Below are positions 1-64,000 of a stretch of DNA of 64,000 nt, one piece after another. The notes under the pieces are model-generated. The model was not told where the DNA came from, ran no database searches, and was given only the letters and a program-made list of their open reading frames with translations. Within the stretch, counting starts at the first letter, position 1. Each line of letters opens with the position of its first letter. Source of the stretch: Streptococcus sp. oral taxon 431 (GTDB taxonomy: Bacteria > Bacillota > Bacilli > Lactobacillales > Streptococcaceae). Where the stretch lies: assembly GCF_001553685.1 (NCBI RefSeq), contig NZ_CP014264.1, positions 256,001 through 320,000 on the forward strand. Direction: 5' to 3'. The translations under genes were made by a program, and so were the position numbers.

Positions 1-1
1 C

Positions 2-505
2 TTTTCAATGGTCTTGCAGGATACCTGGCTCTTTGAAGGAACTATTCGAGACAATCTCATTTATAATCAAACTGGGATTAGTGAAGAGCGCGTGATTGAA
101 GCAGCCAAAGCAGTAGGAATCCACCACTTTATCACAACCTTACCAGATGGCTACGATACTGTTTTGGATGATACAGTGACCTTGTCAGTCGGGCAGAAAC
201 AGCTCTTGACCATCGCTCGTGCCCTTCTCAAAGATTCTCCACTCTTGATTCTGGACGAAGCGACCTCTTCAGTCGATACACGTACAGAGGAGTTGATTCA
301 GAAAGCCATGGACCGTTTGATGGAGGGACGCACATCCTTTGTTATTGCCCACCGCTTGTCAACGATCCGCAATGCTGACTTGATTCTGGTCATGAAGGAC
401 GGAAACATCATCGAGCAAGGCAATCATGAAGAGCTTATGGCTCAAGGTGGTTTCTATGCTGACCTCTACAATAGTCAATTTACAGAAGATGAAGTAGAAG
501 AATAA
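2..505 (+). CDS. ABC exporter, C-terminal nucleotide-binding domain (partial, 5' end outside window)
   Basis: This is the last ~168 residues of an ABC transporter; the reading frame is already open at base 2, so the gene begins before the window. Visible are the Q-loop region (VLQDTWLFEGTIRDN), a signature written LSVGQKQ instead of the usual LSGGQ, Walker B LLILDEATSSVD with the D-loop, and the H-loop IAHRLST. This order is typical of the NBD of fused TMD-NBD exporters of the multidrug/lipid type, which in streptococci usually work as heterodimers encoded by adjacent genes. The Gly-to-Val change in the signature (LSVGQ) is typical of a degenerate site in asymmetric exporters, though only one half is visible here. 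Substrate cannot be inferred. A strong hairpin terminator follows the stop codon. Confidence 0.9.
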   Translation, partial: FSMVLQDTWLFEGTIRDNLIYNQTGISEERVIEAAKAVGIHHFITTLPDGYDTVLDDTVTLSVGQKQLLTIARALLKDSPLLILDEATSSVDTRTEELIQKAMDRLMEGRTSFVIAHRLSTIRNADLILVMKDGNIIEQGNHEELMAQGGFYADLYNSQFTEDEVEE

Positions 506-510
506 AACCA

Positions 511-535
511 AAGAAGGCTTGACGGCCTTCTTTTT
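511..535 (+). terminator. Rho-independent terminator of the ABC exporter
   Basis: An 8-bp perfect stem AAGAAGGC / GCCTTCTT (511-518 and 525-532) with a 6-nt loop runs into a T tract. It ends transcription of the ABC gene just before the next promoter. Confidence 0.88.
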
Positions 536-547
536 CTTCTTTATACT

Positions 548-569
548 GGTATAATAGAAAGAGGAAAGT
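548..569 (+). promoter_or_regulatory. Extended -10 promoter and RBS for the DUF2200 remnant / PAP2 pair
   Basis: TGG-TATAAT (-10 hexamer at 550-555) lies 15 nt before the start codon at 570, with AGAGGAAAG as ribosome site. No convincing -35 is seen, as usual for extended -10 promoters in this genome. It would drive the broken DUF2200 gene and probably the PAP2 gene that starts three bases after it. Confidence 0.7.
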
Positions 570-876
570 ATGAGTCATAAATTATACAATATGAAATTTT
601 CAACTGTCTATCCAGCCTTGATTGCAAAGGTTGAGAGAAAGGGTGGAAGGGCAGAGTCCGTTCACCAAGTGACCAGTTGGCTGACAGGTTATGAAGTGAG
701 TGCCATCCTTGCTTGTCTGAATAGGGACCTTACCTACGGAGATTTTTTTCGACAGGCACCGTCTTATGTACCTAAACGGATTGCGATTACAGGAAATCCG
801 CCGTCTGGACAAATTAGTGGACTGGCTTGCCAAGGGGAAAACAGTCCAGCAGGTCCTAGAAAAGTATGAGAAATAG
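570..876 (+). pseudogene. DUF2200 family gene, broken by an internal deletion/frameshift
   Basis: The first ~75 residues (MSHKLYNMKFSTVYPALIAKVERKGGR..., WLTGYE, DFFRQAP, ITG) match the small DUF2200 family as I remember it. From about base 793 the family's C-terminal helix continues in the next frame: read from 793 it gives EIRRLDKLVDWLAKGKTVQQ and closes at a stop at 874-876. In the original frame the tail (NPPSGQISGLACQ...) is unlike the family and ends at 869. The segment normally between 'ITG' and 'EIRRLDK' (about 15-16 residues in relatives) is absent, so a deletion whose length is not a multiple of three best explains the gene. Function of DUF2200 is unknown. Promoter and RBS look intact, so the truncated 99-residue product might still be made. 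Confidence 0.75.
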
Positions 877-878
877 AT

Positions 879-1382
879 ATGAAAAACTATCAAGAGTGGT
901 ACGATAAAAGGAAATCAAGTCTCCTTCGTCATCCACAGCTATTACAATTGATGCGAGTTTTTAATCGCATGATGACAGTCCTAATGCCAGTAGCCTACAT
1001 GGCCTTGTTGGGAACAAACTTTATAAGTAAGGGCATGGGACAAGCCTTATATACTTATATCTTGGTGCCAGCTTTTGGCTTTGTCCTATTGACGCTAGTT
1101 CGTAAGTGGATCAATCAACCGCGTCCTTATGAAACTTGGGGAATTGTCCCACTATTAGACAAGGACAGCTCTGGGAATTCAATGCCTAGTCGCCACGTCT
1201 TTTCAGCAACCATTATTTCCATGGCTTGCCTGCATGCAAATCTGCCTGTGGGGTTGGTTTTGTTGGTCTTATCAGCTCTTCTCGGCTTTGTGCGGGTTTT
1301 AGGTGGTGTTCATTATCCCAAGGATGTTTTAGTTGGCTACGCCTGTGGCCTCCTCTGGGGAATTCTTTTCTTTATTTTCTAA
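879..1382 (+). CDS. PAP2-family membrane phosphatase
   Basis: A 167-residue integral membrane phosphatase of the PAP2 / haloperoxidase superfamily, which removes phosphate from lipid phosphates such as undecaprenyl pyrophosphate or phosphatidate. The three catalytic motifs are present: a basic residue ahead of R82-P83 (KWINQPRP), P103-S-R-H106 (family PSGH), and R139-x5-H145-x3-D149 (RVLGGVHYPKD) carrying the nucleophilic and proton-donor histidines. Several hydrophobic helices (about 33-50, 57-73, 108-120, 122-138, 150-166) fit a multi-spanning protein. It starts three bases after the stop of the DUF2200 remnant, implying cotranscription. Whether it is a true undecaprenyl-PP phosphatase cannot be told from sequence. 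Confidence 0.88.
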   Translation: MKNYQEWYDKRKSSLLRHPQLLQLMRVFNRMMTVLMPVAYMALLGTNFISKGMGQALYTYILVPAFGFVLLTLVRKWINQPRPYETWGIVPLLDKDSSGNSMPSRHVFSATIISMACLHANLPVGLVLLVLSALLGFVRVLGGVHYPKDVLVGYACGLLWGILFFIF

Positions 1383-1387
1383 AAAGC

Positions 1388-1447
1388 AAAGCAAGTGGGC
1401 TAGGCCTCGTAACCACTTACGGGTCAAAAGTGACCACTTGCTTTTTT
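1388..1447 (+). terminator. Long-loop terminator of the PAP2 gene, overlapping a LytTR direct repeat
   Basis: AAAGCAAGTGG (1388-1398) pairs with CCACTTGCTTT (1434-1444), followed by T to 1447. The 35-nt loop contains the first copy of the ACCACTTAC repeat, and the second copy forms part of the 3' arm. The AAGTGG of the left arm could pair with either repeat. Confidence 0.65.
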
Positions 1448-1480
1448 GCCCTTGTAAAGTCTTCTGGCCTTTGGTATAGT
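1412..1480 (+). promoter_or_regulatory. LytTR-type direct repeat plus extended -10 promoter of the LytTR operon
   Basis: ACCACTTAC (1412-1420), 12-nt spacer, ACCACTTGC (1433-1441): a 9-N12-9 direct repeat with 21-bp period, the architecture bound by LytTR-domain regulators such as ComE and BlpR. The extended -10 TGG-TATAGT has its hexamer at 1475-1480, starting 34 bp after the end of the second repeat. The same motif and the same spacing occur upstream of the ABC exporter at 43431, suggesting autoregulation and a shared regulon. Confidence 0.72.
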
Positions 1481-1500
1481 AGATGCAGAAAGGAGATAGG

Positions 1501-1947
1501 ATGAAGTTACGAATCGAGATTGATAGTGAATTAACTGAGACAGAGATTGTCATCAAGGCTGCAGCCCTGACAGATGAAATAGCTGACTTGCAACGACTCT
1601 TGCAAGAAACCAAGGCTCCTAGGTTGATTTTTTACAAGGGGACGGGTGAGTACTACTTAGACTTGTCAGAAATTCTCTTTTTTGAGACGGAAGGTAGCAA
1701 GATTTACGCTCATACCCAGAAAGAAGCCTATGAGGTTCGACTCAAGCTTTATGAGTTGGAGTCCATTCTCCCCCGCTATTTCAGTCGGGTATCCAAGTCG
1801 ACCATTGCTAATATTCGGCAAGTTTACTCGGTTGACAAGTCCTTTTCAGGGACAGGCACTATTTCCTTTTATCAGACCCACAAGGAGGTGCACGTGTCAC
1901 GGCACTACCAATCCCTCCTAAAAGAAAATCTAAGAAACATGAGGTAA
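1501..1947 (+). CDS. LytTR-domain DNA-binding regulator (LytTR regulatory system type)
   Basis: A 148-residue regulator with a short N-terminal part (about 1-45) and a C-terminal LytTR DNA-binding domain (about 50-146: YYLDLSEILFFETEGSKIYAH, FSRVSKSTIANI, VHVSRHY). It has no receiver domain, so it is not a phosphorylated response regulator; it resembles HdrR/BrsR-type regulators of S. mutans, which are held inactive by a membrane protein encoded next door. I chose ATG 1501 because AAAGGAGATAGG precedes it closely; an upstream in-frame ATG at 1483 has no ribosome site and sits at the predicted transcription start. The following gene, 4 bp downstream, encodes the likely membrane partner. A direct repeat at its own promoter suggests autoregulation. 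Confidence 0.88.
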   Translation: MKLRIEIDSELTETEIVIKAAALTDEIADLQRLLQETKAPRLIFYKGTGEYYLDLSEILFFETEGSKIYAHTQKEAYEVRLKLYELESILPRYFSRVSKSTIANIRQVYSVDKSFSGTGTISFYQTHKEVHVSRHYQSLLKENLRNMR

Positions 1948-1951
1948 GAAC

Positions 1952-2626
1952 ATGAAAAAGAAAGCATTTGGTATTGTGTTGCTAGTATTGGCAGCTTTAG
2001 TGTTGTTACAGGGGAATTTTGGAATCCCTTCTCTGGGAGGGCATATCTGGCCTTTGATTGGTATTGGATTTTTTGCCTATCAATCAATTGAAGCTTTGCT
2101 TCGTCGTCATCTGACATCAGCCACTTTTACAGCCCTAGTGGCCCTCATGATTGCTAATCATTTTTATGACATTTTACCGATTCCCAATCAGTCATTGTTC
2201 TGGGCAAGTATTTTAATCGTAATGGGTGTCAGCGCACTCACTCATTCTAACAGAACTTGGAATGGAAAAAAATGGTGGTATGACGGTGAAAAGACCATTC
2301 TGACAGACAAGGAAGTCGCTTTTGGGGCGGGTACATTTTACAAGCAAGACCAAGAATTGGTAGAAGACGAGTTTGAAGTCGGATTTGGGAATGCCAAAAT
2401 CTATTATGACAATGCAGAGATGTTAGGTGATTTTGCTACTCTGAATATCGAAGTCGGTTTTGGGAATGCAGTTATCTACGTGCCTCAACACTGGAGAGTA
2501 GATCTAAAGGTAGAGACTTTTTGTGGAGCAGCCAAGGCAGATGCCCCTGTAGCCCCAACCAGCAAAACTTTGATTATCCGTGGAGATGTAGCTTTTGGGA
2601 AACTAGGAGTTGTTTACGTTAAATAA
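1952..2626 (+). CDS. LiaF-like membrane protein, likely partner of the LytTR regulator
   Basis: A 224-residue protein with about four N-terminal membrane helices (roughly 4-22, 28-45, 55-70, 82-99), the LiaF-type transmembrane module, and a cytoplasmic C-terminal half with repeated GFGNA-type strands (VGFGNAKIYYDN, VGFGNAVIYV, VAFGKLGVVYV), the YvqF/LiaF C-terminal beta domain. LiaF proteins are negative regulators of envelope-stress signalling. Here the gene lies 4 bp behind a stand-alone LytTR regulator instead of a LiaRS pair, which suggests it sequesters or senses for that regulator. That role is inference from gene order. No terminator is visible before the rpmB promoter. Confidence 0.83.
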   Translation: MKKKAFGIVLLVLAALVLLQGNFGIPSLGGHIWPLIGIGFFAYQSIEALLRRHLTSATFTALVALMIANHFYDILPIPNQSLFWASILIVMGVSALTHSNRTWNGKKWWYDGEKTILTDKEVAFGAGTFYKQDQELVEDEFEVGFGNAKIYYDNAEMLGDFATLNIEVGFGNAVIYVPQHWRVDLKVETFCGAAKADAPVAPTSKTLIIRGDVAFGKLGVVYVK

Positions 2627-2644
2627 AAAAATCTTCCAATACCC

Positions 2645-2673
2645 TTGCCAAAAAAGAGAAAGTGTGATAACAT
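2645..2673 (+). promoter_or_regulatory. rpmB promoter
   Basis: TTGCCA (2645-2650), 17-bp spacer ending in TGA, TAACAT (2668-2673). A leader of about 50 nt follows, with the 10-bp palindrome GTGCTAGCAC at 2687-2696 and a strong AGGAGG before the start. Confidence 0.65.
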
Positions 2674-2732
2674 AGTACAGTATGTGGTGCTAGCACATCC
2701 GCTATATTAGATCTAATAGGAGGAAAACACAA

Positions 2733-2921
2733 ATGGCTAAAGTATGTTACTTTACAGGTCGTAAGACTGTATCAGGAAACAACCGTTCACACGCGATGAA
2801 CCAAACAAAACGTGCCGTAAAACCAAACCTTCAAAAAGTTACTGTACTTATCGATGGTAAACCTAAAAAAGTTTGGGCTTCAGCTCGTGCTTTGAAATCA
2901 GGTAAAGTAGAACGCGTTTAA
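2733..2921 (+). CDS. rpmB: 50S ribosomal protein bL28
   Basis: A 62-residue basic protein matching bL28 over its full length: N-terminal [17 protein letters not shown], the SHAMN-TKR motif, and C-terminal [15 protein letters not shown]. It is a structural component of the large ribosomal subunit. The Cys in 'AKVCYFTG' and no paired zinc-binding cysteines indicate the C-minus form. It is monocistronic here: its own promoter lies upstream and a small hairpin with T tract (2931-2950) follows. An AGGAGGAAAA ribosome site lies 5-14 nt ahead of ATG 2733. Confidence 0.97.
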
Positions 2922-2930
2922 TAAAGAGTA

Positions 2931-2955
2931 AAAGGCCATCAGGTCTTTTTCTTTT
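2931..2955 (+). terminator. rpmB terminator
   Basis: Short stem AAGGCC-ATCA-GGTCTT (one G-U pair) followed by TTTTT and a second T-rich stretch. Confidence 0.7.
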
Positions 2956-3014
2956 GCTCTAAGCTCAAAAAGTCTCGTCAAAGGAGCAAATATCCGCCGA
3001 TACAGTATTCTGCT

Positions 3015-3043
3015 TTTACACTTGGCTTGAAATATGATAAAAT
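3015..3043 (+). promoter_or_regulatory. Promoter of the Asp23-like / fakA operon
   Basis: TTTACA (3015-3020), exactly 17 bp ending in TGA, TAAAAT (3038-3043). Transcription would start near 3050, which excludes the in-frame TTG at 3027 and supports ATG 3072 as the true start. Confidence 0.78.
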
Positions 3044-3071
3044 AGAGTATCAACTAGTTGAGGTAGAAAAA

Positions 3072-3437
3072 ATGACTGTAAAAATTAATACAAAAGATGG
3101 TCAAATCGAACTAACAGATGAAGTGATTGCTACCGTTGTAGGTGGTGCAGCAACTGAGATTTTTGGTGTGGTCGGTATGGCAAGTAAGAAAGCCCTCAAA
3201 GATAATTTCCAAGCCCTTCTTGGGAAGGAAAATTATTCTAAAGGTGTCGTTGTAAAAGCGGCCGAAGATGGTAGCATTGCAGTTGATGTATATACCGTGT
3301 TGAGCTACGGAACTAAGATTAGTGAAGTCTCAAAAAACATCCAAGAGCGTGTACGCTTTAGTTTGGAAAACCAACTTGGCATCACTGCTCAAACTGTGAA
3401 TGTCTATATTCAAAATATCAAAGTTGTAGGAGAATAA
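3072..3437 (+). CDS. Asp23/Gls24-family envelope stress protein (YloU type)
   Basis: A 121-residue Asp23/Gls24 domain protein (TVKINTKDGQIELTDEVIATVVGGAATEIFGVVGM, then VDVYTVLSYGTKISEVSKNIQERV). It matches the YloU subgroup, which is conserved immediately upstream of the YloV/FakA gene across Firmicutes. The molecular role is not established; relatives are abundant, membrane-associated stress proteins. The start at 3072 follows GAGGT and lies downstream of the mapped promoter, whereas the longer reading would begin inside the -10 region. The next gene follows after 2 bp, so the two are cotranscribed and probably functionally linked. Confidence 0.92.
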   Translation: MTVKINTKDGQIELTDEVIATVVGGAATEIFGVVGMASKKALKDNFQALLGKENYSKGVVVKAAEDGSIAVDVYTVLSYGTKISEVSKNIQERVRFSLENQLGITAQTVNVYIQNIKVVGE

Positions 3438-3439
3438 TC

Positions 3440-5107
3440 GTGTCAAATATTACTACAAGCTTATTTCAAGAAATGGTACAGGCTGCATCTACTCGTTTGA
3501 ACAAGCAAGCCGAATATGTCAACTCATTGAACGTCTTCCCAGTTCCAGATGGAGATACAGGAACAAACATGGGAATGACTATCGAAAATGGTGCTAAAGA
3601 AGTAGCAGACAAACCAGCTTCAACAGTTGGTGAGGCTGCAAGTATCTTGGCTAAAGGTCTGTTGATGGGTGCGCGTGGGAACTCAGGAGTTATCACTTCT
3701 CAGCTTTTCCGCGGATTCTCACAAGCCATCAAAACCAAAGAAGAGTTAACAGGAAAAGACCTAGCTCTTGCCTTCCAATCTGGTGTTGAAGTAGCCTACA
3801 AGGCTGTTATGAAGCCAGTTGAAGGAACAATCTTGACTGTATCACGTGGTGCTGCCATCGGTGCTAAGAAAAAAGCCGAGCAGACAGACGATGCTATTGA
3901 GGTTATGCGTGCAGCCTTGGAAGGAGCTAAAACAGCCCTTGCTAAGACTCCAGACATGCTTCCAGTCTTGAAGGAAGTTGGTGTTGTGGACTCAGGTGGT
4001 CAAGGTTTGGTCTTCATCTATGAAGGATTCCTTTCAGCTCTTACTGGTGAATATAGTGCGTCTGAAGACTTTGTAGCGACTCCAGCGAATATGAGTGAAA
4101 TGATCAATGCTGAACACCACAAGTCTGTAGCTGGACATGTGGCAACAGAAGACATCACCTTTGGTTACTGTACGGAGATCATGGTTGCTCTTAAACAAGG
4201 CCCAACTTATGCTAAAGAGTTTGACTACGAAGAATTCCGTAACTACTTGAACGAACTTGGGGATTCATTACTCGTTGTTAACGACGATGAAATCGTTAAA
4301 GTTCACGTCCATACAGAAGATCCAGGTCTTGTTATGCAAGAAGGTCTTAAATATGGTAGCTTGGTTAAGGTTAAAGTCGATAACATGCGTAACCAACACG
4401 AAGCACAAGTGGAAAAAGAAGCAGCTCAAGTCAGCAAACCAGCTGAAGAAAAAGAATACGCCCTTATCGCAGTAGTAGCTGGACAAGGCTTGGCAGACAT
4501 TTTCCGTGCTCAAGGTGTGGACTATGTTATCGAAGGTGGACAAACCATGAACCCTTCGACAGAAGACTTTATCAAGGCTGTAGAGCAAGTGAATGCTCGC
4601 AACATCATCTTCTTGCCAAACAACAAAAATATCTTTATGGCAGCACAATCTGCTGCAGAGGTATTGGAACAACCAGCAGTAGTGGTAGAAGCACGTACTC
4701 TTCCTCAAGGATTGACTAGTCTTCTTGCCTTCGATCCAAGTAAGTCTATCGAAGAAAATAAAGAACGCATGACTGCAGCTCTTGGCGATGTTGTCAGCGG
4801 TAGTGTAACAACAGCCGTTCGTGACACGACTATCGATGGTTTGGAAATCCATGAAAATGACAATCTAGGTATGGTAGATGGTAAGATCCTCGTATCAAAC
4901 CCTGATATGCACCAAACTCTGACTGAAACCTTGAAACATATGTTGGATGAAGACAGTGAAATCGTAACCTTCTATATCGGTGAAGATGGAAGCGAAGAAT
5001 TAGCTAACCAAATCGCCCAAGAAATCGCAGAAGAATTCGAAGATGTTGAAGTAGAAATCCACCACGGTCAACAACCCGTGTATCCATATCTTTTCAGTGT
5101 GGAATAA
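3440..5107 (+). CDS. fakA: Fatty acid kinase catalytic subunit FakA-like (DhaL/DAK2 domain)
   Basis: A 555-residue protein with an N-terminal DhaL (DAK2) kinase domain (about 8-200), a central linker domain, and a C-terminal DegV-like region (about 335-550). The ATP/Mg site signature NVFPVPDGDTGTNMG with its aspartates is intact, as is the GARGNSGV loop. In Firmicutes this protein phosphorylates fatty acids bound to a FakB (DegV) partner so they can enter phospholipid synthesis; FakB genes are encoded elsewhere. It starts with GTG at 3440, after GGAGAAT, 2 bp behind the Asp23-like gene. It is clearly the YloV family; the specific FakA function is by homology. A very strong terminator follows. 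Confidence 0.9.
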   Translation: MSNITTSLFQEMVQAASTRLNKQAEYVNSLNVFPVPDGDTGTNMGMTIENGAKEVADKPASTVGEAASILAKGLLMGARGNSGVITSQLFRGFSQAIKTKEELTGKDLALAFQSGVEVAYKAVMKPVEGTILTVSRGAAIGAKKKAEQTDDAIEVMRAALEGAKTALAKTPDMLPVLKEVGVVDSGGQGLVFIYEGFLSALTGEYSASEDFVATPANMSEMINAEHHKSVAGHVATEDITFGYCTEIMVALKQGPTYAKEFDYEEFRNYLNELGDSLLVVNDDEIVKVHVHTEDPGLVMQEGLKYGSLVKVKVDNMRNQHEAQVEKEAAQVSKPAEEKEYALIAVVAGQGLADIFRAQGVDYVIEGGQTMNPSTEDFIKAVEQVNARNIIFLPNNKNIFMAAQSAAEVLEQPAVVVEARTLPQGLTSLLAFDPSKSIEENKERMTAALGDVVSGSVTTAVRDTTIDGLEIHENDNLGMVDGKILVSNPDMHQTLTETLKHMLDEDSEIVTFYIGEDGSEELANQIAQEIAEEFEDVEVEIHHGQQPVYPYLFSVE

Positions 5108-5128
5108 GAATGAAATAGAAAACGAAAG

Positions 5129-5157
5129 AGGTCGGGAAAAGATTCCCGATCTTTTTG
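5129..5157 (+). terminator. fakA terminator
   Basis: Ten-pair stem AGGTCGGGAA (5129-5138) / TTCCCGATCT (5143-5152) with one G-T pair and a 4-nt loop, then a T tract. Confidence 0.92.
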
Positions 5158-5239
5158 GTTTGCAATGAGTTTTGGCCCCAGTAGCTGATTGGCGCTAGAA
5201 AATCAATCCAATCTAGTAATTTCTGTTCCATCATTTTTA

Positions 5240-5304
5240 ATGACATTTGTCATATCTCCTCATGACAGAAGCTTCTAGTGATTCTACCTTCAAAGAATTA
5301 TACT
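5240..5304 (+). promoter_or_regulatory. Promoter and candidate operator of the ABC / two-component operon
   Basis: ATGACA-TT-TGTCAT (5240-5253) is a perfect inverted repeat; a third half-site ATGACA recurs at 5262-5267, exactly 22 bp after the first. A -10 TATACT lies at 5299-5304 with only a weak -35. The position upstream of -35 suits an activator; the natural candidate is the NarL-type response regulator encoded as the last gene of the operon. This assignment is inference. Confidence 0.55.
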
Positions 5305-5330
5305 AGATGTATCAAATGGAGGAAGAAAAA

Positions 5331-5522
5331 ATGAAACATAAAGTAATTGTCGCAATGAGTTTAGTAGCAGCAGGAGTCATGACTTATCTCATGTTCTCAG
5401 GATTGGATGAAAGCTTCTATCATTTTCCTTGGGAGTTGTTTGCAAGCTTTGGAATCATGTCTTGGTTGATCCGAGAAGGCTTGAAATTGGTCTCAGATGT
5501 GAAAAAGGAGTTTGAAAAATGA
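5331..5522 (+). CDS. Small two-helix membrane protein of the ABC / two-component operon
   Basis: A 63-residue protein with two hydrophobic segments (about 4-22 and 34-47) separated by a short acidic/aromatic loop and a charged C-terminal tail (LVSDVKKEFEK). No named family is recognised. ATG 5331 is preceded by GGAGGAAG; an in-frame ATG at 5307 lies only 3 nt after the -10 and is too early to be used. Its stop overlaps the next start (ATGA), so the two small proteins are translationally coupled. First gene of a six-gene operon with an ABC exporter and a two-component system, which suggests an accessory or sensing role at the membrane. Confidence 0.8.
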   Translation: MKHKVIVAMSLVAAGVMTYLMFSGLDESFYHFPWELFASFGIMSWLIREGLKLVSDVKKEFEK

Positions 5523-5713
5523 AAAAAGCGATTCTCTATCTCTTTATTGGACTGTCACTAGTGGTATGGTTGGTCGAAATGTTTACAGGGTGGTTTGATC
5601 AAGCCTTCCTTCACCAAGCCATTCGCGGTGCCTGGGGATTAGGATTTATGATTTTTATCGCCTTTCCGATGGGAAAGGAGTGGCTGAAAGGAGAGTATCA
5701 TGAACATGATTAA
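5519..5713 (+). CDS. Second small membrane protein of the ABC / two-component operon
   Basis: A 64-residue protein with an N-terminal membrane helix (about 4-22), a second hydrophobic segment (about 38-50) and a histidine/acid-rich tail (KGEYHEHD). It looks like a diverged sister of the preceding gene in length and topology. Start overlaps the previous stop by four bases and its own end overlaps the ABC ATPase start by 14 bases, so translation of the three genes is tightly coupled. Function unknown; conserved placement ahead of an antimicrobial-type ABC exporter suggests it belongs to the same response. Confidence 0.8.
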   Translation: MKKAILYLFIGLSLVVWLVEMFTGWFDQAFLHQAIRGAWGLGFMIFIAFPMGKEWLKGEYHEHD

Positions 5714-6584
5714 GGTAGAAAGCCTAAATAAAAACATCAAGGGCAAGGCTATTTTGAAGAATATTTCCTTTGAGGTAGCTGAAGGTGAATGCGTCGCCTT
5801 GATTGGTCCCAATGGTGCTGGGAAGACCACACTCTTGGACTGTTTGCTTGGAGATAAACTGGTCACCAGCGGTCAAGTATCCATCCAAGGCTTGCCAGTG
5901 ACGAGTTCTCAGTTAGACTACACTAGATCCTATCTCCCTCAAGAAAATGTCATCGTTCAGAAATTAAAGGTCAAAGAGTTGATTGCTTTCTTTCAAAGTA
6001 TTTATCCAAATCCCTTGAGCAATCAGGAGATCGATCAACTATTGCAGTTTGACCAGCAACAAAAAGAGCAATTGGCAGAAAAATTGTCAGGTGGGCAAAA
6101 GCGTCTCTTCTCTTTTGTCTTGACCTTGATTGGGCGACCAAAGCTTGTCTTTTTAGATGAGCCGACTGCTGCCATGGATACCTCAACCCGTCAACGCTTT
6201 TGGGAAATTGTTCAGGATCTAAAAGCGCAGGGAGTCACCATTCTCTATTCGTCCCATTACATCGAAGAGGTAGAGCATACAGCGGACCGAATCTTGGTCT
6301 TGAATAAGGGAGAGTTGATTCGCGATACAACACCTCTAGCCATGCGTAGTGAGGAGATTGAAAAGCACTTTATCCTTCCTCTAGCATATAAAGAAGTTAT
6401 CGAACAGTCAAACTTGGTTGAAAACTGGTCACAAAAACAAGATGCCCTACAAGTAGTCACACGCGAAGCAGACTCTTTCTGGGAACTATTAGTTCAAGCA
6501 GGATGTAGCATACAAGAAATTGAAGTCAATAATCGTAGTTTGCTAGATACAATCTTTGAAGAAACACAGAAGGGAGATGACTAA
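5700..6584 (+). CDS. ABC transporter ATP-binding protein
   Basis: A 294-residue ATPase subunit of an ABC-2 type exporter. Walker A GPNGAGKTT (about 37-45), Q-loop PQEN, signature LSGGQKR, Walker B LVFLDEPTAAMD and H-loop SSHYIEE are all present, so it should be active. A C-terminal extension of about 80 residues after the NBD is typical of this family. Start ATG 5700 (MNMIKVE) overlaps the preceding gene; ATG 5706 is an alternative. It is followed by its permease and by a histidine kinase and response regulator, the arrangement I recall from the pneumococcal TCS11 locus. Such exporters often protect against envelope-active compounds, but the substrate is unknown. Confidence 0.92.
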   Translation: MNMIKVESLNKNIKGKAILKNISFEVAEGECVALIGPNGAGKTTLLDCLLGDKLVTSGQVSIQGLPVTSSQLDYTRSYLPQENVIVQKLKVKELIAFFQSIYPNPLSNQEIDQLLQFDQQQKEQLAEKLSGGQKRLFSFVLTLIGRPKLVFLDEPTAAMDTSTRQRFWEIVQDLKAQGVTILYSSHYIEEVEHTADRILVLNKGELIRDTTPLAMRSEEIEKHFILPLAYKEVIEQSNLVENWSQKQDALQVVTREADSFWELLVQAGCSIQEIEVNNRSLLDTIFEETQKGDD

Positions 6585-6585
6585 G

Positions 6586-7323
6586 ATGAAACGATGGATT
6601 GCACTAAACAAGATAGAATTTCTATTGACCAAACGACAACTAGTCTATTATTTATTATCAGTAGGGATGCCGACAGCCTTCTATTTATTCTTTTCAGGCA
6701 TGTACCAGGAAACACCAGGTGGACCGGCTAATTTTATGCGCGACTATCTCATCTCCATGACAGCTTTTTCCATGATGTCGACAGCTATCTTTTCATTCCC
6801 AGTTGTTTTACATACCGACAAGATCAACAACTGGCAGAAAATATTACGTCATAGCCCTGTAAATATGGTAGAATATTATCTATCAAAGATAACAAGTATG
6901 ATGGTTGATTATTTGGTCTCAATCCTGGTTGTTTTCTCAGTTGGGCATTTTGTAAGAGGTGTGGATATGTCTCTTGGAAACTGGATTGGGGCTGCGTTCT
7001 TGCTGATAGTAGGAAGTGTTGCCTTTGTAGCACTTGGCTTGACCCTGACTCTCTTGCCGTCCAGTCAGCTGATGTCTGTCGTGGGCAATCTTCTTTACTT
7101 TGGCTTGGCTGTTTTAGGCGGACTCTGGATGCCTGTCTCTTTATTTCCAGACTGGATGCAAGCAATCGGGAAGCGCCTACCAAGCTATCAGTTGATGGAA
7201 TTGATCAAGACCTTCTTAAATGAGGGTGGCATCAATCTATCAGCCACAGTTTATCTACTTATTTTTTCAGCTGTTTTGTTTGGTTTGACCATTTACCTTC
7301 AAGGTCATAAGGAGAATGCTTAA
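6586..7323 (+). CDS. ABC-2 type permease
   Basis: A 245-residue membrane subunit with about six hydrophobic helices (around 20-37, 52-70, 97-120, 132-155, 163-182, 220-240) and the pattern of ABC-2 exporters. ATG 6586 is chosen because AGAAGGGAGATG lies 8-15 nt upstream; the in-frame ATG at 6577 touches the ribosome site and a TTG at 6556 lies inside the ATPase gene. The stop overlaps the start of the histidine kinase by one base (TAATG). It pairs with the ATPase encoded directly upstream. Its ribosome site is complementary to the anti-SD segment of the csRNAs in this window. Confidence 0.9.
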   Translation: MKRWIALNKIEFLLTKRQLVYYLLSVGMPTAFYLFFSGMYQETPGGPANFMRDYLISMTAFSMMSTAIFSFPVVLHTDKINNWQKILRHSPVNMVEYYLSKITSMMVDYLVSILVVFSVGHFVRGVDMSLGNWIGAAFLLIVGSVAFVALGLTLTLLPSSQLMSVVGNLLYFGLAVLGGLWMPVSLFPDWMQAIGKRLPSYQLMELIKTFLNEGGINLSATVYLLIFSAVLFGLTIYLQGHKENA

Positions 7324-8420
7324 TGCTTGAAAGACTGAAAAGCATACATTATATGTTTTGGGTCAGTTTAATTTTTATGATTTTCCCCATCCTACCTGTA
7401 GTGACTGGGTGGCTTTCTGCCTGGCATTTATTGATTGATATTCTATTTGTAGTGGCGTATTTGGGTATTTTAACAACTAAGAGCCAGCGCCTATCTTGGC
7501 TTTTCTGGGGGATCATGCTGACTTATGTAGTTGGGAATACTGCCTTTGTTACTGTTAATTATATCTGGTTTTTCTTTTTCCTATCCAATCTCTTAAGTTA
7601 TCATTTCAGCGTAAGTGGTTTAAAGTCTTTACATGTCTGGACTTTTCTTCTTGCTCAAGTCCTTGTTGTGGGCCAACTTTTGATTTTTCAGAGAATCGAA
7701 GTTGAGTTTCTATTCTATCTACTTGTAATTCTTGCTTTTGTAGATTTAATGACTTTTGGTTTGATTCGGATTCGTATTGTGGAGGATTTGAAAGAAGCTC
7801 AGGCTAAGCAAAATGCCCAGATAAATCTATTGCTTGCTGAAAATGAACGTAGTCGTATCGGTCAGGATTTGCATGATAGTCTGGGACATACTTTTGCTAT
7901 GCTGAGTGTCAAGACAGATTTAGCCTTGCAGTTATTTCAGATGGAGGCTTACCCACAGGTGGAAAAGGAATTAAAAGAAATCCACCAGATCAGCAAGGAT
8001 TCCATGAATGAAGTGCGAACTATCGTGGAAAATCTGAAATCACGGACCCTAGCTTCAGAACTTGAGACTGTTAAGAAGATGCTGGAAATTGCTGGCATTG
8101 AGGTTCAAATTGAGAATCAATTGGACAAGGCTAGTTTGACCCAAGATGTGGAGTCGACAGCTGCTATGATTTTGTTAGAATTGGCGACCAATATCATCAA
8201 GCATGCCAGAGCTGAAAAAGCCTATCTAAAACTGGAACGTACAGATCAGGAATTGGTCCTGACAGTTAGAGATGACGGGAAAGGATTTGCAACTGTAAAA
8301 GGAAATGAACTCCATACAGTCCGTGACCGTGCAGCAGCCTTCTCAGGTCAAGTAGAGCTGATCAGTTTGAAAGATCCCACAGAGGTGCGCGTGCATCTGC
8401 CTTATAAGGAGAGAAAGTAG
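7323..8420 (+). CDS. Sensor histidine kinase, HisKA_3 (LiaS/NarX-like) type
   Basis: A 365-residue kinase with five or six N-terminal membrane helices (about 10-150) and no large extracellular loop, then a HisKA_3 dimerisation domain with the phospho-acceptor H184 in RSRIGQDLHDSLGH, and a C-terminal ATPase domain with N-box LELATNIIKHA and G-box DDGKGF. A kinase with buried membrane sensor next to an ABC exporter is typical of systems responding to envelope damage. It overlaps the permease by one base and ends directly before the response regulator, its cognate partner. I recall a similar kinase as hk11 of S. pneumoniae; that identity should be checked. Confidence 0.93.
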   Translation: MLERLKSIHYMFWVSLIFMIFPILPVVTGWLSAWHLLIDILFVVAYLGILTTKSQRLSWLFWGIMLTYVVGNTAFVTVNYIWFFFFLSNLLSYHFSVSGLKSLHVWTFLLAQVLVVGQLLIFQRIEVEFLFYLLVILAFVDLMTFGLIRIRIVEDLKEAQAKQNAQINLLLAENERSRIGQDLHDSLGHTFAMLSVKTDLALQLFQMEAYPQVEKELKEIHQISKDSMNEVRTIVENLKSRTLASELETVKKMLEIAGIEVQIENQLDKASLTQDVESTAAMILLELATNIIKHARAEKAYLKLERTDQELVLTVRDDGKGFATVKGNELHTVRDRAAAFSGQVELISLKDPTEVRVHLPYKERK

Positions 8421-9020
8421 ATGAAAGTATTAGTCGCAGAAGATCAAAGTATGCTTAGAGACGCCATGTGCCAGCTCTTAAGTTTCCAACCAGATGTGGA
8501 GACTGTCTTGCAGGCGAAAAATGGAGCCGAGGCTATCGAGGTTTTGGAGAAAGAAGCAGTAGATATTGCCATCCTAGACGTCGAAATGCCAGTCAAGACG
8601 GGATTAGAAGCTCTTGAGTGGATCAAAGAAGAAGTGCCTGAAACCAAGGTGGTCATCGTTACGACCTTTAAACGCCCAGGTTATTTTGAACGAGCGGTCA
8701 AAGCAGGAGTCGACGCCTATGTCTTGAAAGAGCGAAGCATCGCCGAACTCATGCAAACCCTGCATACGGTGTTAGAGGGACGCAAGGAATATTCTCCAGA
8801 GCTGATGGAAGTCATGATGACCCATCCCAATCCCTTGACCGAGCAAGAAGTCGCTGTTTTGCATGGAGTTGCACAGGGGCTGTCCAACCAAGAAATTGCG
8901 GATAAGCTCTACCTCTCAAACGGCACCGTCCGTAATTACATGACCAATATCCTCTCCAAACTAGGCGCAAGCAACCGAACCGAAGCAGCCAAAACTGCCG
9001 AAGAAGAAGGCTGGTTGTGA
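8421..9020 (+). CDS. NarL/FixJ-family response regulator
   Basis: A 199-residue regulator: receiver domain (1-120) with acidic pocket E7-D8, phospho-acceptor D53 ([11 protein letters not shown]), T/K positions (TTFKR; VLKE), then a C-terminal LuxR-type helix-turn-helix (about 135-195, [22 protein letters not shown] ... [16 protein letters not shown]). It starts immediately after the kinase stop codon. As the last gene of the six-gene operon it probably autoregulates the operon; the perfect inverted repeat at 5240-5253 is a plausible site. No terminator is seen after it, so the NUDIX gene 35 bp downstream may be partly cotranscribed. Confidence 0.95.
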
Positions 9021-9055
9021 GGGGGAGAGAAAGGGAAAATTATCGGAGATAACTT

Positions 9056-9448
9056 ATGTCAAAAAAAATAATAAATGTTGTTGCAGCAGCCATAGAACGA
9101 GATGGTAAAATATTTTGTGCACAAAGACCTGAAGGTAAAAGTTTGGGAGGTTTTTGGGAATTTCCGGGTGGGAAATTAGAAATAGGAGAATCTCCTGAAC
9201 AAGCTTTAGTCCGTGAAATTAAAGAAGAGCTAAATTCTGAAATTGAAATTATTTCTTATATCAATGAAGCTTCATATGATTATGATTTTGGGACAGTTGT
9301 CATGAAGACCTATCATGCAAAGCTGATATCAGGGAATCTAGAGTTGCTTGAACACCAAAATTCAACTTGGTTAGCTCCCGATGAACTAGATACTCTCAAC
9401 TGGGCTCCAGTTGACCGTCCAGCTGTAGAATTATTAACAAACAAATAA
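9056..9448 (+). CDS. NUDIX hydrolase ((d)NTP pyrophosphohydrolase, MutT-like)
   Basis: A 130-residue NUDIX protein. The signature region GGKLEIGESPEQALVREIKEEL contains the REIKEEL core that binds the metal and diphosphate. N-terminal VVAAAIERDGKIFCAQRPEGKSLGGFWEFPGGK is typical of MutT / CTP-pyrophosphohydrolase-like enzymes that clear oxidised or modified nucleotides. RBS GGAGATAAC precedes ATG 9056. AT-rich base use (long A runs, ata codons) differs from the preceding operon and matches the facing helicase gene, hinting that the two arrived together. It converges with that gene and shares a perfect inverted-repeat terminator with it. Confidence 0.92.
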   Translation: MSKKIINVVAAAIERDGKIFCAQRPEGKSLGGFWEFPGGKLEIGESPEQALVREIKEELNSEIEIISYINEASYDYDFGTVVMKTYHAKLISGNLELLEHQNSTWLAPDELDTLNWAPVDRPAVELLTNK

Positions 9449-9483
9449 GAACATGGAATAAAACCATGTTCTTATTTGTTTGT
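9437..9483. terminator. Bidirectional terminator formed by the 3' ends of two convergent genes
   Basis: A perfect 20-bp inverted repeat (9437-9456 and 9464-9483) with a 7-nt loop. The left arm contains the last codons and stop of the NUDIX gene, the right arm those of the helicase gene, so both proteins end in the same residues (TNK). Confidence 0.93.
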
Positions 9484-12363
9484 AATATAACGATAGAGAG
9501 TGTCGGAAACCGGACTATCAAGTTTAAATTGCATAGTTACAATACTTTCATCACCTTTTTCTAATGGACGTACCATTTCTTCGACTGACGAAGGAATTAG
9601 TTTTAAATTTCCTAGATAGTAAAAATCTCCTCCTTCTGCATCGTCCTTAATTATAAATAATTTCAAATCTAAACCATTAGTTGGTGAATTTAGAATAGCC
9701 TTTACATCTGGAGATTCTAGTGTTCGCTTGTTCTTAGAAAACCATTTTAATGTTGACTCATTCAAAAGTTCATCTTCGTACTTAATGGTATCATTGATTT
9801 CATCATTCTTATGATATGTGATAAAAATTGGACAAGTATTCGTTGCTTTATCAATCTTGTAACCACCAATATTTAATGGCGGTTCGTCTTTTGACCAATT
9901 GAGCAGTTTTGCAACATCACGTCGAGAATATTTCTGACCGATCGTAAATATATATGGATACTCTATAGATTTGAGCAATCCTGCTTGAATAATGTCTTCC
10001 ACAGCATGCCTAAACTCATCTCGTTTTAATAACTGGGCAAATTCCTCTTGCAAGATATATTCAAAATCAGTACAGATTAATAGTGGGTCGGTTCCAAATT
10101 TCTTGATTTCTTGTGCTTTTAAAAAAGTTAATTTTAGAACAGACTCTACCGAGGAAATAGTTTTTGCATCATTCGGTAAATTCTCATCTCTCAGAATAGA
10201 AATAAAATGTTCTTTTGATATGTTACCGTCTTTCAATAAATGACATAAGAGAATTAATTCATGTTTTCGTTTGCCAGTCAGTACCTCAAAAGTCAAAAAA
10301 TTTAACCAAGTAATTTCATTTTTAGATAAAACGATATTATTTTTAGAGAATTTATTTATAACATCAATGTAATTTTTAAACTGAGTATTCTCAAAGAAAA
10401 CTAAGGGGTCAATACTGTTATAGTTTAAGTAATCAACCAGCAAAGGAGAACGACCTAACTTATTTTCTAAGTCTTTATATGCTTCCTGTAATATTTTCAT
10501 ATTTGATAAGGATGTATTAGTAATAGACCTAAAGATTTGTTCTTTAGCCACTTCTTCAAAATTGATAGTTGTTAGACCATTTAAGATATTAGGCTCTCTT
10601 AGCTCTCTTCGGTAATTATCTTTATTCATTGATTTATCACCAAATAAAGCGATTGGAATTAGATAGTTATTCTTATAATTACCAATAAAATCAATGATCG
10701 TGACATATTCTTTACTATCATGTTTACGAAGACCACGTCCCAGTTGTTGAACAAAAACAATACTAGATTGAGTATTTCTTAACATGACCACTTGGTTGAC
10801 AGAAGGAATATCAATCCCTTCATTAAAAATATCCACTGTTAAAATATAGTCTAGTTGACCCTTTTCGAGTTGAGAAACTACCTCATTTCGTGTTTCAATA
10901 TTATCATCGCCTGTCAATGCTCGACAAGCTTTTCCATGTTGATTCAATTTTAAAGATAGCTCATGTGCTTCCTGTTTAGAGGAACAGAATATCAACCCTT
11001 TTACTTTTTCTCCGCTTACGCCATAAAAATCAATTTTTTGAAGAATATGTTTAACACGTTCGTTAGATGTTAAGTTTGATATATTTGTCTTTTCATCGAT
11101 TAGATGTCCATTTATCTCAATATCCTTTACCCCAAAATAAATAAATGGGCAAAGCATGTCATTATCAAGAGCATCCTGTAGACGAATTTCATAGGCGATA
11201 TTATAATCAAATAGTTCATAAATATTTTGCCCGTCTGTTCTCTCAGGTGTTGCAGTCATTCCTAAAAAGAATTCTGGATTGAAATGCGCCATCACTTTTT
11301 TGTATGAATCAGCTCCAGCTTTATGAACCTCATCGATTAAAATATAGTCAAAATAATTTTCTGTAAATAAATTCAAATGTGAATCACGGGATAATGTTTG
11401 AATCGTCGCAAAAATATACTTCTTATTTGTCAAATCTGCTCCAGAATGATAAATCAAACCTTCTGATTCCGGGAACTGTAGAACCTTTTGGAAATCCTTT
11501 AAAGATTTTTGGAGAATTTGTTCCCTATGAACAATAAAGAGCATTCTTTTCGGTTCAAATTGTTGAACATCAAAAGCTGATAAATATGTTTTCCCTGTCC
11601 CTGTAGCACTGATAACTAAAGCTTTCTTTTTCCCTGAATCGCGAATAGCCTGCAGACCTTTCAATGCTTCTTTTTGCATCTTGTTAGGTTCAATGCTTGA
11701 TACCTGATATTCTGCTATCTCCTCTTCTCGAATCTGCTCCACTAGAATTGTTTTCTTACGCTTTCTAGCATAAGAATCAATCTTCTCTACTGTTAAAATA
11801 TCGGATTTTTTCCAAATTTTTTCGAATTCTTTTTTAGTAGCTTGAATTAACTCCCCGTTGTGAGTTGAAGTTAATTTTATATTCCACTCGTAATTGATCT
11901 TCAATGCATTATGAGTTAAATTTGAACTTCCAGAAATAAGAACTTGTTTCCCCTCATGCTCAAAAAGATAAAATTTAGCATGCATCTGTAGACTCTCTGG
12001 AGTAAGTCGAACTTCAACATTTTTTAACTTGAGTAATTCTTGCATTGCAACTGGATCATTAAAATCAAGATAAGGAGAGATCAGAATTTTACCTTTTATT
12101 CCTTTATCCATTAAATCAGATAATTGGGATTTTATCAGAGCAATCCCTGATTGAGTAATAAATGCTACAGAAATATAAAAGGCTTGGCATTTTGATAATT
12201 CTTCTTGAATATCCTTCAATACATAACGCTTAGACTCTGGGTCATTGATTAAAATTTGAGGAGAGTATCCCCCTTCTTGAAATTTTACATTATCAATAAA
12301 GCCAAACTTTAAAGATTTGATCAAAGTATCTTGAAATAAAGTAACGCCTTCTGGCATAGACAT
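9472..12363 (-). CDS. PLD-like domain / superfamily 2 helicase / DUF3427 protein
   Basis: A 963-residue protein with three parts. Residues about 45-180 are a phospholipase-D-like nuclease domain with H128-x-K130 and a downstream SGSSN motif. Residues about 225-600 are an SF2 helicase: GTGKT (255-259), DEVH (344-347), TATPERTDG, IFCSSKQ, FNEGIDIP and QQLGRGLR. The remaining ~360 residues fit DUF3427. This architecture is found in genome-defence and DNA-repair contexts; the precise role is unknown. ATG 12363 is chosen because upstream in-frame starts (GTG 12408, ATG 12393) overlap the promoter; the ribosome site is weak (AAAAGAG) and ATG 12357 is also possible. AT-rich composition contrasts with valS next to it. 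Confidence 0.9.
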   Translation of the reverse strand: MSMPEGVTLFQDTLIKSLKFGFIDNVKFQEGGYSPQILINDPESKRYVLKDIQEELSKCQAFYISVAFITQSGIALIKSQLSDLMDKGIKGKILISPYLDFNDPVAMQELLKLKNVEVRLTPESLQMHAKFYLFEHEGKQVLISGSSNLTHNALKINYEWNIKLTSTHNGELIQATKKEFEKIWKKSDILTVEKIDSYARKRKKTILVEQIREEEIAEYQVSSIEPNKMQKEALKGLQAIRDSGKKKALVISATGTGKTYLSAFDVQQFEPKRMLFIVHREQILQKSLKDFQKVLQFPESEGLIYHSGADLTNKKYIFATIQTLSRDSHLNLFTENYFDYILIDEVHKAGADSYKKVMAHFNPEFFLGMTATPERTDGQNIYELFDYNIAYEIRLQDALDNDMLCPFIYFGVKDIEINGHLIDEKTNISNLTSNERVKHILQKIDFYGVSGEKVKGLIFCSSKQEAHELSLKLNQHGKACRALTGDDNIETRNEVVSQLEKGQLDYILTVDIFNEGIDIPSVNQVVMLRNTQSSIVFVQQLGRGLRKHDSKEYVTIIDFIGNYKNNYLIPIALFGDKSMNKDNYRRELREPNILNGLTTINFEEVAKEQIFRSITNTSLSNMKILQEAYKDLENKLGRSPLLVDYLNYNSIDPLVFFENTQFKNYIDVINKFSKNNIVLSKNEITWLNFLTFEVLTGKRKHELILLCHLLKDGNISKEHFISILRDENLPNDAKTISSVESVLKLTFLKAQEIKKFGTDPLLICTDFEYILQEEFAQLLKRDEFRHAVEDIIQAGLLKSIEYPYIFTIGQKYSRRDVAKLLNWSKDEPPLNIGGYKIDKATNTCPIFITYHKNDEINDTIKYEDELLNESTLKWFSKNKRTLESPDVKAILNSPTNGLDLKLFIIKDDAEGGDFYYLGNLKLIPSSVEEMVRPLEKGDESIVTMQFKLDSPVSDTLYRYITNK

Positions 12364-12391
12364 TCTCTTTTCTATTCTTTTTAACACATTC

Positions 12392-12426
12392 ATTATACCA
12401 AAAAACACGGCTTACCACCGTGTTTC
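12392..12426 (-). terminator. valS terminator running into the helicase promoter
   Basis: On the minus strand AACACGG / CCGTGTT (12424-12418 and 12410-12404) with a 7-nt loop is followed by a T run that continues directly into TGG-TATAAT (12397-12392), an extended -10 for the helicase gene. One short segment thus ends valS and starts the next gene. Confidence 0.83.
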
Positions 12427-12431
12427 TGTGT

Positions 12432-15083
12432 TTATTTCACCAACTTCTTCATCTCATCAATACGTGCGACTGTCGCATCGTATTTAGCTTGGTAGTCGGC
12501 TTGTTTGTCGCGTTCTTTTTGGACGACTTCTGGTTTGGCATTGGCTACGAAGCGTTCGTTAGAGAGCTTCTTGCCGACCATGTCCAGTTCTTTTTGCCAT
12601 TTAGCGAGTTCCTTGTCGAGACGAGCAAGTTCTTCTTCGACATTGAGGAGGTCTGCCAATGGCAAGTAGATTTCTGCTCCTGTGATAACACTTGACATAG
12701 CCAGTTCAGGCGCAGGGATGGTTGATGCGATTTCCAAGTGTTCTGGATTTGTGAAGCGTTTGATGTAGTTGACATTGCTGTTAAAGAAAGCTTCCAAGTC
12801 GCTATCACTTGTCTTAACAAGGATGGTGATAGGCTTGCTTGGTGCTACGTTTACTTCCGCACGCGCATTCCGAACGGCACGGATCAAGTCTTTGAGGCTT
12901 TCGACACCTGTGTGGGCCGCAAGGTCTTCAAAGGCTGGGTTGACAGTTGGGTATTCCGCTGTGACGATAGAGCCTTCTGAGATTTGTCCAAAGATTTCCT
13001 CTGTCACAAATGGCATGATTGGGTGAAGGAGACGAAGGATCTTGTCCAAAGTGTAAAGGAGAACAGAACGTGTGATGACTTTCTCTTCTTCGTTATCGCT
13101 ATAGAGGACTTCCTTGGTCAACTCAACATACCAGTCCGCAAACTCGTCCCAGATGAAGTTGTAGAGGATGTGACCAGCCACACCAAACTCAAACTTATCA
13201 AAGTTTTCAGTGACTTTTCCGATGGTTTCATTGAGGTTGTGGAGAATCCAGCGGTCTGTGACATTTCCAGCTTCCTTGTTAGCAACTTTTTCGACATTGG
13301 CAGTTGCTTGCTCAAGGGTCAAGCCTTCATTGTTCATAAGGATATAGCGAGAGATGTTCCAGATCTTGTTGATGAAGTTCCATGAAGCATCCATTTTCTC
13401 GTAAGAGAAGCGGACGTCTTGACCTGGTGCAGAACCGTTTGAAAGGAACCAACGAAGGGCATCGGCACCGTATTTCTCGATGACATCCATCGGGTCAATT
13501 CCGTTACCGAGGGATTTCGACATCTTGCGTCCTTGCTCGTCACGAATAAGACCGTGGATAAGAACGTTTTGGAATGGCTGACGGCCAGTGAATTCCAATG
13601 ATTGGAAGATCATACGAGACACCCAGAAGAAGATGATGTCGTAACCTGTTACCAAGGTTGAAGTTGGGAAGTAACGTTTGAAGTCTGCTGAGTCGACATC
13701 AGGCCAGCCCATGGTTGAGAATGGCCAAAGGGCAGAACTGAACCAAGTGTCCAAGACATCTTCGTCCTGAGTCCATCCGTCGCCTTCTGGAGCTTCTTCA
13801 CCGACGTACATTTCACCCTCAGCATTGTACCAAGCGGGGATTTGGTGACCCCACCAGAGCTGACGAGAGATTACCCAGTCGTGGACATTTTCCATCCATT
13901 GAAGGAAAGTGTCGTTGAAACGAGGTGGGTAGAATTCAACCTTGTCCTCTGTGTCTTGGTTGGCAATAGCGTTCTTAGCCAATTGGTCCATCTTGACGAA
14001 CCATTGCGTTGACAAGCGTGGTTCAACCACAACACCTGTACGTTCTGAGTGACCAACACTGTGGACACGTTTTTCGATTTTAACAAGGGCACCGATTTCT
14101 TCCAACTTAGCAACGACCGCCTTACGAGCTTCAAAACGGTCCATACCTGCGAATTCGAAGGCCAAGTCATTCATAGTTCCGTCGTCGTTCATGACGTTGA
14201 CTTGCGGCAAGTTGTGGCGTTGACCAACCAAGAAGTCGTTTGGATCGTGGGCAGGTGTAATTTTCACGACACCAGTACCAAATTCAGGATCTGCGTGCTC
14301 GTCTCCAACGATCGGGATGAGTTTATTAGCAATTGGAAGGATAACGTTTTTACCGATCAAGTCCTTGTAGCGTGGGTCTTCTGGATTAACCGCAACGGCA
14401 ACGTCTCCAAACATAGTCTCAGGACGAGTGGTCGCCACTTCAAGGGCGCGTGAGCCGTCTTCCAGCATGTAGTTCATGTGGTAGAAGGCACCTTCGACGT
14501 CCTTGTGGATCACCTCGATATCAGAAAGGGCTGTGCGAGCTGCTGGGTCCCAGTTGATGATAAATTCACCACGGTAGATCCAACCTTTCTTGTAAAGGTC
14601 CACAAAGACCTTGCGAACCGCTTTTGACAAACCTTCGTCAAGCGTGAAACGCTCACGAGAGTAGTCTACAGAGAGCCCCATCTTGCCCCATTGTTCCTTG
14701 ATAGTAGTGGCATATTCGTCTTTCCATTCCCAAACCTTATCGAGGAATTTTTCACGACCAAGGTCATAGCGGGAAATGCCCTCACCACGCAAGCGCTCCT
14801 CAACCTTAGCTTGAGTCGCAATCCCCGCGTGATCCATCCCTGGAAGCCAAAGCGTATCAAAGCCTTGCATGCGTTTTTGACGGATGATGATATCTTGCAA
14901 AGTCGTATCCCAAGCGTGACCAAGGTGAAGTTTCCCAGTCACGTTTGGTGGTGGAATCACGATTGAATAAGGCTTAGCCTTTTGATCGCCTGAAGGCTTG
15001 AAAACATCTTCGTCAAGCCATTTTTGGTAACGTCCAGCCTCAACCTCGGCTGGATTGTATTTAGGTGAAAGTTCTTTAGACAT
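12432..15083 (-). CDS. valS: Valyl-tRNA synthetase
   Basis: A full-length 883-residue class I synthetase that charges tRNA-Val. It shows the HIGH-type motif ([12 protein letters not shown], about 46-57), the editing (CP1) insertion, KMSKSLGNG, the anticodon-binding domain and the C-terminal coiled-coil arm (from about 810: [20 protein letters not shown]...). It is the last gene of a four-gene operon and its ATG overlaps the end of the P-loop kinase gene by 8 bp. The operon is headed by a T-box riboswitch at 16804-17025, so expression should rise when uncharged tRNA-Val accumulates. A terminator follows. Confidence 0.98.
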
Positions 15084-15654
15084 GTGTTTGTCCTTTCTCT
15101 ATTGTTTTCATTTTTTCTTGAATCTGCTTTGCGACTTCTTCTGCAGACAGATTCGTATTATCAATTTTCAGGTAGTGGTGAAGAGCACTCGGTTGCTTTT
15201 GAGAATTAAGTTGATTCGTTTTATCAGTCTCTAAAATCTCTCTTTCAGATACCTCAAAATACCGTTTCAAGGGTTTATACTTTAACCGATTCTCCGTCCG
15301 ATTTCGACGTAAGCGCTCTTCAAGGCTTGTTTCCAATTCAACAAAAAGAATCTCTTGATGATACTCATTTAACAAATCTTGAATGTCCTTCAAATACATC
15401 AGATGGTATTGATTTGAAAAATCAGTTACGCCTGTTAAAATCACCGACCGATGATGCCTGGCGCTTATTCCAAGAAAAGAAAAGTTAACGCTACGAACAA
15501 ATTCCCACATTTCTTCCGTAAAATCCTGATAGATTTCGAGTGCGAAATCTATTGGTTGATGGTTGAAAAAGAGAGTCGCACCGGTGAGTTTTGAAAGTTC
15601 CTGACCAATGGTCATTTTCCCTGAGGCTGGAGCTCCAATGATGAAAACATGCAT
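15076..15654 (-). CDS. P-loop kinase / AAA-family ATPase, nucleotide kinase-like
   Basis: A 192-residue P-loop protein. The Walker A motif reads GAPASGKMT, where Met replaces the usual Ser/Thr right after the Lys and Thr follows. Later motifs ([33 protein letters not shown]) fit a small kinase with a lid containing arginines, similar to shikimate/adenylate-type kinases. Substrate unknown. ATG 15654 overlaps the stop of the GNAT gene (TGATG), making translation coupled; the longer in-frame start at 15669 would lie inside that gene without need. Its stop overlaps the valS start, so it is firmly in the T-box operon. Confidence 0.85.
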
Positions 15655-16214
15655 CAATCCGCCTCCCACTCACTCTTCAGCAATCCGTATCTCAAATCAT
15701 CACAGCGATTGCCTTGGGCATCTTTGCGGTCTCTTATGCGAGCTTCGAGGGTGAAACCAAGCTTCTCAGCGACACGTTGACTTTGAAGGTTGTAACCAAA
15801 GCAAGACAATTCAATCTTGTGAAGACCCAATTCATTAAAAGCTAGGTCAATCAAGGCACGCGCCGCTTCAGGAACATAACCGCGGCCCCAATAGTCTGGG
15901 TGCAAGGCATAGCCAATCTCTAGCACATCATCTTCGTGGCGATGGGGGAAATCGACAGAACCAATGATTGTATCGGTCCCTTTAATCACAATTCCATAGC
16001 CTGCTGGGAGATTATCCTTTTGATTGCGCTCGGGAAGGATATGTTCTAGGTAATAAATCTCATCTTCCAAGGTCTTGACAGGTGGAAAACCTGCTGGGTA
16101 AGAGACTTCTGGACGACTGGCATAGTCAAAGATATCCTCTACATCCGCCACTGTTCGGGCTCGCAATACCAGTCGCTCCGTTTCGGTTCGTTCAGGTAAT
16201 GCTGCTCTTGTCAT
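15654..16214 (-). CDS. GNAT acetyltransferase, RimJ/RimL type
   Basis: A 186-residue N-acetyltransferase of the RimJ/RimL (Acetyltransf_3) group. Visible are the strand IGYALHPDYWGRGYVPEAAR, containing the acetyl-CoA loop (R/Q-x-x-G-x-G/A variant WGRGY), and the conserved C-terminal N-x-x-S-x-R-V-A-E-K-L-GF. Substrate is likely a protein N-terminus or small amine; it cannot be specified. ATG 16214 (MTRAALPE) has GAGG about 10 nt upstream and overlaps the flavin reductase gene by 23 bp; a start at 16265 would overlap it by 74 bp. Cotranscribed with valS. Confidence 0.87.
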   Translation of the reverse strand: MTRAALPERTETERLVLRARTVADVEDIFDYASRPEVSYPAGFPPVKTLEDEIYYLEHILPERNQKDNLPAGYGIVIKGTDTIIGSVDFPHRHEDDVLEIGYALHPDYWGRGYVPEAARALIDLAFNELGLHKIELSCFGYNLQSQRVAEKLGFTLEARIRDRKDAQGNRCDDLRYGLLKSEWEAD

Positions 16215-16779
16215 TCTTCTGCCTCGCTTTCTTAATAAAGCTTCCCATGGAATCGACTCGGTCATCTAGATAACGATAAACGCGCTGGTGGCCGTCCCCC
16301 ATAAAGTAAGTCGGCGCAAAACGGTCATTTTTAAAATGTCCCTTGTCATCCAAGAGCTCTGGATCAGCTAGTCGCTCGAGAATCTTGGCGAAGATATGGC
16401 AGATGCCATCTTCCTCGATAATCCGATCTACCTGGCAATCCAAAACAACTGGACAAGCCTCTAAAATCGGTGCCTGAGTTCGTTCAGAAATCTCATAGTC
16501 AAGCCCCAGGTGTTTCAATTTCTCCCGATGACTGATAAAGCCAGCCTGCTCCATCTCAAGCATGAGGTTTTCGTCAGGGATGTTCACAGTGAATTTCTGA
16601 TAATGCTTAATCTGGTCTGCTGCATTTTCCTCAGCACCAACACCGATGACGAGCCAATCTCCCAAGCTATAGGAGGAACTGCAGGTCGTGATATTGTGCC
16701 CAAAGTTCTGGTCCTGATATCCCAAGATGAAAATTGGAAAACCATAGTAGAGCTTACTGGTGTTAAAAGATTGTTTCAT
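16192..16779 (-). CDS. Flavin reductase-like domain protein (DIM6/NtaB family)
   Basis: A 195-residue FMN-binding protein of the flavin-reductase-like split-barrel family. Typical elements are the N-terminal GFPIFILGYQDQNFGHNITTCSSSYSLGDWLVIGVG, the KFTVNIPDE strand and a conserved C-terminal DRFAPTYFMGDGHQRVYRY. Such proteins reduce or bind flavin and act with oxidoreductases; substrate unknown. It is the first gene of the valS operon: a strong AAAGGAGGTT lies before ATG 16779 and the T-box terminator ends about 25 nt upstream. Its placement under valine-tRNA control is unexpected for a flavin enzyme. Confidence 0.88.
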   Translation of the reverse strand: MKQSFNTSKLYYGFPIFILGYQDQNFGHNITTCSSSYSLGDWLVIGVGAEENAADQIKHYQKFTVNIPDENLMLEMEQAGFISHREKLKHLGLDYEISERTQAPILEACPVVLDCQVDRIIEEDGICHIFAKILERLADPELLDDKGHFKNDRFAPTYFMGDGHQRVYRYLDDRVDSMGSFIKKARQKNDKSSIT

Positions 16780-16803
16780 GACAACCTCCTTTGCTAGGGG
16801 TGC

Positions 16804-17025
16804 AAAATAAAAATCGCCCCTGTCATTAATCTGACAGGGACGAATGTGTTAATCCGCGGTACCACCCAATTTCGGGCAGATGCCCGCATCTCTCGTCTTT
16901 TAAACAAAAAGACATTTATATTTCATTTTTAAATTTCATCCATTAGCAACCAGTTTTGACACATTTGTGGACTTCTCAGCACCGCCACTTTCTGTAAAAT
17001 GTGGGACTCAAAACACCTCTAATGG
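16804..17025 (-). ncRNA. T-box riboswitch leader of the valS operon
   Basis: On the minus strand, stem I is closed by CCATTAG (17025-17019) / CTAATGG (16946-16940). The conserved T-box sequence GGGTGGTACCGCG lies at 16867-16855 and the competing terminator CGTCCCTGTCA / TGACAGGGGCG at 16842-16815 ends in a T-rich tract. The operon contains valS, so the effector should be uncharged tRNA-Val. I could not place the specifier codon with certainty; a GTC in the 3' half of stem I is the candidate. Four genes depend on it: flavin reductase, GNAT, P-loop kinase and valS. Confidence 0.93.
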
Positions 17026-17029
17026 CTTT

Positions 17030-17058
17030 ATTTTAACAAGTTTTTGACGGAAAAGCAA
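17030..17058 (-). promoter_or_regulatory. Promoter of the T-box / valS operon
   Basis: On the minus strand TTGCTT (17058-17053), 17-bp spacer ending in TGT, TAAAAT (17035-17030). The predicted start near 17023 coincides with the base of T-box stem I. Confidence 0.72.
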
Positions 17059-17071
17059 GGAACAAGAAAGA

Positions 17072-17467
17072 TTACTTGAACTTAATGCCGTTTTCTTTTA
17101 ATTTCTTGATAGTAGCTGGACCGATTCCTTTCAAGGCAAGGAGTTCTTTTTCTGTCCAGTTTTTGAAGTCAGCAGCAGACTTGATACCTTCATCGTAGAA
17201 AGTCTTAGCGCGGTCAACTGAAAGTCCACCTAGGTTGGCTGCGAAATCTTCTACAGAAGTAGCAACTTTTTGAGCTTGCTCTTTGGTTGCTTCTACAGTT
17301 TTTTCAACCTTTTTAGAGACAGCTTTACCTGCATCACTTGCTGCTTTTTCAGCATGTTTTACAACTTTTTTTGTTTCTTCGACAACCTTGTTTACAGTGT
17401 TTGAAAATGCACCTGAGCGACGGAGGCTGTTTCTCAATTGTTTTTTACGTTGGAGTGTCTTTGACAT
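17072..17467 (-). CDS. Helix-hairpin-helix domain protein with alanine/lysine-rich helical region
   Basis: A 131-residue basic protein. Residues 1-20 are strongly basic (KTLQRKKQLRNSLRR); about 25-75 form a Lys/Ala/Glu-rich amphipathic helix (ETKKVVKHAEKAASDAGKAVSKKVEKTVEATKE shown in part); the C-terminus (about 78-131) contains a helix-hairpin-helix pair with ELLALKGIGPATIKKLKENG, the GIGxxT hairpin used for non-specific DNA contact. A histone-like or DNA-binding role is plausible but not proven; no signal peptide or membrane helix is seen. It has its own promoter and a terminator-like hairpin in the leader just before the ribosome site. Confidence 0.82.
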   Translation of the reverse strand: MSKTLQRKKQLRNSLRRSGAFSNTVNKVVEETKKVVKHAEKAASDAGKAVSKKVEKTVEATKEQAQKVATSVEDFAANLGGLSVDRAKTFYDEGIKSAADFKNWTEKELLALKGIGPATIKKLKENGIKFK

Positions 17468-17483
17468 GATAAAATCCTTTCAA

Positions 17484-17511
17484 TAAAAAATCCCTGTGGC
17501 TGAACAAGGAT
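17484..17511 (-). promoter_or_regulatory. Terminator-like hairpin in the leader of the HhH gene
   Basis: On the minus strand ATCCTTG / CAGGGAT (17511-17505 and 17496-17490, one G-T pair), 8-nt loop, then six T. It lies between the promoter and the AAAGGA ribosome site of the HhH gene, where an intrinsic terminator would act as an attenuator. Confidence 0.55.
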
Positions 17512-17544
17512 CGAATCTCTATGGTTTTATTGTATCAACTTTCT

Positions 17545-17580
17545 TTATGAATTGCAAGGCTTGATATACTGGAAATATAG
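17545..17580 (-). promoter_or_regulatory. Promoter of the HhH gene
   Basis: On the minus strand TTGCAA, 17-bp spacer ending in TGA, TACAAT: a near-ideal extended promoter within this stretch, pointing toward the HhH gene start at 17467. Confidence 0.68.
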
Positions 17581-17641
17581 GAGATATATGGGAAATTTCG
17601 CCGTAGAATGATAGGCAATAATAGAAGAAAAGTGAAAAATA

Positions 17642-17650
17642 TGGTATAAT
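17642..17650 (+). promoter_or_regulatory. Extended -10 promoter of the uppS operon
   Basis: TGG-TATAAT with the hexamer at 17645-17650, 33 bp before the uppS ATG; no clear -35. Confidence 0.7.
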
Positions 17651-17682
17651 GAAACGATAGATTTTTGAATAGGAATACAATC

Positions 17683-18435
17683 ATGTTTGGATTTTTAAAA
17701 AAAGATAAAGCAACAGAAACCCCGACAATGGTGCCAGACCACATCGGTGTGATCATGGATGGGAATGGCCGTTGGGCTAAAAAACGGATGCAGCCACGAG
17801 TCTTTGGCCATAAGGCTGGGATGGATGCTTTGAGAAAGGTAGCTATTGCTGCTAGTGATATGGGTGTCAAAGCCTTGACAGTCTATGCCTTTTCAACTGA
17901 AAACTGGACACGTCCAGATCAGGAAGTCAAATTTATCATGAACCTGCCAGTTGAATTCTATGATAAGTTTGTTCCTGAATTGCATCAGAAGAACATGAAG
18001 ATTCAAATGATTGGGGAGACTGATCGTTTGCCGAAGCAGACTTTTGATGCCTTGAAAAAGGCAGAGGAGTTGACCAAGTTAAATACAGGCTTGATTCTCA
18101 ATTTTGCCCTTAATTATGGTGGACGAGCTGAGATTACACAAGCGGTCAAGTTGATTGCACAGGATGTTTTAGATGCTAAGATTAATCATGGTGATATCAC
18201 AGAGGAATTGATTGGGGAATACCTCTTTACGGGTCATTTGCCAAAAGTTTTGCGGGATCCTGATTTGATTATTCGGACCAGTGGTGAACTTCGTTTGAGT
18301 AATTTCTTGCCATGGCAGGCTGCTTATAGCGAGCTCTATTTCACGGATGTCTTGTGGCCTGACTTTGATGAGGAAGCCTTGAAAGAAGCTATCATCGAGT
18401 ACAATCGTCGCAACCGTCGTTTTGGAGGAGTTTAG
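17683..18435 (+). CDS. uppS: Undecaprenyl diphosphate synthase (cis-prenyltransferase)
   Basis: A 250-residue enzyme that adds eight isoprene units to farnesyl-PP to make the C55 lipid carrier for cell-wall and capsule synthesis. The catalytic Asp26 is in HIGVIMDGNGRWAKKR and the C-terminal substrate-binding motif RTSGELRLSNFLPWQAAYSE is intact. ATG 17683 follows AGGAAT by nine bases; an in-frame TTG at 17665 has no ribosome site. First gene of an operon uppS-cdsA-eep-proS, each separated by only 8-30 bp, the same order I recall from S. pneumoniae. Confidence 0.97.
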   Translation: MFGFLKKDKATETPTMVPDHIGVIMDGNGRWAKKRMQPRVFGHKAGMDALRKVAIAASDMGVKALTVYAFSTENWTRPDQEVKFIMNLPVEFYDKFVPELHQKNMKIQMIGETDRLPKQTFDALKKAEELTKLNTGLILNFALNYGGRAEITQAVKLIAQDVLDAKINHGDITEELIGEYLFTGHLPKVLRDPDLIIRTSGELRLSNFLPWQAAYSELYFTDVLWPDFDEEALKEAIIEYNRRNRRFGGV

Positions 18436-18443
18436 GAGATATT

Positions 18444-19247
18444 ATGATACAGGATTTACAAAAGAGAACCCTTTTTGCTATCTTGGCCTTGGCTATCTTT
18501 ATCCCAATCTTGGCGATTGGCGGCTTATGGCTCCAGATTGCCATGGGGATTGTAGCTATGTTGGGAGTACATGAGTTGCTTCGTATGAAGGGGTTAAATA
18601 CCATGACGCCTGAAGGGCTCTTGACTTTACTAGCAACCTTTTTTCTGACTATTCCTTTGGAAAACTACCTGAAGTTTTTGCCCGTGGATGGGAACGTTGT
18701 TGCTTATAGTGTCGTGATTCTCATCTTGCTAGGAGCAACAGTTTTTAGCAAGAACTATACCATTGAGGATGCTGTTTTTCCGATTGCCATGAGTTTTTAT
18801 GTTGGCTTTGGCTTTAATGCTTTGGTCGATGCTCGTATTGCAGGTTTGGATAAGGCGCTTTTGGGACTTTGTATGGTCTGGGCAACCGATAGTGGCGCCT
18901 ATCTGGTAGGGATGAAGTTTGGTAAGAGAAAGCTAGCTCCGAGAGTTTCCCCTAACAAGACCATAGAGGGTGCTATGGGAGGTATCTTGGCTGCTATGCT
19001 CGTAACCTTAATCTTTATGCTAGTTGATAGTACCGTTGCTTTACCTTATGGGATTTACAAAATGATGGTCTTTGCTATTTTCTTTAGTATAGCTGGTCAG
19101 TTGGGGGATTTGATCGAAAGTGCTATGAAACGTCACTTTGGTGTCAAAGACTCAGGCAAGTTTATCCCAGGTCATGGTGGGGTACTGGATCGTTTTGATT
19201 GCATGCTGGCTGTTTTCCCGATTATGCACCTCTTTGGCTTATTTTAA
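18444..19247 (+). CDS. cdsA: Phosphatidate cytidylyltransferase
   Basis: A 267-residue polytopic membrane enzyme making CDP-diacylglycerol from phosphatidate and CTP. About seven or eight hydrophobic helices are seen, and the C-terminal CDS signature is complete (SAMKRHFGVKDSGKFIPGHG then GGVLDRFD). The start at 18444 follows AGGAGAT, 8 bp after the uppS stop. Its ribosome-site-to-AUG segment is strikingly complementary to the conserved core of the three csRNAs in this window (see findings). Confidence 0.96.
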   Translation: MIQDLQKRTLFAILALAIFIPILAIGGLWLQIAMGIVAMLGVHELLRMKGLNTMTPEGLLTLLATFFLTIPLENYLKFLPVDGNVVAYSVVILILLGATVFSKNYTIEDAVFPIAMSFYVGFGFNALVDARIAGLDKALLGLCMVWATDSGAYLVGMKFGKRKLAPRVSPNKTIEGAMGGILAAMLVTLIFMLVDSTVALPYGIYKMMVFAIFFSIAGQLGDLIESAMKRHFGVKDSGKFIPGHGGVLDRFDCMLAVFPIMHLFGLF

Positions 19248-19268
19248 GGAAAGGTAAATAGAAATTAA

Positions 19269-22396
<3,128 letters not shown>

Positions 22397-22415
22397 AATC
22401 TATAATCAGAAGAAA

Positions 22416-22454
22416 AACAAGACAAAAATGTAACTAGTTTTTGCCTTGTTTTTT
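22416..22454 (+). terminator. proS terminator, overlapping the bglA promoter
   Basis: AACAAG-A-CAAAAA (22416-22428) pairs with TTTTTG-C-CTTGTT (22438-22450) around one mismatch, then T. The bglA -10 TATAAT begins four bases later (22458-22463). Confidence 0.78.
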
Positions 22455-22504
22455 CTTTATAATGAGAGAAAGTAAACATTAAAATCGTAAAAAGAGGTAG
22501 TGCT

Positions 22505-23884
22505 ATGCTAAAATTTCCAAAGGATTTTGTCTGGGGTTCCTCAACTTCTGGGCCACAGACAGAGGGGCGAGTGCCTGGTGACGGAAAGGGAGATAATCTC
22601 TGGGATTATTGGTACCAAGTAGAACCAAATCGCTACTACAATGGGATTGGACCAGACAAAACATCGACCTTTTATGAAAATTGGGAAAAAGATATCGAAC
22701 TATTGTTAGAAACTGGCCACACAGCCTTTCGAACTTCTATCCAGTGGTCACGTATTTTCCCACAGGGGCGTGGGGAAGTCAATCCTCAGGGTGTGGCTTT
22801 CTATCGCCAGGTCTTTGAAGCCATCAAGGCTAAGGGCATTCGTCTTTTAGTCAATCTTTATCACTTTGACTTGCCTTTTGCCCTTCAAGAAGATGGCGAT
22901 GGTTGGGAAAATAAGGCAACCATTAAAGCTTATGAAGACTATGCGCGTTTCTGTTTTGAAACTTATGGAGACTTGGTAGATCAGTGGATTACCTTCAATG
23001 AACCTATCGTTCCTGTAGAGTTCGGCTATTTCTATGATGCCCATTATCCTCATAAGGTAGATGCCAAAGCAGCAGTAAAGGTTGCCTATCATACCCAACT
23101 AGCCAGCACTCTTGCAGTTAAGGCTTGTCATGAAGTATTACCTGATTCTAAGATTGGAATTGTCCTCAACTTGACTCCAGCCTATCCACGTAGTCAACAT
23201 CCTGCGGATGTCAAAGCAGCTCGCATTGCCGACCTCTTTCAGGCACAATCTTTCCTAGATCCGTCTGTTTTAGGAGCATATCCAGAAGAGTTAGTGGAAA
23301 TTTTGGCTGAGCATGACTTGTTACCAGAGTACACGGCCGAAGAGTTGGAACTTATTCGTGAGCACACAGTCGATTTCCTTGGAGTCAACTACTACCAACC
23401 TTTGCGTGTCATGGCGCCACGTTTTGCTAAGCATCCTGACAGTCCGCTCTTGCCAGAACATTTCTATGAGCCTTACGTCATGCCTGGTCGTAAAATCAAT
23501 CCACACCGTGGCTGGGAAATCTACGAGCAAGGGATTTACCATATCGCTCAAAATATCAAGGAAAACTATGGCAATATCGAGTGGATGTTGACAGAGAATG
23601 GGATGGGCGTTGAAGGTGAAGATAAATTCCGTGAGAATGGAATGATTCAGGATGATTACCGTATTGACTTTGTTAAAGGTCACCTTCGTGAGCTTCATCG
23701 TGCCATCGAAGACGGTGCCAACTGTAAAGGCTACTTGATTTGGACCTTTATCGACTGCTGGTCATGGCTCAACAGCTATAAAAACCGCTATGGTTTGGTC
23801 GAGCTTGACTTAGAAACACAAGAACGTCGCTTGAAAAAATCAGGCCACTGGTTCAAAGAACTCAGTGACAATAATGGGTTTTAA
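22505..23884 (+). CDS. bglA: Glycoside hydrolase family 1 (6-phospho-beta-glucosidase-like)
   Basis: A 459-residue GH1 enzyme. The N-terminal motif FPKDFVWGSSTSGPQTEG, the acid/base glutamate in WITFNEP and the nucleophile glutamate in MLTENGMG are all present; the C-terminal WTFIDCWSWLNSYKNRYGLV contains the region that in phospho-glucosidases contacts the sugar phosphate. It therefore cleaves beta-glucosides, probably in the 6-phosphorylated form after PTS uptake, but no PTS gene lies in the window. Own promoter (TATAAT at 22458) and RBS AAAGAGGTAG. Position behind proS matches pneumococcus. Confidence 0.93.
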   Translation: MLKFPKDFVWGSSTSGPQTEGRVPGDGKGDNLWDYWYQVEPNRYYNGIGPDKTSTFYENWEKDIELLLETGHTAFRTSIQWSRIFPQGRGEVNPQGVAFYRQVFEAIKAKGIRLLVNLYHFDLPFALQEDGDGWENKATIKAYEDYARFCFETYGDLVDQWITFNEPIVPVEFGYFYDAHYPHKVDAKAAVKVAYHTQLASTLAVKACHEVLPDSKIGIVLNLTPAYPRSQHPADVKAARIADLFQAQSFLDPSVLGAYPEELVEILAEHDLLPEYTAEELELIREHTVDFLGVNYYQPLRVMAPRFAKHPDSPLLPEHFYEPYVMPGRKINPHRGWEIYEQGIYHIAQNIKENYGNIEWMLTENGMGVEGEDKFRENGMIQDDYRIDFVKGHLRELHRAIEDGANCKGYLIWTFIDCWSWLNSYKNRYGLVELDLETQERRLKKSGHWFKELSDNNGF

Positions 23885-23905
23885 ACTACTTTTCAAATAG
23901 ATTCA

Positions 23906-23950
23906 AAAAACCATTGAAACTTCTCAATTTGAGAACTTCCAATGGTTTTT
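23906..23950. terminator. Bidirectional terminator between bglA and the rhomboid gene
   Basis: AAAAACCATTG and CAATGGTTTTT flank a second nested arm pair CTTCTCAA / TTTGAGAAC, giving a long stem usable on both strands at the convergent junction. Confidence 0.88.
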
Positions 23951-23957
23951 CTTGTTC

Positions 23958-24632
23958 TTAGAATAGTCCGATAAAAAGTAGTAGAGCTGATAAAGCAATA
24001 AAGGCTAGGGTTGCAAGCCCCCGTTGGCCTGGGCTGTAAATCTTTCGTTCTCCTCGAACTGGGAAGACGATAGCCAGCAATGCACCACCCACGGCACCAC
24101 CCACATGTCCAGCAAGGCTGATTCCAGGGATTAAGACACTACCTACTAGGTTGATGACTAAGAGGGAGAGATAGGATTGACCAAGTTGTTGGAGGTAGGG
24201 ATTGCGTGAAGCATAACGAAGAACGACAATAGAAGCGAACATTCCGTAGAGAGCAGTTGAAGCCCCCGCGGTAATGGTATTAGGACTAAAAACTAGGACA
24301 AAGAGACTGCCCATCATACCTGATAAGAGATAGATAAAGAAAAACTGTTTGGAGCCAAAGATTTGCTCCATCTGACGCCCCAAAAAGTAGAGGGATAGCA
24401 TATTGACTAAAAAGTGCTCCAAGCCAATATGAACAAAGGTTGCTGAGAATAAACGCCATATCTGCTCAGGCATGGCTTTAATAGCAGGAGGATAAATAGC
24501 TCCAAACTGATATAAGGTGGCTGCACTGGTATAGTTGAAACCACTGGTTAGAAACATGAGTATGAAAACCAGGCTTGTCACGAGTAGAAAGAAGCTCGTG
24601 ACAGGATACCGACGATTAAAAATCTCTTTCAT
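23958..24632 (-). CDS. Rhomboid-family intramembrane serine protease
   Basis: A 224-residue protein with about six to seven membrane helices. The catalytic serine lies in GASTALYGMFAS (GxSx motif) and the catalytic histidine in SLAGHVGGAVGGALLA; the preceding H-x-x-x-N region is HFLVNMLSLYFLG. Rhomboids cut transmembrane substrates within the membrane; the substrate is unknown. Start ATG 24632 has GAGGAGG upstream; the stop of the cyclo-ligase gene lies inside the first codons, a 17-bp overlap. It forms an operon with the cyclo-ligase and dapL. Confidence 0.93.
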   Translation of the reverse strand: MKEIFNRRYPVTSFFLLVTSLVFILMFLTSGFNYTSAATLYQFGAIYPPAIKAMPEQIWRLFSATFVHIGLEHFLVNMLSLYFLGRQMEQIFGSKQFFFIYLLSGMMGSLFVLVFSPNTITAGASTALYGMFASIVVLRYASRNPYLQQLGQSYLSLLVINLVGSVLIPGISLAGHVGGAVGGALLAIVFPVRGERKIYSPGQRGLATLAFIALSALLLFIGLF

Positions 24633-25155
24633 AGATAAGTACCTCCTCAACGGGAATATCATGTGAATCAGGCTGGAAGTCCTGAATCTGACAAGAATAA
24701 AGTGTACTGATGGTGTGGCCTGGGAAATGCTCTAAGTAGCGATCATAATAACCACCACCGTAGCCAATCCGATAAGCAGAAGGATTGAAAGCCAAACCAG
24801 GAACATGAATCAGGTCAATCTGAGAGGGTTCAAGGATAGTGAAATCTCCTTGAGGTTCAAGAAGTCCAAAAGAATTTCTTTCGAGTTTCTCTGGTTCATA
24901 TAGAACAAAGTCCATTTTCCCATGTGGATAGGTTTTGGGAATGAGGAGTGTCTTCCCATCTTTTTGAGCCTGTTCAATGAGTCTAGCTGTCTGAAATTCA
25001 TGAGGAAAAGACAGATAAGTGGCGATGGTTTTTGCTTCCTTGTAGAAGGGATGTAGAAGTAGTTGCTCAGTCAACCAAACGTCCATGACTTCCTTTTCTT
25101 CGGTTGACAGAGATTTGAGTTCTTGCAAGACCTGCTTGCGTAAGCTTTTTTTCAT
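24616..25155 (-). CDS. 5-formyltetrahydrofolate cyclo-ligase
   Basis: A 179-residue enzyme converting 5-formyl-THF to 5,10-methenyl-THF with ATP. The basic N-terminus (KKSLRKQVLQELKSLS), IATYLSFPHEFQT, and the nucleotide-binding GYGGGYYDRYL with the preceding PGLAFN are characteristic. It is separated from dapL by three bases and overlaps the rhomboid gene downstream. This cyclo-ligase/rhomboid pairing is common in Firmicutes, without a known functional link. Confidence 0.95.
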   Translation of the reverse strand: MKKSLRKQVLQELKSLSTEEKEVMDVWLTEQLLLHPFYKEAKTIATYLSFPHEFQTARLIEQAQKDGKTLLIPKTYPHGKMDFVLYEPEKLERNSFGLLEPQGDFTILEPSQIDLIHVPGLAFNPSAYRIGYGGGYYDRYLEHFPGHTISTLYSCQIQDFQPDSHDIPVEEVLIYERDF

Positions 25156-25158
25156 AGT

Positions 25159-26289
25159 TTACTCCGCAGCTTTCTTGGCTAAAAAGCTTGATACAGCCTC
25201 GACTCCAATTGCCAGAGCTTCTTCCTTAGGACTCATCTGTGGATGGTGAAGAGCATAGGGACTATCAATTCCAAGCCAGAACATGACACCAGGAACCTTG
25301 GAGAGAAGATAACCAAAGTCTTCTCCTGTCATGGCAGGTTCGATGTCGATTAGTTCAATTCCCTCTTTTTCATCAAAGAAGGTCATCAATTCACGGGCTA
25401 ATTCAGGGTTGTTTTCGACTGGCAAATAACCTCCCTGCTTGAGTTCAACTTCCACTTCCATATCAAAAGCAGCTGCAACACCTTCAGCGATGGCTTTGAC
25501 ACGTTTTTGCACCAAGAGGCTCATGTTGTGTGTAAGAGCTCGGATAGTTCCATGCAAGAAGGCTGTATCAGCAATGACATTGTTGGTTGTCCCAGCTTGA
25601 AAAACACCAAAAGTGACGACAGCTCCCTCGATAGGATCAACATTACGGCTGACAACCGATTGAACTTGAGTGACAAAATAGCTAGCTGCAACCAGAGCGT
25701 CGTTTGCTTGATGTGGGAAGGCAGCGTGACCACCTTTACCCTTGAAGCGAATCTTGACTTCGCAAGTTCCTGCAAAGAGTGTATGGGTATTGGTCGCAAT
25801 CTGACCAACCTTTAGGTCTGGACGGACATGAAGCCCATAGAATTGGTCAGGCAACCAGTCGCCAAAGGCGCCGTCTTCATACATGAGCATGCCACCTGCT
25901 TCATTTTCCTCGGCAGGTTGGAAGAGAAAGAGGAGATTGTTTTTAGGTTGGTTTTCTAGAGCACGTTCGAGACTTCCTAGAGCAATGGTCATGTGAAAGT
26001 CGTGCCCACAAGCATGCATACGGTCTGGGTGCTGAGAGGCAAAGGCAAGACCTGTTTGTTCAACGATTGGGAGTCCGTCGATATCTGTCCGCCAACCGAT
26101 GGTACGTTCTGGCTGACTTCCCTGTAAATACACTAAAATACCTGTTTGCCAAGTACGAATCTGAACAAAATCCTTACCAGCTATTAATTTCTCAATGATA
26201 TTGAGTAAATAAGCGTGAGTCTTGAATTCTTCTAAACCAATCTCAGGAATTTGGTGAAGATCGCGTCGAGTTTGAATTAAATCTAACAT
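25159..26289 (-). CDS. dapL: N-acetyldiaminopimelate deacetylase (M20 peptidase family)
   Basis: A 376-residue M20-family metalloenzyme. Metal ligands and catalytic motifs are seen as [10 protein letters not shown] (His, Asp), PAEENEAGG (catalytic Glu) and the late His in ALHHPQMS; a dimerisation domain lies in the middle. Annotated relatives are often called hippurate hydrolases, but its position directly behind dapH supports the acetylase branch of lysine/meso-diaminopimelate synthesis, where it removes acetyl from N-acetyl-LL-DAP. A hairpin lies in the 61-bp gap between dapH and this gene. Confidence 0.93.
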
Positions 26290-26317
26290 ATCTAATTTCC
26301 TTCTACTGATACGATAA

Positions 26318-26342
26318 AGAGGCTGGAAATATTTCCGCCTCT
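26318..26342 (-). terminator. Hairpin between dapH and dapL
   Basis: AGAGGC-GGAAAT / ATTTCC-GCCTCT with one bulge; the following T run is short (TTTAT), so it may be a partial terminator or processing site instead of a full stop. Confidence 0.5.
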
Positions 26343-26350
26343 GTTACTAA

Positions 26351-27049
26351 TTACAAGGTGCGAAGCGCATCTTCTAGCGCTGTTTTTTGTTGGGTTTGGC
26401 TATCGATTTCTTTGATAACACGAGCTGGAACACCAGCTACCACAACATTTTTTGGGACATCTTGAGTGACGATGGCACCTGCTGCAACAACAGAACCGCT
26501 ACCGATTTGAACACCTTCGATAACCACAGCGTTAGCACCGATGAGAACATTGTCACCGACACGGACAGGCTCTGCACTAGCTGGCTCGATAACGCCTGCA
26601 AGAACAGCACCTGCACCAACGTGGCTATTTTTACCGACAATAGCACGTCCACCCAGAATAGCTCCCATATCAATCATAGTACCAGCACCGATTTCAGCAC
26701 CGATATTGATAACAGCCCCCATCATGATAACAGCGTTGTCGCCAATCTCAACCTGGTCACGGATGATAGCGCCTGGCTCGATACGAGCATTGATGTCGCG
26801 TTTATCAAGGAGAGGTACAGCGGAGTTGCGAGCGTCTTGTTCAACAACATAGTCCTTGTTTTCTGTAAGTCCTTCAAGAAGTGGAGCGATATCTTTCCAG
26901 TCTCCAAAAAGAACATTCCCAAGCTTGATAACAGAGGCAGGGATAGCTCCAGCAAGTTGTCCTTCAAAGGTCACTTTTACGCTTGTCTTTTTCTCAGCAT
27001 TGGCGATAAATTGGATAATTTCTTGTGCATTCATTTTTGTAGCAGTCAT
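26351..27049 (-). CDS. dapH: 2,3,4,5-tetrahydropyridine-2,6-dicarboxylate N-acetyltransferase
   Basis: A 232-residue acetyltransferase with an N-terminal alpha/beta cap (1-85) and a left-handed beta-helix of hexapeptide repeats (about 90-210; e.g. [23 protein letters not shown]). It makes N-acetyl-2-amino-6-oxopimelate in the acetylase route to diaminopimelate and lysine. In mitis streptococci, which use lysine in the wall, it mainly supplies lysine. An extended -10 (TGG-TAGAAT) follows the EamA terminator directly and precedes ATG 27049 with GAGGAGA. Confidence 0.95.
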
Positions 27050-27087
27050 AGGTGTCTCCTCACTCTTTGTAATGCTTACTATTCTAC

Positions 27088-27114
27088 CAAAAAAGGCTTC
27101 AATTTTGAAGCCTT
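27088..27114 (-). terminator. EamA-gene terminator, overlapping the dapH promoter
   Basis: On the minus strand AAGGCTTCA-AAAT-TGAAGCCTT (27114-27093) followed by a T run, then TGG-TAGAAT, the extended -10 for dapH. The EamA stop codon lies inside the stem. Confidence 0.85.
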
Positions 27115-28045
27115 AAGTGTTAAAAGAAGATTCTTTCATTTTGTTTTTTGATTCTTCAATGGATAGAAAGATCATTGGGATGATAATCAAAATCATAGCC
27201 AGTAGCAGATACCCATCCAAGACTAAACCTAGAAAGAGAACGCTTAGAATAGCAGATGATAAAGGTTCGCTTGCACTGACGACTGACACCACCAAGGGAG
27301 AAACGAGCGAGACAGCCTTCATCGATAGGAAGAAAGCAAAGGCTGTTCCCAAAAAGGCAATAGTCAAACAAATACAGATACTGATGGCATCAACCTGAAA
27401 GCTAATCTTATAAACAGGGTAGAGAAAATTACTAAAAATCCCAGCGATAATCATTCCCCAGCCAACAGTAGGCACAAAACCGTATTTTTTAGCAAAGCGT
27501 TGGGGTAAGATGACATTAAACATGACACCTAGTGCACTGAGAAGTCCAGTTAATAAAGCGATAGGAGTGATGGATAACTTAGAGAGATCGCCTTTGGTAG
27601 CCATCAAAAAGACCCCAACCATAGCGACCAAGACATAAAAAATAGCACTTTTAGAAGCTTTTTTCTTGTAGATGATGCGATTGTAAAAGAGGATAAAGAC
27701 AGGACTGATAAATTGTAGGATGGTTGCAGTTGTAGCGTTGGAGTACTCCACACAGAGATAGAAAAAATACTGAACGGAGAAGATTCCTAAGATAGCATAG
27801 GCCAGAAAAGGAAGGTAATTGTTTCGATTTTTCCAGATCTCGAAGAGCTGGAACCGGAGTTTTATACTAGATAAGACGATTACGAAACTACCAGCGACGA
27901 GTAGACGCATAGAAGTAATCCACCCTGAAGATACTTGATAATGTGAAAAAAAGTACTCTCCTAAAATTCCGCAGATCCCCCAGATCAAGCCAGATAGGAG
28001 AGAATAAATGGTTCCCTTAAAAATATTCTTTTGATATTTATTCAT
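27113..28045 (-). CDS. EamA/DMT-family transporter
   Basis: A 310-residue membrane protein with ten predicted helices arranged as two EamA repeats (about 12-145 and 155-295), the drug/metabolite transporter superfamily. Typical motifs are GLIWGICGILGEYF near the N-terminus, ATTATILQFISPVFILFYN at the end of repeat one and SPLVVSVVSASEPLSSAIL in repeat two. Direction and substrate (metabolite or amino-acid exporter) cannot be specified. A candidate extended -10, TGG-TACAAT, ends only six bases before ATG 28045, suggesting a leaderless message. Confidence 0.92.
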   Translation of the reverse strand: MNKYQKNIFKGTIYSLLSGLIWGICGILGEYFFSHYQVSSGWITSMRLLVAGSFVIVLSSIKLRFQLFEIWKNRNNYLPFLAYAILGIFSVQYFFYLCVEYSNATTATILQFISPVFILFYNRIIYKKKASKSAIFYVLVAMVGVFLMATKGDLSKLSITPIALLTGLLSALGVMFNVILPQRFAKKYGFVPTVGWGMIIAGIFSNFLYPVYKISFQVDAISICICLTIAFLGTAFAFFLSMKAVSLVSPLVVSVVSASEPLSSAILSVLFLGLVLDGYLLLAMILIIIPMIFLSIEESKNKMKESSFNT

Positions 28046-28080
28046 ATTGCTATTGTACCATGAAACGAAGAAAGAAAAAA

Positions 28081-28113
28081 GAGAGTTGAGAAAATCATTT
28101 CTTTCCCACTCTC
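28081..28113 (-). terminator. pbp1b terminator
   Basis: On the minus strand GAGAGTGGGAAA (28113-28102) pairs with TTTCTCAACTCTC (28093-28081) with wobble/mismatch, followed by TTTTTTCTTT. Confidence 0.78.
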
Positions 28114-28127
28114 AATGATTGTGCTAG

Positions 28128-30665
28128 TTAGCGCCGTTGATTGCTACTTCTGTTATTGGAACTAGAGCTACTATTATTGTTCCCGTTACTATTAGAAGTA
28201 TTATTACGATTATTACTATTATTGTTGTTATTGTTACTGTTACTGCTACTGCTATTGTTTGATGAGGAAGAAGATACTTTTGGCAGACTTCCTAAAATGG
28301 TGTTCCAGGCATTTTGGTAGTCAGAATCGCTTCCACCAATAGCGAATTTATAAGTGGTAGTCGGTGCGCCAGCTTGGTTAGCCCAGTAGCTAGTCACCGT
28401 TTCTCCGCTTAGATTAATTTCTTTCCCATTGATAGTCACCTTTCCTGGCTTTTGACCAGTTGATTTGAGGACTTGTGATGAAGTGACGCTTGAATCGAGT
28501 TTGAAACGTTCTGAACCCCAAGCAGAGGGAGATGCTTGCTGGATGGCATTTACCAAATGAGCCATATATTTTGCATTGCGGTAGTAAGCTCCCTGGGCTA
28601 GAGGGCTGTTATCATCATGTCCAACCCAGCCTCCAAGGGTTAATCTTGGAGTAGAGACCATTAGCCACATATCCCCTTCTTCATTGGTTGTACCAGTTTT
28701 TCCGATCCAGTCAGCACCTGCTAGACTGGAATTGATAGAAGTCAGATCCGTTTGGAAGCTTGTAGTGACTCGAGATGAAAGCACATCTCTTAGCAAACTC
28801 TGCATAATGGTTGCAGTAGCTTTAGAGTAAACTTGGATGGGTTTAGCCTGATGTTCATAGAGAACCTCACCACTCGTTTTCTCAATTTTTGAGATCATGT
28901 ATTTCTTATGATAGGTACCATTGTTAGCTAGCGTTTGGTAGCCATTGGTGTGCTGGGCTACAGTAACTTCAATTCCTCCTCCCATAGGAAGACTTTCAAT
29001 GCCATATTCTGGGATTTCATAACCCATTTTTTCCATATAAGAACGGACATCAACCCCTTTTTCACGGAGCATTCTGTAGGTCCAGTAAGCTGGGATGTTC
29101 CAAGAATAGTTGAGAGCTTCTTTAAGGTCTATCATGGCTGTTCCAGGACTGTTGACATGCATAATCGGAGTTCCGTTAGAGAAGTTTGTTGGATAGTTTG
29201 AGAGGATGCTAGCACTTCCCATAAGCCCTTGGTCGATAGCAATACCGTAGGCCAAGAGTGGCTTGGTAGTAGAGGCAGGGGAACGCTTGGTATCAAAGGC
29301 GTGATTGTTTTGATTGGTCTGATAATCTCGTCCACCTACAAACCCTAAAATCGCACCAGTTTGATTGTCCATCAAGACATTCCCGACTTCAGGTTGACCC
29401 GAGCTATCATTTAGAAGGTATCCGTAGTTTGTTACGGCATTTTGCATAGCAGTATGAATCGTTTTATCGATGGTAGTTGTAATTCGGTAACCACCGTTTT
29501 GGATTTCTTTTTCAGCCAATTCTTGATAAGATTTTCGGATAGATTCGTTCTGTAGTTCTTGGTCAGAAACATTGTCCTTTTGCACCAGATAATCATACAT
29601 AATCTTGGTAGCCTCATCGAGTGCAGTGAAGTAGAGGAAGCCTTTAGAAGTTACGCTGGCATTTTCTGCTGGCAAGAAATCTTGCTTAATGTCATAATCC
29701 TTGTAGGTTTCATAGTCTTCCTGGCTGAGGACTCCTGTTCGATACATATTGTAGAGAACATCTTTTGAGCGCTTAATACCGAGTTCAATATCTTCTTCGC
29801 TCTTCATCTCCCCAGTAGACTCATAAGGTGAGTAGGAAATAGGGCTTTGTGGTAAACCTGCTAGGAAAGCCGCTTGAGGAATGGTTAGTTTGCTTGCATC
29901 CACCCCAAAAATCCCTTTGGCAGCTTGTTGAGCCCCTGCGATATTTTGACCTTTATTGTTACGACCAAAAGGAGCAACGTTGAGATAGGTGGTTAGGATT
30001 TCGTCCTTGCTCATGGCTCTTTCCAAGGCCAAGGCGTCAACGATTTCACTGGCTTTACGGGCAAGCGTAGGAGCATCACCAACTACTTGTTGTTTGATGA
30101 GCTGTTGTGTTAGGGTAGATCCTCCACTGGAAGAGCCAAGTCCGATGAATTTTCCTAGACTGGCACGAATAACCGCTTTAGGAACGACACCGTTGTGCTC
30201 TGCAAAGTGTTCATCCTCGGTTGCAACGATAGCTTGCTTGAGGTTATCTGAAATGGCATCTGATGATACAGATGTGCGAAGTAGATCGCTTTCGATAGCG
30301 CTAATCATGGAACCATCTGCATAGCGGATTTCAGAGATGGATGAAATATTATTGACCTGCTTGATCAAATCTTCTGTTTGAGGGACACTAACCTGATCAA
30401 AGAGAGAAACAGCATACCCCAAGGCAACCCCTGTTCCAAGGAGACCGCCAATAAAAGCTAGGATGAAAAGTGTGTTAAAAGTTGCCTTTATTCCAAGTAA
30501 AATTTTTGAAAATAAAGTCCAGATATCGAATGGTGTTTGCGTTTGCTTTTTCTTCTTAGAATTTTTTCCACTCTTTTTCTTTGTATTCATTTTAGAAATT
30601 GTTAATTTTAGAGACCCAAGTAAGGCCAGTCCTTTTTGTTTGATTCTTGTTACATGTTTGTTCAT
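28128..30665 (-). CDS. pbp1b: Bifunctional class A penicillin-binding protein 1B
   Basis: An 845-residue class A PBP. A basic cytoplasmic tail (1-70) precedes one membrane helix ([20 protein letters not shown]). The glycosyltransferase GT51 domain contains [13 protein letters not shown] and the transpeptidase domain has SPASTTKP (SxxK nucleophile), SWN (SxN) and GKTGTTNE (KTG). The C-terminus ends in about 55 residues of Ser/Asn, a flexible tail encoded by slippage-prone repeats. ATG 30665 has GTGAGGA at proper spacing; the GTG at 30677 is that ribosome site itself. An extended -10 TGG-TATAAT lies upstream. Confidence 0.96.
28135..28272 (-). repeat. Ser/Asn low-complexity coding repeat at the PBP1b C-terminus
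   Basis: Runs of AAC/AAT and AGT/AGC triplets encode the Ser/Asn tail. Such tracts change length by replication slippage; in-frame changes would alter only the tail. Confidence 0.75.
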
Positions 30666-30768
30666 AGAATTCCTCACTCTTTATTATTATACCATAAAAG
30701 CATCTCTTGCAAGAAATTAGGCTTAGAACAGGGCTTTGGATAGGGATTGGGTCTTGAGATTTAGATAT

Positions 30769-30800
30769 CAAAAAAGCCAGATTTAAGTTAAATCTGACTG
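30769..30800 (-). terminator. galU terminator
   Basis: On the minus strand AGTCAGATTTAA / TTAAATCTGGCT with a T6 run. Confidence 0.88.
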
Positions 30801-30813
30801 TTTGACAAATTGT

Positions 30814-31713
30814 TTATTTTTCTCCTGAAAGTTCTTTTCCAAGATCAATCAAGTAGTCCTTCAAGTGGTCTTTGACTTGTGGATGTTTAAGGGCGTATTC
30901 GATGGAAGTCTTCATAAACCCAAACTTGTCTCCGACATCGTAACGTGCACCTTTAAACTCACGAGCAAATACTCGTTGAGTTTTGTTGAGGGTGTCGATA
31001 GCATCTGTTAGTTGAATTTCATTTCCTGCACCAGGTTTTTGACTTTCGAGGATGCCGAAAATTTCAGGTGTGAGAAGGTAACGACCGATAATAGCTAAAT
31101 CACTTGGTGCGTCTTCAGGTGCTGGCTTTTCAACGAAGGTTTCAACACTGTAAAGACCGTCATTTCCTTCTCCCTGAGGAGCGATAACACCGTATGAAGA
31201 AACTTCTTCGTGTGGGACAGGCATTACGGCAATAGTAGAAGCGTGAGTCTTCTCATAATCATTCATGAGCTGCTTGGTCAATGGAACGGCCTTGTCATTT
31301 GTGATATCCATGAGGTCATCTCCAAGCATGACCACAAAGGGTTCGTTTCCAACGAAAGCTTTGGCTTGTAAGACGGCATCTCCGAGTCCACGTGGGTGTG
31401 TTTGACGGATGAAGTGAAGACGCATACCAGTTGTTTCGTCAACTAGTTTCAAAAGGTCGGTTTTTCCTTTTTCCTTGAGGTTGTATTCTAACTCGAAGTT
31501 TGAGTCGAAATGATCTTCGATAGAACGTTTTGACTTTCCTGTTACCACAAGAATATCTTCAATTCCAGATTTAAGAGCTTCTTCAACGATAAACTGGATG
31601 GTTGGTTTATCTACGATTGGCAACATTTCTTTGGCCAAAGCTTTAGTTGCAGGTAGGAAACGAGTTCCAAGTCCCGCAGCAGGGATAACGGCTTTTCTAA
31701 CTTTTTGCTTCAT
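30814..31713 (-). CDS. galU: UTP-glucose-1-phosphate uridylyltransferase
   Basis: A 299-residue nucleotidyltransferase making UDP-glucose for capsule, teichoic acid and galactose metabolism. The signature [29 protein letters not shown] (split here over the N-terminal 10-40 region), VMLGDDLMD and [20 protein letters not shown] are all intact. It follows gpsA by 21 bp and is cotranscribed with it, as in pneumococcus. Ribosome site AAAGGAAGC precedes ATG 31713. Confidence 0.97.
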
Positions 31714-31734
31714 GAGCTTCCTTTCTAACGGTGA

Positions 31735-32751
31735 CTAAGACCACTCGTTCTCTGCCTTGAACTCATTGCTCATGAGTTCAGAAACGGCATCCTTAATATT
31801 AACATTTTCATAAATAACTTGGTAGATGGCTTGGGTGATTGGCATATAAACTCCAAGTTCTTGTGCCAATTCATAGGCAGCTTTGGTTGTTGAAATACCT
31901 TCAATGACCATTCCCATATTTGCTTCGATATCTGCCAAGGCTTCGCCACGCCCAAGAGCATCTCCTGCACGCCAGTTACGTGAGTGGACAGAAGTTCCGG
32001 TAACGATTAAATCTCCAACCCCAGAAAGTCCACTGTAAGTTAATGGATTTGCTCCAAGTTTAACCCCCAGACGAGTAATTTCTGCCAGACCACGCGTGAT
32101 AATAGCAGCTTTTGCATTATCCCCGAATCCAAGTCCATGAAGGGCACCTGCACCAACGGCAATGATATTTTTAAGAGCACCAGCTGTTTCCACTCCGATC
32201 ACATCTGTATTGGTATAAAGGCGGAAGTAGTGGTTGCTAAAGAGTTTTTGAACATATTGAGCAGTCTGTAAATCTTTAGAAGCAGCCGTAATCAAGGTAA
32301 TATCACGTACAATCGTTTCTTCTGCATGGCTAGGGCCAGATACAACCACAACTTCACTACGCAACTCTTGAGGGATTTCTTCTTCTAGAATGGTTGAAAG
32401 ACGTTTGTGGCTATTGGGTTCAAGGCCTTTTGAAGCATGCATGATCACTACTTTATGATCCAAAACAGCAGCTACTTGTTGAGCTACCAATCTGGTCACC
32501 TTGGTTGGCACCACAAACAAGACGGCATCAACCCCCTTCAAGGTTTCTGCCAAATCATGATAGGCAACAATTTTTTCGTCTAATACAGTATCCTTAAAAT
32601 AGCGTTTGTTAGTATGTTGTGTATTAATTTCATCAATTTGGTCAGGAATATTTCCCCAGATACGTACTTGGTGTCCGTTGTCATTAAGAACTTGTGACAA
32701 GGCAGTACCCCAAGAACCAGGCCCTAAAACAGCGATGGTTTGTTTGTCCAT
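31735..32751 (-). CDS. gpsA: Glycerol-3-phosphate dehydrogenase [NAD(P)+]
   Basis: A 338-residue enzyme reducing dihydroxyacetone phosphate to sn-glycerol-3-phosphate for lipid synthesis. Rossmann motif [12 protein letters not shown] (GxGxxG variant, residues about 6-17), the HASKGLEP segment, catalytic [12 protein letters not shown] and SGVGDLIVT are visible. ATG 32751 follows AAGGAGGAAAAT; the longer in-frame start at 32805 lies upstream of the predicted transcription start. Promoter TGG-TAGAAT (-10 at 32789-32784). Confidence 0.97.
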
Positions 32752-32783
32752 ATTTTCCTCCTTCTGAGAAAGCACTTTCCTAT

Positions 32784-32793
32784 ATTCTACCAT
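32784..32793 (-). promoter_or_regulatory. Extended -10 promoter of gpsA-galU
   Basis: Minus-strand ATGG-TAGAAT, about 32 bp before the gpsA ATG; no clear -35. Confidence 0.65.
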
Positions 32794-32896
32794 AAAAAGC
32801 CCCATCTTGCATCTATATAACTAGCTAAGATATGTCCTATTGATAGGAATCTGTATTTATCGAAGGTGATGATTCGGGAAAATCAAAAGTGGAGAT

Positions 32897-32927
32897 ATAA
32901 AAAACAGCCAGGGGGAATTGGCTGTTT
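32897..32927 (-). terminator. Terminator of the Afu/Fbp-type ABC operon
   Basis: On the minus strand AAAACAGCCAATT / GGCTGTTTT with a C-rich loop and T tract, 20 bp after the permease stop. Confidence 0.87.
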
Positions 32928-32941
32928 TAGTAGGAAAAAAA

Positions 32942-34600
32942 CTAGAGCGTAATGCTGTTATTTTTAGAAATTTTCATAAATAGTAACAAGGAAGTAACTG
33001 TTAAGATAGTGAGAATAGTAGACAAGGCTGCTGCCACACCATAATTCCCACGAAGTACTTCAGTGTAGATAGCTACGGTCATTGTTCTAGTTTTTACATT
33101 ATATAGGAGAATCGAAGTTGAAAGTTCTGAAATCATTGTTACCCATGAAAGGATTGCTCCTGAGATGATCCCTGAAAGCATCATTGGGGTTGTGATTTTA
33201 GTAAAGGTATTGAGACGGCTACTTCCCAAGCTTTCTGCTGCTTCTTCGATACTAGGAGCAATTTGTTGCAAACTTGCAACTGAAGAACGAATGGTATAAG
33301 GAAGTCTTCTGACAGATAAGGACATAATCAAGATGAAGGCTGTTCCAGTAATCATCAGGAAACCACTTCCGAAGAGGCCTGTATTGAATGAAGAGATAAA
33401 GGCAATACCGAGTACAGTTCCGGGTACGATATAAGGTACCATACTAAGACTATCGATTAAGTTGGTAAATAGGTTGCGTTTGCGAACTGCAAGGTAGGAG
33501 ATGAAGGTCGCAAAGACAACAACGAGAACCAAGGCAAGGAGAGGGATACGAATGGTATTAAAAATAGCAGATCCCATACGGCTAAAGGCAGTCTTATAGC
33601 TGTTTAGTGAATATCCTTTGACGAAAACCATACCAGATGTTTTCAGGAAGGATGTATAAATCAAGTAAACTTGAGGCAAAACAGAGAATAAGATAATGCC
33701 ATAAACTGTCACATAAATAGCAGCCATCTTCCCTTTTGTCGTTTTCTTAGGTTCAATTGGATGAAGCGAGTTCATACTGAAACTATAGCGATTTGAAACG
33801 TATTTTTGGATGAGGAAGATAACTAGGGCGATTGTAATCGCCATAATTGCTAAGGCTGATGCAAAGGCAGAGTTGCCTCCTACCTCACTGATAAACTGAG
33901 TATAGATTAATACCGGGAAGGTACGATATCCCTCACCAATCAACATCGGAGTACCAAAGTCCGAGAAGGCTCTCATAAAGACGAGGAGTGCAGCTGCTAG
34001 TAAGGTTGGAACCAAGAGAGGTAAAACGACTGTTACAATTCGTTTTAGACCGAAAGATCCCATGCTTTCAGCAGCTTCCAAGAGGGAGTTGTCGATACTC
34101 TTCATAGTCCCAGCTACGTAAAGAAAGACGAGAGGGAAGAGTTGAAGTGTAAAGACAAGCACAATACCTTTGAAACCGTAGATGTCAAGACCTGGCAAGT
34201 GAAGTGTGTTGGTTAGAAACTTTGTGATAACCCCGTTTCTACCAAGAAGTAGAATCCAAGAATAGGCACCTACAAAGGGAGCTGACATGGATGCAATGAT
34301 GATTAAAATTTGTAAAAACTTCTTTCCCTTGAAATCATACATAGAAAAAAGATAAGCTAGCAAGGTACCAACAACGACAGAGGTAATTGTGGCAGTTACA
34401 GAAACCTTGAAACTGTTGATAAGGGTTTCAGAATAGTAAGACTTGCTAAAGAAAGTCACAAAATTTTCTAATGAGAAATGACCTTCATGTACCAGTGCCT
34501 GTTTTAATACCGTAACAATTGGATAGACCAGAAAAACAAGATAAGTAAGGAAGATGAAGAAGGAAGACGCAGTCCAGATATTTAGTTTTTTACGCTCCAT
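32942..34600 (-). CDS. Afu/Fbp-type ABC transporter permease (fused double domain)
   Basis: A 552-residue permease with about twelve helices and two BPD_transp_1 domains in tandem. Each half carries an EAA loop: LLEAAESMGSFGLKRIVTVVLPLL near 172-195 and IEEAAESLGSSRLNTFTKITTPM near 435-457, which dock on the ATPase. This fused layout is that of FbpB/AfuB-type importers, named for iron but including sugar-phosphate and phosphonate members. It overlaps the ATPase gene by 11 bp. See the findings for why sugar-phosphate is favoured here. Confidence 0.92.
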   Translation of the reverse strand: MERKKLNIWTASSFFIFLTYLVFLVYPIVTVLKQALVHEGHFSLENFVTFFSKSYYSETLINSFKVSVTATITSVVVGTLLAYLFSMYDFKGKKFLQILIIIASMSAPFVGAYSWILLLGRNGVITKFLTNTLHLPGLDIYGFKGIVLVFTLQLFPLVFLYVAGTMKSIDNSLLEAAESMGSFGLKRIVTVVLPLLVPTLLAAALLVFMRAFSDFGTPMLIGEGYRTFPVLIYTQFISEVGGNSAFASALAIMAITIALVIFLIQKYVSNRYSFSMNSLHPIEPKKTTKGKMAAIYVTVYGIILFSVLPQVYLIYTSFLKTSGMVFVKGYSLNSYKTAFSRMGSAIFNTIRIPLLALVLVVVFATFISYLAVRKRNLFTNLIDSLSMVPYIVPGTVLGIAFISSFNTGLFGSGFLMITGTAFILIMSLSVRRLPYTIRSSVASLQQIAPSIEEAAESLGSSRLNTFTKITTPMMLSGIISGAILSWVTMISELSTSILLYNVKTRTMTVAIYTEVLRGNYGVAAALSTILTILTVTSLLLFMKISKNNSITL

Positions 34601-35687
34601 GGCCGACTCCTTTTATGAGATTGCGAGAACCATCTTCAGAGAAGACATTGAGTTTTTGAGTGTTGATACGCAAACGAACGCGATCTCCTTTTTTCAAATC
34701 TTCTTCAAATGTAGATTCTTCACTTACTTGGATTTTTGAAGCAAACCCTGTCTCGATGAAGTATTCAGTATTGAGTCCAAGATAGACACTATCACTAATT
34801 GTACCGTCGATTGGTCCATTTTCGTCACGAATAAATTCTTCAGGACGAATGCTGACATGAATAGCTTGTTCTTCCACCTGGTCTAATGCTGGCATACGAA
34901 GAGAGTAACCATCTTCAAAGACGATGTAAGCTCCGTCAGCTTGCTTTTCCAAACGAGCAGGGATTATGTTTGTTCTACCAATAAAGGTTGCGACAAATTC
35001 ATTTGCTGGCTTGTGGTAAAGTTCTTTCGGGCGTCCGATTTGTTGGATAACACCATCTTTCATAACGGCGATTTGGTCAGAAATGGCCATAGCTTCTTCT
35101 TGGTCGTGAGTTACGTAGACTGTTGTAATACCAACTTCGTGTTGGATTTCACGAATAGCCTGACGCATATCCAATCGAAGTTTGGCATCTAAGTTACTGA
35201 GGGGTTCGTCCATGAGGAGAACGCTAGGATTAACTGCCAAGGCACGTGCTAGGGCAACCCGTTGTTGCTGACCACCACTAAGTTTATCTGGTTTTCGGTC
35301 TGCATACTGGGCAATTTGCATCAACTCAAGGTATTTATTTGTTTGTTCGATGAGTTCGTCTTTTGGAACTTTCTTTTGCTTGAGTCCGAACGCTACGTTA
35401 TCACGCACTGTCAAATGTGGGAAAATCGCATAGTTTTGGAAAACCATCCCAATGTTTCGTTTGCTAGGTTCCATGTTATTGATTTTAGTATCGTCGAAGT
35501 AGAACTCTCCTCCTTCGATGCTATTGAAACCTGCAATCATACGAAGCAAGGTTGTTTTCCCACATCCTGAAGGCCCAAGGAGGGTGAAAAGGCTCCCCTT
35601 AGGAATAGTAACGTTTAGGTTTTCGATAACAGCTACATCGTGGTAAATTTTCTTGGCATTAATAATCTTGATCTCACTCATGGTCAA
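34590..35687 (-). CDS. Afu/Fbp-type ABC transporter ATP-binding protein
   Basis: A 365-residue importer ATPase: Walker A GPSGCGKTT, Q-loop FQNY, signature LSGGQQQR, Walker B VLLMDEPLSNLD, H-loop THDQEEA, then a C-terminal TOBE-type regulatory domain (about 245-360) as in MalK/FbpC/PotA. It energises the permease encoded downstream; the substrate-binding protein gene lies six bases upstream. Automatic annotation would call it Fe(3+) transport; the sequence itself only proves the CUT1/iron/spermidine-type ATPase group. Confidence 0.93.
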   Translation of the reverse strand: MTMSEIKIINAKKIYHDVAVIENLNVTIPKGSLFTLLGPSGCGKTTLLRMIAGFNSIEGGEFYFDDTKINNMEPSKRNIGMVFQNYAIFPHLTVRDNVAFGLKQKKVPKDELIEQTNKYLELMQIAQYADRKPDKLSGGQQQRVALARALAVNPSVLLMDEPLSNLDAKLRLDMRQAIREIQHEVGITTVYVTHDQEEAMAISDQIAVMKDGVIQQIGRPKELYHKPANEFVATFIGRTNIIPARLEKQADGAYIVFEDGYSLRMPALDQVEEQAIHVSIRPEEFIRDENGPIDGTISDSVYLGLNTEYFIETGFASKIQVSEESTFEEDLKKGDRVRLRINTQKLNVFSEDGSRNLIKGVGHGA

Positions 35688-35693
35688 CCTCTT

Positions 35694-36740
35694 TTACTGT
35701 TTAGATTGAATATCTGTAAAGATTTCGTTGTATTTTTTAACGATATCTGATTTATTTTTGATGACATAGTCATAGTCTTCAGTTAGTGTTTTAATTTGTT
35801 CGATTGGTTTCATATTTTCGCTAGTTTTAGCATTTTTACGAACAGGACGGTTAGTGGTTGTTGTACCAAGGGTGTCTTGGACTTCTTGAGAAATGATGAA
35901 ATCGATAAATTTCTTAGCGTTTTCCATGTTCTTAGCGTTTTTAATAATAGCAGCGCTAGCCGGTAGGAAGACAGTACCTTCTTTTGGATAAACAACCTTG
36001 ATGTTTGCTCCGTCGTTTAGAAGTTTCACTGCGGGGTCTTCGTAAGAAAGACCAACAGCCATTTCTCCGTCTGCTACAGCCTTGTAAACACCAGATGAAC
36101 TAGAGCCAATCTTACCATCAATCAAAGTAAAGAGATCTTTGACATAAGTCCAAGCCTTGTCATCTGTATAGCCACCTTGTGCTTGCAACATATTTGTTAG
36201 TTGAGCAAAGGCGCTAGAAGAGTTGGCTGGGTCAGCAGTTGCGATTTTTCCTTTGAGTTCTGGTTTGATGAGGTCGCTATAACCTTCAATATTCATCCCC
36301 TTAGTTAAGTCAGGATTGACGATCAAAACGCTACCGTCTAATGTGTAAGGAGTTGAGTAACCAGTTGTATTTTGATATTCTTTGATTACATTATCGTTTT
36401 CCGTTGATACGTAATTTTCAAAAAGTTCTCCGTGAGTAGCATATTGGGTATAGGAACCACCAAAGATGATATCTGCCACAGGGGCTTCTTTTTCAGATTC
36501 TAGTTTCTTAAAGAGTTCACCTGTTCCGGCTTGAATGAGTTCAACCTTGATGCCATACTTTTCTTCAAAAGCAGGAATAGTTGCTCCAATCAATCCTTCT
36601 GAGTTTGGGGAGTAGACTACTAGAGTATCGCTTCCTCCATTTTCAGTTGCCTTTTCTCCCGAAGCGTCGTCAGAAGAGCAGGCGGTTAGCCCAAAAATAG
36701 CAAGTCCACACGCAGCATAATACATCCATTTCTTTTTCAT
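35694..36740 (-). CDS. Afu/Fbp-type ABC transporter substrate-binding lipoprotein
   Basis: A 348-residue extracellular lipoprotein. The lipobox is LTAC with the modified Cys at about residue 21 (MKKKWMYYAACGLAIFGLTAC), followed by a Ser/Asp-rich linker and a type II periplasmic-binding fold (LVVYSPNSEGLIGATIPAFEEKYGIKVELI...). Relatives bind Fe(III), 2-aminoethylphosphonate or hexose phosphates; the ligand residues cannot be assigned by eye. ATG 36740 follows GGAGGTATCC; the upstream in-frame start lacks a ribosome site. First gene of the operon, with a cre-like site in its promoter. Confidence 0.92.
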   Translation of the reverse strand: MKKKWMYYAACGLAIFGLTACSSDDASGEKATENGGSDTLVVYSPNSEGLIGATIPAFEEKYGIKVELIQAGTGELFKKLESEKEAPVADIIFGGSYTQYATHGELFENYVSTENDNVIKEYQNTTGYSTPYTLDGSVLIVNPDLTKGMNIEGYSDLIKPELKGKIATADPANSSSAFAQLTNMLQAQGGYTDDKAWTYVKDLFTLIDGKIGSSSSGVYKAVADGEMAVGLSYEDPAVKLLNDGANIKVVYPKEGTVFLPASAAIIKNAKNMENAKKFIDFIISQEVQDTLGTTTTNRPVRKNAKTSENMKPIEQIKTLTEDYDYVIKNKSDIVKKYNEIFTDIQSKQ

Positions 36741-36770
36741 GATGGATACCTCCATAGTTTTGTTACCTCT

Positions 36771-36799
36771 ATTGTAAAGCAATGAAAGCGTTTTTAAAA
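36771..36799 (-). promoter_or_regulatory. Promoter of the Afu operon with overlapping cre (CcpA) site
   Basis: -10 TACAAT at 36776-36771 with a weak -35 (36799-36794). The spacer contains TGAAAGCGTTTTTA (36783-36796 as read on the plus strand), matching the catabolite-responsive element consensus TGWAARCGYTWNCW at 13 of 14 positions. Its place between -35 and -10 predicts repression by CcpA when glucose is plentiful. Confidence 0.68.
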
Positions 36800-36834
36800 C
36801 TTAAAATTCTATCCTAATGGGGTAAAATTCTCTA

Positions 36835-36867
36835 CAAAAAAGAAGAATAGTGTCTAAACTATTCTTC
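36835..36867 (-). terminator. Terminator of the YesMN-type two-component genes
   Basis: On the minus strand GAAGAATAGT / ACTATTCTTC (6-nt loop) then T6; the response-regulator stop lies inside the stem. Confidence 0.85.
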
Positions 36868-37624
36868 CAATGGATTTTAACTCTTTTGGAGAGATATGAA
36901 AGTATTTCTTAAAAACTTTACCAAAATATTTATAGTCTGAGAAGCCGACTTGTTCAGAGATTTGACTAAGAGGAGAATCAGGATACTGGCTCATCTTTTC
37001 AACGGCTTGTTTTAAACGATACTGAAGAATGTATTCGTTCAAGGTGATAGGAAAATCCTCCTTGATAACCTTGTAGAGATAACTTTCGCTATAACCTAGA
37101 TTCTCTGCAATGGTAGAAATGGTAAAGTGTTGGGAGTAGTGTTGGTGCACAAATTCGAGAATTTGTTGGATCAATTGGTTTTGAGGATTGATTTTTTGAA
37201 GAGATGTTACAAAAGTCTGATAGTCTTGTAAAAATGGATTGGTTTGGTGTTGATCCATCTTGAGGCGCAGAGTTATTTTTTCTAAACACTCTGTTAATTC
37301 TGCGACATTTATGGGTTTTGGGAGGAAGTCCACTGCTCCGAATTGCATAGCCTTTTTAGCATTTTGGAAATCATTATATCCTGAGAGGATCACTTTTTCA
37401 TAAGAGAGTGAACGAGTCGCTTCAAACATCATAAAAGCATCCATGATGGGCATGGTAATATCTGTCAGGACGATATGTGGCTTCTCTTTTTGAATCAATT
37501 CCATGCCTTCTTGTCCGTGACTTGCAGTTCCAACGACTTGAATACCTAAGGCTGAGTAGTCTACGGCGATTTCAAGCCATTTTCGGATCAGGTGTTCGTC
37601 TTCGACAATGATTAACTTAAACAT
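36854..37624 (-). CDS. AraC-type response regulator (YesN family)
   Basis: A 256-residue regulator: receiver domain (1-120) with acidic E8-D9, phospho-acceptor D55 (IVLTDITMPIMD), and a C-terminal AraC helix-turn-helix pair (about 155-253: TISTIAENLGYSESYLYKVIKEDF and ISEQVGFSDYKYFGKVFKKYFHISPKEL). ATG 37624 follows GGAAGAACGC and overlaps the kinase stop by 8 bp; the longer in-frame reading is unnecessary. With the YesM-type kinase it probably controls the ABC operon located directly downstream on the same strand. Confidence 0.93.
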   Translation of the reverse strand: MFKLIIVEDEHLIRKWLEIAVDYSALGIQVVGTASHGQEGMELIQKEKPHIVLTDITMPIMDAFMMFEATRSLSYEKVILSGYNDFQNAKKAMQFGAVDFLPKPINVAELTECLEKITLRLKMDQHQTNPFLQDYQTFVTSLQKINPQNQLIQQILEFVHQHYSQHFTISTIAENLGYSESYLYKVIKEDFPITLNEYILQYRLKQAVEKMSQYPDSPLSQISEQVGFSDYKYFGKVFKKYFHISPKELKSIGRIV

Positions 37625-39266
37625 GCGTTCTTCCTTTCGTGACAAATTTTACCCAGGTTTCCCCTTTGGAGTTGACTCCCAAATCTAATTCTACATTTTC
37701 AAAAAAGTTATTCAATCGTTTGTAACTATTGACAATACCGTGCTGTGTATGTGGGCTGTCCAAGGATTCTAAGATATGTAGACGTTCTTGTTTGGTTAGA
37801 CCACCAGCATTATCCTTAACGATAAAGGTCAGTGCTTCCTGCTCTTGAGTGATTTGAATAGAGATGGCAAGGTCGATACGATACTGCCTTCCGTATTTTA
37901 GAGCATTTTCCACAAGTGGTAATAGGAAAAGTTTCGGAATAGTTTGGGAATGTAGATTCTCAGAACAGTCAATCTGATAAGAAAAATGTTCAAATCGAAT
38001 CTGATGGATTTTCAGATAAGCTTCGATAATCTCTAGGTCCTGTCCAAGAGTCGTTTCTTTTTCTAGTTCAGTTACACTATATCGCAGGATGCGCGTGAGA
38101 TTTTGAATAAGTTCTTGAGTAATACTAGCATCAATCATACTCGTGATTTTAATGGTTTCCAAGGTATTGTAGAGGAAGTGAGGATTAAACTGAGCTTCCA
38201 GCATCTTTCTTTCAAAGATCCACTTTTCCTTCTCAATGGTCAACATCTTTTGATGGAGCTCATCCAACTCTTGGAGCATATCGGTGATTTTCTCAGCAAT
38301 CAGTTCAAATTCGTCTCCTGTCTGGAGGATCAGCTTCTTGTCCTTTTTCTTAGGGATTTCCTGCAGTTGATAGACTAGACTTTCAATAGGGCCGGCATTA
38401 TGCGTCGCAATTTTATAAGCAATTCGTCTCGCTTGCCAGAAGTATAACAGAAAGATACAGAGTGTTAAGACAGAAGCAAGCCCTAGTAAACTCGGAATGG
38501 GAAAGAAAGATTGAAAGGCGTAGATTGAGAAAATCGGTTCAATTTTACGTTTTTCAATCAGAAGTGGATTTTCAACATACCAATGGGTTTTAGATTGGAG
38601 TAACTTTTCATCAAATTTTTCCAGAGTCGATTGTGTAAATTGATTGGTATTGCTAGAGTAGATGTTTCCAAAAGTATCTGTAATGGCGTATTTTGAATTG
38701 ATGAGAGGGATACTGGACACAAATTCATTTTCATTTACAAAAGAAATGCTATAAGCCTTAACTCGTTGATTTTGAACGATAGGCATAATGAATAGTGCGT
38801 AATGTTGCTTATCTATTGACAAAGCAACCTTTTCTGTAATGGCTCCTTGAATCGGATTTTGAATTAACAATTTTAAATAATAAGGAGCTAAAATAGTTTC
38901 TTGATGGTTGCGATTGGTACTAAAGAGCAGTTCTCCTGTGTTATCAAGGATGATAAAATCAGAACTGAGTTTTAGTTGAGCTTTTGTTTCATAAAATAGA
39001 CTAAAGAGTTCTCGGTCAGTGTGTTTACCCTCTAAAAATTCTGGGACCATTTTTTGATTCATGGTCTCCAATAATTGATAGTTCGCTTGTTTCATATTAC
39101 GAACATGTTGGACAATCTGTTGAGTGTCTTTGGTGAGCTGTTGCTTTTGAAGGAAATAGGAAAAACCAAACAAGAGAATGAGGAGTAAAAACGAGGTCGC
39201 TAAAGCAGCCAAAGAACTACGGTGAAGAATCTCTTTTTGGAGAGAATGTTTGAAAGAATGAGCCAT
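37617..39266 (-). CDS. Sensor histidine kinase (YesM / His_kinase internal-region type)
   Basis: A 549-residue kinase: membrane helix at about 18-38, a large extracellular sensor domain (about 40-260), second membrane helix (about 262-283), a HAMP-like linker, then the His_kinase domain with phospho-acceptor histidine in EAQFNPHFLYNTLE and a HATPase with LVENALKYG and DNAGGL. YesM-type kinases typically sense extracellular carbohydrates or work with a solute-binding protein. Promoter TTGCCT-17-TATACT (39327-39299) and RBS AAGAGGTG. Cotranscribed with its response regulator. Confidence 0.93.
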   Translation of the reverse strand: MAHSFKHSLQKEILHRSSLAALATSFLLLILLFGFSYFLQKQQLTKDTQQIVQHVRNMKQANYQLLETMNQKMVPEFLEGKHTDRELFSLFYETKAQLKLSSDFIILDNTGELLFSTNRNHQETILAPYYLKLLIQNPIQGAITEKVALSIDKQHYALFIMPIVQNQRVKAYSISFVNENEFVSSIPLINSKYAITDTFGNIYSSNTNQFTQSTLEKFDEKLLQSKTHWYVENPLLIEKRKIEPIFSIYAFQSFFPIPSLLGLASVLTLCIFLLYFWQARRIAYKIATHNAGPIESLVYQLQEIPKKKDKKLILQTGDEFELIAEKITDMLQELDELHQKMLTIEKEKWIFERKMLEAQFNPHFLYNTLETIKITSMIDASITQELIQNLTRILRYSVTELEKETTLGQDLEIIEAYLKIHQIRFEHFSYQIDCSENLHSQTIPKLFLLPLVENALKYGRQYRIDLAISIQITQEQEALTFIVKDNAGGLTKQERLHILESLDSPHTQHGIVNSYKRLNNFFENVELDLGVNSKGETWVKFVTKGRTHV

Positions 39267-39298
39267 AAATCACCTCTTATAAAGAGCTTGCTAAAGTA

Positions 39299-39327
39299 AG
39301 TATAGCAGTATTAAAAATGGAAGGCAA
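39299..39327 (-). promoter_or_regulatory. Promoter of the YesMN-type two-component genes
   Basis: TTGCCT (39327-39322), 17-bp spacer ending TGC, TATACT (39304-39299), read on the minus strand. Confidence 0.75.
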
Positions 39328-39377
39328 GGTGAAAAGAGAAAAGAGTTGAAAAGAAAGAGACTAAATTCCCCTAAAAA

Positions 39378-39386
39378 TGGTATAAT
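39378..39386 (+). promoter_or_regulatory. Extended -10 promoter of leuS
   Basis: TGG-TATAAT with the hexamer at 39381-39386, 29 bp before the leuS ATG. No T-box is seen in the short leader. Confidence 0.72.
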
Positions 39387-39415
39387 AGGAGCATCACGAA
39401 AATTGGAGAGACAGC

Positions 39416-41917
39416 ATGAGTTTTTACAATCATAAAGAAATCGAGCCTAAGTGGCAAAAATACTGGGCTGACAATCACACGTTTAAGACAGGAACAGACG
39501 CTTCAAAACCGAAGTTTTATGCATTGGACATGTTCCCTTATCCATCTGGAGCAGGTCTGCACGTAGGGCACCCAGAAGGCTATACAGCGACCGATATCCT
39601 CAGCCGTTTCAAACGTGCCCAAGGCTACAACGTCCTTCACCCAATGGGGTGGGATGCTTTTGGTTTGCCTGCAGAGCAATATGCTATGGATACAGGGAAT
39701 GACCCAGCGGAATTTACGGCTGAAAACATTGCTAACTTCAAACGCCAAATCAATGCGCTTGGATTCTCTTACGACTGGGATCGTGAAGTCAACACAACAG
39801 ATCCAAACTATTACAAATGGACACAATGGATCTTCACCAAGCTTTACGAAAAAGGATTGGCCTATGAAGCGGAAGTGCCAGTAAACTGGGTTGAGGAACT
39901 AGGAACAGCTATTGCCAACGAAGAAGTTCTTCCAGATGGAACATCTGAGCGTGGTGGCTATCCAGTTGTCCGCAAACCAATGCGCCAATGGATGCTCAAA
40001 ATCACTGCCTATGCGGAGCGCTTGCTGACTGACTTGGATGACCTTGACTGGCCAGAGTCTATCAAGGACATGCAACGCAACTGGATTGGTAAATCAACTG
40101 GTGCCAATGTCACTTTCAAGGTGAAAGGAACTGACAAAGAATTCACCGTCTTTACCACTCGCCCTGATACCCTTTTTGGTGCGACTTTCACCGTTCTGGC
40201 TCCTGAGCATGACTTGGTAGCTGCCATCACAAGTCCTGAACAAGCTGAGGCTGTGGCTGATTACAAACACCAAGCTAGCCTTAAATCAGACTTGGCTCGT
40301 ACAGACCTTGCCAAGGAAAAAACAGGGGTTTGGACTGGTGCTTATGCAATCAACCCTGTCAACGGTAAAGAAATTCCAATCTGGATTGCCGACTACGTTC
40401 TTGCTAGCTACGGTACAGGTGCAGTTATGGCCGTACCAGCCCACGACCAACGTGACTGGGAATTTGCCAAACAATTTGACCTTCCAATCGTCGAAGTACT
40501 TGAAGGAGGTAATGTTGAAGAAGCTGCCTACACAGAGGATGGCCTTCACGTTAATTCAGACTTCCTAGATGGACTCAACAAAGAAGACGCTATTGCCAAG
40601 ATTGTGGCTTGGTTGGAAGAAAAAGGCTGTGGACAAGAGAAGGTTACCTACCGTCTCCGCGACTGGCTCTTTAGCCGTCAACGTTACTGGGGTGAACCAA
40701 TTCCAATCATTCATTGGGAAGATGGAACTTCAACAGCCGTTCCAGAAAGTGAACTCCCACTTGTCTTGCCGGTAACCAAGGACATCCGCCCTTCAGGTAC
40801 TGGTGAAAGCCCACTGGCCAATTTGACAGACTGGCTGGAAGTGACTCGTGAAGATGGTGTTAAAGGTCGTCGTGAGACCAACACCATGCCACAATGGGCT
40901 GGTTCAAGCTGGTACTACCTTCGCTATATCGACCCACACAACACAGAGAAATTGGCTGATGAGGACCTCCTCAAGCAATGGTTGCCAGTGGATATCTATG
41001 TGGGTGGTGCGGAGCATGCCGTTCTTCACTTGCTTTATGCTCGTTTCTGGCACAAATTCCTCTATGACCTCGGTGTTGTTCCAACTAAGGAGCCATTCCA
41101 AAAACTCTTTAACCAAGGAATGATCTTGGGAACAAGCTACCGTGACCACCGTGGCGCACTTGTGGCAACTGACAAGGTTGAAAAACGTGACGGTTCCTTC
41201 TTCCATGTGGAAACAGGGGAAGAGTTGGAGCAAGCACCAGCCAAGATGTCTAAATCCCTCAAGAACGTTGTCAACCCAGACGATGTGGTGGAACAATACG
41301 GTGCGGATACCCTTCGTGTCTATGAAATGTTTATGGGACCACTCGATGCTTCCATCGCTTGGTCTGAAGAAGGATTGGAAGGAAGCCGTAAATTTCTTGA
41401 CCGTGTTTACCGTTTGATTACAAGTAAAGAAATTGTTGCGGAAAACAATGGCGCTCTTGACAAGGTTTACAACGAAACCGTTAAATCTGTTACAGAGCAA
41501 ATCGAGTCTATGAAATTCAACACAGCCATCGCCCAACTCATGGTCTTTGTCAACGCAGCTAACAAGGAAGACAAACTCTATGTAGACTACGCCAAAGGCT
41601 TTATCCAATTGATCGCACCATTTGCACCTCACTTGGCAGAAGAGCTCTGGCAAACCGTCGCAGCAACAGGTGAGTCTATCTCTTACGTAGCTTGGCCAAC
41701 ATGGGACGAAAGCAAATTGGTTGAAGACGAAGTCGAAATCGTCGTTCAAATCAAAGGAAAAGTCCGTGCTAAACTCATGGTCGCTAAAGATCTATCACGC
41801 GAAGAGCTGCAAGAAGTAGCTCTGGCTGATGACAAAGTCAAAGCAGAGATCGAAGGTAAAGAAATTGTGAAAGTGATTAGTGTACCTAACAAGCTTGTAA
41901 ATATCGTAACGAAATAA
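39416..41917 (+). CDS. leuS: Leucyl-tRNA synthetase
   Basis: An 833-residue class I synthetase for tRNA-Leu. HIGH-type motif [15 protein letters not shown] (about 42-56), the CP1 editing domain with its threonine-rich [21 protein letters not shown] and a C-terminal domain are intact; length fits bacterial LeuRS. RBS GGAGAGAC precedes ATG 39416. Monocistronic with own promoter and a strong terminator at 41927-41956. Unlike valS it has no T-box leader in this window. Confidence 0.98.
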
Positions 41918-41926
41918 ATTTAAAAG

Positions 41927-41956
41927 TCCTTCAGAGTAGAATCTGGAGGATTTTTT
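41927..41956 (+). terminator. leuS terminator
   Basis: TCCTTCAGA (41927-41935) / TCTGGAGGA (41942-41950), 6-nt loop, T6. Confidence 0.9.
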
Positions 41957-41971
41957 GTAGATTACCTGTGA

Positions 41972-41993
41972 GATGTGATATACTATTCACATC
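41972..41993 (+). promoter_or_regulatory. Promoter with overlapping perfect inverted repeat (GNAT operon)
   Basis: GATGTGA-N8-TCACATC (41972-41993) is a perfect 7-bp inverted repeat whose spacer contains the -10 TATACT (41979-41984, preceded by TGA). A dimeric repressor bound here would block the promoter of the following acetyltransferase genes. The regulator is unknown. Confidence 0.6.
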
Positions 41994-42027
41994 TTTAAAC
42001 TTATAAGAGTGAGATAAGGAGAAAACT

Positions 42028-42720
42028 ATGCCAGTAAATGAATACGGTCAGATGATTGGTGAACCTGTAGATGATACACCTGGAGTTTTGCCTTCACTTG
42101 TTCGGATAGAAGGGCGATATACGATTATAGAAGCTCTATCGGTGGAAAAGCATGCAGAGGATTTGCTGGCTGTCTATGGCCCAGATAGTCCTCGTGAGAT
42201 GTGGACCTATCTCTTTCAACCACCAGTAGAGAATCTCGAAGAATTAATCGTAGCTTTGAAGCAGATGATTGAGCGCAAGGATCGCTTCTATTATACGATT
42301 ATCGATAAAGTGACTGGAAAGGCGTTGGGGACTTTTTCTCTCATGCGTATTGACCAAGCCAATCGCACCATTGAAGTTGGCGCAGTGACCTTTTCTCCGG
42401 CTCTCAAACAGACCAAGATGGGAACAGAATCTCACTATTTGCTAGCTCGTTATGTTTTTGAAGAACTCAACTATCGTCGCTATGAGTGGAAGTGCGACGC
42501 CCTCAATCTTCCATCTAGAAAAGCAGCAGAACGTTTGGGATTTGTCTATGAAGGGACCTTCCGCCAAGCTGTTATCTATAAAGGTCGCACCAGAGATACG
42601 GATTGGTTGTCTATGATCGATAAGGACTGGCCAAAGGTTAAAGCACGTTTTGAAGCGTGGTTAAAATCTGAGAATTTTGATGAAGAAGGCCATCAGTTGA
42701 AATCTCTTAGAGAATGTTAG
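42028..42720 (+). CDS. GNAT acetyltransferase (RimJ/RimL-like)
   Basis: A 230-residue acetyltransferase of the RimJ/RimL group. The N-terminal part (NEYGQMIGEPVDDTPG) is followed by the GNAT core: ALGTFSLMRIDQANRTIEVGAVTFSPALKQTKMGTES with the acetyl-CoA loop, and the C-terminal YEWKCDALNLPSRKAAERLGFVYEGTFRQ. Similar proteins are called N-acetyltransferases of unknown substrate. RBS AAGGAG precedes ATG 42028. It is followed after 11 bp by a second GNAT gene, and the operator-like inverted repeat upstream suggests specific regulation. Confidence 0.9.
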   Translation: MPVNEYGQMIGEPVDDTPGVLPSLVRIEGRYTIIEALSVEKHAEDLLAVYGPDSPREMWTYLFQPPVENLEELIVALKQMIERKDRFYYTIIDKVTGKALGTFSLMRIDQANRTIEVGAVTFSPALKQTKMGTESHYLLARYVFEELNYRRYEWKCDALNLPSRKAAERLGFVYEGTFRQAVIYKGRTRDTDWLSMIDKDWPKVKARFEAWLKSENFDEEGHQLKSLREC

Positions 42721-42731
42721 AAAGGTTTGCT

Positions 42732-43154
42732 ATGATTAAGATTACAAAAGAATCCTCTGTTTCAATTGATGACGTTTTACATCTCTATCAGGCAGTTGGT
42801 TGGACAAACTATACCAATCAGCCACAGATGTTGGAGCAGGCCTTGTCTCATTCGCTAGCGACTTATCTTGCCCGTGATGGTGAGGAAATCGTTGGTTTAG
42901 TGCGTCTGGTTGGAGACGGTTTTTCATCCGTTTTTGTCCAGGATTTGATTGTTTTGCCTAGCTATCAGCGCCAAGGAATTGGTAGTAACTTGATGAAACA
43001 AGCCTTAGCTGACTATAAGGATGCCTACCAAATACAACTAGCGACTGAACAGACAGAAAAAAACTTGGGTTTTTACCGTTCTCTGGGGTTTGAAACCTTA
43101 TCTACTTATGATTGTACAGGAATGATTTGGGTGGATCGAAAAAACTTACAATAA
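42732..43154 (+). CDS. GNAT acetyltransferase, second of the pair
   Basis: A 140-residue GNAT domain protein: LARDGEEIVGLVRLVGDG, VQDLIVLPSYQRQGIGSNLMKQAL (Q/RxxGxG/A acetyl-CoA loop) and LGFYRSLGFETLS are all in place. ATG 42732 follows AAAGG; an in-frame ATG at 42714 lies inside the previous gene. Cotranscribed with the larger GNAT. Substrate unknown; small GNATs of this form often acetylate amino or polyamine groups. The first csRNA gene begins directly downstream. Confidence 0.88.
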   Translation: MIKITKESSVSIDDVLHLYQAVGWTNYTNQPQMLEQALSHSLATYLARDGEEIVGLVRLVGDGFSSVFVQDLIVLPSYQRQGIGSNLMKQALADYKDAYQIQLATEQTEKNLGFYRSLGFETLSTYDCTGMIWVDRKNLQ

Positions 43155-43163
43155 TTCTTTTAT

Positions 43164-43196
43164 CTTAAGTTAACTTTAAGTTTACTCATGTATCAT
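43164..43196 (+). promoter_or_regulatory. CiaR-box promoter of csRNA copy 1
   Basis: CTTAAG (43164-43169), N5, TTTAAG (43175-43180), 10 bp, -10 TATCAT (43191-43196). This repeat-N5-repeat placed 10 bp before the -10 is the layout known for CiaR-activated promoters in S. pneumoniae. Confidence 0.82.
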
Positions 43197-43301
43197 GTAA
43201 TCATTAAGTAAAGACCTCCTAACTTTATTTAATAGAAATCCTAAACTTTTCTTTTTCATAATAATCTCCCTAAAGAAGCCACCAAATCAGGTGGCTTTTT
43301 T
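43165..43301 (+). repeat. Direct repeat (csRNA unit), left copy
   Basis: Identical to 45145-45281 except one base in the -10 (TATCAT versus TATTAT). The two copies are in the same orientation and bracket the ABC exporter operon at 43431-45148. Confidence 0.93.
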
Positions 43302-43302
43302 T
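43203..43302 (+). ncRNA. Cia-dependent small RNA, copy 1
   Basis: Predicted ~100-nt RNA starting about 7 nt after the -10 and ending at terminator AAGCCACC / GGTGGCTT plus T7. It contains two anti-Shine-Dalgarno segments, ACCTCCT and ATCTCCCT, and a CAT placed so that TCATAATAATCTCCCT would pair with an SD-AUG region. It belongs to the csRNA (ccn) family known in pneumococcus to repress translation of competence and other genes under CiaRH. 137 bp including the promoter are repeated almost identically at 45145-45281. Confidence 0.87.
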
Positions 43303-43335
43303 ATGTTCAAATGCAGAAGTTTTAAGGTAGAATTG

Positions 43336-43404
43336 ACCACATAATCATCCATTTCGACCACATAGCACCAAACTATATTTTTTCTTTTTCCTTTTTGTTA
43401 AACT
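43336..43404 (+). promoter_or_regulatory. LytTR-type direct repeat plus extended -10 promoter of the ABC exporter
   Basis: ACCACATAA (43336-43344), 12-nt spacer, ACCACATAG (43357-43365), then TGT-TAAACT with the -10 hexamer at 43399-43404, starting 34 bp after the second repeat. Motif, spacing and distance to -10 equal those at the promoter of the LytTR regulator (1412-1480). Confidence 0.72.
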
Positions 43405-43430
43405 GAAGGTGTAAAAAGGAGGAAGGAAAT

Positions 43431-44294
43431 ATGATTTTACAAGCAAAAGGCCTCACTAAGAACTATGGAGACCATACAGCAGTAAAAGATATAAATTTAG
43501 AGTTTAAAAAAGGAAGTTTTAACGCAATCTTAGGACCTAATGGGGCTGGTAAATCGACCACGATTTCAATGTTAATCGGACTTAAACGAGCAACTAATGG
43601 TCAAATCATCTATGCGCCCAATACTAGGATTGGAGTTGTTTTTCAAGCAAGTGTATTGGATGAAAAGTTGACGGTCAAAGAAAACCTAGCCATTCGTGCC
43701 CAGCAGTATAAGGGGATTAAAGGTGGTCGTGTGGAAGATTTAATCAATCAACTAGGGTTGACTGCTTTTCAGAAACAACTTTATGGAACTTTATCAGGAG
43801 GACAGAAACGTCGAGTTGACATTGCTCGGGCTCTCCTATCCAATCCCGATATTTTATTTCTAGATGAGCCTACGACTGGACTAGATATTCAGACTCGCAA
43901 ATCCATTTGGGATTTATTGTATCGTCTACAAAGAGATGAAGGGATGACTATTATCTTAACGACTCATTATCTGGATGAAGCAGATGAGGCAGATCAACTT
44001 TATATTATAGATCATGGAAAGGTTATTGCCCAAGGTTCTGCTGCTGAAATTAAAAGTGAGTACGCTTCCAATCTTTTAAAAATTTGTTTTAAAGACAAGC
44101 AGGTGGAGAAATTCTTACCTAAAAATATGCCTGTGGAAAAGGAAAATGAGTTTGAGTATAGTCTTTATCCTAAGAGCCAATTGGAAGCTATTGATTATTT
44201 GACCCAAGTTCGTGAGAAGATTGCTAGCTTTGAATTTCGTCCAGGAACTATGGATGATGCCTTCATAGCCCTTACAGGAAGAGAGGTGCGCTAA
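43431..44294 (+). CDS. ABC exporter ATP-binding protein
   Basis: A 287-residue ATPase of the drug/antimicrobial exporter type: Walker A GPNGAGKST, signature LSGGQKRR, Walker B ILFLDEPTTGLD, H-loop TTHYLDEADE, then a ~70-residue C-terminal extension ending PGTMDDAFIALTGREVR, usual for DrrA/NatA-like subunits. AAAGGAGGAAGG gives a strong ribosome site. It overlaps its permease by one base. The promoter carries a LytTR-type direct repeat, so the exporter may be the target of the LytTR/LiaF-like pair at 1.5 kb. Substrate unknown; bacteriocin or antimicrobial export/immunity is a reasonable guess. Confidence 0.93.
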   Translation: MILQAKGLTKNYGDHTAVKDINLEFKKGSFNAILGPNGAGKSTTISMLIGLKRATNGQIIYAPNTRIGVVFQASVLDEKLTVKENLAIRAQQYKGIKGGRVEDLINQLGLTAFQKQLYGTLSGGQKRRVDIARALLSNPDILFLDEPTTGLDIQTRKSIWDLLYRLQRDEGMTIILTTHYLDEADEADQLYIIDHGKVIAQGSAAEIKSEYASNLLKICFKDKQVEKFLPKNMPVEKENEFEYSLYPKSQLEAIDYLTQVREKIASFEFRPGTMDDAFIALTGREVR

Positions 44295-45148
44295 TGTTAG
44301 CCTTATTAAAACGTGATTTTTTGTTGTATTTTCGTAATCGTTCAGGAGTCTTTTTCTCATTACTGGGAGCTTTGATTTCCTTTCTACTCTATATCATTTT
44401 TTTGCAGAAAAATTTGATGGATGCCTGGTCCCAACTTCCTGATAATAAGAGCCTTTTAAATAACTGGCTGATGGGTGGAACCTTGGCTGTGACTGGGATT
44501 ACAACCAGTTTTACAGCTTTGACCCAGATGGTACAAGACCGTGAAAATCAAGTGGATCAGGATCTCTTTTTGACAGACTTAGGGAGCTGGGGCTTGCAAC
44601 TGTCTTATCTTATTAGTAGCCTTATCATTTCATTTGTTATGCAAGCCTTTATGCTTATTGTTATGAGCCTTTATTTTCAAGAAATTCCAGCTATGAGTAA
44701 GCTATTTGAAATAAGTTTAATCATGCTGCTAAGTAGTCTCCTTTCAACATTGGTAAATGTACTCTTGATTTATCATTTCCAGTCAGTAGATAGTCTGGGT
44801 AAATTGGCTACCATTGTAGGTACAGCTTCAGGATTTTTAGTAGGAACTTATGTACCAATGGGAATTCTTCCTAACTTCGCTCAAGTTCTCATGAAGTGCA
44901 CACCGGCTACCTATCTTGCTTCTCTCTATAGACAGGTCTTAATGAAGGAGCAATTAGAAACTACATTTATGGGGAATAGTAGCTTATTAGAAGAGTTTCA
45001 AGAAAAATTAGGAATCCGGCTTAACTGGCAGAACCTTTTAACAAAGGAAGAAACATACTTAATAGTGGTGAGTATCTGCCTCCTAACTTTTCTGCTTTGG
45101 CTGGTAGTAGTTAAAATCTCTAGCAAAAAAATAAAAATTATAGGTTAA
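44294..45148 (+). CDS. ABC-2 type exporter permease
   Basis: A 284-residue ABC-2 membrane subunit with about six helices (around 20-40, 57-75, 97-120, 135-160, 168-190, 255-275) and a larger extracellular segment near 215-245. It overlaps the ATPase gene (TAATG). Its stop codon (45146-45148) lies inside the first CiaR half-site of csRNA copy 2, so the exporter gene directly abuts the small RNA promoter. Confidence 0.92.
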   Translation: MLALLKRDFLLYFRNRSGVFFSLLGALISFLLYIIFLQKNLMDAWSQLPDNKSLLNNWLMGGTLAVTGITTSFTALTQMVQDRENQVDQDLFLTDLGSWGLQLSYLISSLIISFVMQAFMLIVMSLYFQEIPAMSKLFEISLIMLLSSLLSTLVNVLLIYHFQSVDSLGKLATIVGTASGFLVGTYVPMGILPNFAQVLMKCTPATYLASLYRQVLMKEQLETTFMGNSSLLEEFQEKLGIRLNWQNLLTKEETYLIVVSICLLTFLLWLVVVKISSKKIKIIG

Positions 45149-45176
45149 GTTAACTTTAAGTTTACTCATGTATTAT
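45144..45176 (+). promoter_or_regulatory. CiaR-box promoter of csRNA copy 2
   Basis: GTTAAG (45144-45149), N5, TTTAAG (45155-45160), 10 bp, -10 TATTAT (45171-45176). The first half-site differs by one base from copy 1 and overlaps the permease stop. Confidence 0.8.
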
Positions 45177-45281
45177 GTAATCATTAAGTAAAGACCTCCT
45201 AACTTTATTTAATAGAAATCCTAAACTTTTCTTTTTCATAATAATCTCCCTAAAGAAGCCACCAAATCAGGTGGCTTTTTT
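45145..45281 (+). repeat. Direct repeat (csRNA unit), right copy
   Basis: Right-hand copy of the 137-bp unit at 43165-43301; offset 1,980 bp, one substitution. Confidence 0.93.
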
Positions 45282-45282
45282 G
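45183..45282 (+). ncRNA. Cia-dependent small RNA, copy 2
   Basis: Same predicted RNA as copy 1, ending at AAGCCACC / GGTGGCTT with T6. Because the transcribed parts are identical, the two genes should make the same RNA; only the -10 and the first CiaR half-site differ, so strength could differ. The ruvB promoter follows within about 20 bp of the terminator. Confidence 0.87.
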
Positions 45283-45299
45283 TTTGTAGGCTGGATTTT

Positions 45300-45308
45300 T
45301 GCTATAAT
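45300..45308 (+). promoter_or_regulatory. Extended -10 promoter of ruvB (leaderless geometry)
   Basis: TGC-TATAAT with the hexamer at 45303-45308; ATG of ruvB follows after only six bases, so transcription would begin at or next to the start codon. Confidence 0.6.
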
Positions 45309-45314
45309 AGGTGC

Positions 45315-46313
45315 ATGAGTAGAATTTTAGATAATGAAATCATGGGCGATGAGGAGTTGGTAGAACGTACCCTTCGTCCCCAATATTTACGTGAATATAT
45401 CGGTCAAGACAAGGTCAAGGATCAGCTTCAAATTTTTATCGAAGCAGCAAAAATGCGGGATGAGGCGCTGGACCATGTTCTTTTGTTTGGTCCTCCAGGT
45501 CTCGGGAAAACAACCATGGCTTTTGTCATTGCTAATGAACTGGGAGTCAATCTCAAACAAACGTCTGGTCCCGTTATCGAAAAAGCCGGTGATCTGGTAG
45601 CGATTTTGAATGACTTGGAGCCTGGAGATGTCCTCTTTATCGATGAAATCCACCGTTTACCAATGGCTGTCGAGGAAGTTTTATATAGTGCCATGGAAGA
45701 CTTCTATATCGACATCATGATTGGTGCTGGTGAAGGCAGTCGCAGTGTTCATTTGGAGTTGCCACCTTTTACCTTGATTGGTGCGACGACTCGGGCTGGT
45801 ATGCTTTCAAATCCTCTTCGTGCCCGTTTTGGGATTACAGGGCATATGGAGTATTATGAGCATGCTGACTTGACAGAGATTGTCGAGCGGACGGCAGATA
45901 TCTTTGAGATGGAAATTACCCATGAAGCTGCTGCTGAGTTGGCTTTACGCAGTCGTGGAACTCCTCGTATTGCCAATCGTCTCCTTAAGCGCGTGCGCGA
46001 CTTTGCCCAAATTATGGGCGATGGCTTGATTGATGATGTGATTACGGACAAGGCCTTGACTATGCTGGATGTAGACCATGAAGGCTTGGACTATGTGGAC
46101 CAGAAAATCCTTCGCACCATGATTGAGATGTACGGTGGTGGTCCTGTCGGTCTAGGTACTCTTTCGGTTAATATTGCGGAAGAGCGTGAGACGGTAGAGG
46201 ATATGTATGAACCTTACCTGATCCAGAAAGGTTTTATCATGCGAACTCGTTCAGGACGGGTGGCGACGGCCAAGGCTTATGAGCATTTGGGGTATGAATA
46301 TATTGAAAAATGA
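45315..46313 (+). CDS. ruvB: Holliday junction branch migration helicase RuvB
   Basis: A 332-residue AAA+ motor that with RuvA drives branch migration during recombination. Walker [10 protein letters not shown] (59-67), Walker [10 protein letters not shown], sensor 1 GATTRAGM, the arginine finger region [14 protein letters not shown] and the winged-helix DNA-binding end ([16 protein letters not shown]) are intact. The usual N-terminus [14 protein letters not shown] supports ATG 45315, although no ribosome site precedes it. The next gene overlaps its 3' end. Confidence 0.97.
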
Positions 46314-46866
46314 GACTGAAATTTTAGACTCTTTCAGAGAAAATCCTGAAATGATGGCTATTTTGACCATCATCCGTGACCTGGAATTAAATGATTCCTG
46401 GTTAGCAGCTGGTTCGGTTCGAAATTTTATCTGGAATCTCTTGTCAGATAAACCAGCCTTTGACCGTGAAACGGATGTGGACGTCATTTTCTTTGACCCA
46501 GAGGTGAGTTATGAAGAAACGTTGGCTATAGAAAGTAAGTTGAGAGAGGATTTTCCCCAGTATCAATGGGAGCTGAAGAATCAAGTCTATATGCATCAGC
46601 ATAGTCCCCATACGCCTCCCTATGTGAATTCCTGTGATGCCATGAGTAAATATCCTGAATGTTGCACGGCGATAGGTCTTCGCTTGCATTCTGATGCAAC
46701 TTTGGAGCTCTTTGCCCCTTATGGTTTGGAGGATATTTTGAACTTTCAGGTTGCTCCGACCCCTCATTTCTTAGAAAATGAAGACCGGATGAAGCTCTAT
46801 CAAAAACGTTTATCTAAGAAAAATTGGCAAGAAAAATGGAAAAATCTTACATTTAAAATAACTTAA
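46294..46866 (+). CDS. Nucleotidyltransferase-like protein (DUF925 type)
   Basis: A protein of about 190 residues resembling the DUF925 nucleotidyltransferase-fold family: [18 protein letters not shown] (GS motif), [12 protein letters not shown] (the two catalytic-type aspartates), [27 protein letters not shown]. Substrate unknown. The start is uncertain: ATG 46279, ATG 46294 and TTG 46303 are all in frame and lie inside ruvB; none has a clear ribosome site, so translation is probably coupled to ruvB. The stop codon lies inside the CiaR box of csRNA copy 3. Confidence 0.85.
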
Positions 46867-46894
46867 GGAAACTTTAAGTTAGGAGTTGTATACT
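46862..46894 (+). promoter_or_regulatory. CiaR-box promoter of csRNA copy 3
   Basis: CTTAAG (46862-46867), N5, TTTAAG (46873-46878), 10 bp, -10 TATACT (46889-46894), the best of the three -10 hexamers. Confidence 0.82.
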
Positions 46895-46900
46895 TATCTC

Positions 46901-46992
46901 AGAAGTTAAGAAGACCTTAACTTTAACTCCTAAAACTTTTTCATAATAATCTCCCTATAAAAATTAAGTCGCCCAATCAGGCGACTTTTTTT
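46901..46992 (+). ncRNA. Cia-dependent small RNA, copy 3 (diverged)
   Basis: Predicted ~92-nt RNA. It shares with copies 1 and 2 a central run CTTTTTCATAATAATCTCCC and the ACTCCT/ACCTCCT-type anti-SD element, but has a different 5' stem (AAGTTAAG / CTTAACTT) and a different terminator stem (AAGTCGCC / GGCGACTT, T7). It is thus a paralogous csRNA with a separate sequence history from the other two. Confidence 0.85.
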
Positions 46993-47200
46993 GTTGCGGA
47001 ATAAAGTGTTATCTTATCACTGTTAAGATTATAGTAGAGTGACAAAATCTCGGGGTATGAAACTAAACAAGTTTGAAAAAAATTGGATTCAAAGTTTGCT
47101 GATATTCGTTTTATCAATAAAAATGAGAAAATGAAATCTAGTGAGTTAAAATAAAGGAAAAAATCGTCAAAAAGTTTAGACATATATGACAAAAATGTGC
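46993..47200 (+). other. Intergenic stretch between csRNA copy 3 and the adhesin promoter
   Basis: AT-rich sequence with no recognisable gene. A 25-codon open frame at 47057-47134 (MKLNKFEKNWIQSLLIFVLS...) has a weak ribosome-like GGGG and one hydrophobic stretch, and may be chance or a gene remnant. A minus-strand frame at 46977-47222 looks fortuitous. Confidence 0.4.
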
Positions 47201-47253
47201 TATAATATAATGACCAAAACATTAGTCCATATCATAAATTTGTGATTTTTTTT
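47177..47253 (+). promoter_or_regulatory. Adhesin promoter and terminator-like leader hairpin
   Basis: TAGACA (47177-47182), 18-bp spacer ending TGC, TATAAT (47201-47206). About 20 nt into the ~150-nt leader lies a near-palindrome of 16 bases (ATCATAAATTTGTGAT, 47231-47246) running into eight T: a weak intrinsic-terminator shape. Confidence 0.6.
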
Positions 47254-47361
47254 GCTAATAAAGATTATAAAATAAGAAAAAACCGAATTATAGACGTTTT
47301 TTCAGCAAAAAGACAAACCAGACTGAGTTTTATAAAAAAACAGAATCCAAGGAGAATAAAA

Positions 47362-50300
47362 ATGTTTTTTAGACGTCAGGAAGGACGATATAGAGAAACA
47401 GACCGAGTAACGAGGTATAAATTGATCAAGTCAGGGAAACACTGGCTTCGAGCATCTACCTCTCTTTTTGGTTTGTTCAAGGTTCTTCGTGGTGGTATTG
47501 ATACAGCTCAAGTTACAACAGAAGTTGTTGAAGATCGTGTTTCAACATCCCTAACTGGGCTTGATATCCTCAAGGGGATAGCTGCTGCGGGAACTGTCAT
47601 AGGTGGAGGGATTGCAACCCAATCTCATGTCTATGCTAATGAACAGACTGCTGTTGAAAAAGTAGTTGAAGGTAAGGAAGTTCTTGCTAATGCAGATCAA
47701 GCTACCTTAGGAACAGTTGGGCAAGATGATCAAGAAACACCAAGTTCAGATACGACCTCTCAGTCATTAAGTGAGAGTGAGTCAGTCTCAGCGAGTGAAT
47801 CTGCATCCGTATCAGCAAGCACAAGTGCGTCTGAGTCAGCTTCAACCAGTGCGTCTGTATCAGCAAGCACTTCAGCTTCAGAGTCGGCAAGTACCTCTGC
47901 ATCTGAGTCAGCATCAACGAGCGCTTCGGCCTCAGCGAGTACAAGTACATCGGCTTCAACAAGTATCTCTGCTTCATCTACTGTGGTAGGATCACAAACA
48001 GCTGCGAAAGAAACTGTAACCGATACAAGCACGCCAACTGATAGAACAGGTGAATCATCAGAAACAGCATCGACAACTTTAGAGGGCAAGGTAACCTTTG
48101 CTAACCAAATATCTAAAGTAGAGAAAGTTGCAGATTCAACGACCAACTTATCGGCTTCTGCAACGGATCTTGTAGCCACAACTGCTGCTACAGAAGCAAG
48201 TGCTAAGAAGGTCGAAGAAGATCGTAAGAAACTAGCTAAACTCTCAGCTGAGATGGGTGAATATCTAGCTAAAGCTGCTGGTTTGCCAAATGCCGATTCA
48301 GCTATCACTAAGGTGAATGCTGCTGTAGTAGAGATTGAAAAAGCACTTGCAGATCCGACAGCTGATTTGACAGCAGTCGTGCAAAAGGCAACTTCAGCTC
48401 GTAACTCAATCGCCAATGCTGTTTTACGTGCAAATTCAGGTCAACGTGATAGCCGTAATGGACAGGCAATGTTCGAGGGGGTCGGTTTAAGAGGTTTTGT
48501 TAACCAACAGAATTTAGGACAAGTTACTGATTCTGCAATTGTATCTAGTAATTTTAATTCTAAGACACGTGAAGTTGTTTGGCATATTAATATGACTTCG
48601 CGTTCGCCCTTGAACTATGCAGGTATTATTGCTAAGGTTGATGCCAATACTACTATTACTAGAGTAACATTCAATGGCCAAGAGATGGAGAAACGCAAGG
48701 ACTCCAATCATGAATATGCTTTTACTTATAGGCATGATCAAAATAGAAATCTTGAAGGTACAGTTCTTGTTTATGCCACAGTAAGTGATAGTTCTAAGAC
48801 GGCTACAATTCAAGCTCAAGTTGGGACAAGTAGTCAACCGATTGATGGGGATTCTAGGTCTGGTAGTTACTCTAGAGCTAACAGCAGTAGAGTTACTACA
48901 GGTCCTATAGAAAATAAACCTGTAAACCCAGGGAATTCTCGGCAAACTGATAACCCTCCTACGATTGAAATGCCATCACGTATTGAAGTATTTAATGATG
49001 ACGCAATAAACTACAATATCATTTTTCGTGATGACAAAGGTTTGCGAGATTTTTGGGAAAATAAAAAAGATAATGCCATTATTACAGGCTTGATGGGGAA
49101 AAATTTCCCAGGTGACTATGGTTTCGCCACGGTTAAAACAAATGATAAAGGTCAAGTAGTTGGATGGGTTTTTGATAATAAAACATGGACTACAAGAGTT
49201 TATGGAACTGTAGGTAGAACGGGTAACACTTGGAATCCTATGGTTCCTGGGGAGTACTATGTCGAATACGGTGCAAGTGATAATCCAAAGATTCAGTGGG
49301 ATCGACAAACTACTACATTTGTAATCAGAGGATTTAACGAACGTCAAGATCCGGTAAGTGGTGATACTGTTACAGTTAACAATCCGTCATCTTTGAGCGA
49401 GACTGAGAAAGCTCAAATCCTTGCAAACTTCAAGAGCAAAAATGCTGCTATCCTCTCAAGTACTGACTACGTAAAAGGTTCTGAAGGTGGTAAAGAAATT
49501 ACAGTGTCTAACACTGGTGAAATCACCATTACCTACCGTGACAACACTGTGGATGTTGTCCAAGCAAGTGTAAGAGCGGAAACGGAAGTACCTGTACCTG
49601 CTGTTACAGTGACACGTGGTGGTCAGACTATCCCAGCTACTCCAAGCCCAGTTGGTGGTCGAGGAGATGAACATATCGTCTATGCTGGTGACGACTTCAC
49701 CGTTAAATTTACAGCGACTGATAATAGTGGTAAGTTAAAAGAGTTTAAGATTGTTTCAATGGCAGATGGGACTCGACCAGGATTGAGAGATAACTTCTTT
49801 GAAGATCCTAAATATGGTACAGGAACTGTGGATCTCTTGACAGGAGATATCACTGCTACACCAGAAAATCCTGCGACTATAACCGTCAATGCTCATATGA
49901 AGGATGATCTGGAGTGGAAATCAGGCAATACCTGGCAACGGAATGCAGTTGCAACTGACCAAGTAGGAAATGTAAACGGAACTGTAGGAACTGGTAATGT
50001 CCGTATCACCCAAGGGCAACTGAAAGACCGTCTTGCAGTGACTAATCCAGAACTCACACCGGTTGCAGATAAGAGTAACTTGACTGAACCTGAAAAGACA
50101 GCTGTCAAGAATGCCATCTACGCTAAGAATAATCAGACAACTCACCGTATCAAAGACATTAAAGTGTCAAATGATGGGACAGCAACGATTATTTATAAGG
50201 ATTTAACGGAAAATGTCCTACCACAGTCAGTTACAGTTAATGAACGACCGAAATTGGTAATTCCTTATGATAATGCTACAACTAAGGAAATATATCTATA

Positions 50301-53300
50301 CCGCGGGGAAGAAGTTAATGTAACCTTTGGTGCAACCGATGATTCTGGCAAGATTTCTTCATTGAAGTTTGAGTCGCAATATTATACTGAGGATAATGCA
50401 AACGGGAACAACTACGCAGGATATACTGGGATCAATCGTTCAAATCCAATCACAAGTTTGACAGACCAAGCAAATGCAAATATTACTATTACAGGAAGAC
50501 TAGATAAAAGTTTCCCGGCGGGCAAATCATTTGAACGCTATTTGATGGCGACGGATGACCGTGGCGTTACAGATAGTGTTCATGCGAAGAATGGTGTTGG
50601 TGACAATGGTTATGTAAAATTTGTAATCAAAAATCAGACGGATAAATATACTGCTGTAGCGAAGGTTCCGACTGTCTATACATATGTCGGTGAGACTGCT
50701 AGCGATTTATCAAATGCTGCCAACTTTGTTCAGCTTGAAGGTGGTAAACAATTACCGCCAGGTGCAACTGTTACTTGGAAGACACCAATTGACACAACTA
50801 ACTCTGGGGATAATAAAAAAGCTGTGGCGACAGTCACATACTCAGATGGTTCTACAGATGATGTTACTGTCACTTATAGTACCATGACTACAATCGCATC
50901 AAAAGCTCCAATCAATGATATCCAAGGAACGACTCCTCACAACGGAAATGGTTCAAACTGGCTTGACTATGTCTATAAATCGGGGAATGACTGGTTCCCA
51001 AGTGGTTCTCGACAAACATGGACAGATGAAAATGGAACTCGCTTGTCAGATGCTCCTATCACTACGACAGAAGCTGGACAACAGCGTTTCAAATTAACCT
51101 TTACATATCCTAAAGGTCGTCTTGGTGAGACAGATAGTTCGAAATTACTTAGCAAGACTGTAGATGTTATTCATAATGTATATAAGTTTGAGTCTAACCG
51201 TTCTTATATCTTTACTCAAAACAAAACAGATGATCCTAATTATCAACGTGTAGCTGCAAATCCGAAAGATTCTATCACCAAGGTGACAGGAAGCCCTGAT
51301 TATAATGTAGATAAAACTAATTTTACTTGGATTGATGGAGCACCAGATCTTTCTAGAGTTGGACGATTTACAAAGGATGTGGAAGTTGAATTGCCTGTAG
51401 ATGGTACAGGTGTGCGTGTGAAACAACGTGTCCCAATCAAATACGCAGTAAATCCGCAAGCTCCTACTATCTCTGCAGATTCTATCAATGAAACAGGTGG
51501 ATTGCCAAATCGTTCGATTGTCGTTACGAATGTAACGCCTGGAGCAGTTGTTACGCTCACATTGGCAGGTCATACATTTACCAAGACAGCAAAAGACAAC
51601 GAATCAAGCGTTACCTTTGAACCTGCTGATCTGAAAAAAGCATACGACGGTAACAACGGTCTTCTTCCAACAGGTAATGTAACAGCTAAATCTACAGTAG
51701 ATGATCTGAATTCAGAAGTAACGACAGGAACAATCACTCCAGAACGTGTAAAACCAACGATTACCTATACTGTTACAGTAAATGGTAAAGAACCTAAGAA
51801 AGATAGTAATGGTCGATACCTGTTCTATGCTGGGGACAATATCCAGATTACTTATACAGGTAAAGATAATAGTGGTAAATTGGTCACACTTAAGGTCTCT
51901 GGTAATAGAAAAGACTTGACGGACTTCTTCGAAAATAGACCTGAATGGGGAACTGGTCCAATCACGAACATTATCAATACCTTAACGAATGATGACCAAA
52001 CCACTTTCACAATAAATGCAGTGCCAAATAAAGATCTTGCTTGGAGTTCAGGGAATCGCTGGGGACGTTGGCTAACGGCTACAGATCCGAGTGGGAATAC
52101 CGTTGATGTAGGAGAAATTAGCATTCAGCAAGATCAGTTGCAGAACTTGTTTAAGAAGCCTGCTATTGATGTGACTGAGGTCAAAGATAAAAATCACTTA
52201 ACGGATACTGATAAGGAAAAAGTTCGCGAAGAAATCAGAAAAGCTCACGATAAGGTTGTTCCAAACGGTCGCGATCGTATTTCTAGCATTGACGTAAGTG
52301 AGGACGGTATTGCAACAGTCTACTATAAAGATAATGCTAAAGTGGCATCTGGTAGTCAACCATATCCACCAACTGTCTATGGTCAAGATGAAACTGTTTC
52401 AGATAAGAAATATCGTTCTGAATCTGCTTCGGCTTCAACCAGTGCATCAGAGTCAGCGTCAACCAGTGCGAGCCAGTCAGCAAGCACATCAGCGTCTGAG
52501 TCAGCATCAACAAGTGCAAGCCAGTCAGCCAGCACATCAGCATCTGAATCAGCGTCAACAAGTGCTAGTCAGTCAGCAAGCACATCAGCATCTGAATCAG
52601 CGTCAACAAGTGCGAGCCAATCAGCAAGCACAAGCGCGTCTGAGTCAGCATCAACAAGTGCAAGCCAGTCAGCCAGCACATCAGCATCTGAATCAGCGTC
52701 AACCAGTGCAAGCCAGTCAGCAAGCACATCGGCTTCAGAGTCAGCGTCAACAAGTGCTAGTCAATCAGCAAGCACAAGCGCGTCTGAATCAGCAAGTACA
52801 AGTGCGAGCCAATCAGCAAGCACATCGGCATCTGAATCAGCGTCAACCAGTGCGAGCCAATCAGCAAGCACATCGGCTTCAGAGTCAGCGTCAACCAGTG
52901 CAAGCCAGTCAGCAAGCACAAGCGCGTCTGAATCAGCATCAACAAGTGCAAGCCAGTCAGCAAGCACATCGGCATCAGAGTCAGCGTCAACAAGTGCGAG
53001 CCAATCAGCAAGCACAAGCGCGTCTGAATCAGCATCAACAAGTGCGAGCCAATCAGCAAGCACAAGCGCGAGCCAATCAGCAAGCACAAGTGCTAGTCAA
53101 TCAGCAAGCACAAGCGCGTCTGAATCAGCGTCAACAAGTGCAAGCCAATCAGCAAGCACATCGGCATCTGAATCAGCGTCAACAAGTGCTAGTCAATCAG
53201 CAAGCACATCGGCATCTGAATCAGCATCAACAAGTGCGAGCCAATCAGCAAGCACAAGCGCGAGCCAATCAGCAAGCACAAGTGCTAGTCAATCAGCAAG

Positions 53301-56300
53301 CACAAGCGCGTCTGAATCAGCGTCAACAAGTGCAAGCCAATCAGCAAGCACATCGGCATCTGAATCAGCGTCAACAAGTGCTAGTCAATCAGCAAGCACA
53401 TCGGCATCTGAATCAGCGTCAACCAGTGCAAGCCAATCAGCAAGCACAAGCGCGTCTGAATCAGCATCAACCAGTGCAAGCCAGTCAGCAAGCACATCAG
53501 CATCTGAATCAGCGTCAACCAGTGCGAGCCAATCAGCAAGCACATCAGCATCTGAATCAGCGTCAACCAGTGCTAGTCAGTCAGCAAGCACATCAGCATC
53601 TGAATCAGCGTCAACAAGTGCGAGCCAATCAGCAAGCACAAGCGCGTCTGAGTCAGCATCAACAAGTGCAAGCCAATCAGCAAGCACATCGGCATCTGAA
53701 TCAGCGTCAACCAGTGCGAGCCAATCAGCAAGCACATCGGCTTCAGAGTCAGCGTCAACCAGTGCAAGCCAGTCAGCAAGCACAAGCGCGTCTGAATCAG
53801 CGTCAACAAGTGCTAGTCAATCAGCAAGCACATCGGCTTCAGAGTCAGCATCAACAAGTGCGAGCCAATCAGCAAGCACAAGCGCGTCTGAATCAGCATC
53901 AACAAGTGCGAGCCAATCAGCAAGCACAAGCGCGAGCCAATCAGCAAGCACAAGTGCTAGTCAATCAGCAAGCACAAGCGCGTCTGAATCAGCGTCAACA
54001 AGTGCAAGCCAATCAGCAAGCACATCGGCATCTGAATCAGCAAGTACAAGTGCGAGCCAATCAGCAAGCACATCGGCATCTGAATCAGCGTCAACCAGTG
54101 CGAGCCAATCAGCAAGCACATCGGCTTCAGAGTCAGCGTCAACCAGTGCAAGCCAGTCAGCAAGCACAAGCGCGTCTGAGTCAGCATCAACAAGTGCAAG
54201 CCAGTCAGCCAGCACATCAGCATCTGAATCAGCGTCAACAAGTGCAAGCCAGTCAGCAAGCACATCAGCATCTGAATCAGCGTCAACAAGTGCAAGCCAG
54301 TCAGCAAGCACAAGCGCGTCTGAATCAGCAAGTACAAGTGCGAGCCAATCAGCAAGCACAAGCGCGTCTGAATCAGCATCAACAAGTGCAAGCCAGTCAG
54401 CAAGCACATCGGCTTCTGAGTCAGCGTCAACAAGTGCAAGCCAGTCAGCAAGCACATCAGCATCTGAATCAGCGTCAACAAGTGCGAGCCAATCAGCAAG
54501 CACATCGGCCTCTGAGTCAGCAAGTACAAGTGCAAGCCAATCAGCAAGCACATCGGCTTCAGAGTCAGCGTCAACAAGTGCTAGTCAATCAGCAAGCACA
54601 AGCGCATCTGAATCAGCATCAACAAGTGCAAGCCAGTCAGCAAGCACATCGGCATCAGAGTCAGCGTCAACAAGTGCGAGCCAATCAGCAAGCACAAGTG
54701 CTAGTCAATCAGCAAGCACAAGCGCGTCTGAATCAGCGTCAACAAGTGCAAGCCAGTCAGCAAGCACAAGCGCGAGCCAATCAGCAAGCACATCGGCATC
54801 AGAGTCAGCGTCAACAAGTGCAAGCCAGTCAGCAAGCACAAGCGCATCTGAATCAGCATCAACAAGTGCAAGCCAGTCAGCAAGCACATCGGCATCAGAG
54901 TCAGCGTCAACAAGTGCGAGCCAATCAGCAAGCACATCGGCATCAGAGTCAGCGTCAACAAGTGCGAGCCAATCAGCAAGCACATCGGCTTCAGAATCAG
55001 CGTCAACAAGTGCGAGCCAATCAGCAAGCACATCAGCATCTGAATCAGCGTCAACAAGTGCTAGTCAATCAGCAAGCACATCGGCATCTGAATCAGCGTC
55101 AACAAGTGCTAGTCAATCAGCAAGCACATCGGCATCTGAATCAGCGTCAACAAGTGCAAGCCAATCAGCAAGCACATCGGCATCAGAGTCAGCGTCAACA
55201 AGTGCAAGCCAGTCAGCAAGCACATCGGCTTCAGAGTCAGCGTCAACAAGTGCGAGCCAATCAGCAAGCACAAGCGCGTCTGAGTCAGCATCAACAAGTG
55301 CGAGCCAATCAGCAAGCACATCGGCTTCAGAGTCAGCGTCAACAAGTGCGAGCCAATCAGCAAGCACATCAGCATCTGAATCAGCAAGTACCAGTGCAAG
55401 CCAATCAGCAAGCACATCGGCATCTGAATCAGCGTCAACAAGTGCTAGTCAATCAGCAAGCACATCGGCATCTGAATCAGCGTCAACAAGTGCAAGCCAA
55501 TCAGCAAGCACATCGGCTTCAGAGTCAGCGTCAACAAGTGCAAGCCAGTCAGCAAGCACATCGGCTTCAGAGTCAGCGTCAACCAGTGCGAGCCAATCAG
55601 CAAGCACAAGCGCATCTGAATCAGCGTCAACAAGTGCGAGCCAATCAGCAAGCACATCAGCATCTGAATCAGCGTCAACCAGTGCAAGCCAATCAGCAAG
55701 CACATCAGCATCTGAATCAGCAAGTACAAGTGCTAGTCAATCAGCAAGCACAAGCGCGTCTGAATCAGCATCAACAAGTGCAAGCCAGTCAGCAAGCACA
55801 TCGGCCTCTGAGTCAGCAAGTACAAGTGCTAGTCAATCAGCAAGCACAAGCGCGTCTGAATCAGCATCAACAAGTGCAAGCCAGTCAGCAAGCACATCAG
55901 CATCTGAATCAGCGTCAACAAGTGCGAGCCAATCAGCAAGCACATCAGCATCTGAATCAGCGTCAACCAGTGCTAGTCAGTCAGCAAGCACATCAGCATC
56001 TGAATCAGCATCAACAAGTGCAAGCCAGTCAGCAAGCACAAGCGCGTCTGAGTCAGCATCAACAAGTGCAAGCCAGTCAGCAAGCACATCAGCATCTGAA
56101 TCAGCATCAACAAGTGCGAGCCAATCAGCAAGCACAAGTGCGAGCCAATCAGCAAGCACATCGGCTTCAGAGTCAGCGTCAACAAGTGCGAGCCAATCAG
56201 CAAGCACAAGCGCGTCTGAGTCAGCATCAACAAGTGCAAGCCAGTCAGCAAGCACAAGCGCGTCTGAATCAGCAAGTACAAGTGCTAGTCAATCAGCAAG

Positions 56301-58428
56301 CGCAAGCGCATCTGAATCAGCGTCAACAAGTGCGAGCCAATCAGCAAGCACATCGGCCTCTGAGTCAGCAAGTACAAGTGCTAGTCAATCAGCAAGCACA
56401 AGCGCGTCTGAATCAGCATCAACAAGTGCAAGCCAGTCAGCAAGCACATCAGCATCTGAATCAGCATCAACAAGTGCGAGCCAATCAGCAAGCACAAGCG
56501 CATCTGAATCAGCGTCAACAAGTGCGAGCCAATCAGCAAGCACAAGCGCGTCTGAATCAGCATCAACAAGTGCAAGCCAGTCAGCAAGCACAAGCGCGTC
56601 GGCTTCAGCAAGTACATCAGCTTCAGAGTCAGCGTCAACAAGTGCAAGCCAGTCAGCAAGCACATCGGCTTCAGAGTCAGCGTCAACAAGTGCGAGCCAA
56701 TCAGCAAGCACAAGCGCGTCTGAGTCAGCATCAACAAGTGCAAGCCAGTCAGCAAGCACAAGCGCATCTGAATCAGCGTCAACAAGTGCGAGCCAATCAG
56801 CAAGCACATCGGCCTCTGAGTCAGCAAGTACAAGTGCTAGTCAATCAGCAAGCACAAGCGCGTCTGAATCAGCATCAACCAGTGCAAGCCAGTCAGCAAG
56901 CACATCAGCATCTGAATCAGCATCAACCAGTGCGAGCCAATCAGCAAGCACAAGCGCGTCTGAATCAGCAAGTACAAGTGCGAGCCAATCAGCAAGCACA
57001 TCGGCATCAGAGTCAGCGTCAACAAGTGCGAGCCAATCAGCAAGCACATCGGCTTCAGAGTCAGCGTCAACAAGTGCGAGCCAATCAGCAAGCACATCGG
57101 CATCAGAGTCAGCGTCAACAAGTGCGAGCCAATCAGCAAGCACATCGGCTTCAGAGTCAGCAAGTACAAGTGCGAGCCAATCAGCAAGCACATCGGCTTC
57201 AGAGTCAGCAAGCACAAGCGCGTCTGAGTCAGCATCAACAAGTGCAAGCCAGTCAGCAAGCACAAGCGCGTCTGAATCAGCAAGTACAAGTGCGAGCCAA
57301 TCAGCAAGCACAAGCGCGTCTGAATCAGCAAGTACAAGTGCGAGCCAATCAGCAAGCACATCGGCATCAGAGTCAGCGTCAACCAGTGCGAGCCAATCAG
57401 CAAGCACAAGCGCATCTGAATCAGCGTCAACAAGTGCGAGCCAGTCAGCAAGTACATCGGCTTCTGAGTCAGCGTCAACAAGTGCAAGCCAGTCAGCAAG
57501 CACATCGGCTTCAGAGTCAGCGTCAACAAGTGCAAGCCAATCAGCAAGCACAAGCGCATCTGAATCAGCATCAACAAGTGCGAGCCAATCAGCAAGCACA
57601 AGCGCGTCTGAATCAGCGTCAACAAGTGCAAGCCAATCAGCAAGCACAAGCGCATCTGAATCAGCGTCAACAAGTGCGAGCCAATCAGCAAGCACAAGCG
57701 CGTCTGAGTCAGCATCAACAAGTGCGAGCCAATCAGCAAGCACAAGCGCATCTGAATCAGCATCAACCAGTGCAAGCCAGTCAGCAAGCACATCAGCATC
57801 TGAATCAGCATCAACCAGTGCGAGCCAATCAGCAAGCACATCGGCTTCAGAGTCAGCGTCAACAAGTGCTAGTCAATCAGCAAGCACAAGCGCGTCTGAA
57901 TCAGCAAGTACAAGTGCGAGCCAATCAGCAAGCACATCGGCTTCAGAATCAGCGTCAACCAGTGCAAGCCAGTCAGCAAGCACATCGGCCTCTGAATCAG
58001 CGTCAACAAGTGCGAGCCAATCAGCAAGCACATCGGCTTCAGAGTCAGCGTCAACAAGTGCGAGCCAATCAGCAAGCACATCGGCTTCAGAATCAGCATC
58101 AACAAGTGCAAGCCAGTCAGCAAGCACATCGGCTTCAGAGTCAGCGTCAACCAGTGCGAGCCAATCAGCAAGCACATCGGCTTCAGAGTCAGCGTCAACA
58201 AGTGCGAGCCAATCAGCAAGCACATCAGCATCTGAATCAGCGTCAACCAGTGCAAGCCAGTCAGCAAGCACATCGGCTTCAGAGTCAGCGTCAACCAGTG
58301 CTAGTCAATCAGCAAGCACAAGCGCGTCTGAATCAGCATCAACAAGTGCAAGCCAGTCAGCAAGCACATCGGCCTCTGAGTCAGCAAGTACAAGTGCTAG
58401 TCAATCAGCAAGCACAAGCGCGTCTTAA
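47362..58428 (+). CDS. Giant serine-rich repeat adhesin, interrupted by an in-frame stop in the repeat region
   Basis: The frame encodes 3,688 residues before TAA at 58426. ATG 47362 follows AAGGAGAAT. Residues 1-92 form the long accessory-Sec signal peptide with Y19-K20 ... S24-G-K-H-W28 (KxYKxGKxW) and a likely cut after VYA92. SRR1 spans about 132-207. The non-repeat region (208-1685) holds a helical segment (280-360), a beta domain (368-493), and a series of Ig-like modules alternating with 'LTexEK ... ITYxD' modules. From 1686 on it is SRR2: [16 protein letters not shown] repeated. Such proteins are O-glycosylated, exported by SecA2/SecY2 and bind host glycans, keratin or platelets. The LPxTG anchor is not reached; as read, the product would be secreted without a wall anchor. 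Confidence 0.9.
47755..47986 (+). repeat. SRR1, first serine-rich repeat block of the adhesin
   Basis: About 75 codons of SxSAS-type repeats directly behind the signal peptide region, imperfect and codon-diverse, typical of the short N-terminal SRR1 of this protein family. Confidence 0.88.
48463..52350 (+). other. Ligand-binding (non-repeat) region of the adhesin
   Basis: Residues about 368-1663. After a beta domain (368-493) come Ig-like modules with a shared 'YAGDxxxxxxxxxDNSGKL' strand pattern at about 750-873 and 1464-1583 and a related one at about 960-1090, each followed or preceded by a short module of helix plus hairpin ([18 protein letters not shown] at ~670; [16 protein letters not shown] at ~897; [16 protein letters not shown] at ~1613). 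A Rib-like module ([22 protein letters not shown]) lies near 1096-1176. I do not recognise a Siglec-type or keratin-binding domain with certainty, so the ligand is unknown. Confidence 0.6.
58426..58428 (+). other. Premature in-frame TAA in SRR2
   Basis: The local sequence reads GCGTCT-TAA-TCAGCATC where dozens of sister units read GCGTCT-GAA-TCAGCATC (for example 58321-58340). One G-to-T difference turns Glu into stop without any frame change. Confidence 0.92.
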
Positions 58429-60540
58429 TCAGCATCAACAAGTGCTAGTCAATCAGCAAGCACAAGCGCGTCTGAGTCAGCGTCAACAAGTGCGAGCCAA
58501 TCAGCAAGCACATCGGCTTCAGAATCAGCGTCAACCAGTGCAAGCCAGTCAGCAAGCACATCGGCCTCTGAATCAGCGTCAACCAGTGCGAGCCAATCAG
58601 CAAGCACAAGCGCATCAGAGTCAGCGTCAACCAGTGCGAGCCAGTCAGCAAGCACATCAGCGTCTGAGTCAGCATCAACAAGTGCAAGCCAGTCAGCAAG
58701 CACATCAGCATCTGAATCAGCGTCAACCAGTGCGAGCCAATCAGCAAGCACAAGCGCGTCTGAGTCAGCATCAACAAGTGCAAGCCAGTCAGCAAGCACA
58801 TCAGCATCTGAATCAGCGTCAACCAGTGCGAGCCAGTCAGCAAGCACAAGCGCATCTGAATCAGCGTCAACCAGTGCAAGCCAGTCAGCAAGCACAAGCG
58901 CGTCTGAATCAGCAAGTACAAGTGCAAGCCAGTCAGCAAGCACAAGCGCGTCTGAATCAGCAAGTACAAGTGCAAGCCAGTCAGCAAGCACAAGCGCGTC
59001 TGAATCAGCATCAACAAGTGCAAGCCAGTCAGCAAGCACAAGCGCGTCTGAATCAGCATCAACAAGTGCGAGCCAATCAGCAAGCACATCGGCTTCTGAG
59101 TCAGCGTCAACAAGTGCAAGCCAGTCAGCAAGCACATCGGCTTCAGAGTCAGCGTCAACCAGTGCGAGCCAATCAGCAAGCACAAGCGCATCTGAATCAG
59201 CATCAACAAGTGCGAGCCAATCAGCAAGCACATCGGCTTCAGAGTCAGCGTCAACAAGTGCTAGTCAATCAGCAAGCACAAGCGCGTCTGAATCAGCAAG
59301 TACAAGTGCGAGCCAATCAGCAAGCACATCGGCTTCTGAGTCAGCGTCAACCAGTGCAAGCCAGTCAGCAAGCACATCGGCCTCTGAATCAGCGTCAACA
59401 AGTGCGAGCCAATCAGCAAGCACAAGCGCATCAGAGTCAGCGTCAACCAGTGCGAGCCAGTCAGCAAGCACATCAGCCTCTGAGTCAGCAAGTACAAGTG
59501 CAAGCCAGTCAGCAAGCACATCAGCATCTGAATCAGCGTCAACCAGTGCGAGCCAATCAGCAAGCACAAGCGCGTCTGAGTCAGCATCAACAAGTGCAAG
59601 CCAGTCAGCAAGCACATCAGCATCTGAATCAGCGTCAACAAGTGCGAGCCAGTCAGCAAGCGCATCTGAATCAGCGTCAACCAGTGCAAGCCAGTCAGCA
59701 AGCACAAGCGCGTCTGAATCAGCATCAACAAGTGCAAGCCAGTCAGCAAGCACAAGCGCGTCTGAATCAGCGTCAACCAGTGCAAGCCAGTCAGCAAGCA
59801 CATCGGCTTCTGAGTCAGCGTCAACAAGTGCAAGCCAGTCAGCAAGCACATCGGCTTCAGAGTCAGCGTCAACAAGTGCGAGCCAATCAGCAAGCACAAG
59901 CGCGTCTGAATCAGCATCAACAAGTGCGAGCCAATCAGCAAGCACATCGGCATCAGAGTCAGCGTCAACAAGTGCGAGCCAATCAGCAAGCACAAGCGCG
60001 TCTGAGTCAGCATCAACAAGTGCATCAGCTTCAGCAAGCACATCGGCTTCTGAGTCTGCATCAGCATCAGCCTCAGCAAGCACAAGTGCGTCTGAATCTG
60101 CATCAACAAGTGCGTCAGCGTCAGCAAGCACATCAGCCTCTGAGTCAGCGTCAACAAGTGCCTCAGCTTCAGCAAGCACATCAGCGTCTGAGTCAGCCTC
60201 AACAAGTGCGTCAGTCTCAGCAAGCACATCAGCTTCTGAATCTGCATCAACAAGTGCGTCAGCGTCAGCAAGCACATCAGCCTCTGAGTCAGCCTCAACA
60301 AGTGCGTCAGTCTCAGCAAGCACATCAGCTTCTGAATCTGCATCAACAAGTGCGTCAGCGTCAGCAAGCACATCAGCCTCTGAGTCAGCGTCAACCAGTG
60401 CCTCAGCTTCAGCAAGCACATCGGCTTCTGAGTCTGCATCAACAAGTGCGTCAGCGTCAGCAAGCACATCAGCCTCTGAATCAGCGTCAACAAGTGCCTC
60501 AGCTTCAGCAAGCACATCAGCGTCTGAGTCAGCGTCAACA

Positions 60541-61836
60541 AGTGCGTCAGTCTCAGCAAGCACATCAGCTTCTGAATCTGCATCAACAAGTGCCTCAGCT
60601 TCAGCAAGCACATCGGCTTCTGAGTCTGCATCAACATCAGCCTCAGCGTCAGCAAGCACATCAGCCTCTGAATCAGCGTCAACAAGTGCCTCAGCTTCAG
60701 CAAGCACAAGTGCATCAGAATCAGCATCAACAAGCGCATCAGAGTCAGCGTCAACAAGTGCCTCAGCTTCAGCAAGCACATCAGCATCTGAGTCAGCCTC
60801 AACAAGCGCTTCAGCGTCAGCAAGCACATCGGCTTCTGAGTCAGCGTCAACAAGTGCGTCAGTCTCAGCAAGCACATCAGCTTCTGAATCTGCATCAACA
60901 AGTGCGAGCCAATCAGCAAGCACATCGGCTTCTGAGTCTGCATCAACATCAGCATCAGCCTCAGCAAGCACATCAGCCTCTGAATCAGCGTCAACAAGTG
61001 CCTCAGCTTCAGCAAGCACAAGTGCATCAGAATCAGCATCAACAAGCGCATCAGAGTCAGCGTCAACAAGTGCCTCAGCGTCAGCAAGCACAAGCGCCTC
61101 TGAATCAGCGTCAACAAGCGCGTCTGCTTCAGCAAGCACATCAGCATCTGAGTCAGCGTCAACAAGTGCCTCAGCTTCAGCAAGCACATCGGCTTCTGAG
61201 TCAGCATCAACATCAGCTTCAGCCTCAGCAAGTACAAGCGCGTCTGAATCAGCATCAACAAGTGCAAGCCAGTCAGCAAGTACAAGCGCGTCTGAATCAG
61301 CGTCAACAAGTGCGAGCCAGTCAGCAAGCACAAGCGCGTCTGAGTCAGCATCAACAAGTGCGTCAGCGTCAGCAAGCACAAGCGCCTCTGAATCAGCGTC
61401 AACATCGGCTTCTGAGTCTGCGTCAACATCAGCATCAGAGTCAGCCTCAACAAGTGCCTCAGCTTCAGCAAGCACATCAGCGTCTGAATCAGCAAGTACA
61501 AGTGCAAGCCAGTCAGCAAGCACAAGCGCGTCTGAATCAGCATCAACAAGTGCAAGTCAATCAGCAAGCACAAGCGCGTCTGAATCAGCAAGTACAAGTG
61601 CGAGCCAATCAGCAAGCACAAGCGCGTCTGAATCAGCATCAACAAGTGCAAGCCAGTCAGCAAGCCAATCAGCATCTGAATCAGCGTCAACAAGTGCGAG
61701 CCAGTCAGCAAGCACATCAGCATCTGAATCAGCATCAACAAGTGCTAGTCAATCAGCAAGCACAAGCGCGTCTGAATCAGCAAGTACAAGTGCGAGCCAA
61801 TCAGCAAGCACATCGGCATCAGAGTCAGCGTCAACA
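60541..61836 (+). repeat. Segmental duplication in SRR2, copy A
   Basis: Matches 61837-63252 unit by unit over most of its length. The offset begins at 1,296 bp, rises to 1,464 and ends at 1,416, so copy B has an extra 168-bp tandem duplication and copy A an extra 48 bp. All differences are multiples of 24 bp. Confidence 0.82.
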
Positions 61837-63252
61837 AGTGCGTCAGTCTCAGCAAGCACATCAGCTTCTGAATCTGCATCAACAAGTGCCTCAGCTTCAG
61901 CAAGCACATCGGCTTCTGAGTCTGCATCAACATCAGCATCAGCGTCAGCAAGCACATCAGCCTCTGAATCAGCGTCAACAAGTGCCTCAGCTTCAGCAAG
62001 CACAAGTGCATCAGAATCAGCATCAACAAGCGCATCAGAGTCAGCGTCAACAAGTGCCTCAGCTTCAGCAAGCACATCGGCTTCTGAGTCTGCATCAACA
62101 TCAGCATCAGCGTCAGCAAGCACATCAGCCTCTGAATCAGCGTCAACAAGTGCCTCAGCTTCAGCAAGCACAAGTGCATCAGAATCAGCATCAACAAGCG
62201 CATCAGAGTCAGCGTCAACAAGTGCCTCAGCTTCAGCAAGCACATCAGCATCTGAGTCAGCCTCAACAAGCGCTTCAGCGTCAGCAAGCACATCGGCTTC
62301 TGAGTCAGCGTCAACAAGTGCGTCAGTCTCAGCAAGCACATCAGCTTCTGAATCAGCATCAACAAGTGCGAGCCAATCAGCAAGCACATCGGCTTCTGAG
62401 TCTGCATCAACATCAGCATCAGCCTCAGCAAGCACATCAGCCTCTGAATCAGCGTCAACAAGTGCCTCAGCTTCAGCAAGCACAAGTGCATCAGAATCAG
62501 CATCAACAAGCGCATCAGAGTCAGCGTCAACAAGTGCCTCAGCGTCAGCAAGCACAAGCGCCTCTGAATCAGCGTCAACAAGCGCGTCTGCTTCAGCAAG
62601 CACATCAGCATCTGAGTCAGCGTCAACAAGTGCCTCAGCTTCAGCAAGCACATCGGCTTCTGAGTCAGCATCAACATCAGCTTCAGCCTCAGCAAGTACA
62701 AGCGCGTCTGAATCAGCATCAACAAGTGCAAGCCAGTCAGCAAGTACAAGCGCGTCTGAATCAGCGTCAACAAGTGCGAGCCAATCAGCAAGCACAAGCG
62801 CGTCTGAGTCAGCATCAACAAGTGCGTCAGCGTCAGCAAGCACAAGCGCCTCTGAATCAGCGTCAACAAGTGCGAGCCAGTCAGCAAGCACATCAGCGTC
62901 TGAATCAGCAAGTACAAGTGCAAGCCAGTCAGCAAGCACAAGCGCGTCTGAATCAGCATCAACAAGTGCAAGTCAATCAGCAAGCACAAGCGCGTCTGAA
63001 TCAGCAAGTACAAGTGCGAGCCAATCAGCAAGCACAAGCGCGTCTGAATCAGCATCAACAAGTGCAAGCCAGTCAGCAAGCCAATCAGCATCTGAATCAG
63101 CGTCAACAAGTGCGAGCCAGTCAGCAAGCACATCAGCATCTGAATCAGCATCAACAAGTGCTAGTCAATCAGCAAGCACAAGCGCGTCTGAATCAGCAAG
63201 TACAAGTGCGAGCCAATCAGCAAGCACATCGGCATCAGAGTCAGCGTCAACA
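61837..63252 (+). repeat. Segmental duplication in SRR2, copy B
   Basis: Second copy of the segment at 60541-61836. It includes the same rare register change [12 protein letters not shown] (around 61655 in A and 63071 in B), which shows common descent and not chance similarity of simple repeats. Confidence 0.82.
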
Positions 63253-64000
63253 AGTGCAAGCCAGTCAGCAAGCACAAGCGCATCTGAATCAGCATCAACA
63301 AGTGCTAGTCAATCAGCAAGCACATCAGCATCTGAGTCAGCAAGTACAAGTGCTAGTCAATCAGCAAGCACAAGCGCGTCTGAGTCAGCATCAACAAGTG
63401 CAAGCCAGTCAGCAAGCACATCAGCATCTGAATCAGCATCAACAAGTGCAAGTCAATCAGCAAGCACATCAGCATCTGAGTCAGCGTCAACAAGTGCGTC
63501 AGTCTCAGCAAGCACATCAGCTTCTGAATCTGCATCAACAAGTGCCTCAGCTTCAGCAAGCACATCGGCTTCTGAGTCTGCATCAACATCAGCATCAGCC
63601 TCAGCAAGCACATCAGCATCAGAGTCAGCGTCAACAAGTGCGTCAGCGTCAGCAAGCACAAGTGCCTCAGCTTCAGCAAGCACAAGTGCCTCAGCTTCAG
63701 CAAGCACATCAGCATCTGAATCAGCGTCAACAAGTGCGTCAGCGTCAGCAAGCACATCGGCTTCTGAGTCAGCATCAACATCAGCTTCAGCCTCAGCAAG
63801 CACAAGTGCCTCAGCTTCAGCAAGCACATCGGCTTCTGAGTCTGCATCAACATCAGCTTCAGCCTCAGCAAGCACATCAGCTTCAGCCTCAGCAAGCACA
63901 AGTGCGTCTGAATCAGCGTCAACAAGTGCGTCAGCGTCAGCAAGCACAAGTGCCTCAGCTTCAGCAAGCACATCAGCATCTGAATCAGCGTCAACAAGTG

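Follow-up and report, generated by a model that had tools for sequence, protein, structure and literature searches.

Comparison of binding sites suggests that the ABC exporter in the window (the whole stretch of 64,000 nucleotides analysed here, from Streptococcus sp. oral taxon 431) is more likely to be regulated by LRS2, a LytTR Regulatory System (LRS) encoded elsewhere in the genome, than by LRS1, the system that lies in the same window; the arrangement overall is of a known kind. The initial annotation had named the LytTR protein of LRS1 as the driver of the exporter, a target assignment that, judging from the sequences, is probably wrong. We consider it fairly likely that the exporter moved, lost the regulator that stands beside it in relatives (LRS3) and came under LRS2, by which it would be activated in trans. 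Sites, gene order, phylogeny and domains are read directly from the sequences, and it is from these that we infer binding and activation by LRS2, its signal and the substrate of the exporter. No report linking LRS2 to the exporter was found in the literature searched. The relevant features of the window are as follows.

1412..1441, + strand, LRS1 direct repeats ACCACTTAC-N12-ACCACTTGC, autoregulatory type; from pattern searches, the repeats matching those of spr1731/spr1730 in Table 3 of PMC6193735
1472..1480, + strand, LRS1 extended -10 (TGG TATAGT), 33 bases past repeat 2
1501..1947, + strand, LRS1 LytTR regulator, 148 aa; Pfam LytTR PF04397, 82.7 bits, sole family
1952..2626, + strand, LRS1 membrane partner, LiaF-TM, 224 aa; PF22570, 33.8 bits, cut-off 27
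39416..41917, + strand, leucyl-tRNA synthetase gene (leuS); Pfam editing domain, 225.6 bits; left neighbour of the exporter operon in four-gene relatives
42028..43154, + strand, two GNAT acetyltransferase genes; Pfam and synteny; downstream of the exporter operon in four-gene relatives
43203..43301, + strand, csRNA copy upstream of the exporter; Rfam RF02379, 99.1 bits
43336..43365, + strand, exporter direct repeats ACCACATAA-N12-ACCACATAG, LRS2-type; from pattern searches, site matrices and position 6
43396..43404, + strand, exporter extended -10 (TGT TAAACT), 33 bases past repeat 2
43431..44294, + strand, exporter ATPase, ABC_tran, 287 aa; Pfam PF00005, 114.6 bits
44294..45148, + strand, exporter permease, ABC2_membrane, 284 aa; Pfam PF01061, 45.3 bits
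45183..45281, + strand, csRNA copy downstream of the exporter; RF02379, 99.1 bits
45315..46313, + strand, ruvB, right flank of the exporter; Pfam RuvB_N, 268.3 bits, and synteny

The domain searches bear out the stand-alone LytTR protein with a LiaF-like membrane partner described in the initial annotation (PF04397 and PF22570, scores as listed). A LytTR gene with such a partner is a LytTR Regulatory System of a kind already catalogued for Streptococcus pneumoniae. The start of the LRS1 LytTR gene at 1501 was picked for the preceding AGGAG, and there is also an in-frame ATG at 1483. Against the LiaF C-terminal model the partner scores 19.4 bits, below the cut-off of 57, and DUF2154 is by name absent among the models reported for it. 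No receiver domain was found in the LytTR proteins of LRS1 and LRS2, where PF04397 is the only family over cut-off, and in both systems a membrane protein gene follows directly downstream, LiaF-TM in LRS1 and DUF3021 (105.3 bits) in LRS2. The S. pneumoniae LRS spr1731/spr1730 resembles LRS1 in its LytTR gene and membrane partner, and in having ACCACTTAC-12-ACCACTTGC before an extended -10 (PMC6193735, Table 3); the LRS1 promoter is of the autoregulatory type, as had been noted before, and its arrangement is that of a known LRS. The entry for spr1731/spr1730 in that paper gives the operon's own promoter only, without an exporter or other target.

The two repeat pairs with their N12 spacing are both present as first described, ACCACTTAC-N12-ACCACTTGC before the LytTR gene (1412-1441) and ACCACATAA-N12-ACCACATAG before the exporter (43336-43365). 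The pattern ACCACWTRN-N12-ACCACWTRN matches twice in the window, compared to a mean of 0.00 in 100 shuffles, and a genome-wide search, as the annotation had suggested, gave 2 matches in 2.18 Mb, both at these places; read backwards, the pattern had 0 matches in the whole genome. When mismatches were allowed in a search for further targets, the one-mismatch matches checked (L055, L056, L058, L059) were all inside ORFs, and at two mismatches there were 33+40 matches as against 102+81 in the reversed control. ACCACWT-N14-ACCACWT occurs in 201 of 284 genomes of the genus, a figure that alone proves little since the reversed control also matches many genomes.

The placement 34 bp before the -10 also holds, the hexamer starting at base 34 after repeat 2 in both promoters, with 33 bases between (TATAGT at 1475-1480 for LRS1 and TAAACT at 43399-43404 for the exporter, each directly preceded by TGN). 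The same 33-base offset is found in exporter promoters with LRS3 (37/37), in promoters of a small LiaF-TM gene elsewhere in the genome (49/50), and, with automatic choice of the -10, in 36 of 53 LRS2 promoters, the other 17 not being 33; the automatic choice gave an offset of 32 in 33 of 67 LRS1 rows. The offset is common to several LRS promoter families and thus generic, it does not name the regulator, and the 34-bp geometry was rejected as an identifier for this reason. The exporter case thereby corrects the view that promoters of equal geometry must share a regulator.

To compare the sites we used loci taken as the best 30 per search, about 20 picked from distant rows, and pattern matches, which is not a random sample. 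The 68 LRS1 rows became 67 when a fragment in G242 was dropped (24 from a pattern search open to either A or T at position 6, 30 from the homology search and 13 picked), and the 54 LRS2 rows (4 pattern, 30 search, 20 picked) became 53, one having an identity below 40%. A permease match in 129 of 284 genomes was the pool behind the exporter rows, 63 by their ATPase, from which 13 unrelated ABC ATPases (28–29% identity) were dropped and 50 kept (4, 26 and 20); all 50 small LiaF-TM rows were kept (10, 23 and 17). Identical repeats within one genome were counted once, and the best repeat pair for each gene was chosen with a half-site profile in which A and T have equal weight at position 6.

Position 6 separates the families. 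It is T in both halves in 67/67 LRS1 rows, A in both halves in 47/53 LRS2 rows and A in one half only in the remaining 6, and A in both halves in 26 of the 50 small LiaF-TM rows, the other 24 being mixed; the T in one half of these 24 and of the 6 LRS2 sites indicates that T is tolerated. Exporters with an adjacent LRS3 LytTR gene have TT in 36 and TC in 1 of 37 rows, and exporters without it have AA in 13/13. Site matrices made from the distinct repeat pairs, which cover LRS1, LRS2 and LRS3 and so two of the five LytTR-domain proteins of the genome, were correct in leave-one-out for 18/18 LRS2, 9/10 LRS1 and 15/20 LRS3 pairs. All six errors were between LRS1 and LRS3, and 0/30 LRS1/LRS3 pairs were called LRS2. 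The window's exporter site scored -7.5 bits with LRS2, -19.9 with LRS1 and -21.9 with LRS3, the same in 11/13 genomes (-11.0, -18.3 and -22.6 in the other 2), and the 16/16 distinct small LiaF-TM pairs were also assigned to LRS2. A point against LRS2 is the last base of exporter half-site 1, an A where LRS2 sites usually have G (among the 18 distinct pairs, half 1 has G in 15 and A in 3).

These values do not support the earlier claim that the LRS1 LytTR protein drives the exporter. It is conceivable that this protein (1501-1947), once its LiaF-like partner lets go of it, is the direct activator of its own gene and of the exporter genes, as the likeness of the ACCAC repeat core, the spacing and the -10 offset would suggest, and the cross-regulation among LRS documented in S. 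mutans (PMC6193735) leaves room for it. We find this unlikely: the -10 offset is generic, position 6 is T in all LRS1 rows as against AA in all 13 exporter rows of the window's kind, and 12.4 bits favour LRS2 over LRS1 for the window's site. A further argument against LRS1 as driver is that the exporter of the relatives carries its own third regulator, LRS3. Another reading is that the exporter answers to LRS1 and LRS2 both, or to whichever LRS is active, as the output of a cross-regulating network. This has a parallel in S. mutans, where SMU_1070c/1069c affects all the other LRS operons (PMC6193735), but the site signature is one-sided towards LRS2, and we hold such a shared output to be quite unlikely. 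Whether a genome has LRS1 and LRS2 was rejected as a discriminator within the genus, since matches to both are listed for all 13 genomes that have the exporter without LRS3. Genomes listed with an orthologue of the small LiaF-TM gene also list LRS2 when compared by eye, except G066, which is 93% complete and has a best LRS2-query match of 1.5e-15; G140 has no LRS1 match among the matches listed.

LRS2, the system we prefer as regulator of the exporter, lies about 80 kb away, with its LytTR gene at genome 381486-381926 (minus strand; 145 aa as submitted) and the DUF3021 gene directly after it at 381031-381489 (minus). Its promoter repeats are GCCAGATAG-N12-ACCACATAG. The pattern RCCASATAR-N12-RCCASATAR occurs exactly in only 3 places of the genome, before the exporter, the LRS2 operon and the small LiaF-TM gene, and its reversed control gave 0 forward and 1 reverse matches. 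All three sites are outside ORFs longer than 100 aa, and the ORF starts are 95, 118 and 125 bases past the first base of the site, in the order just given. Six weaker matches with one or two mismatches (L272-L277) were all within ORFs. At two mismatches the counts, 5+4, are about those of the control, 4+4, which implies that only the exact matches are meaningful. Exact matches are present in 47/284 genomes, and by their letters those listed look like the exporter, LRS2 and small LiaF-TM classes. From their sequences, three promoters of this genome can be attributed to a single LRS; the exporter is among those preceded by LRS2-type direct repeats.

The genome has five LytTR-domain proteins, LRS1, LRS2 and three others. 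Two of these three lie side by side, and one has a receiver-type front and a kinase-like neighbour; they may be of the comE-like and blp-like kinds. At genome 522093-523128 (L087) the gene of a 112-aa LytTR-only protein is immediately followed by those of a receiver-LytTR regulator and a kinase-like protein.

The origin of the exporter can be followed in the relatives. In 37/37 rows their exporter is followed by a LytTR gene, LRS3, and in 28/37 this is followed by a DUF3021-like match above 60 bits. LRS3 is absent beside the exporter in 12/12 rows with enough sequence; in the thirteenth, G072, the contig ends 41 bases past the permease, too soon to show the neighbour. There is no LRS3 LytTR elsewhere among the five LytTR-domain proteins of the window's own genome, and the other genomes were checked at the neighbourhood. 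Among 26 named loci, at least two of which come from genomes also in the row set (G065, G069), 16 are of a four-gene kind with the order leuS, ATPase, permease, LytTR, DUF3021, GNAT, GNAT, then ruvB where the sequence reaches. The remaining 10 are of a two-gene kind, to which the window also belongs, with the order leuS, GNAT, GNAT, ATPase, permease, ruvB. Exceptions are L315, without the first GNAT, L312, which ends 41 bases past the permease, and L331, without leuS. The ten two-gene loci are six from S. infantis and one each from S. timonensis, HMSC074B11, HPH0090 and a record named S. pseudopneumoniae. S. infantis SK970 carries the four-gene form, so both forms of the exporter occur under one species name. 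The repeat sites have A in both halves in 10/10 two-gene loci and T in 13/13 four-gene loci having a site; the regular-expression search found none in 3/16 four-gene loci (L321, L331, L332). The LRS3 DUF3021 match is in two pieces at L319/L042 (SK970, G069), as if the inhibitor gene were broken, and the S. oralis loci L331 (2109-2207) and L332 (2114-2212) each have a match to the azaaromatic (yjdF) riboswitch some 0.9 kb upstream of the four-gene operon.

In the window the exporter is not co-encoded with a LytTR and a DUF3021 gene; it is followed by a csRNA and then ruvB. The best NCBIfam match of its ATPase is drrA, 223.5 bits, below the cut-off of 312.45. Two copies of the CiaR-dependent csRNAs (RF02379) flank the exporter, and the stretches that hold them, 43160-43302 and 45140-45282, are identical at 138/143 positions. 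csRNAs on both sides of the exporter were present in 3/3 two-gene loci searched, as compared to 0/5 four-gene loci searched. A third csRNA gene is found at 46900-46991, making three csRNAs around the exporter and ruvB.

In a FastTree phylogeny of the permease, from which G074 was dropped for the internal stop in its match, the loci that lack LRS3, 12 in number, group as a single clade with local support 1.0, and LRS3-bearing loci of the mitis/oralis type are its sister with support 0.991. The commonest sister site differs from the window site at 3/18 positions: position 6 of each half is T in the sister site and A in the window, and position 9 of half 2 is T and G, respectively. The promoters are otherwise alike. 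It could be argued that the exporter repeats are a decaying relic of the lost LRS3 control and bind nothing today, and the genome does lack an LRS3 LytTR protein. We think this very unlikely. Of the 22032 ways to change three bases of the sister site, a single one, that seen in the window, scores as high with LRS2 as the window site does, by a count made post hoc; decay would not be expected to single out the triple change with the best fit to LRS2. All 18 positions of the site are also unchanged in 11/13 genomes, with one position differing in the other 2, which is weak evidence because the exporter sequences are very close. The 13 exporter rows are near-identical and, as far as the tree shows, stem from one event, which makes n about 1.

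Taken together with the half-site changes, which turn the site into an LRS2-type one and make the exporter most likely LRS2-activated in trans, the following course of events can be proposed. The exporter pair 43431-45148 would be a former member of an operon of ABC ATPase, ABC permease, LytTR and DUF3021. Together with its promoter, the pair would have been relocated in an S. infantis-like lineage to a place between the GNAT genes and ruvB and between two csRNA copies, and the LytTR-DUF3021 pair would have been lost from the exporter. The T to A changes at position 6 of both halves and the T to G change at position 9 of half 2 would then have converted an LRS3-type site into an LRS2-type site. 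LRS2 (381031-381926, minus) would most likely activate the exporter once its DUF3021 inhibitor is relieved, and would drive three promoters, those of its own operon, the exporter and the 101-aa small LiaF-TM protein (1575326-1575628, minus). This would be a case, placed on a phylogeny, in which a gene pair left without the regulator of its operon acquired a site suited to a paralogous regulator, and it suggests that a few base changes can be enough for such switches to take on other targets.

The four-gene operon is similar to the S. mutans LRS SMU_433/434, with which ABC genes are likely co-transcribed (PMC6193735), and the repeats ACATCTTAT and ACCTCTTAT at the relatives' locus L238 are the pair printed for SMU_433 in the same paper. 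The window exporter differs from SMU_433/434 in lacking an adjacent LytTR-DUF3021 pair, in its location and in its A-type repeats. SMU_431, which encodes an ABC ATPase and precedes SMU_433 by two in the numbering, had a log2FC of -6.48 with sublethal chlorhexidine (PMC12501421); from the numbering and the SMU_433 repeats we infer that it is the LRS3 exporter ATPase.

Single-sequence PDB searches gave no match, and a six-sequence LRS LytTR profile gave a weak match to AgrA (E 0.002) from which an alignment was obtained. In AgrA, R198, N201 and S202 of the motif FFRCHNS are reported to touch DNA (PMC4227749). The counterparts of the motif are FSRVSKS in LRS1, FIQISQS in LRS2 and FIQISRH in LRS3, and the residue at the N201 position is Lys in 66/66 LRS1, Gln in 53/53 LRS2 and Arg/Lys in 37/37 LRS3 proteins. 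These residues fit the T-type sites of LRS1 and LRS3 and the A-type sites of LRS2, a correlation only, over three families which differ at many other positions also. A specificity code may be proposed, in which A or T at base 6 goes with Gln or Lys/Arg at the N201 equivalent.

The small LiaF-TM protein is a stand-alone protein of 101 aa (genome 1575326-1575628, minus) with the LRS2-type site 125 bases before it. It resembles the LiaF-TM domain alone, with 19.3 bits against the model, below the cut-off of 27, and over 94 aa it shares 36% identity with the LRS1 partner. The few source names among the best 120 of 1150 homologues were hypothetical or uncharacterized protein; no report of the protein, which has no name to search by, was found in the literature. 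In 16/20 loci fetched the gene is upstream of the LRS1 LytTR gene at a distance of 151–325 bases, both being on one strand, and in the other 4 there was no LRS1 LytTR in the stretch covered; each of the two genes has its own repeats before it. This position, together with the LRS2-type site, suggests a decoy inhibitor. As a tentative and rather doubtful idea, the LRS2-driven small protein might compete in the membrane with the LRS1 inhibitor, so that LRS2 activation would tune LRS1. LRS2 would then be a small trans-acting switch that captured the orphaned exporter through both half-site changes and whose second target in trans copies the LiaF-TM half of the LRS1 inhibitor, a relay from one LRS to the other by way of a decoy; we regard this wider reading as equally speculative.

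LRS are widespread, and in 2018 those of S. mutans were the only characterized examples (PMC6193735). HdrRM and BrsRM of S. mutans are like the present systems in having a LytTR protein with a membrane inhibitor, 9-bp repeats 12 apart and targets in trans (PMC6193735). They differ in that their targets are bacteriocin and competence genes, as opposed to an exporter and a LiaF-TM protein here, which are predicted only.

By gene order and annotation we map the pneumococcal SP_1914/SP_1915 and SPD_1716-SPD_1718 to LRS1, with SP_1914 as the partner. The mapping is based on a LytR/AlgR family regulator beside a membrane protein and on the adjoining PAP2 gene SPD_1719, a PAP2 gene also being found near LRS1 in the window (879-1382). 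In the lux strain Xen35, which carries the lux genes within SP_1914, expression of SP_1914/SP_1915 is strongly raised; moved to another place, the promoter before SP_1915 gave no light, and the authors credit the expression to a nearby promoter, the strain having other changes too (PMC5771582). For LRS1 this bears indirectly on inhibition by the membrane partner and on positive autoregulation. In bacteria attached to mesothelial cells, sp_1914 was 5.5-fold up by microarray (RT-qPCR 24.5, p = 0.06; PMC4643877), and a 1-bp deletion was sequenced in it in mutants lacking lipoteichoic acid (PMC5727136). In D39 without all five csRNAs, SPD_1716-SPD_1718 were up 2.4–2.6-fold, and 4.6–5.6-fold with zinc (PMC10659304), so that the csRNA and LRS circuits may touch. 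These observations, none of which concerns the exporter, hint that LRS1 answers to the state of the envelope, and there are other explanations for each of them.

The window also contains a very large repeat array of serine-rich type at 47242-63989, with units of 48, 96 and 144 bases from about 52444. A frame of 3728 aa stops inside the array (end 58428), and the repeats continue towards the end of the window.
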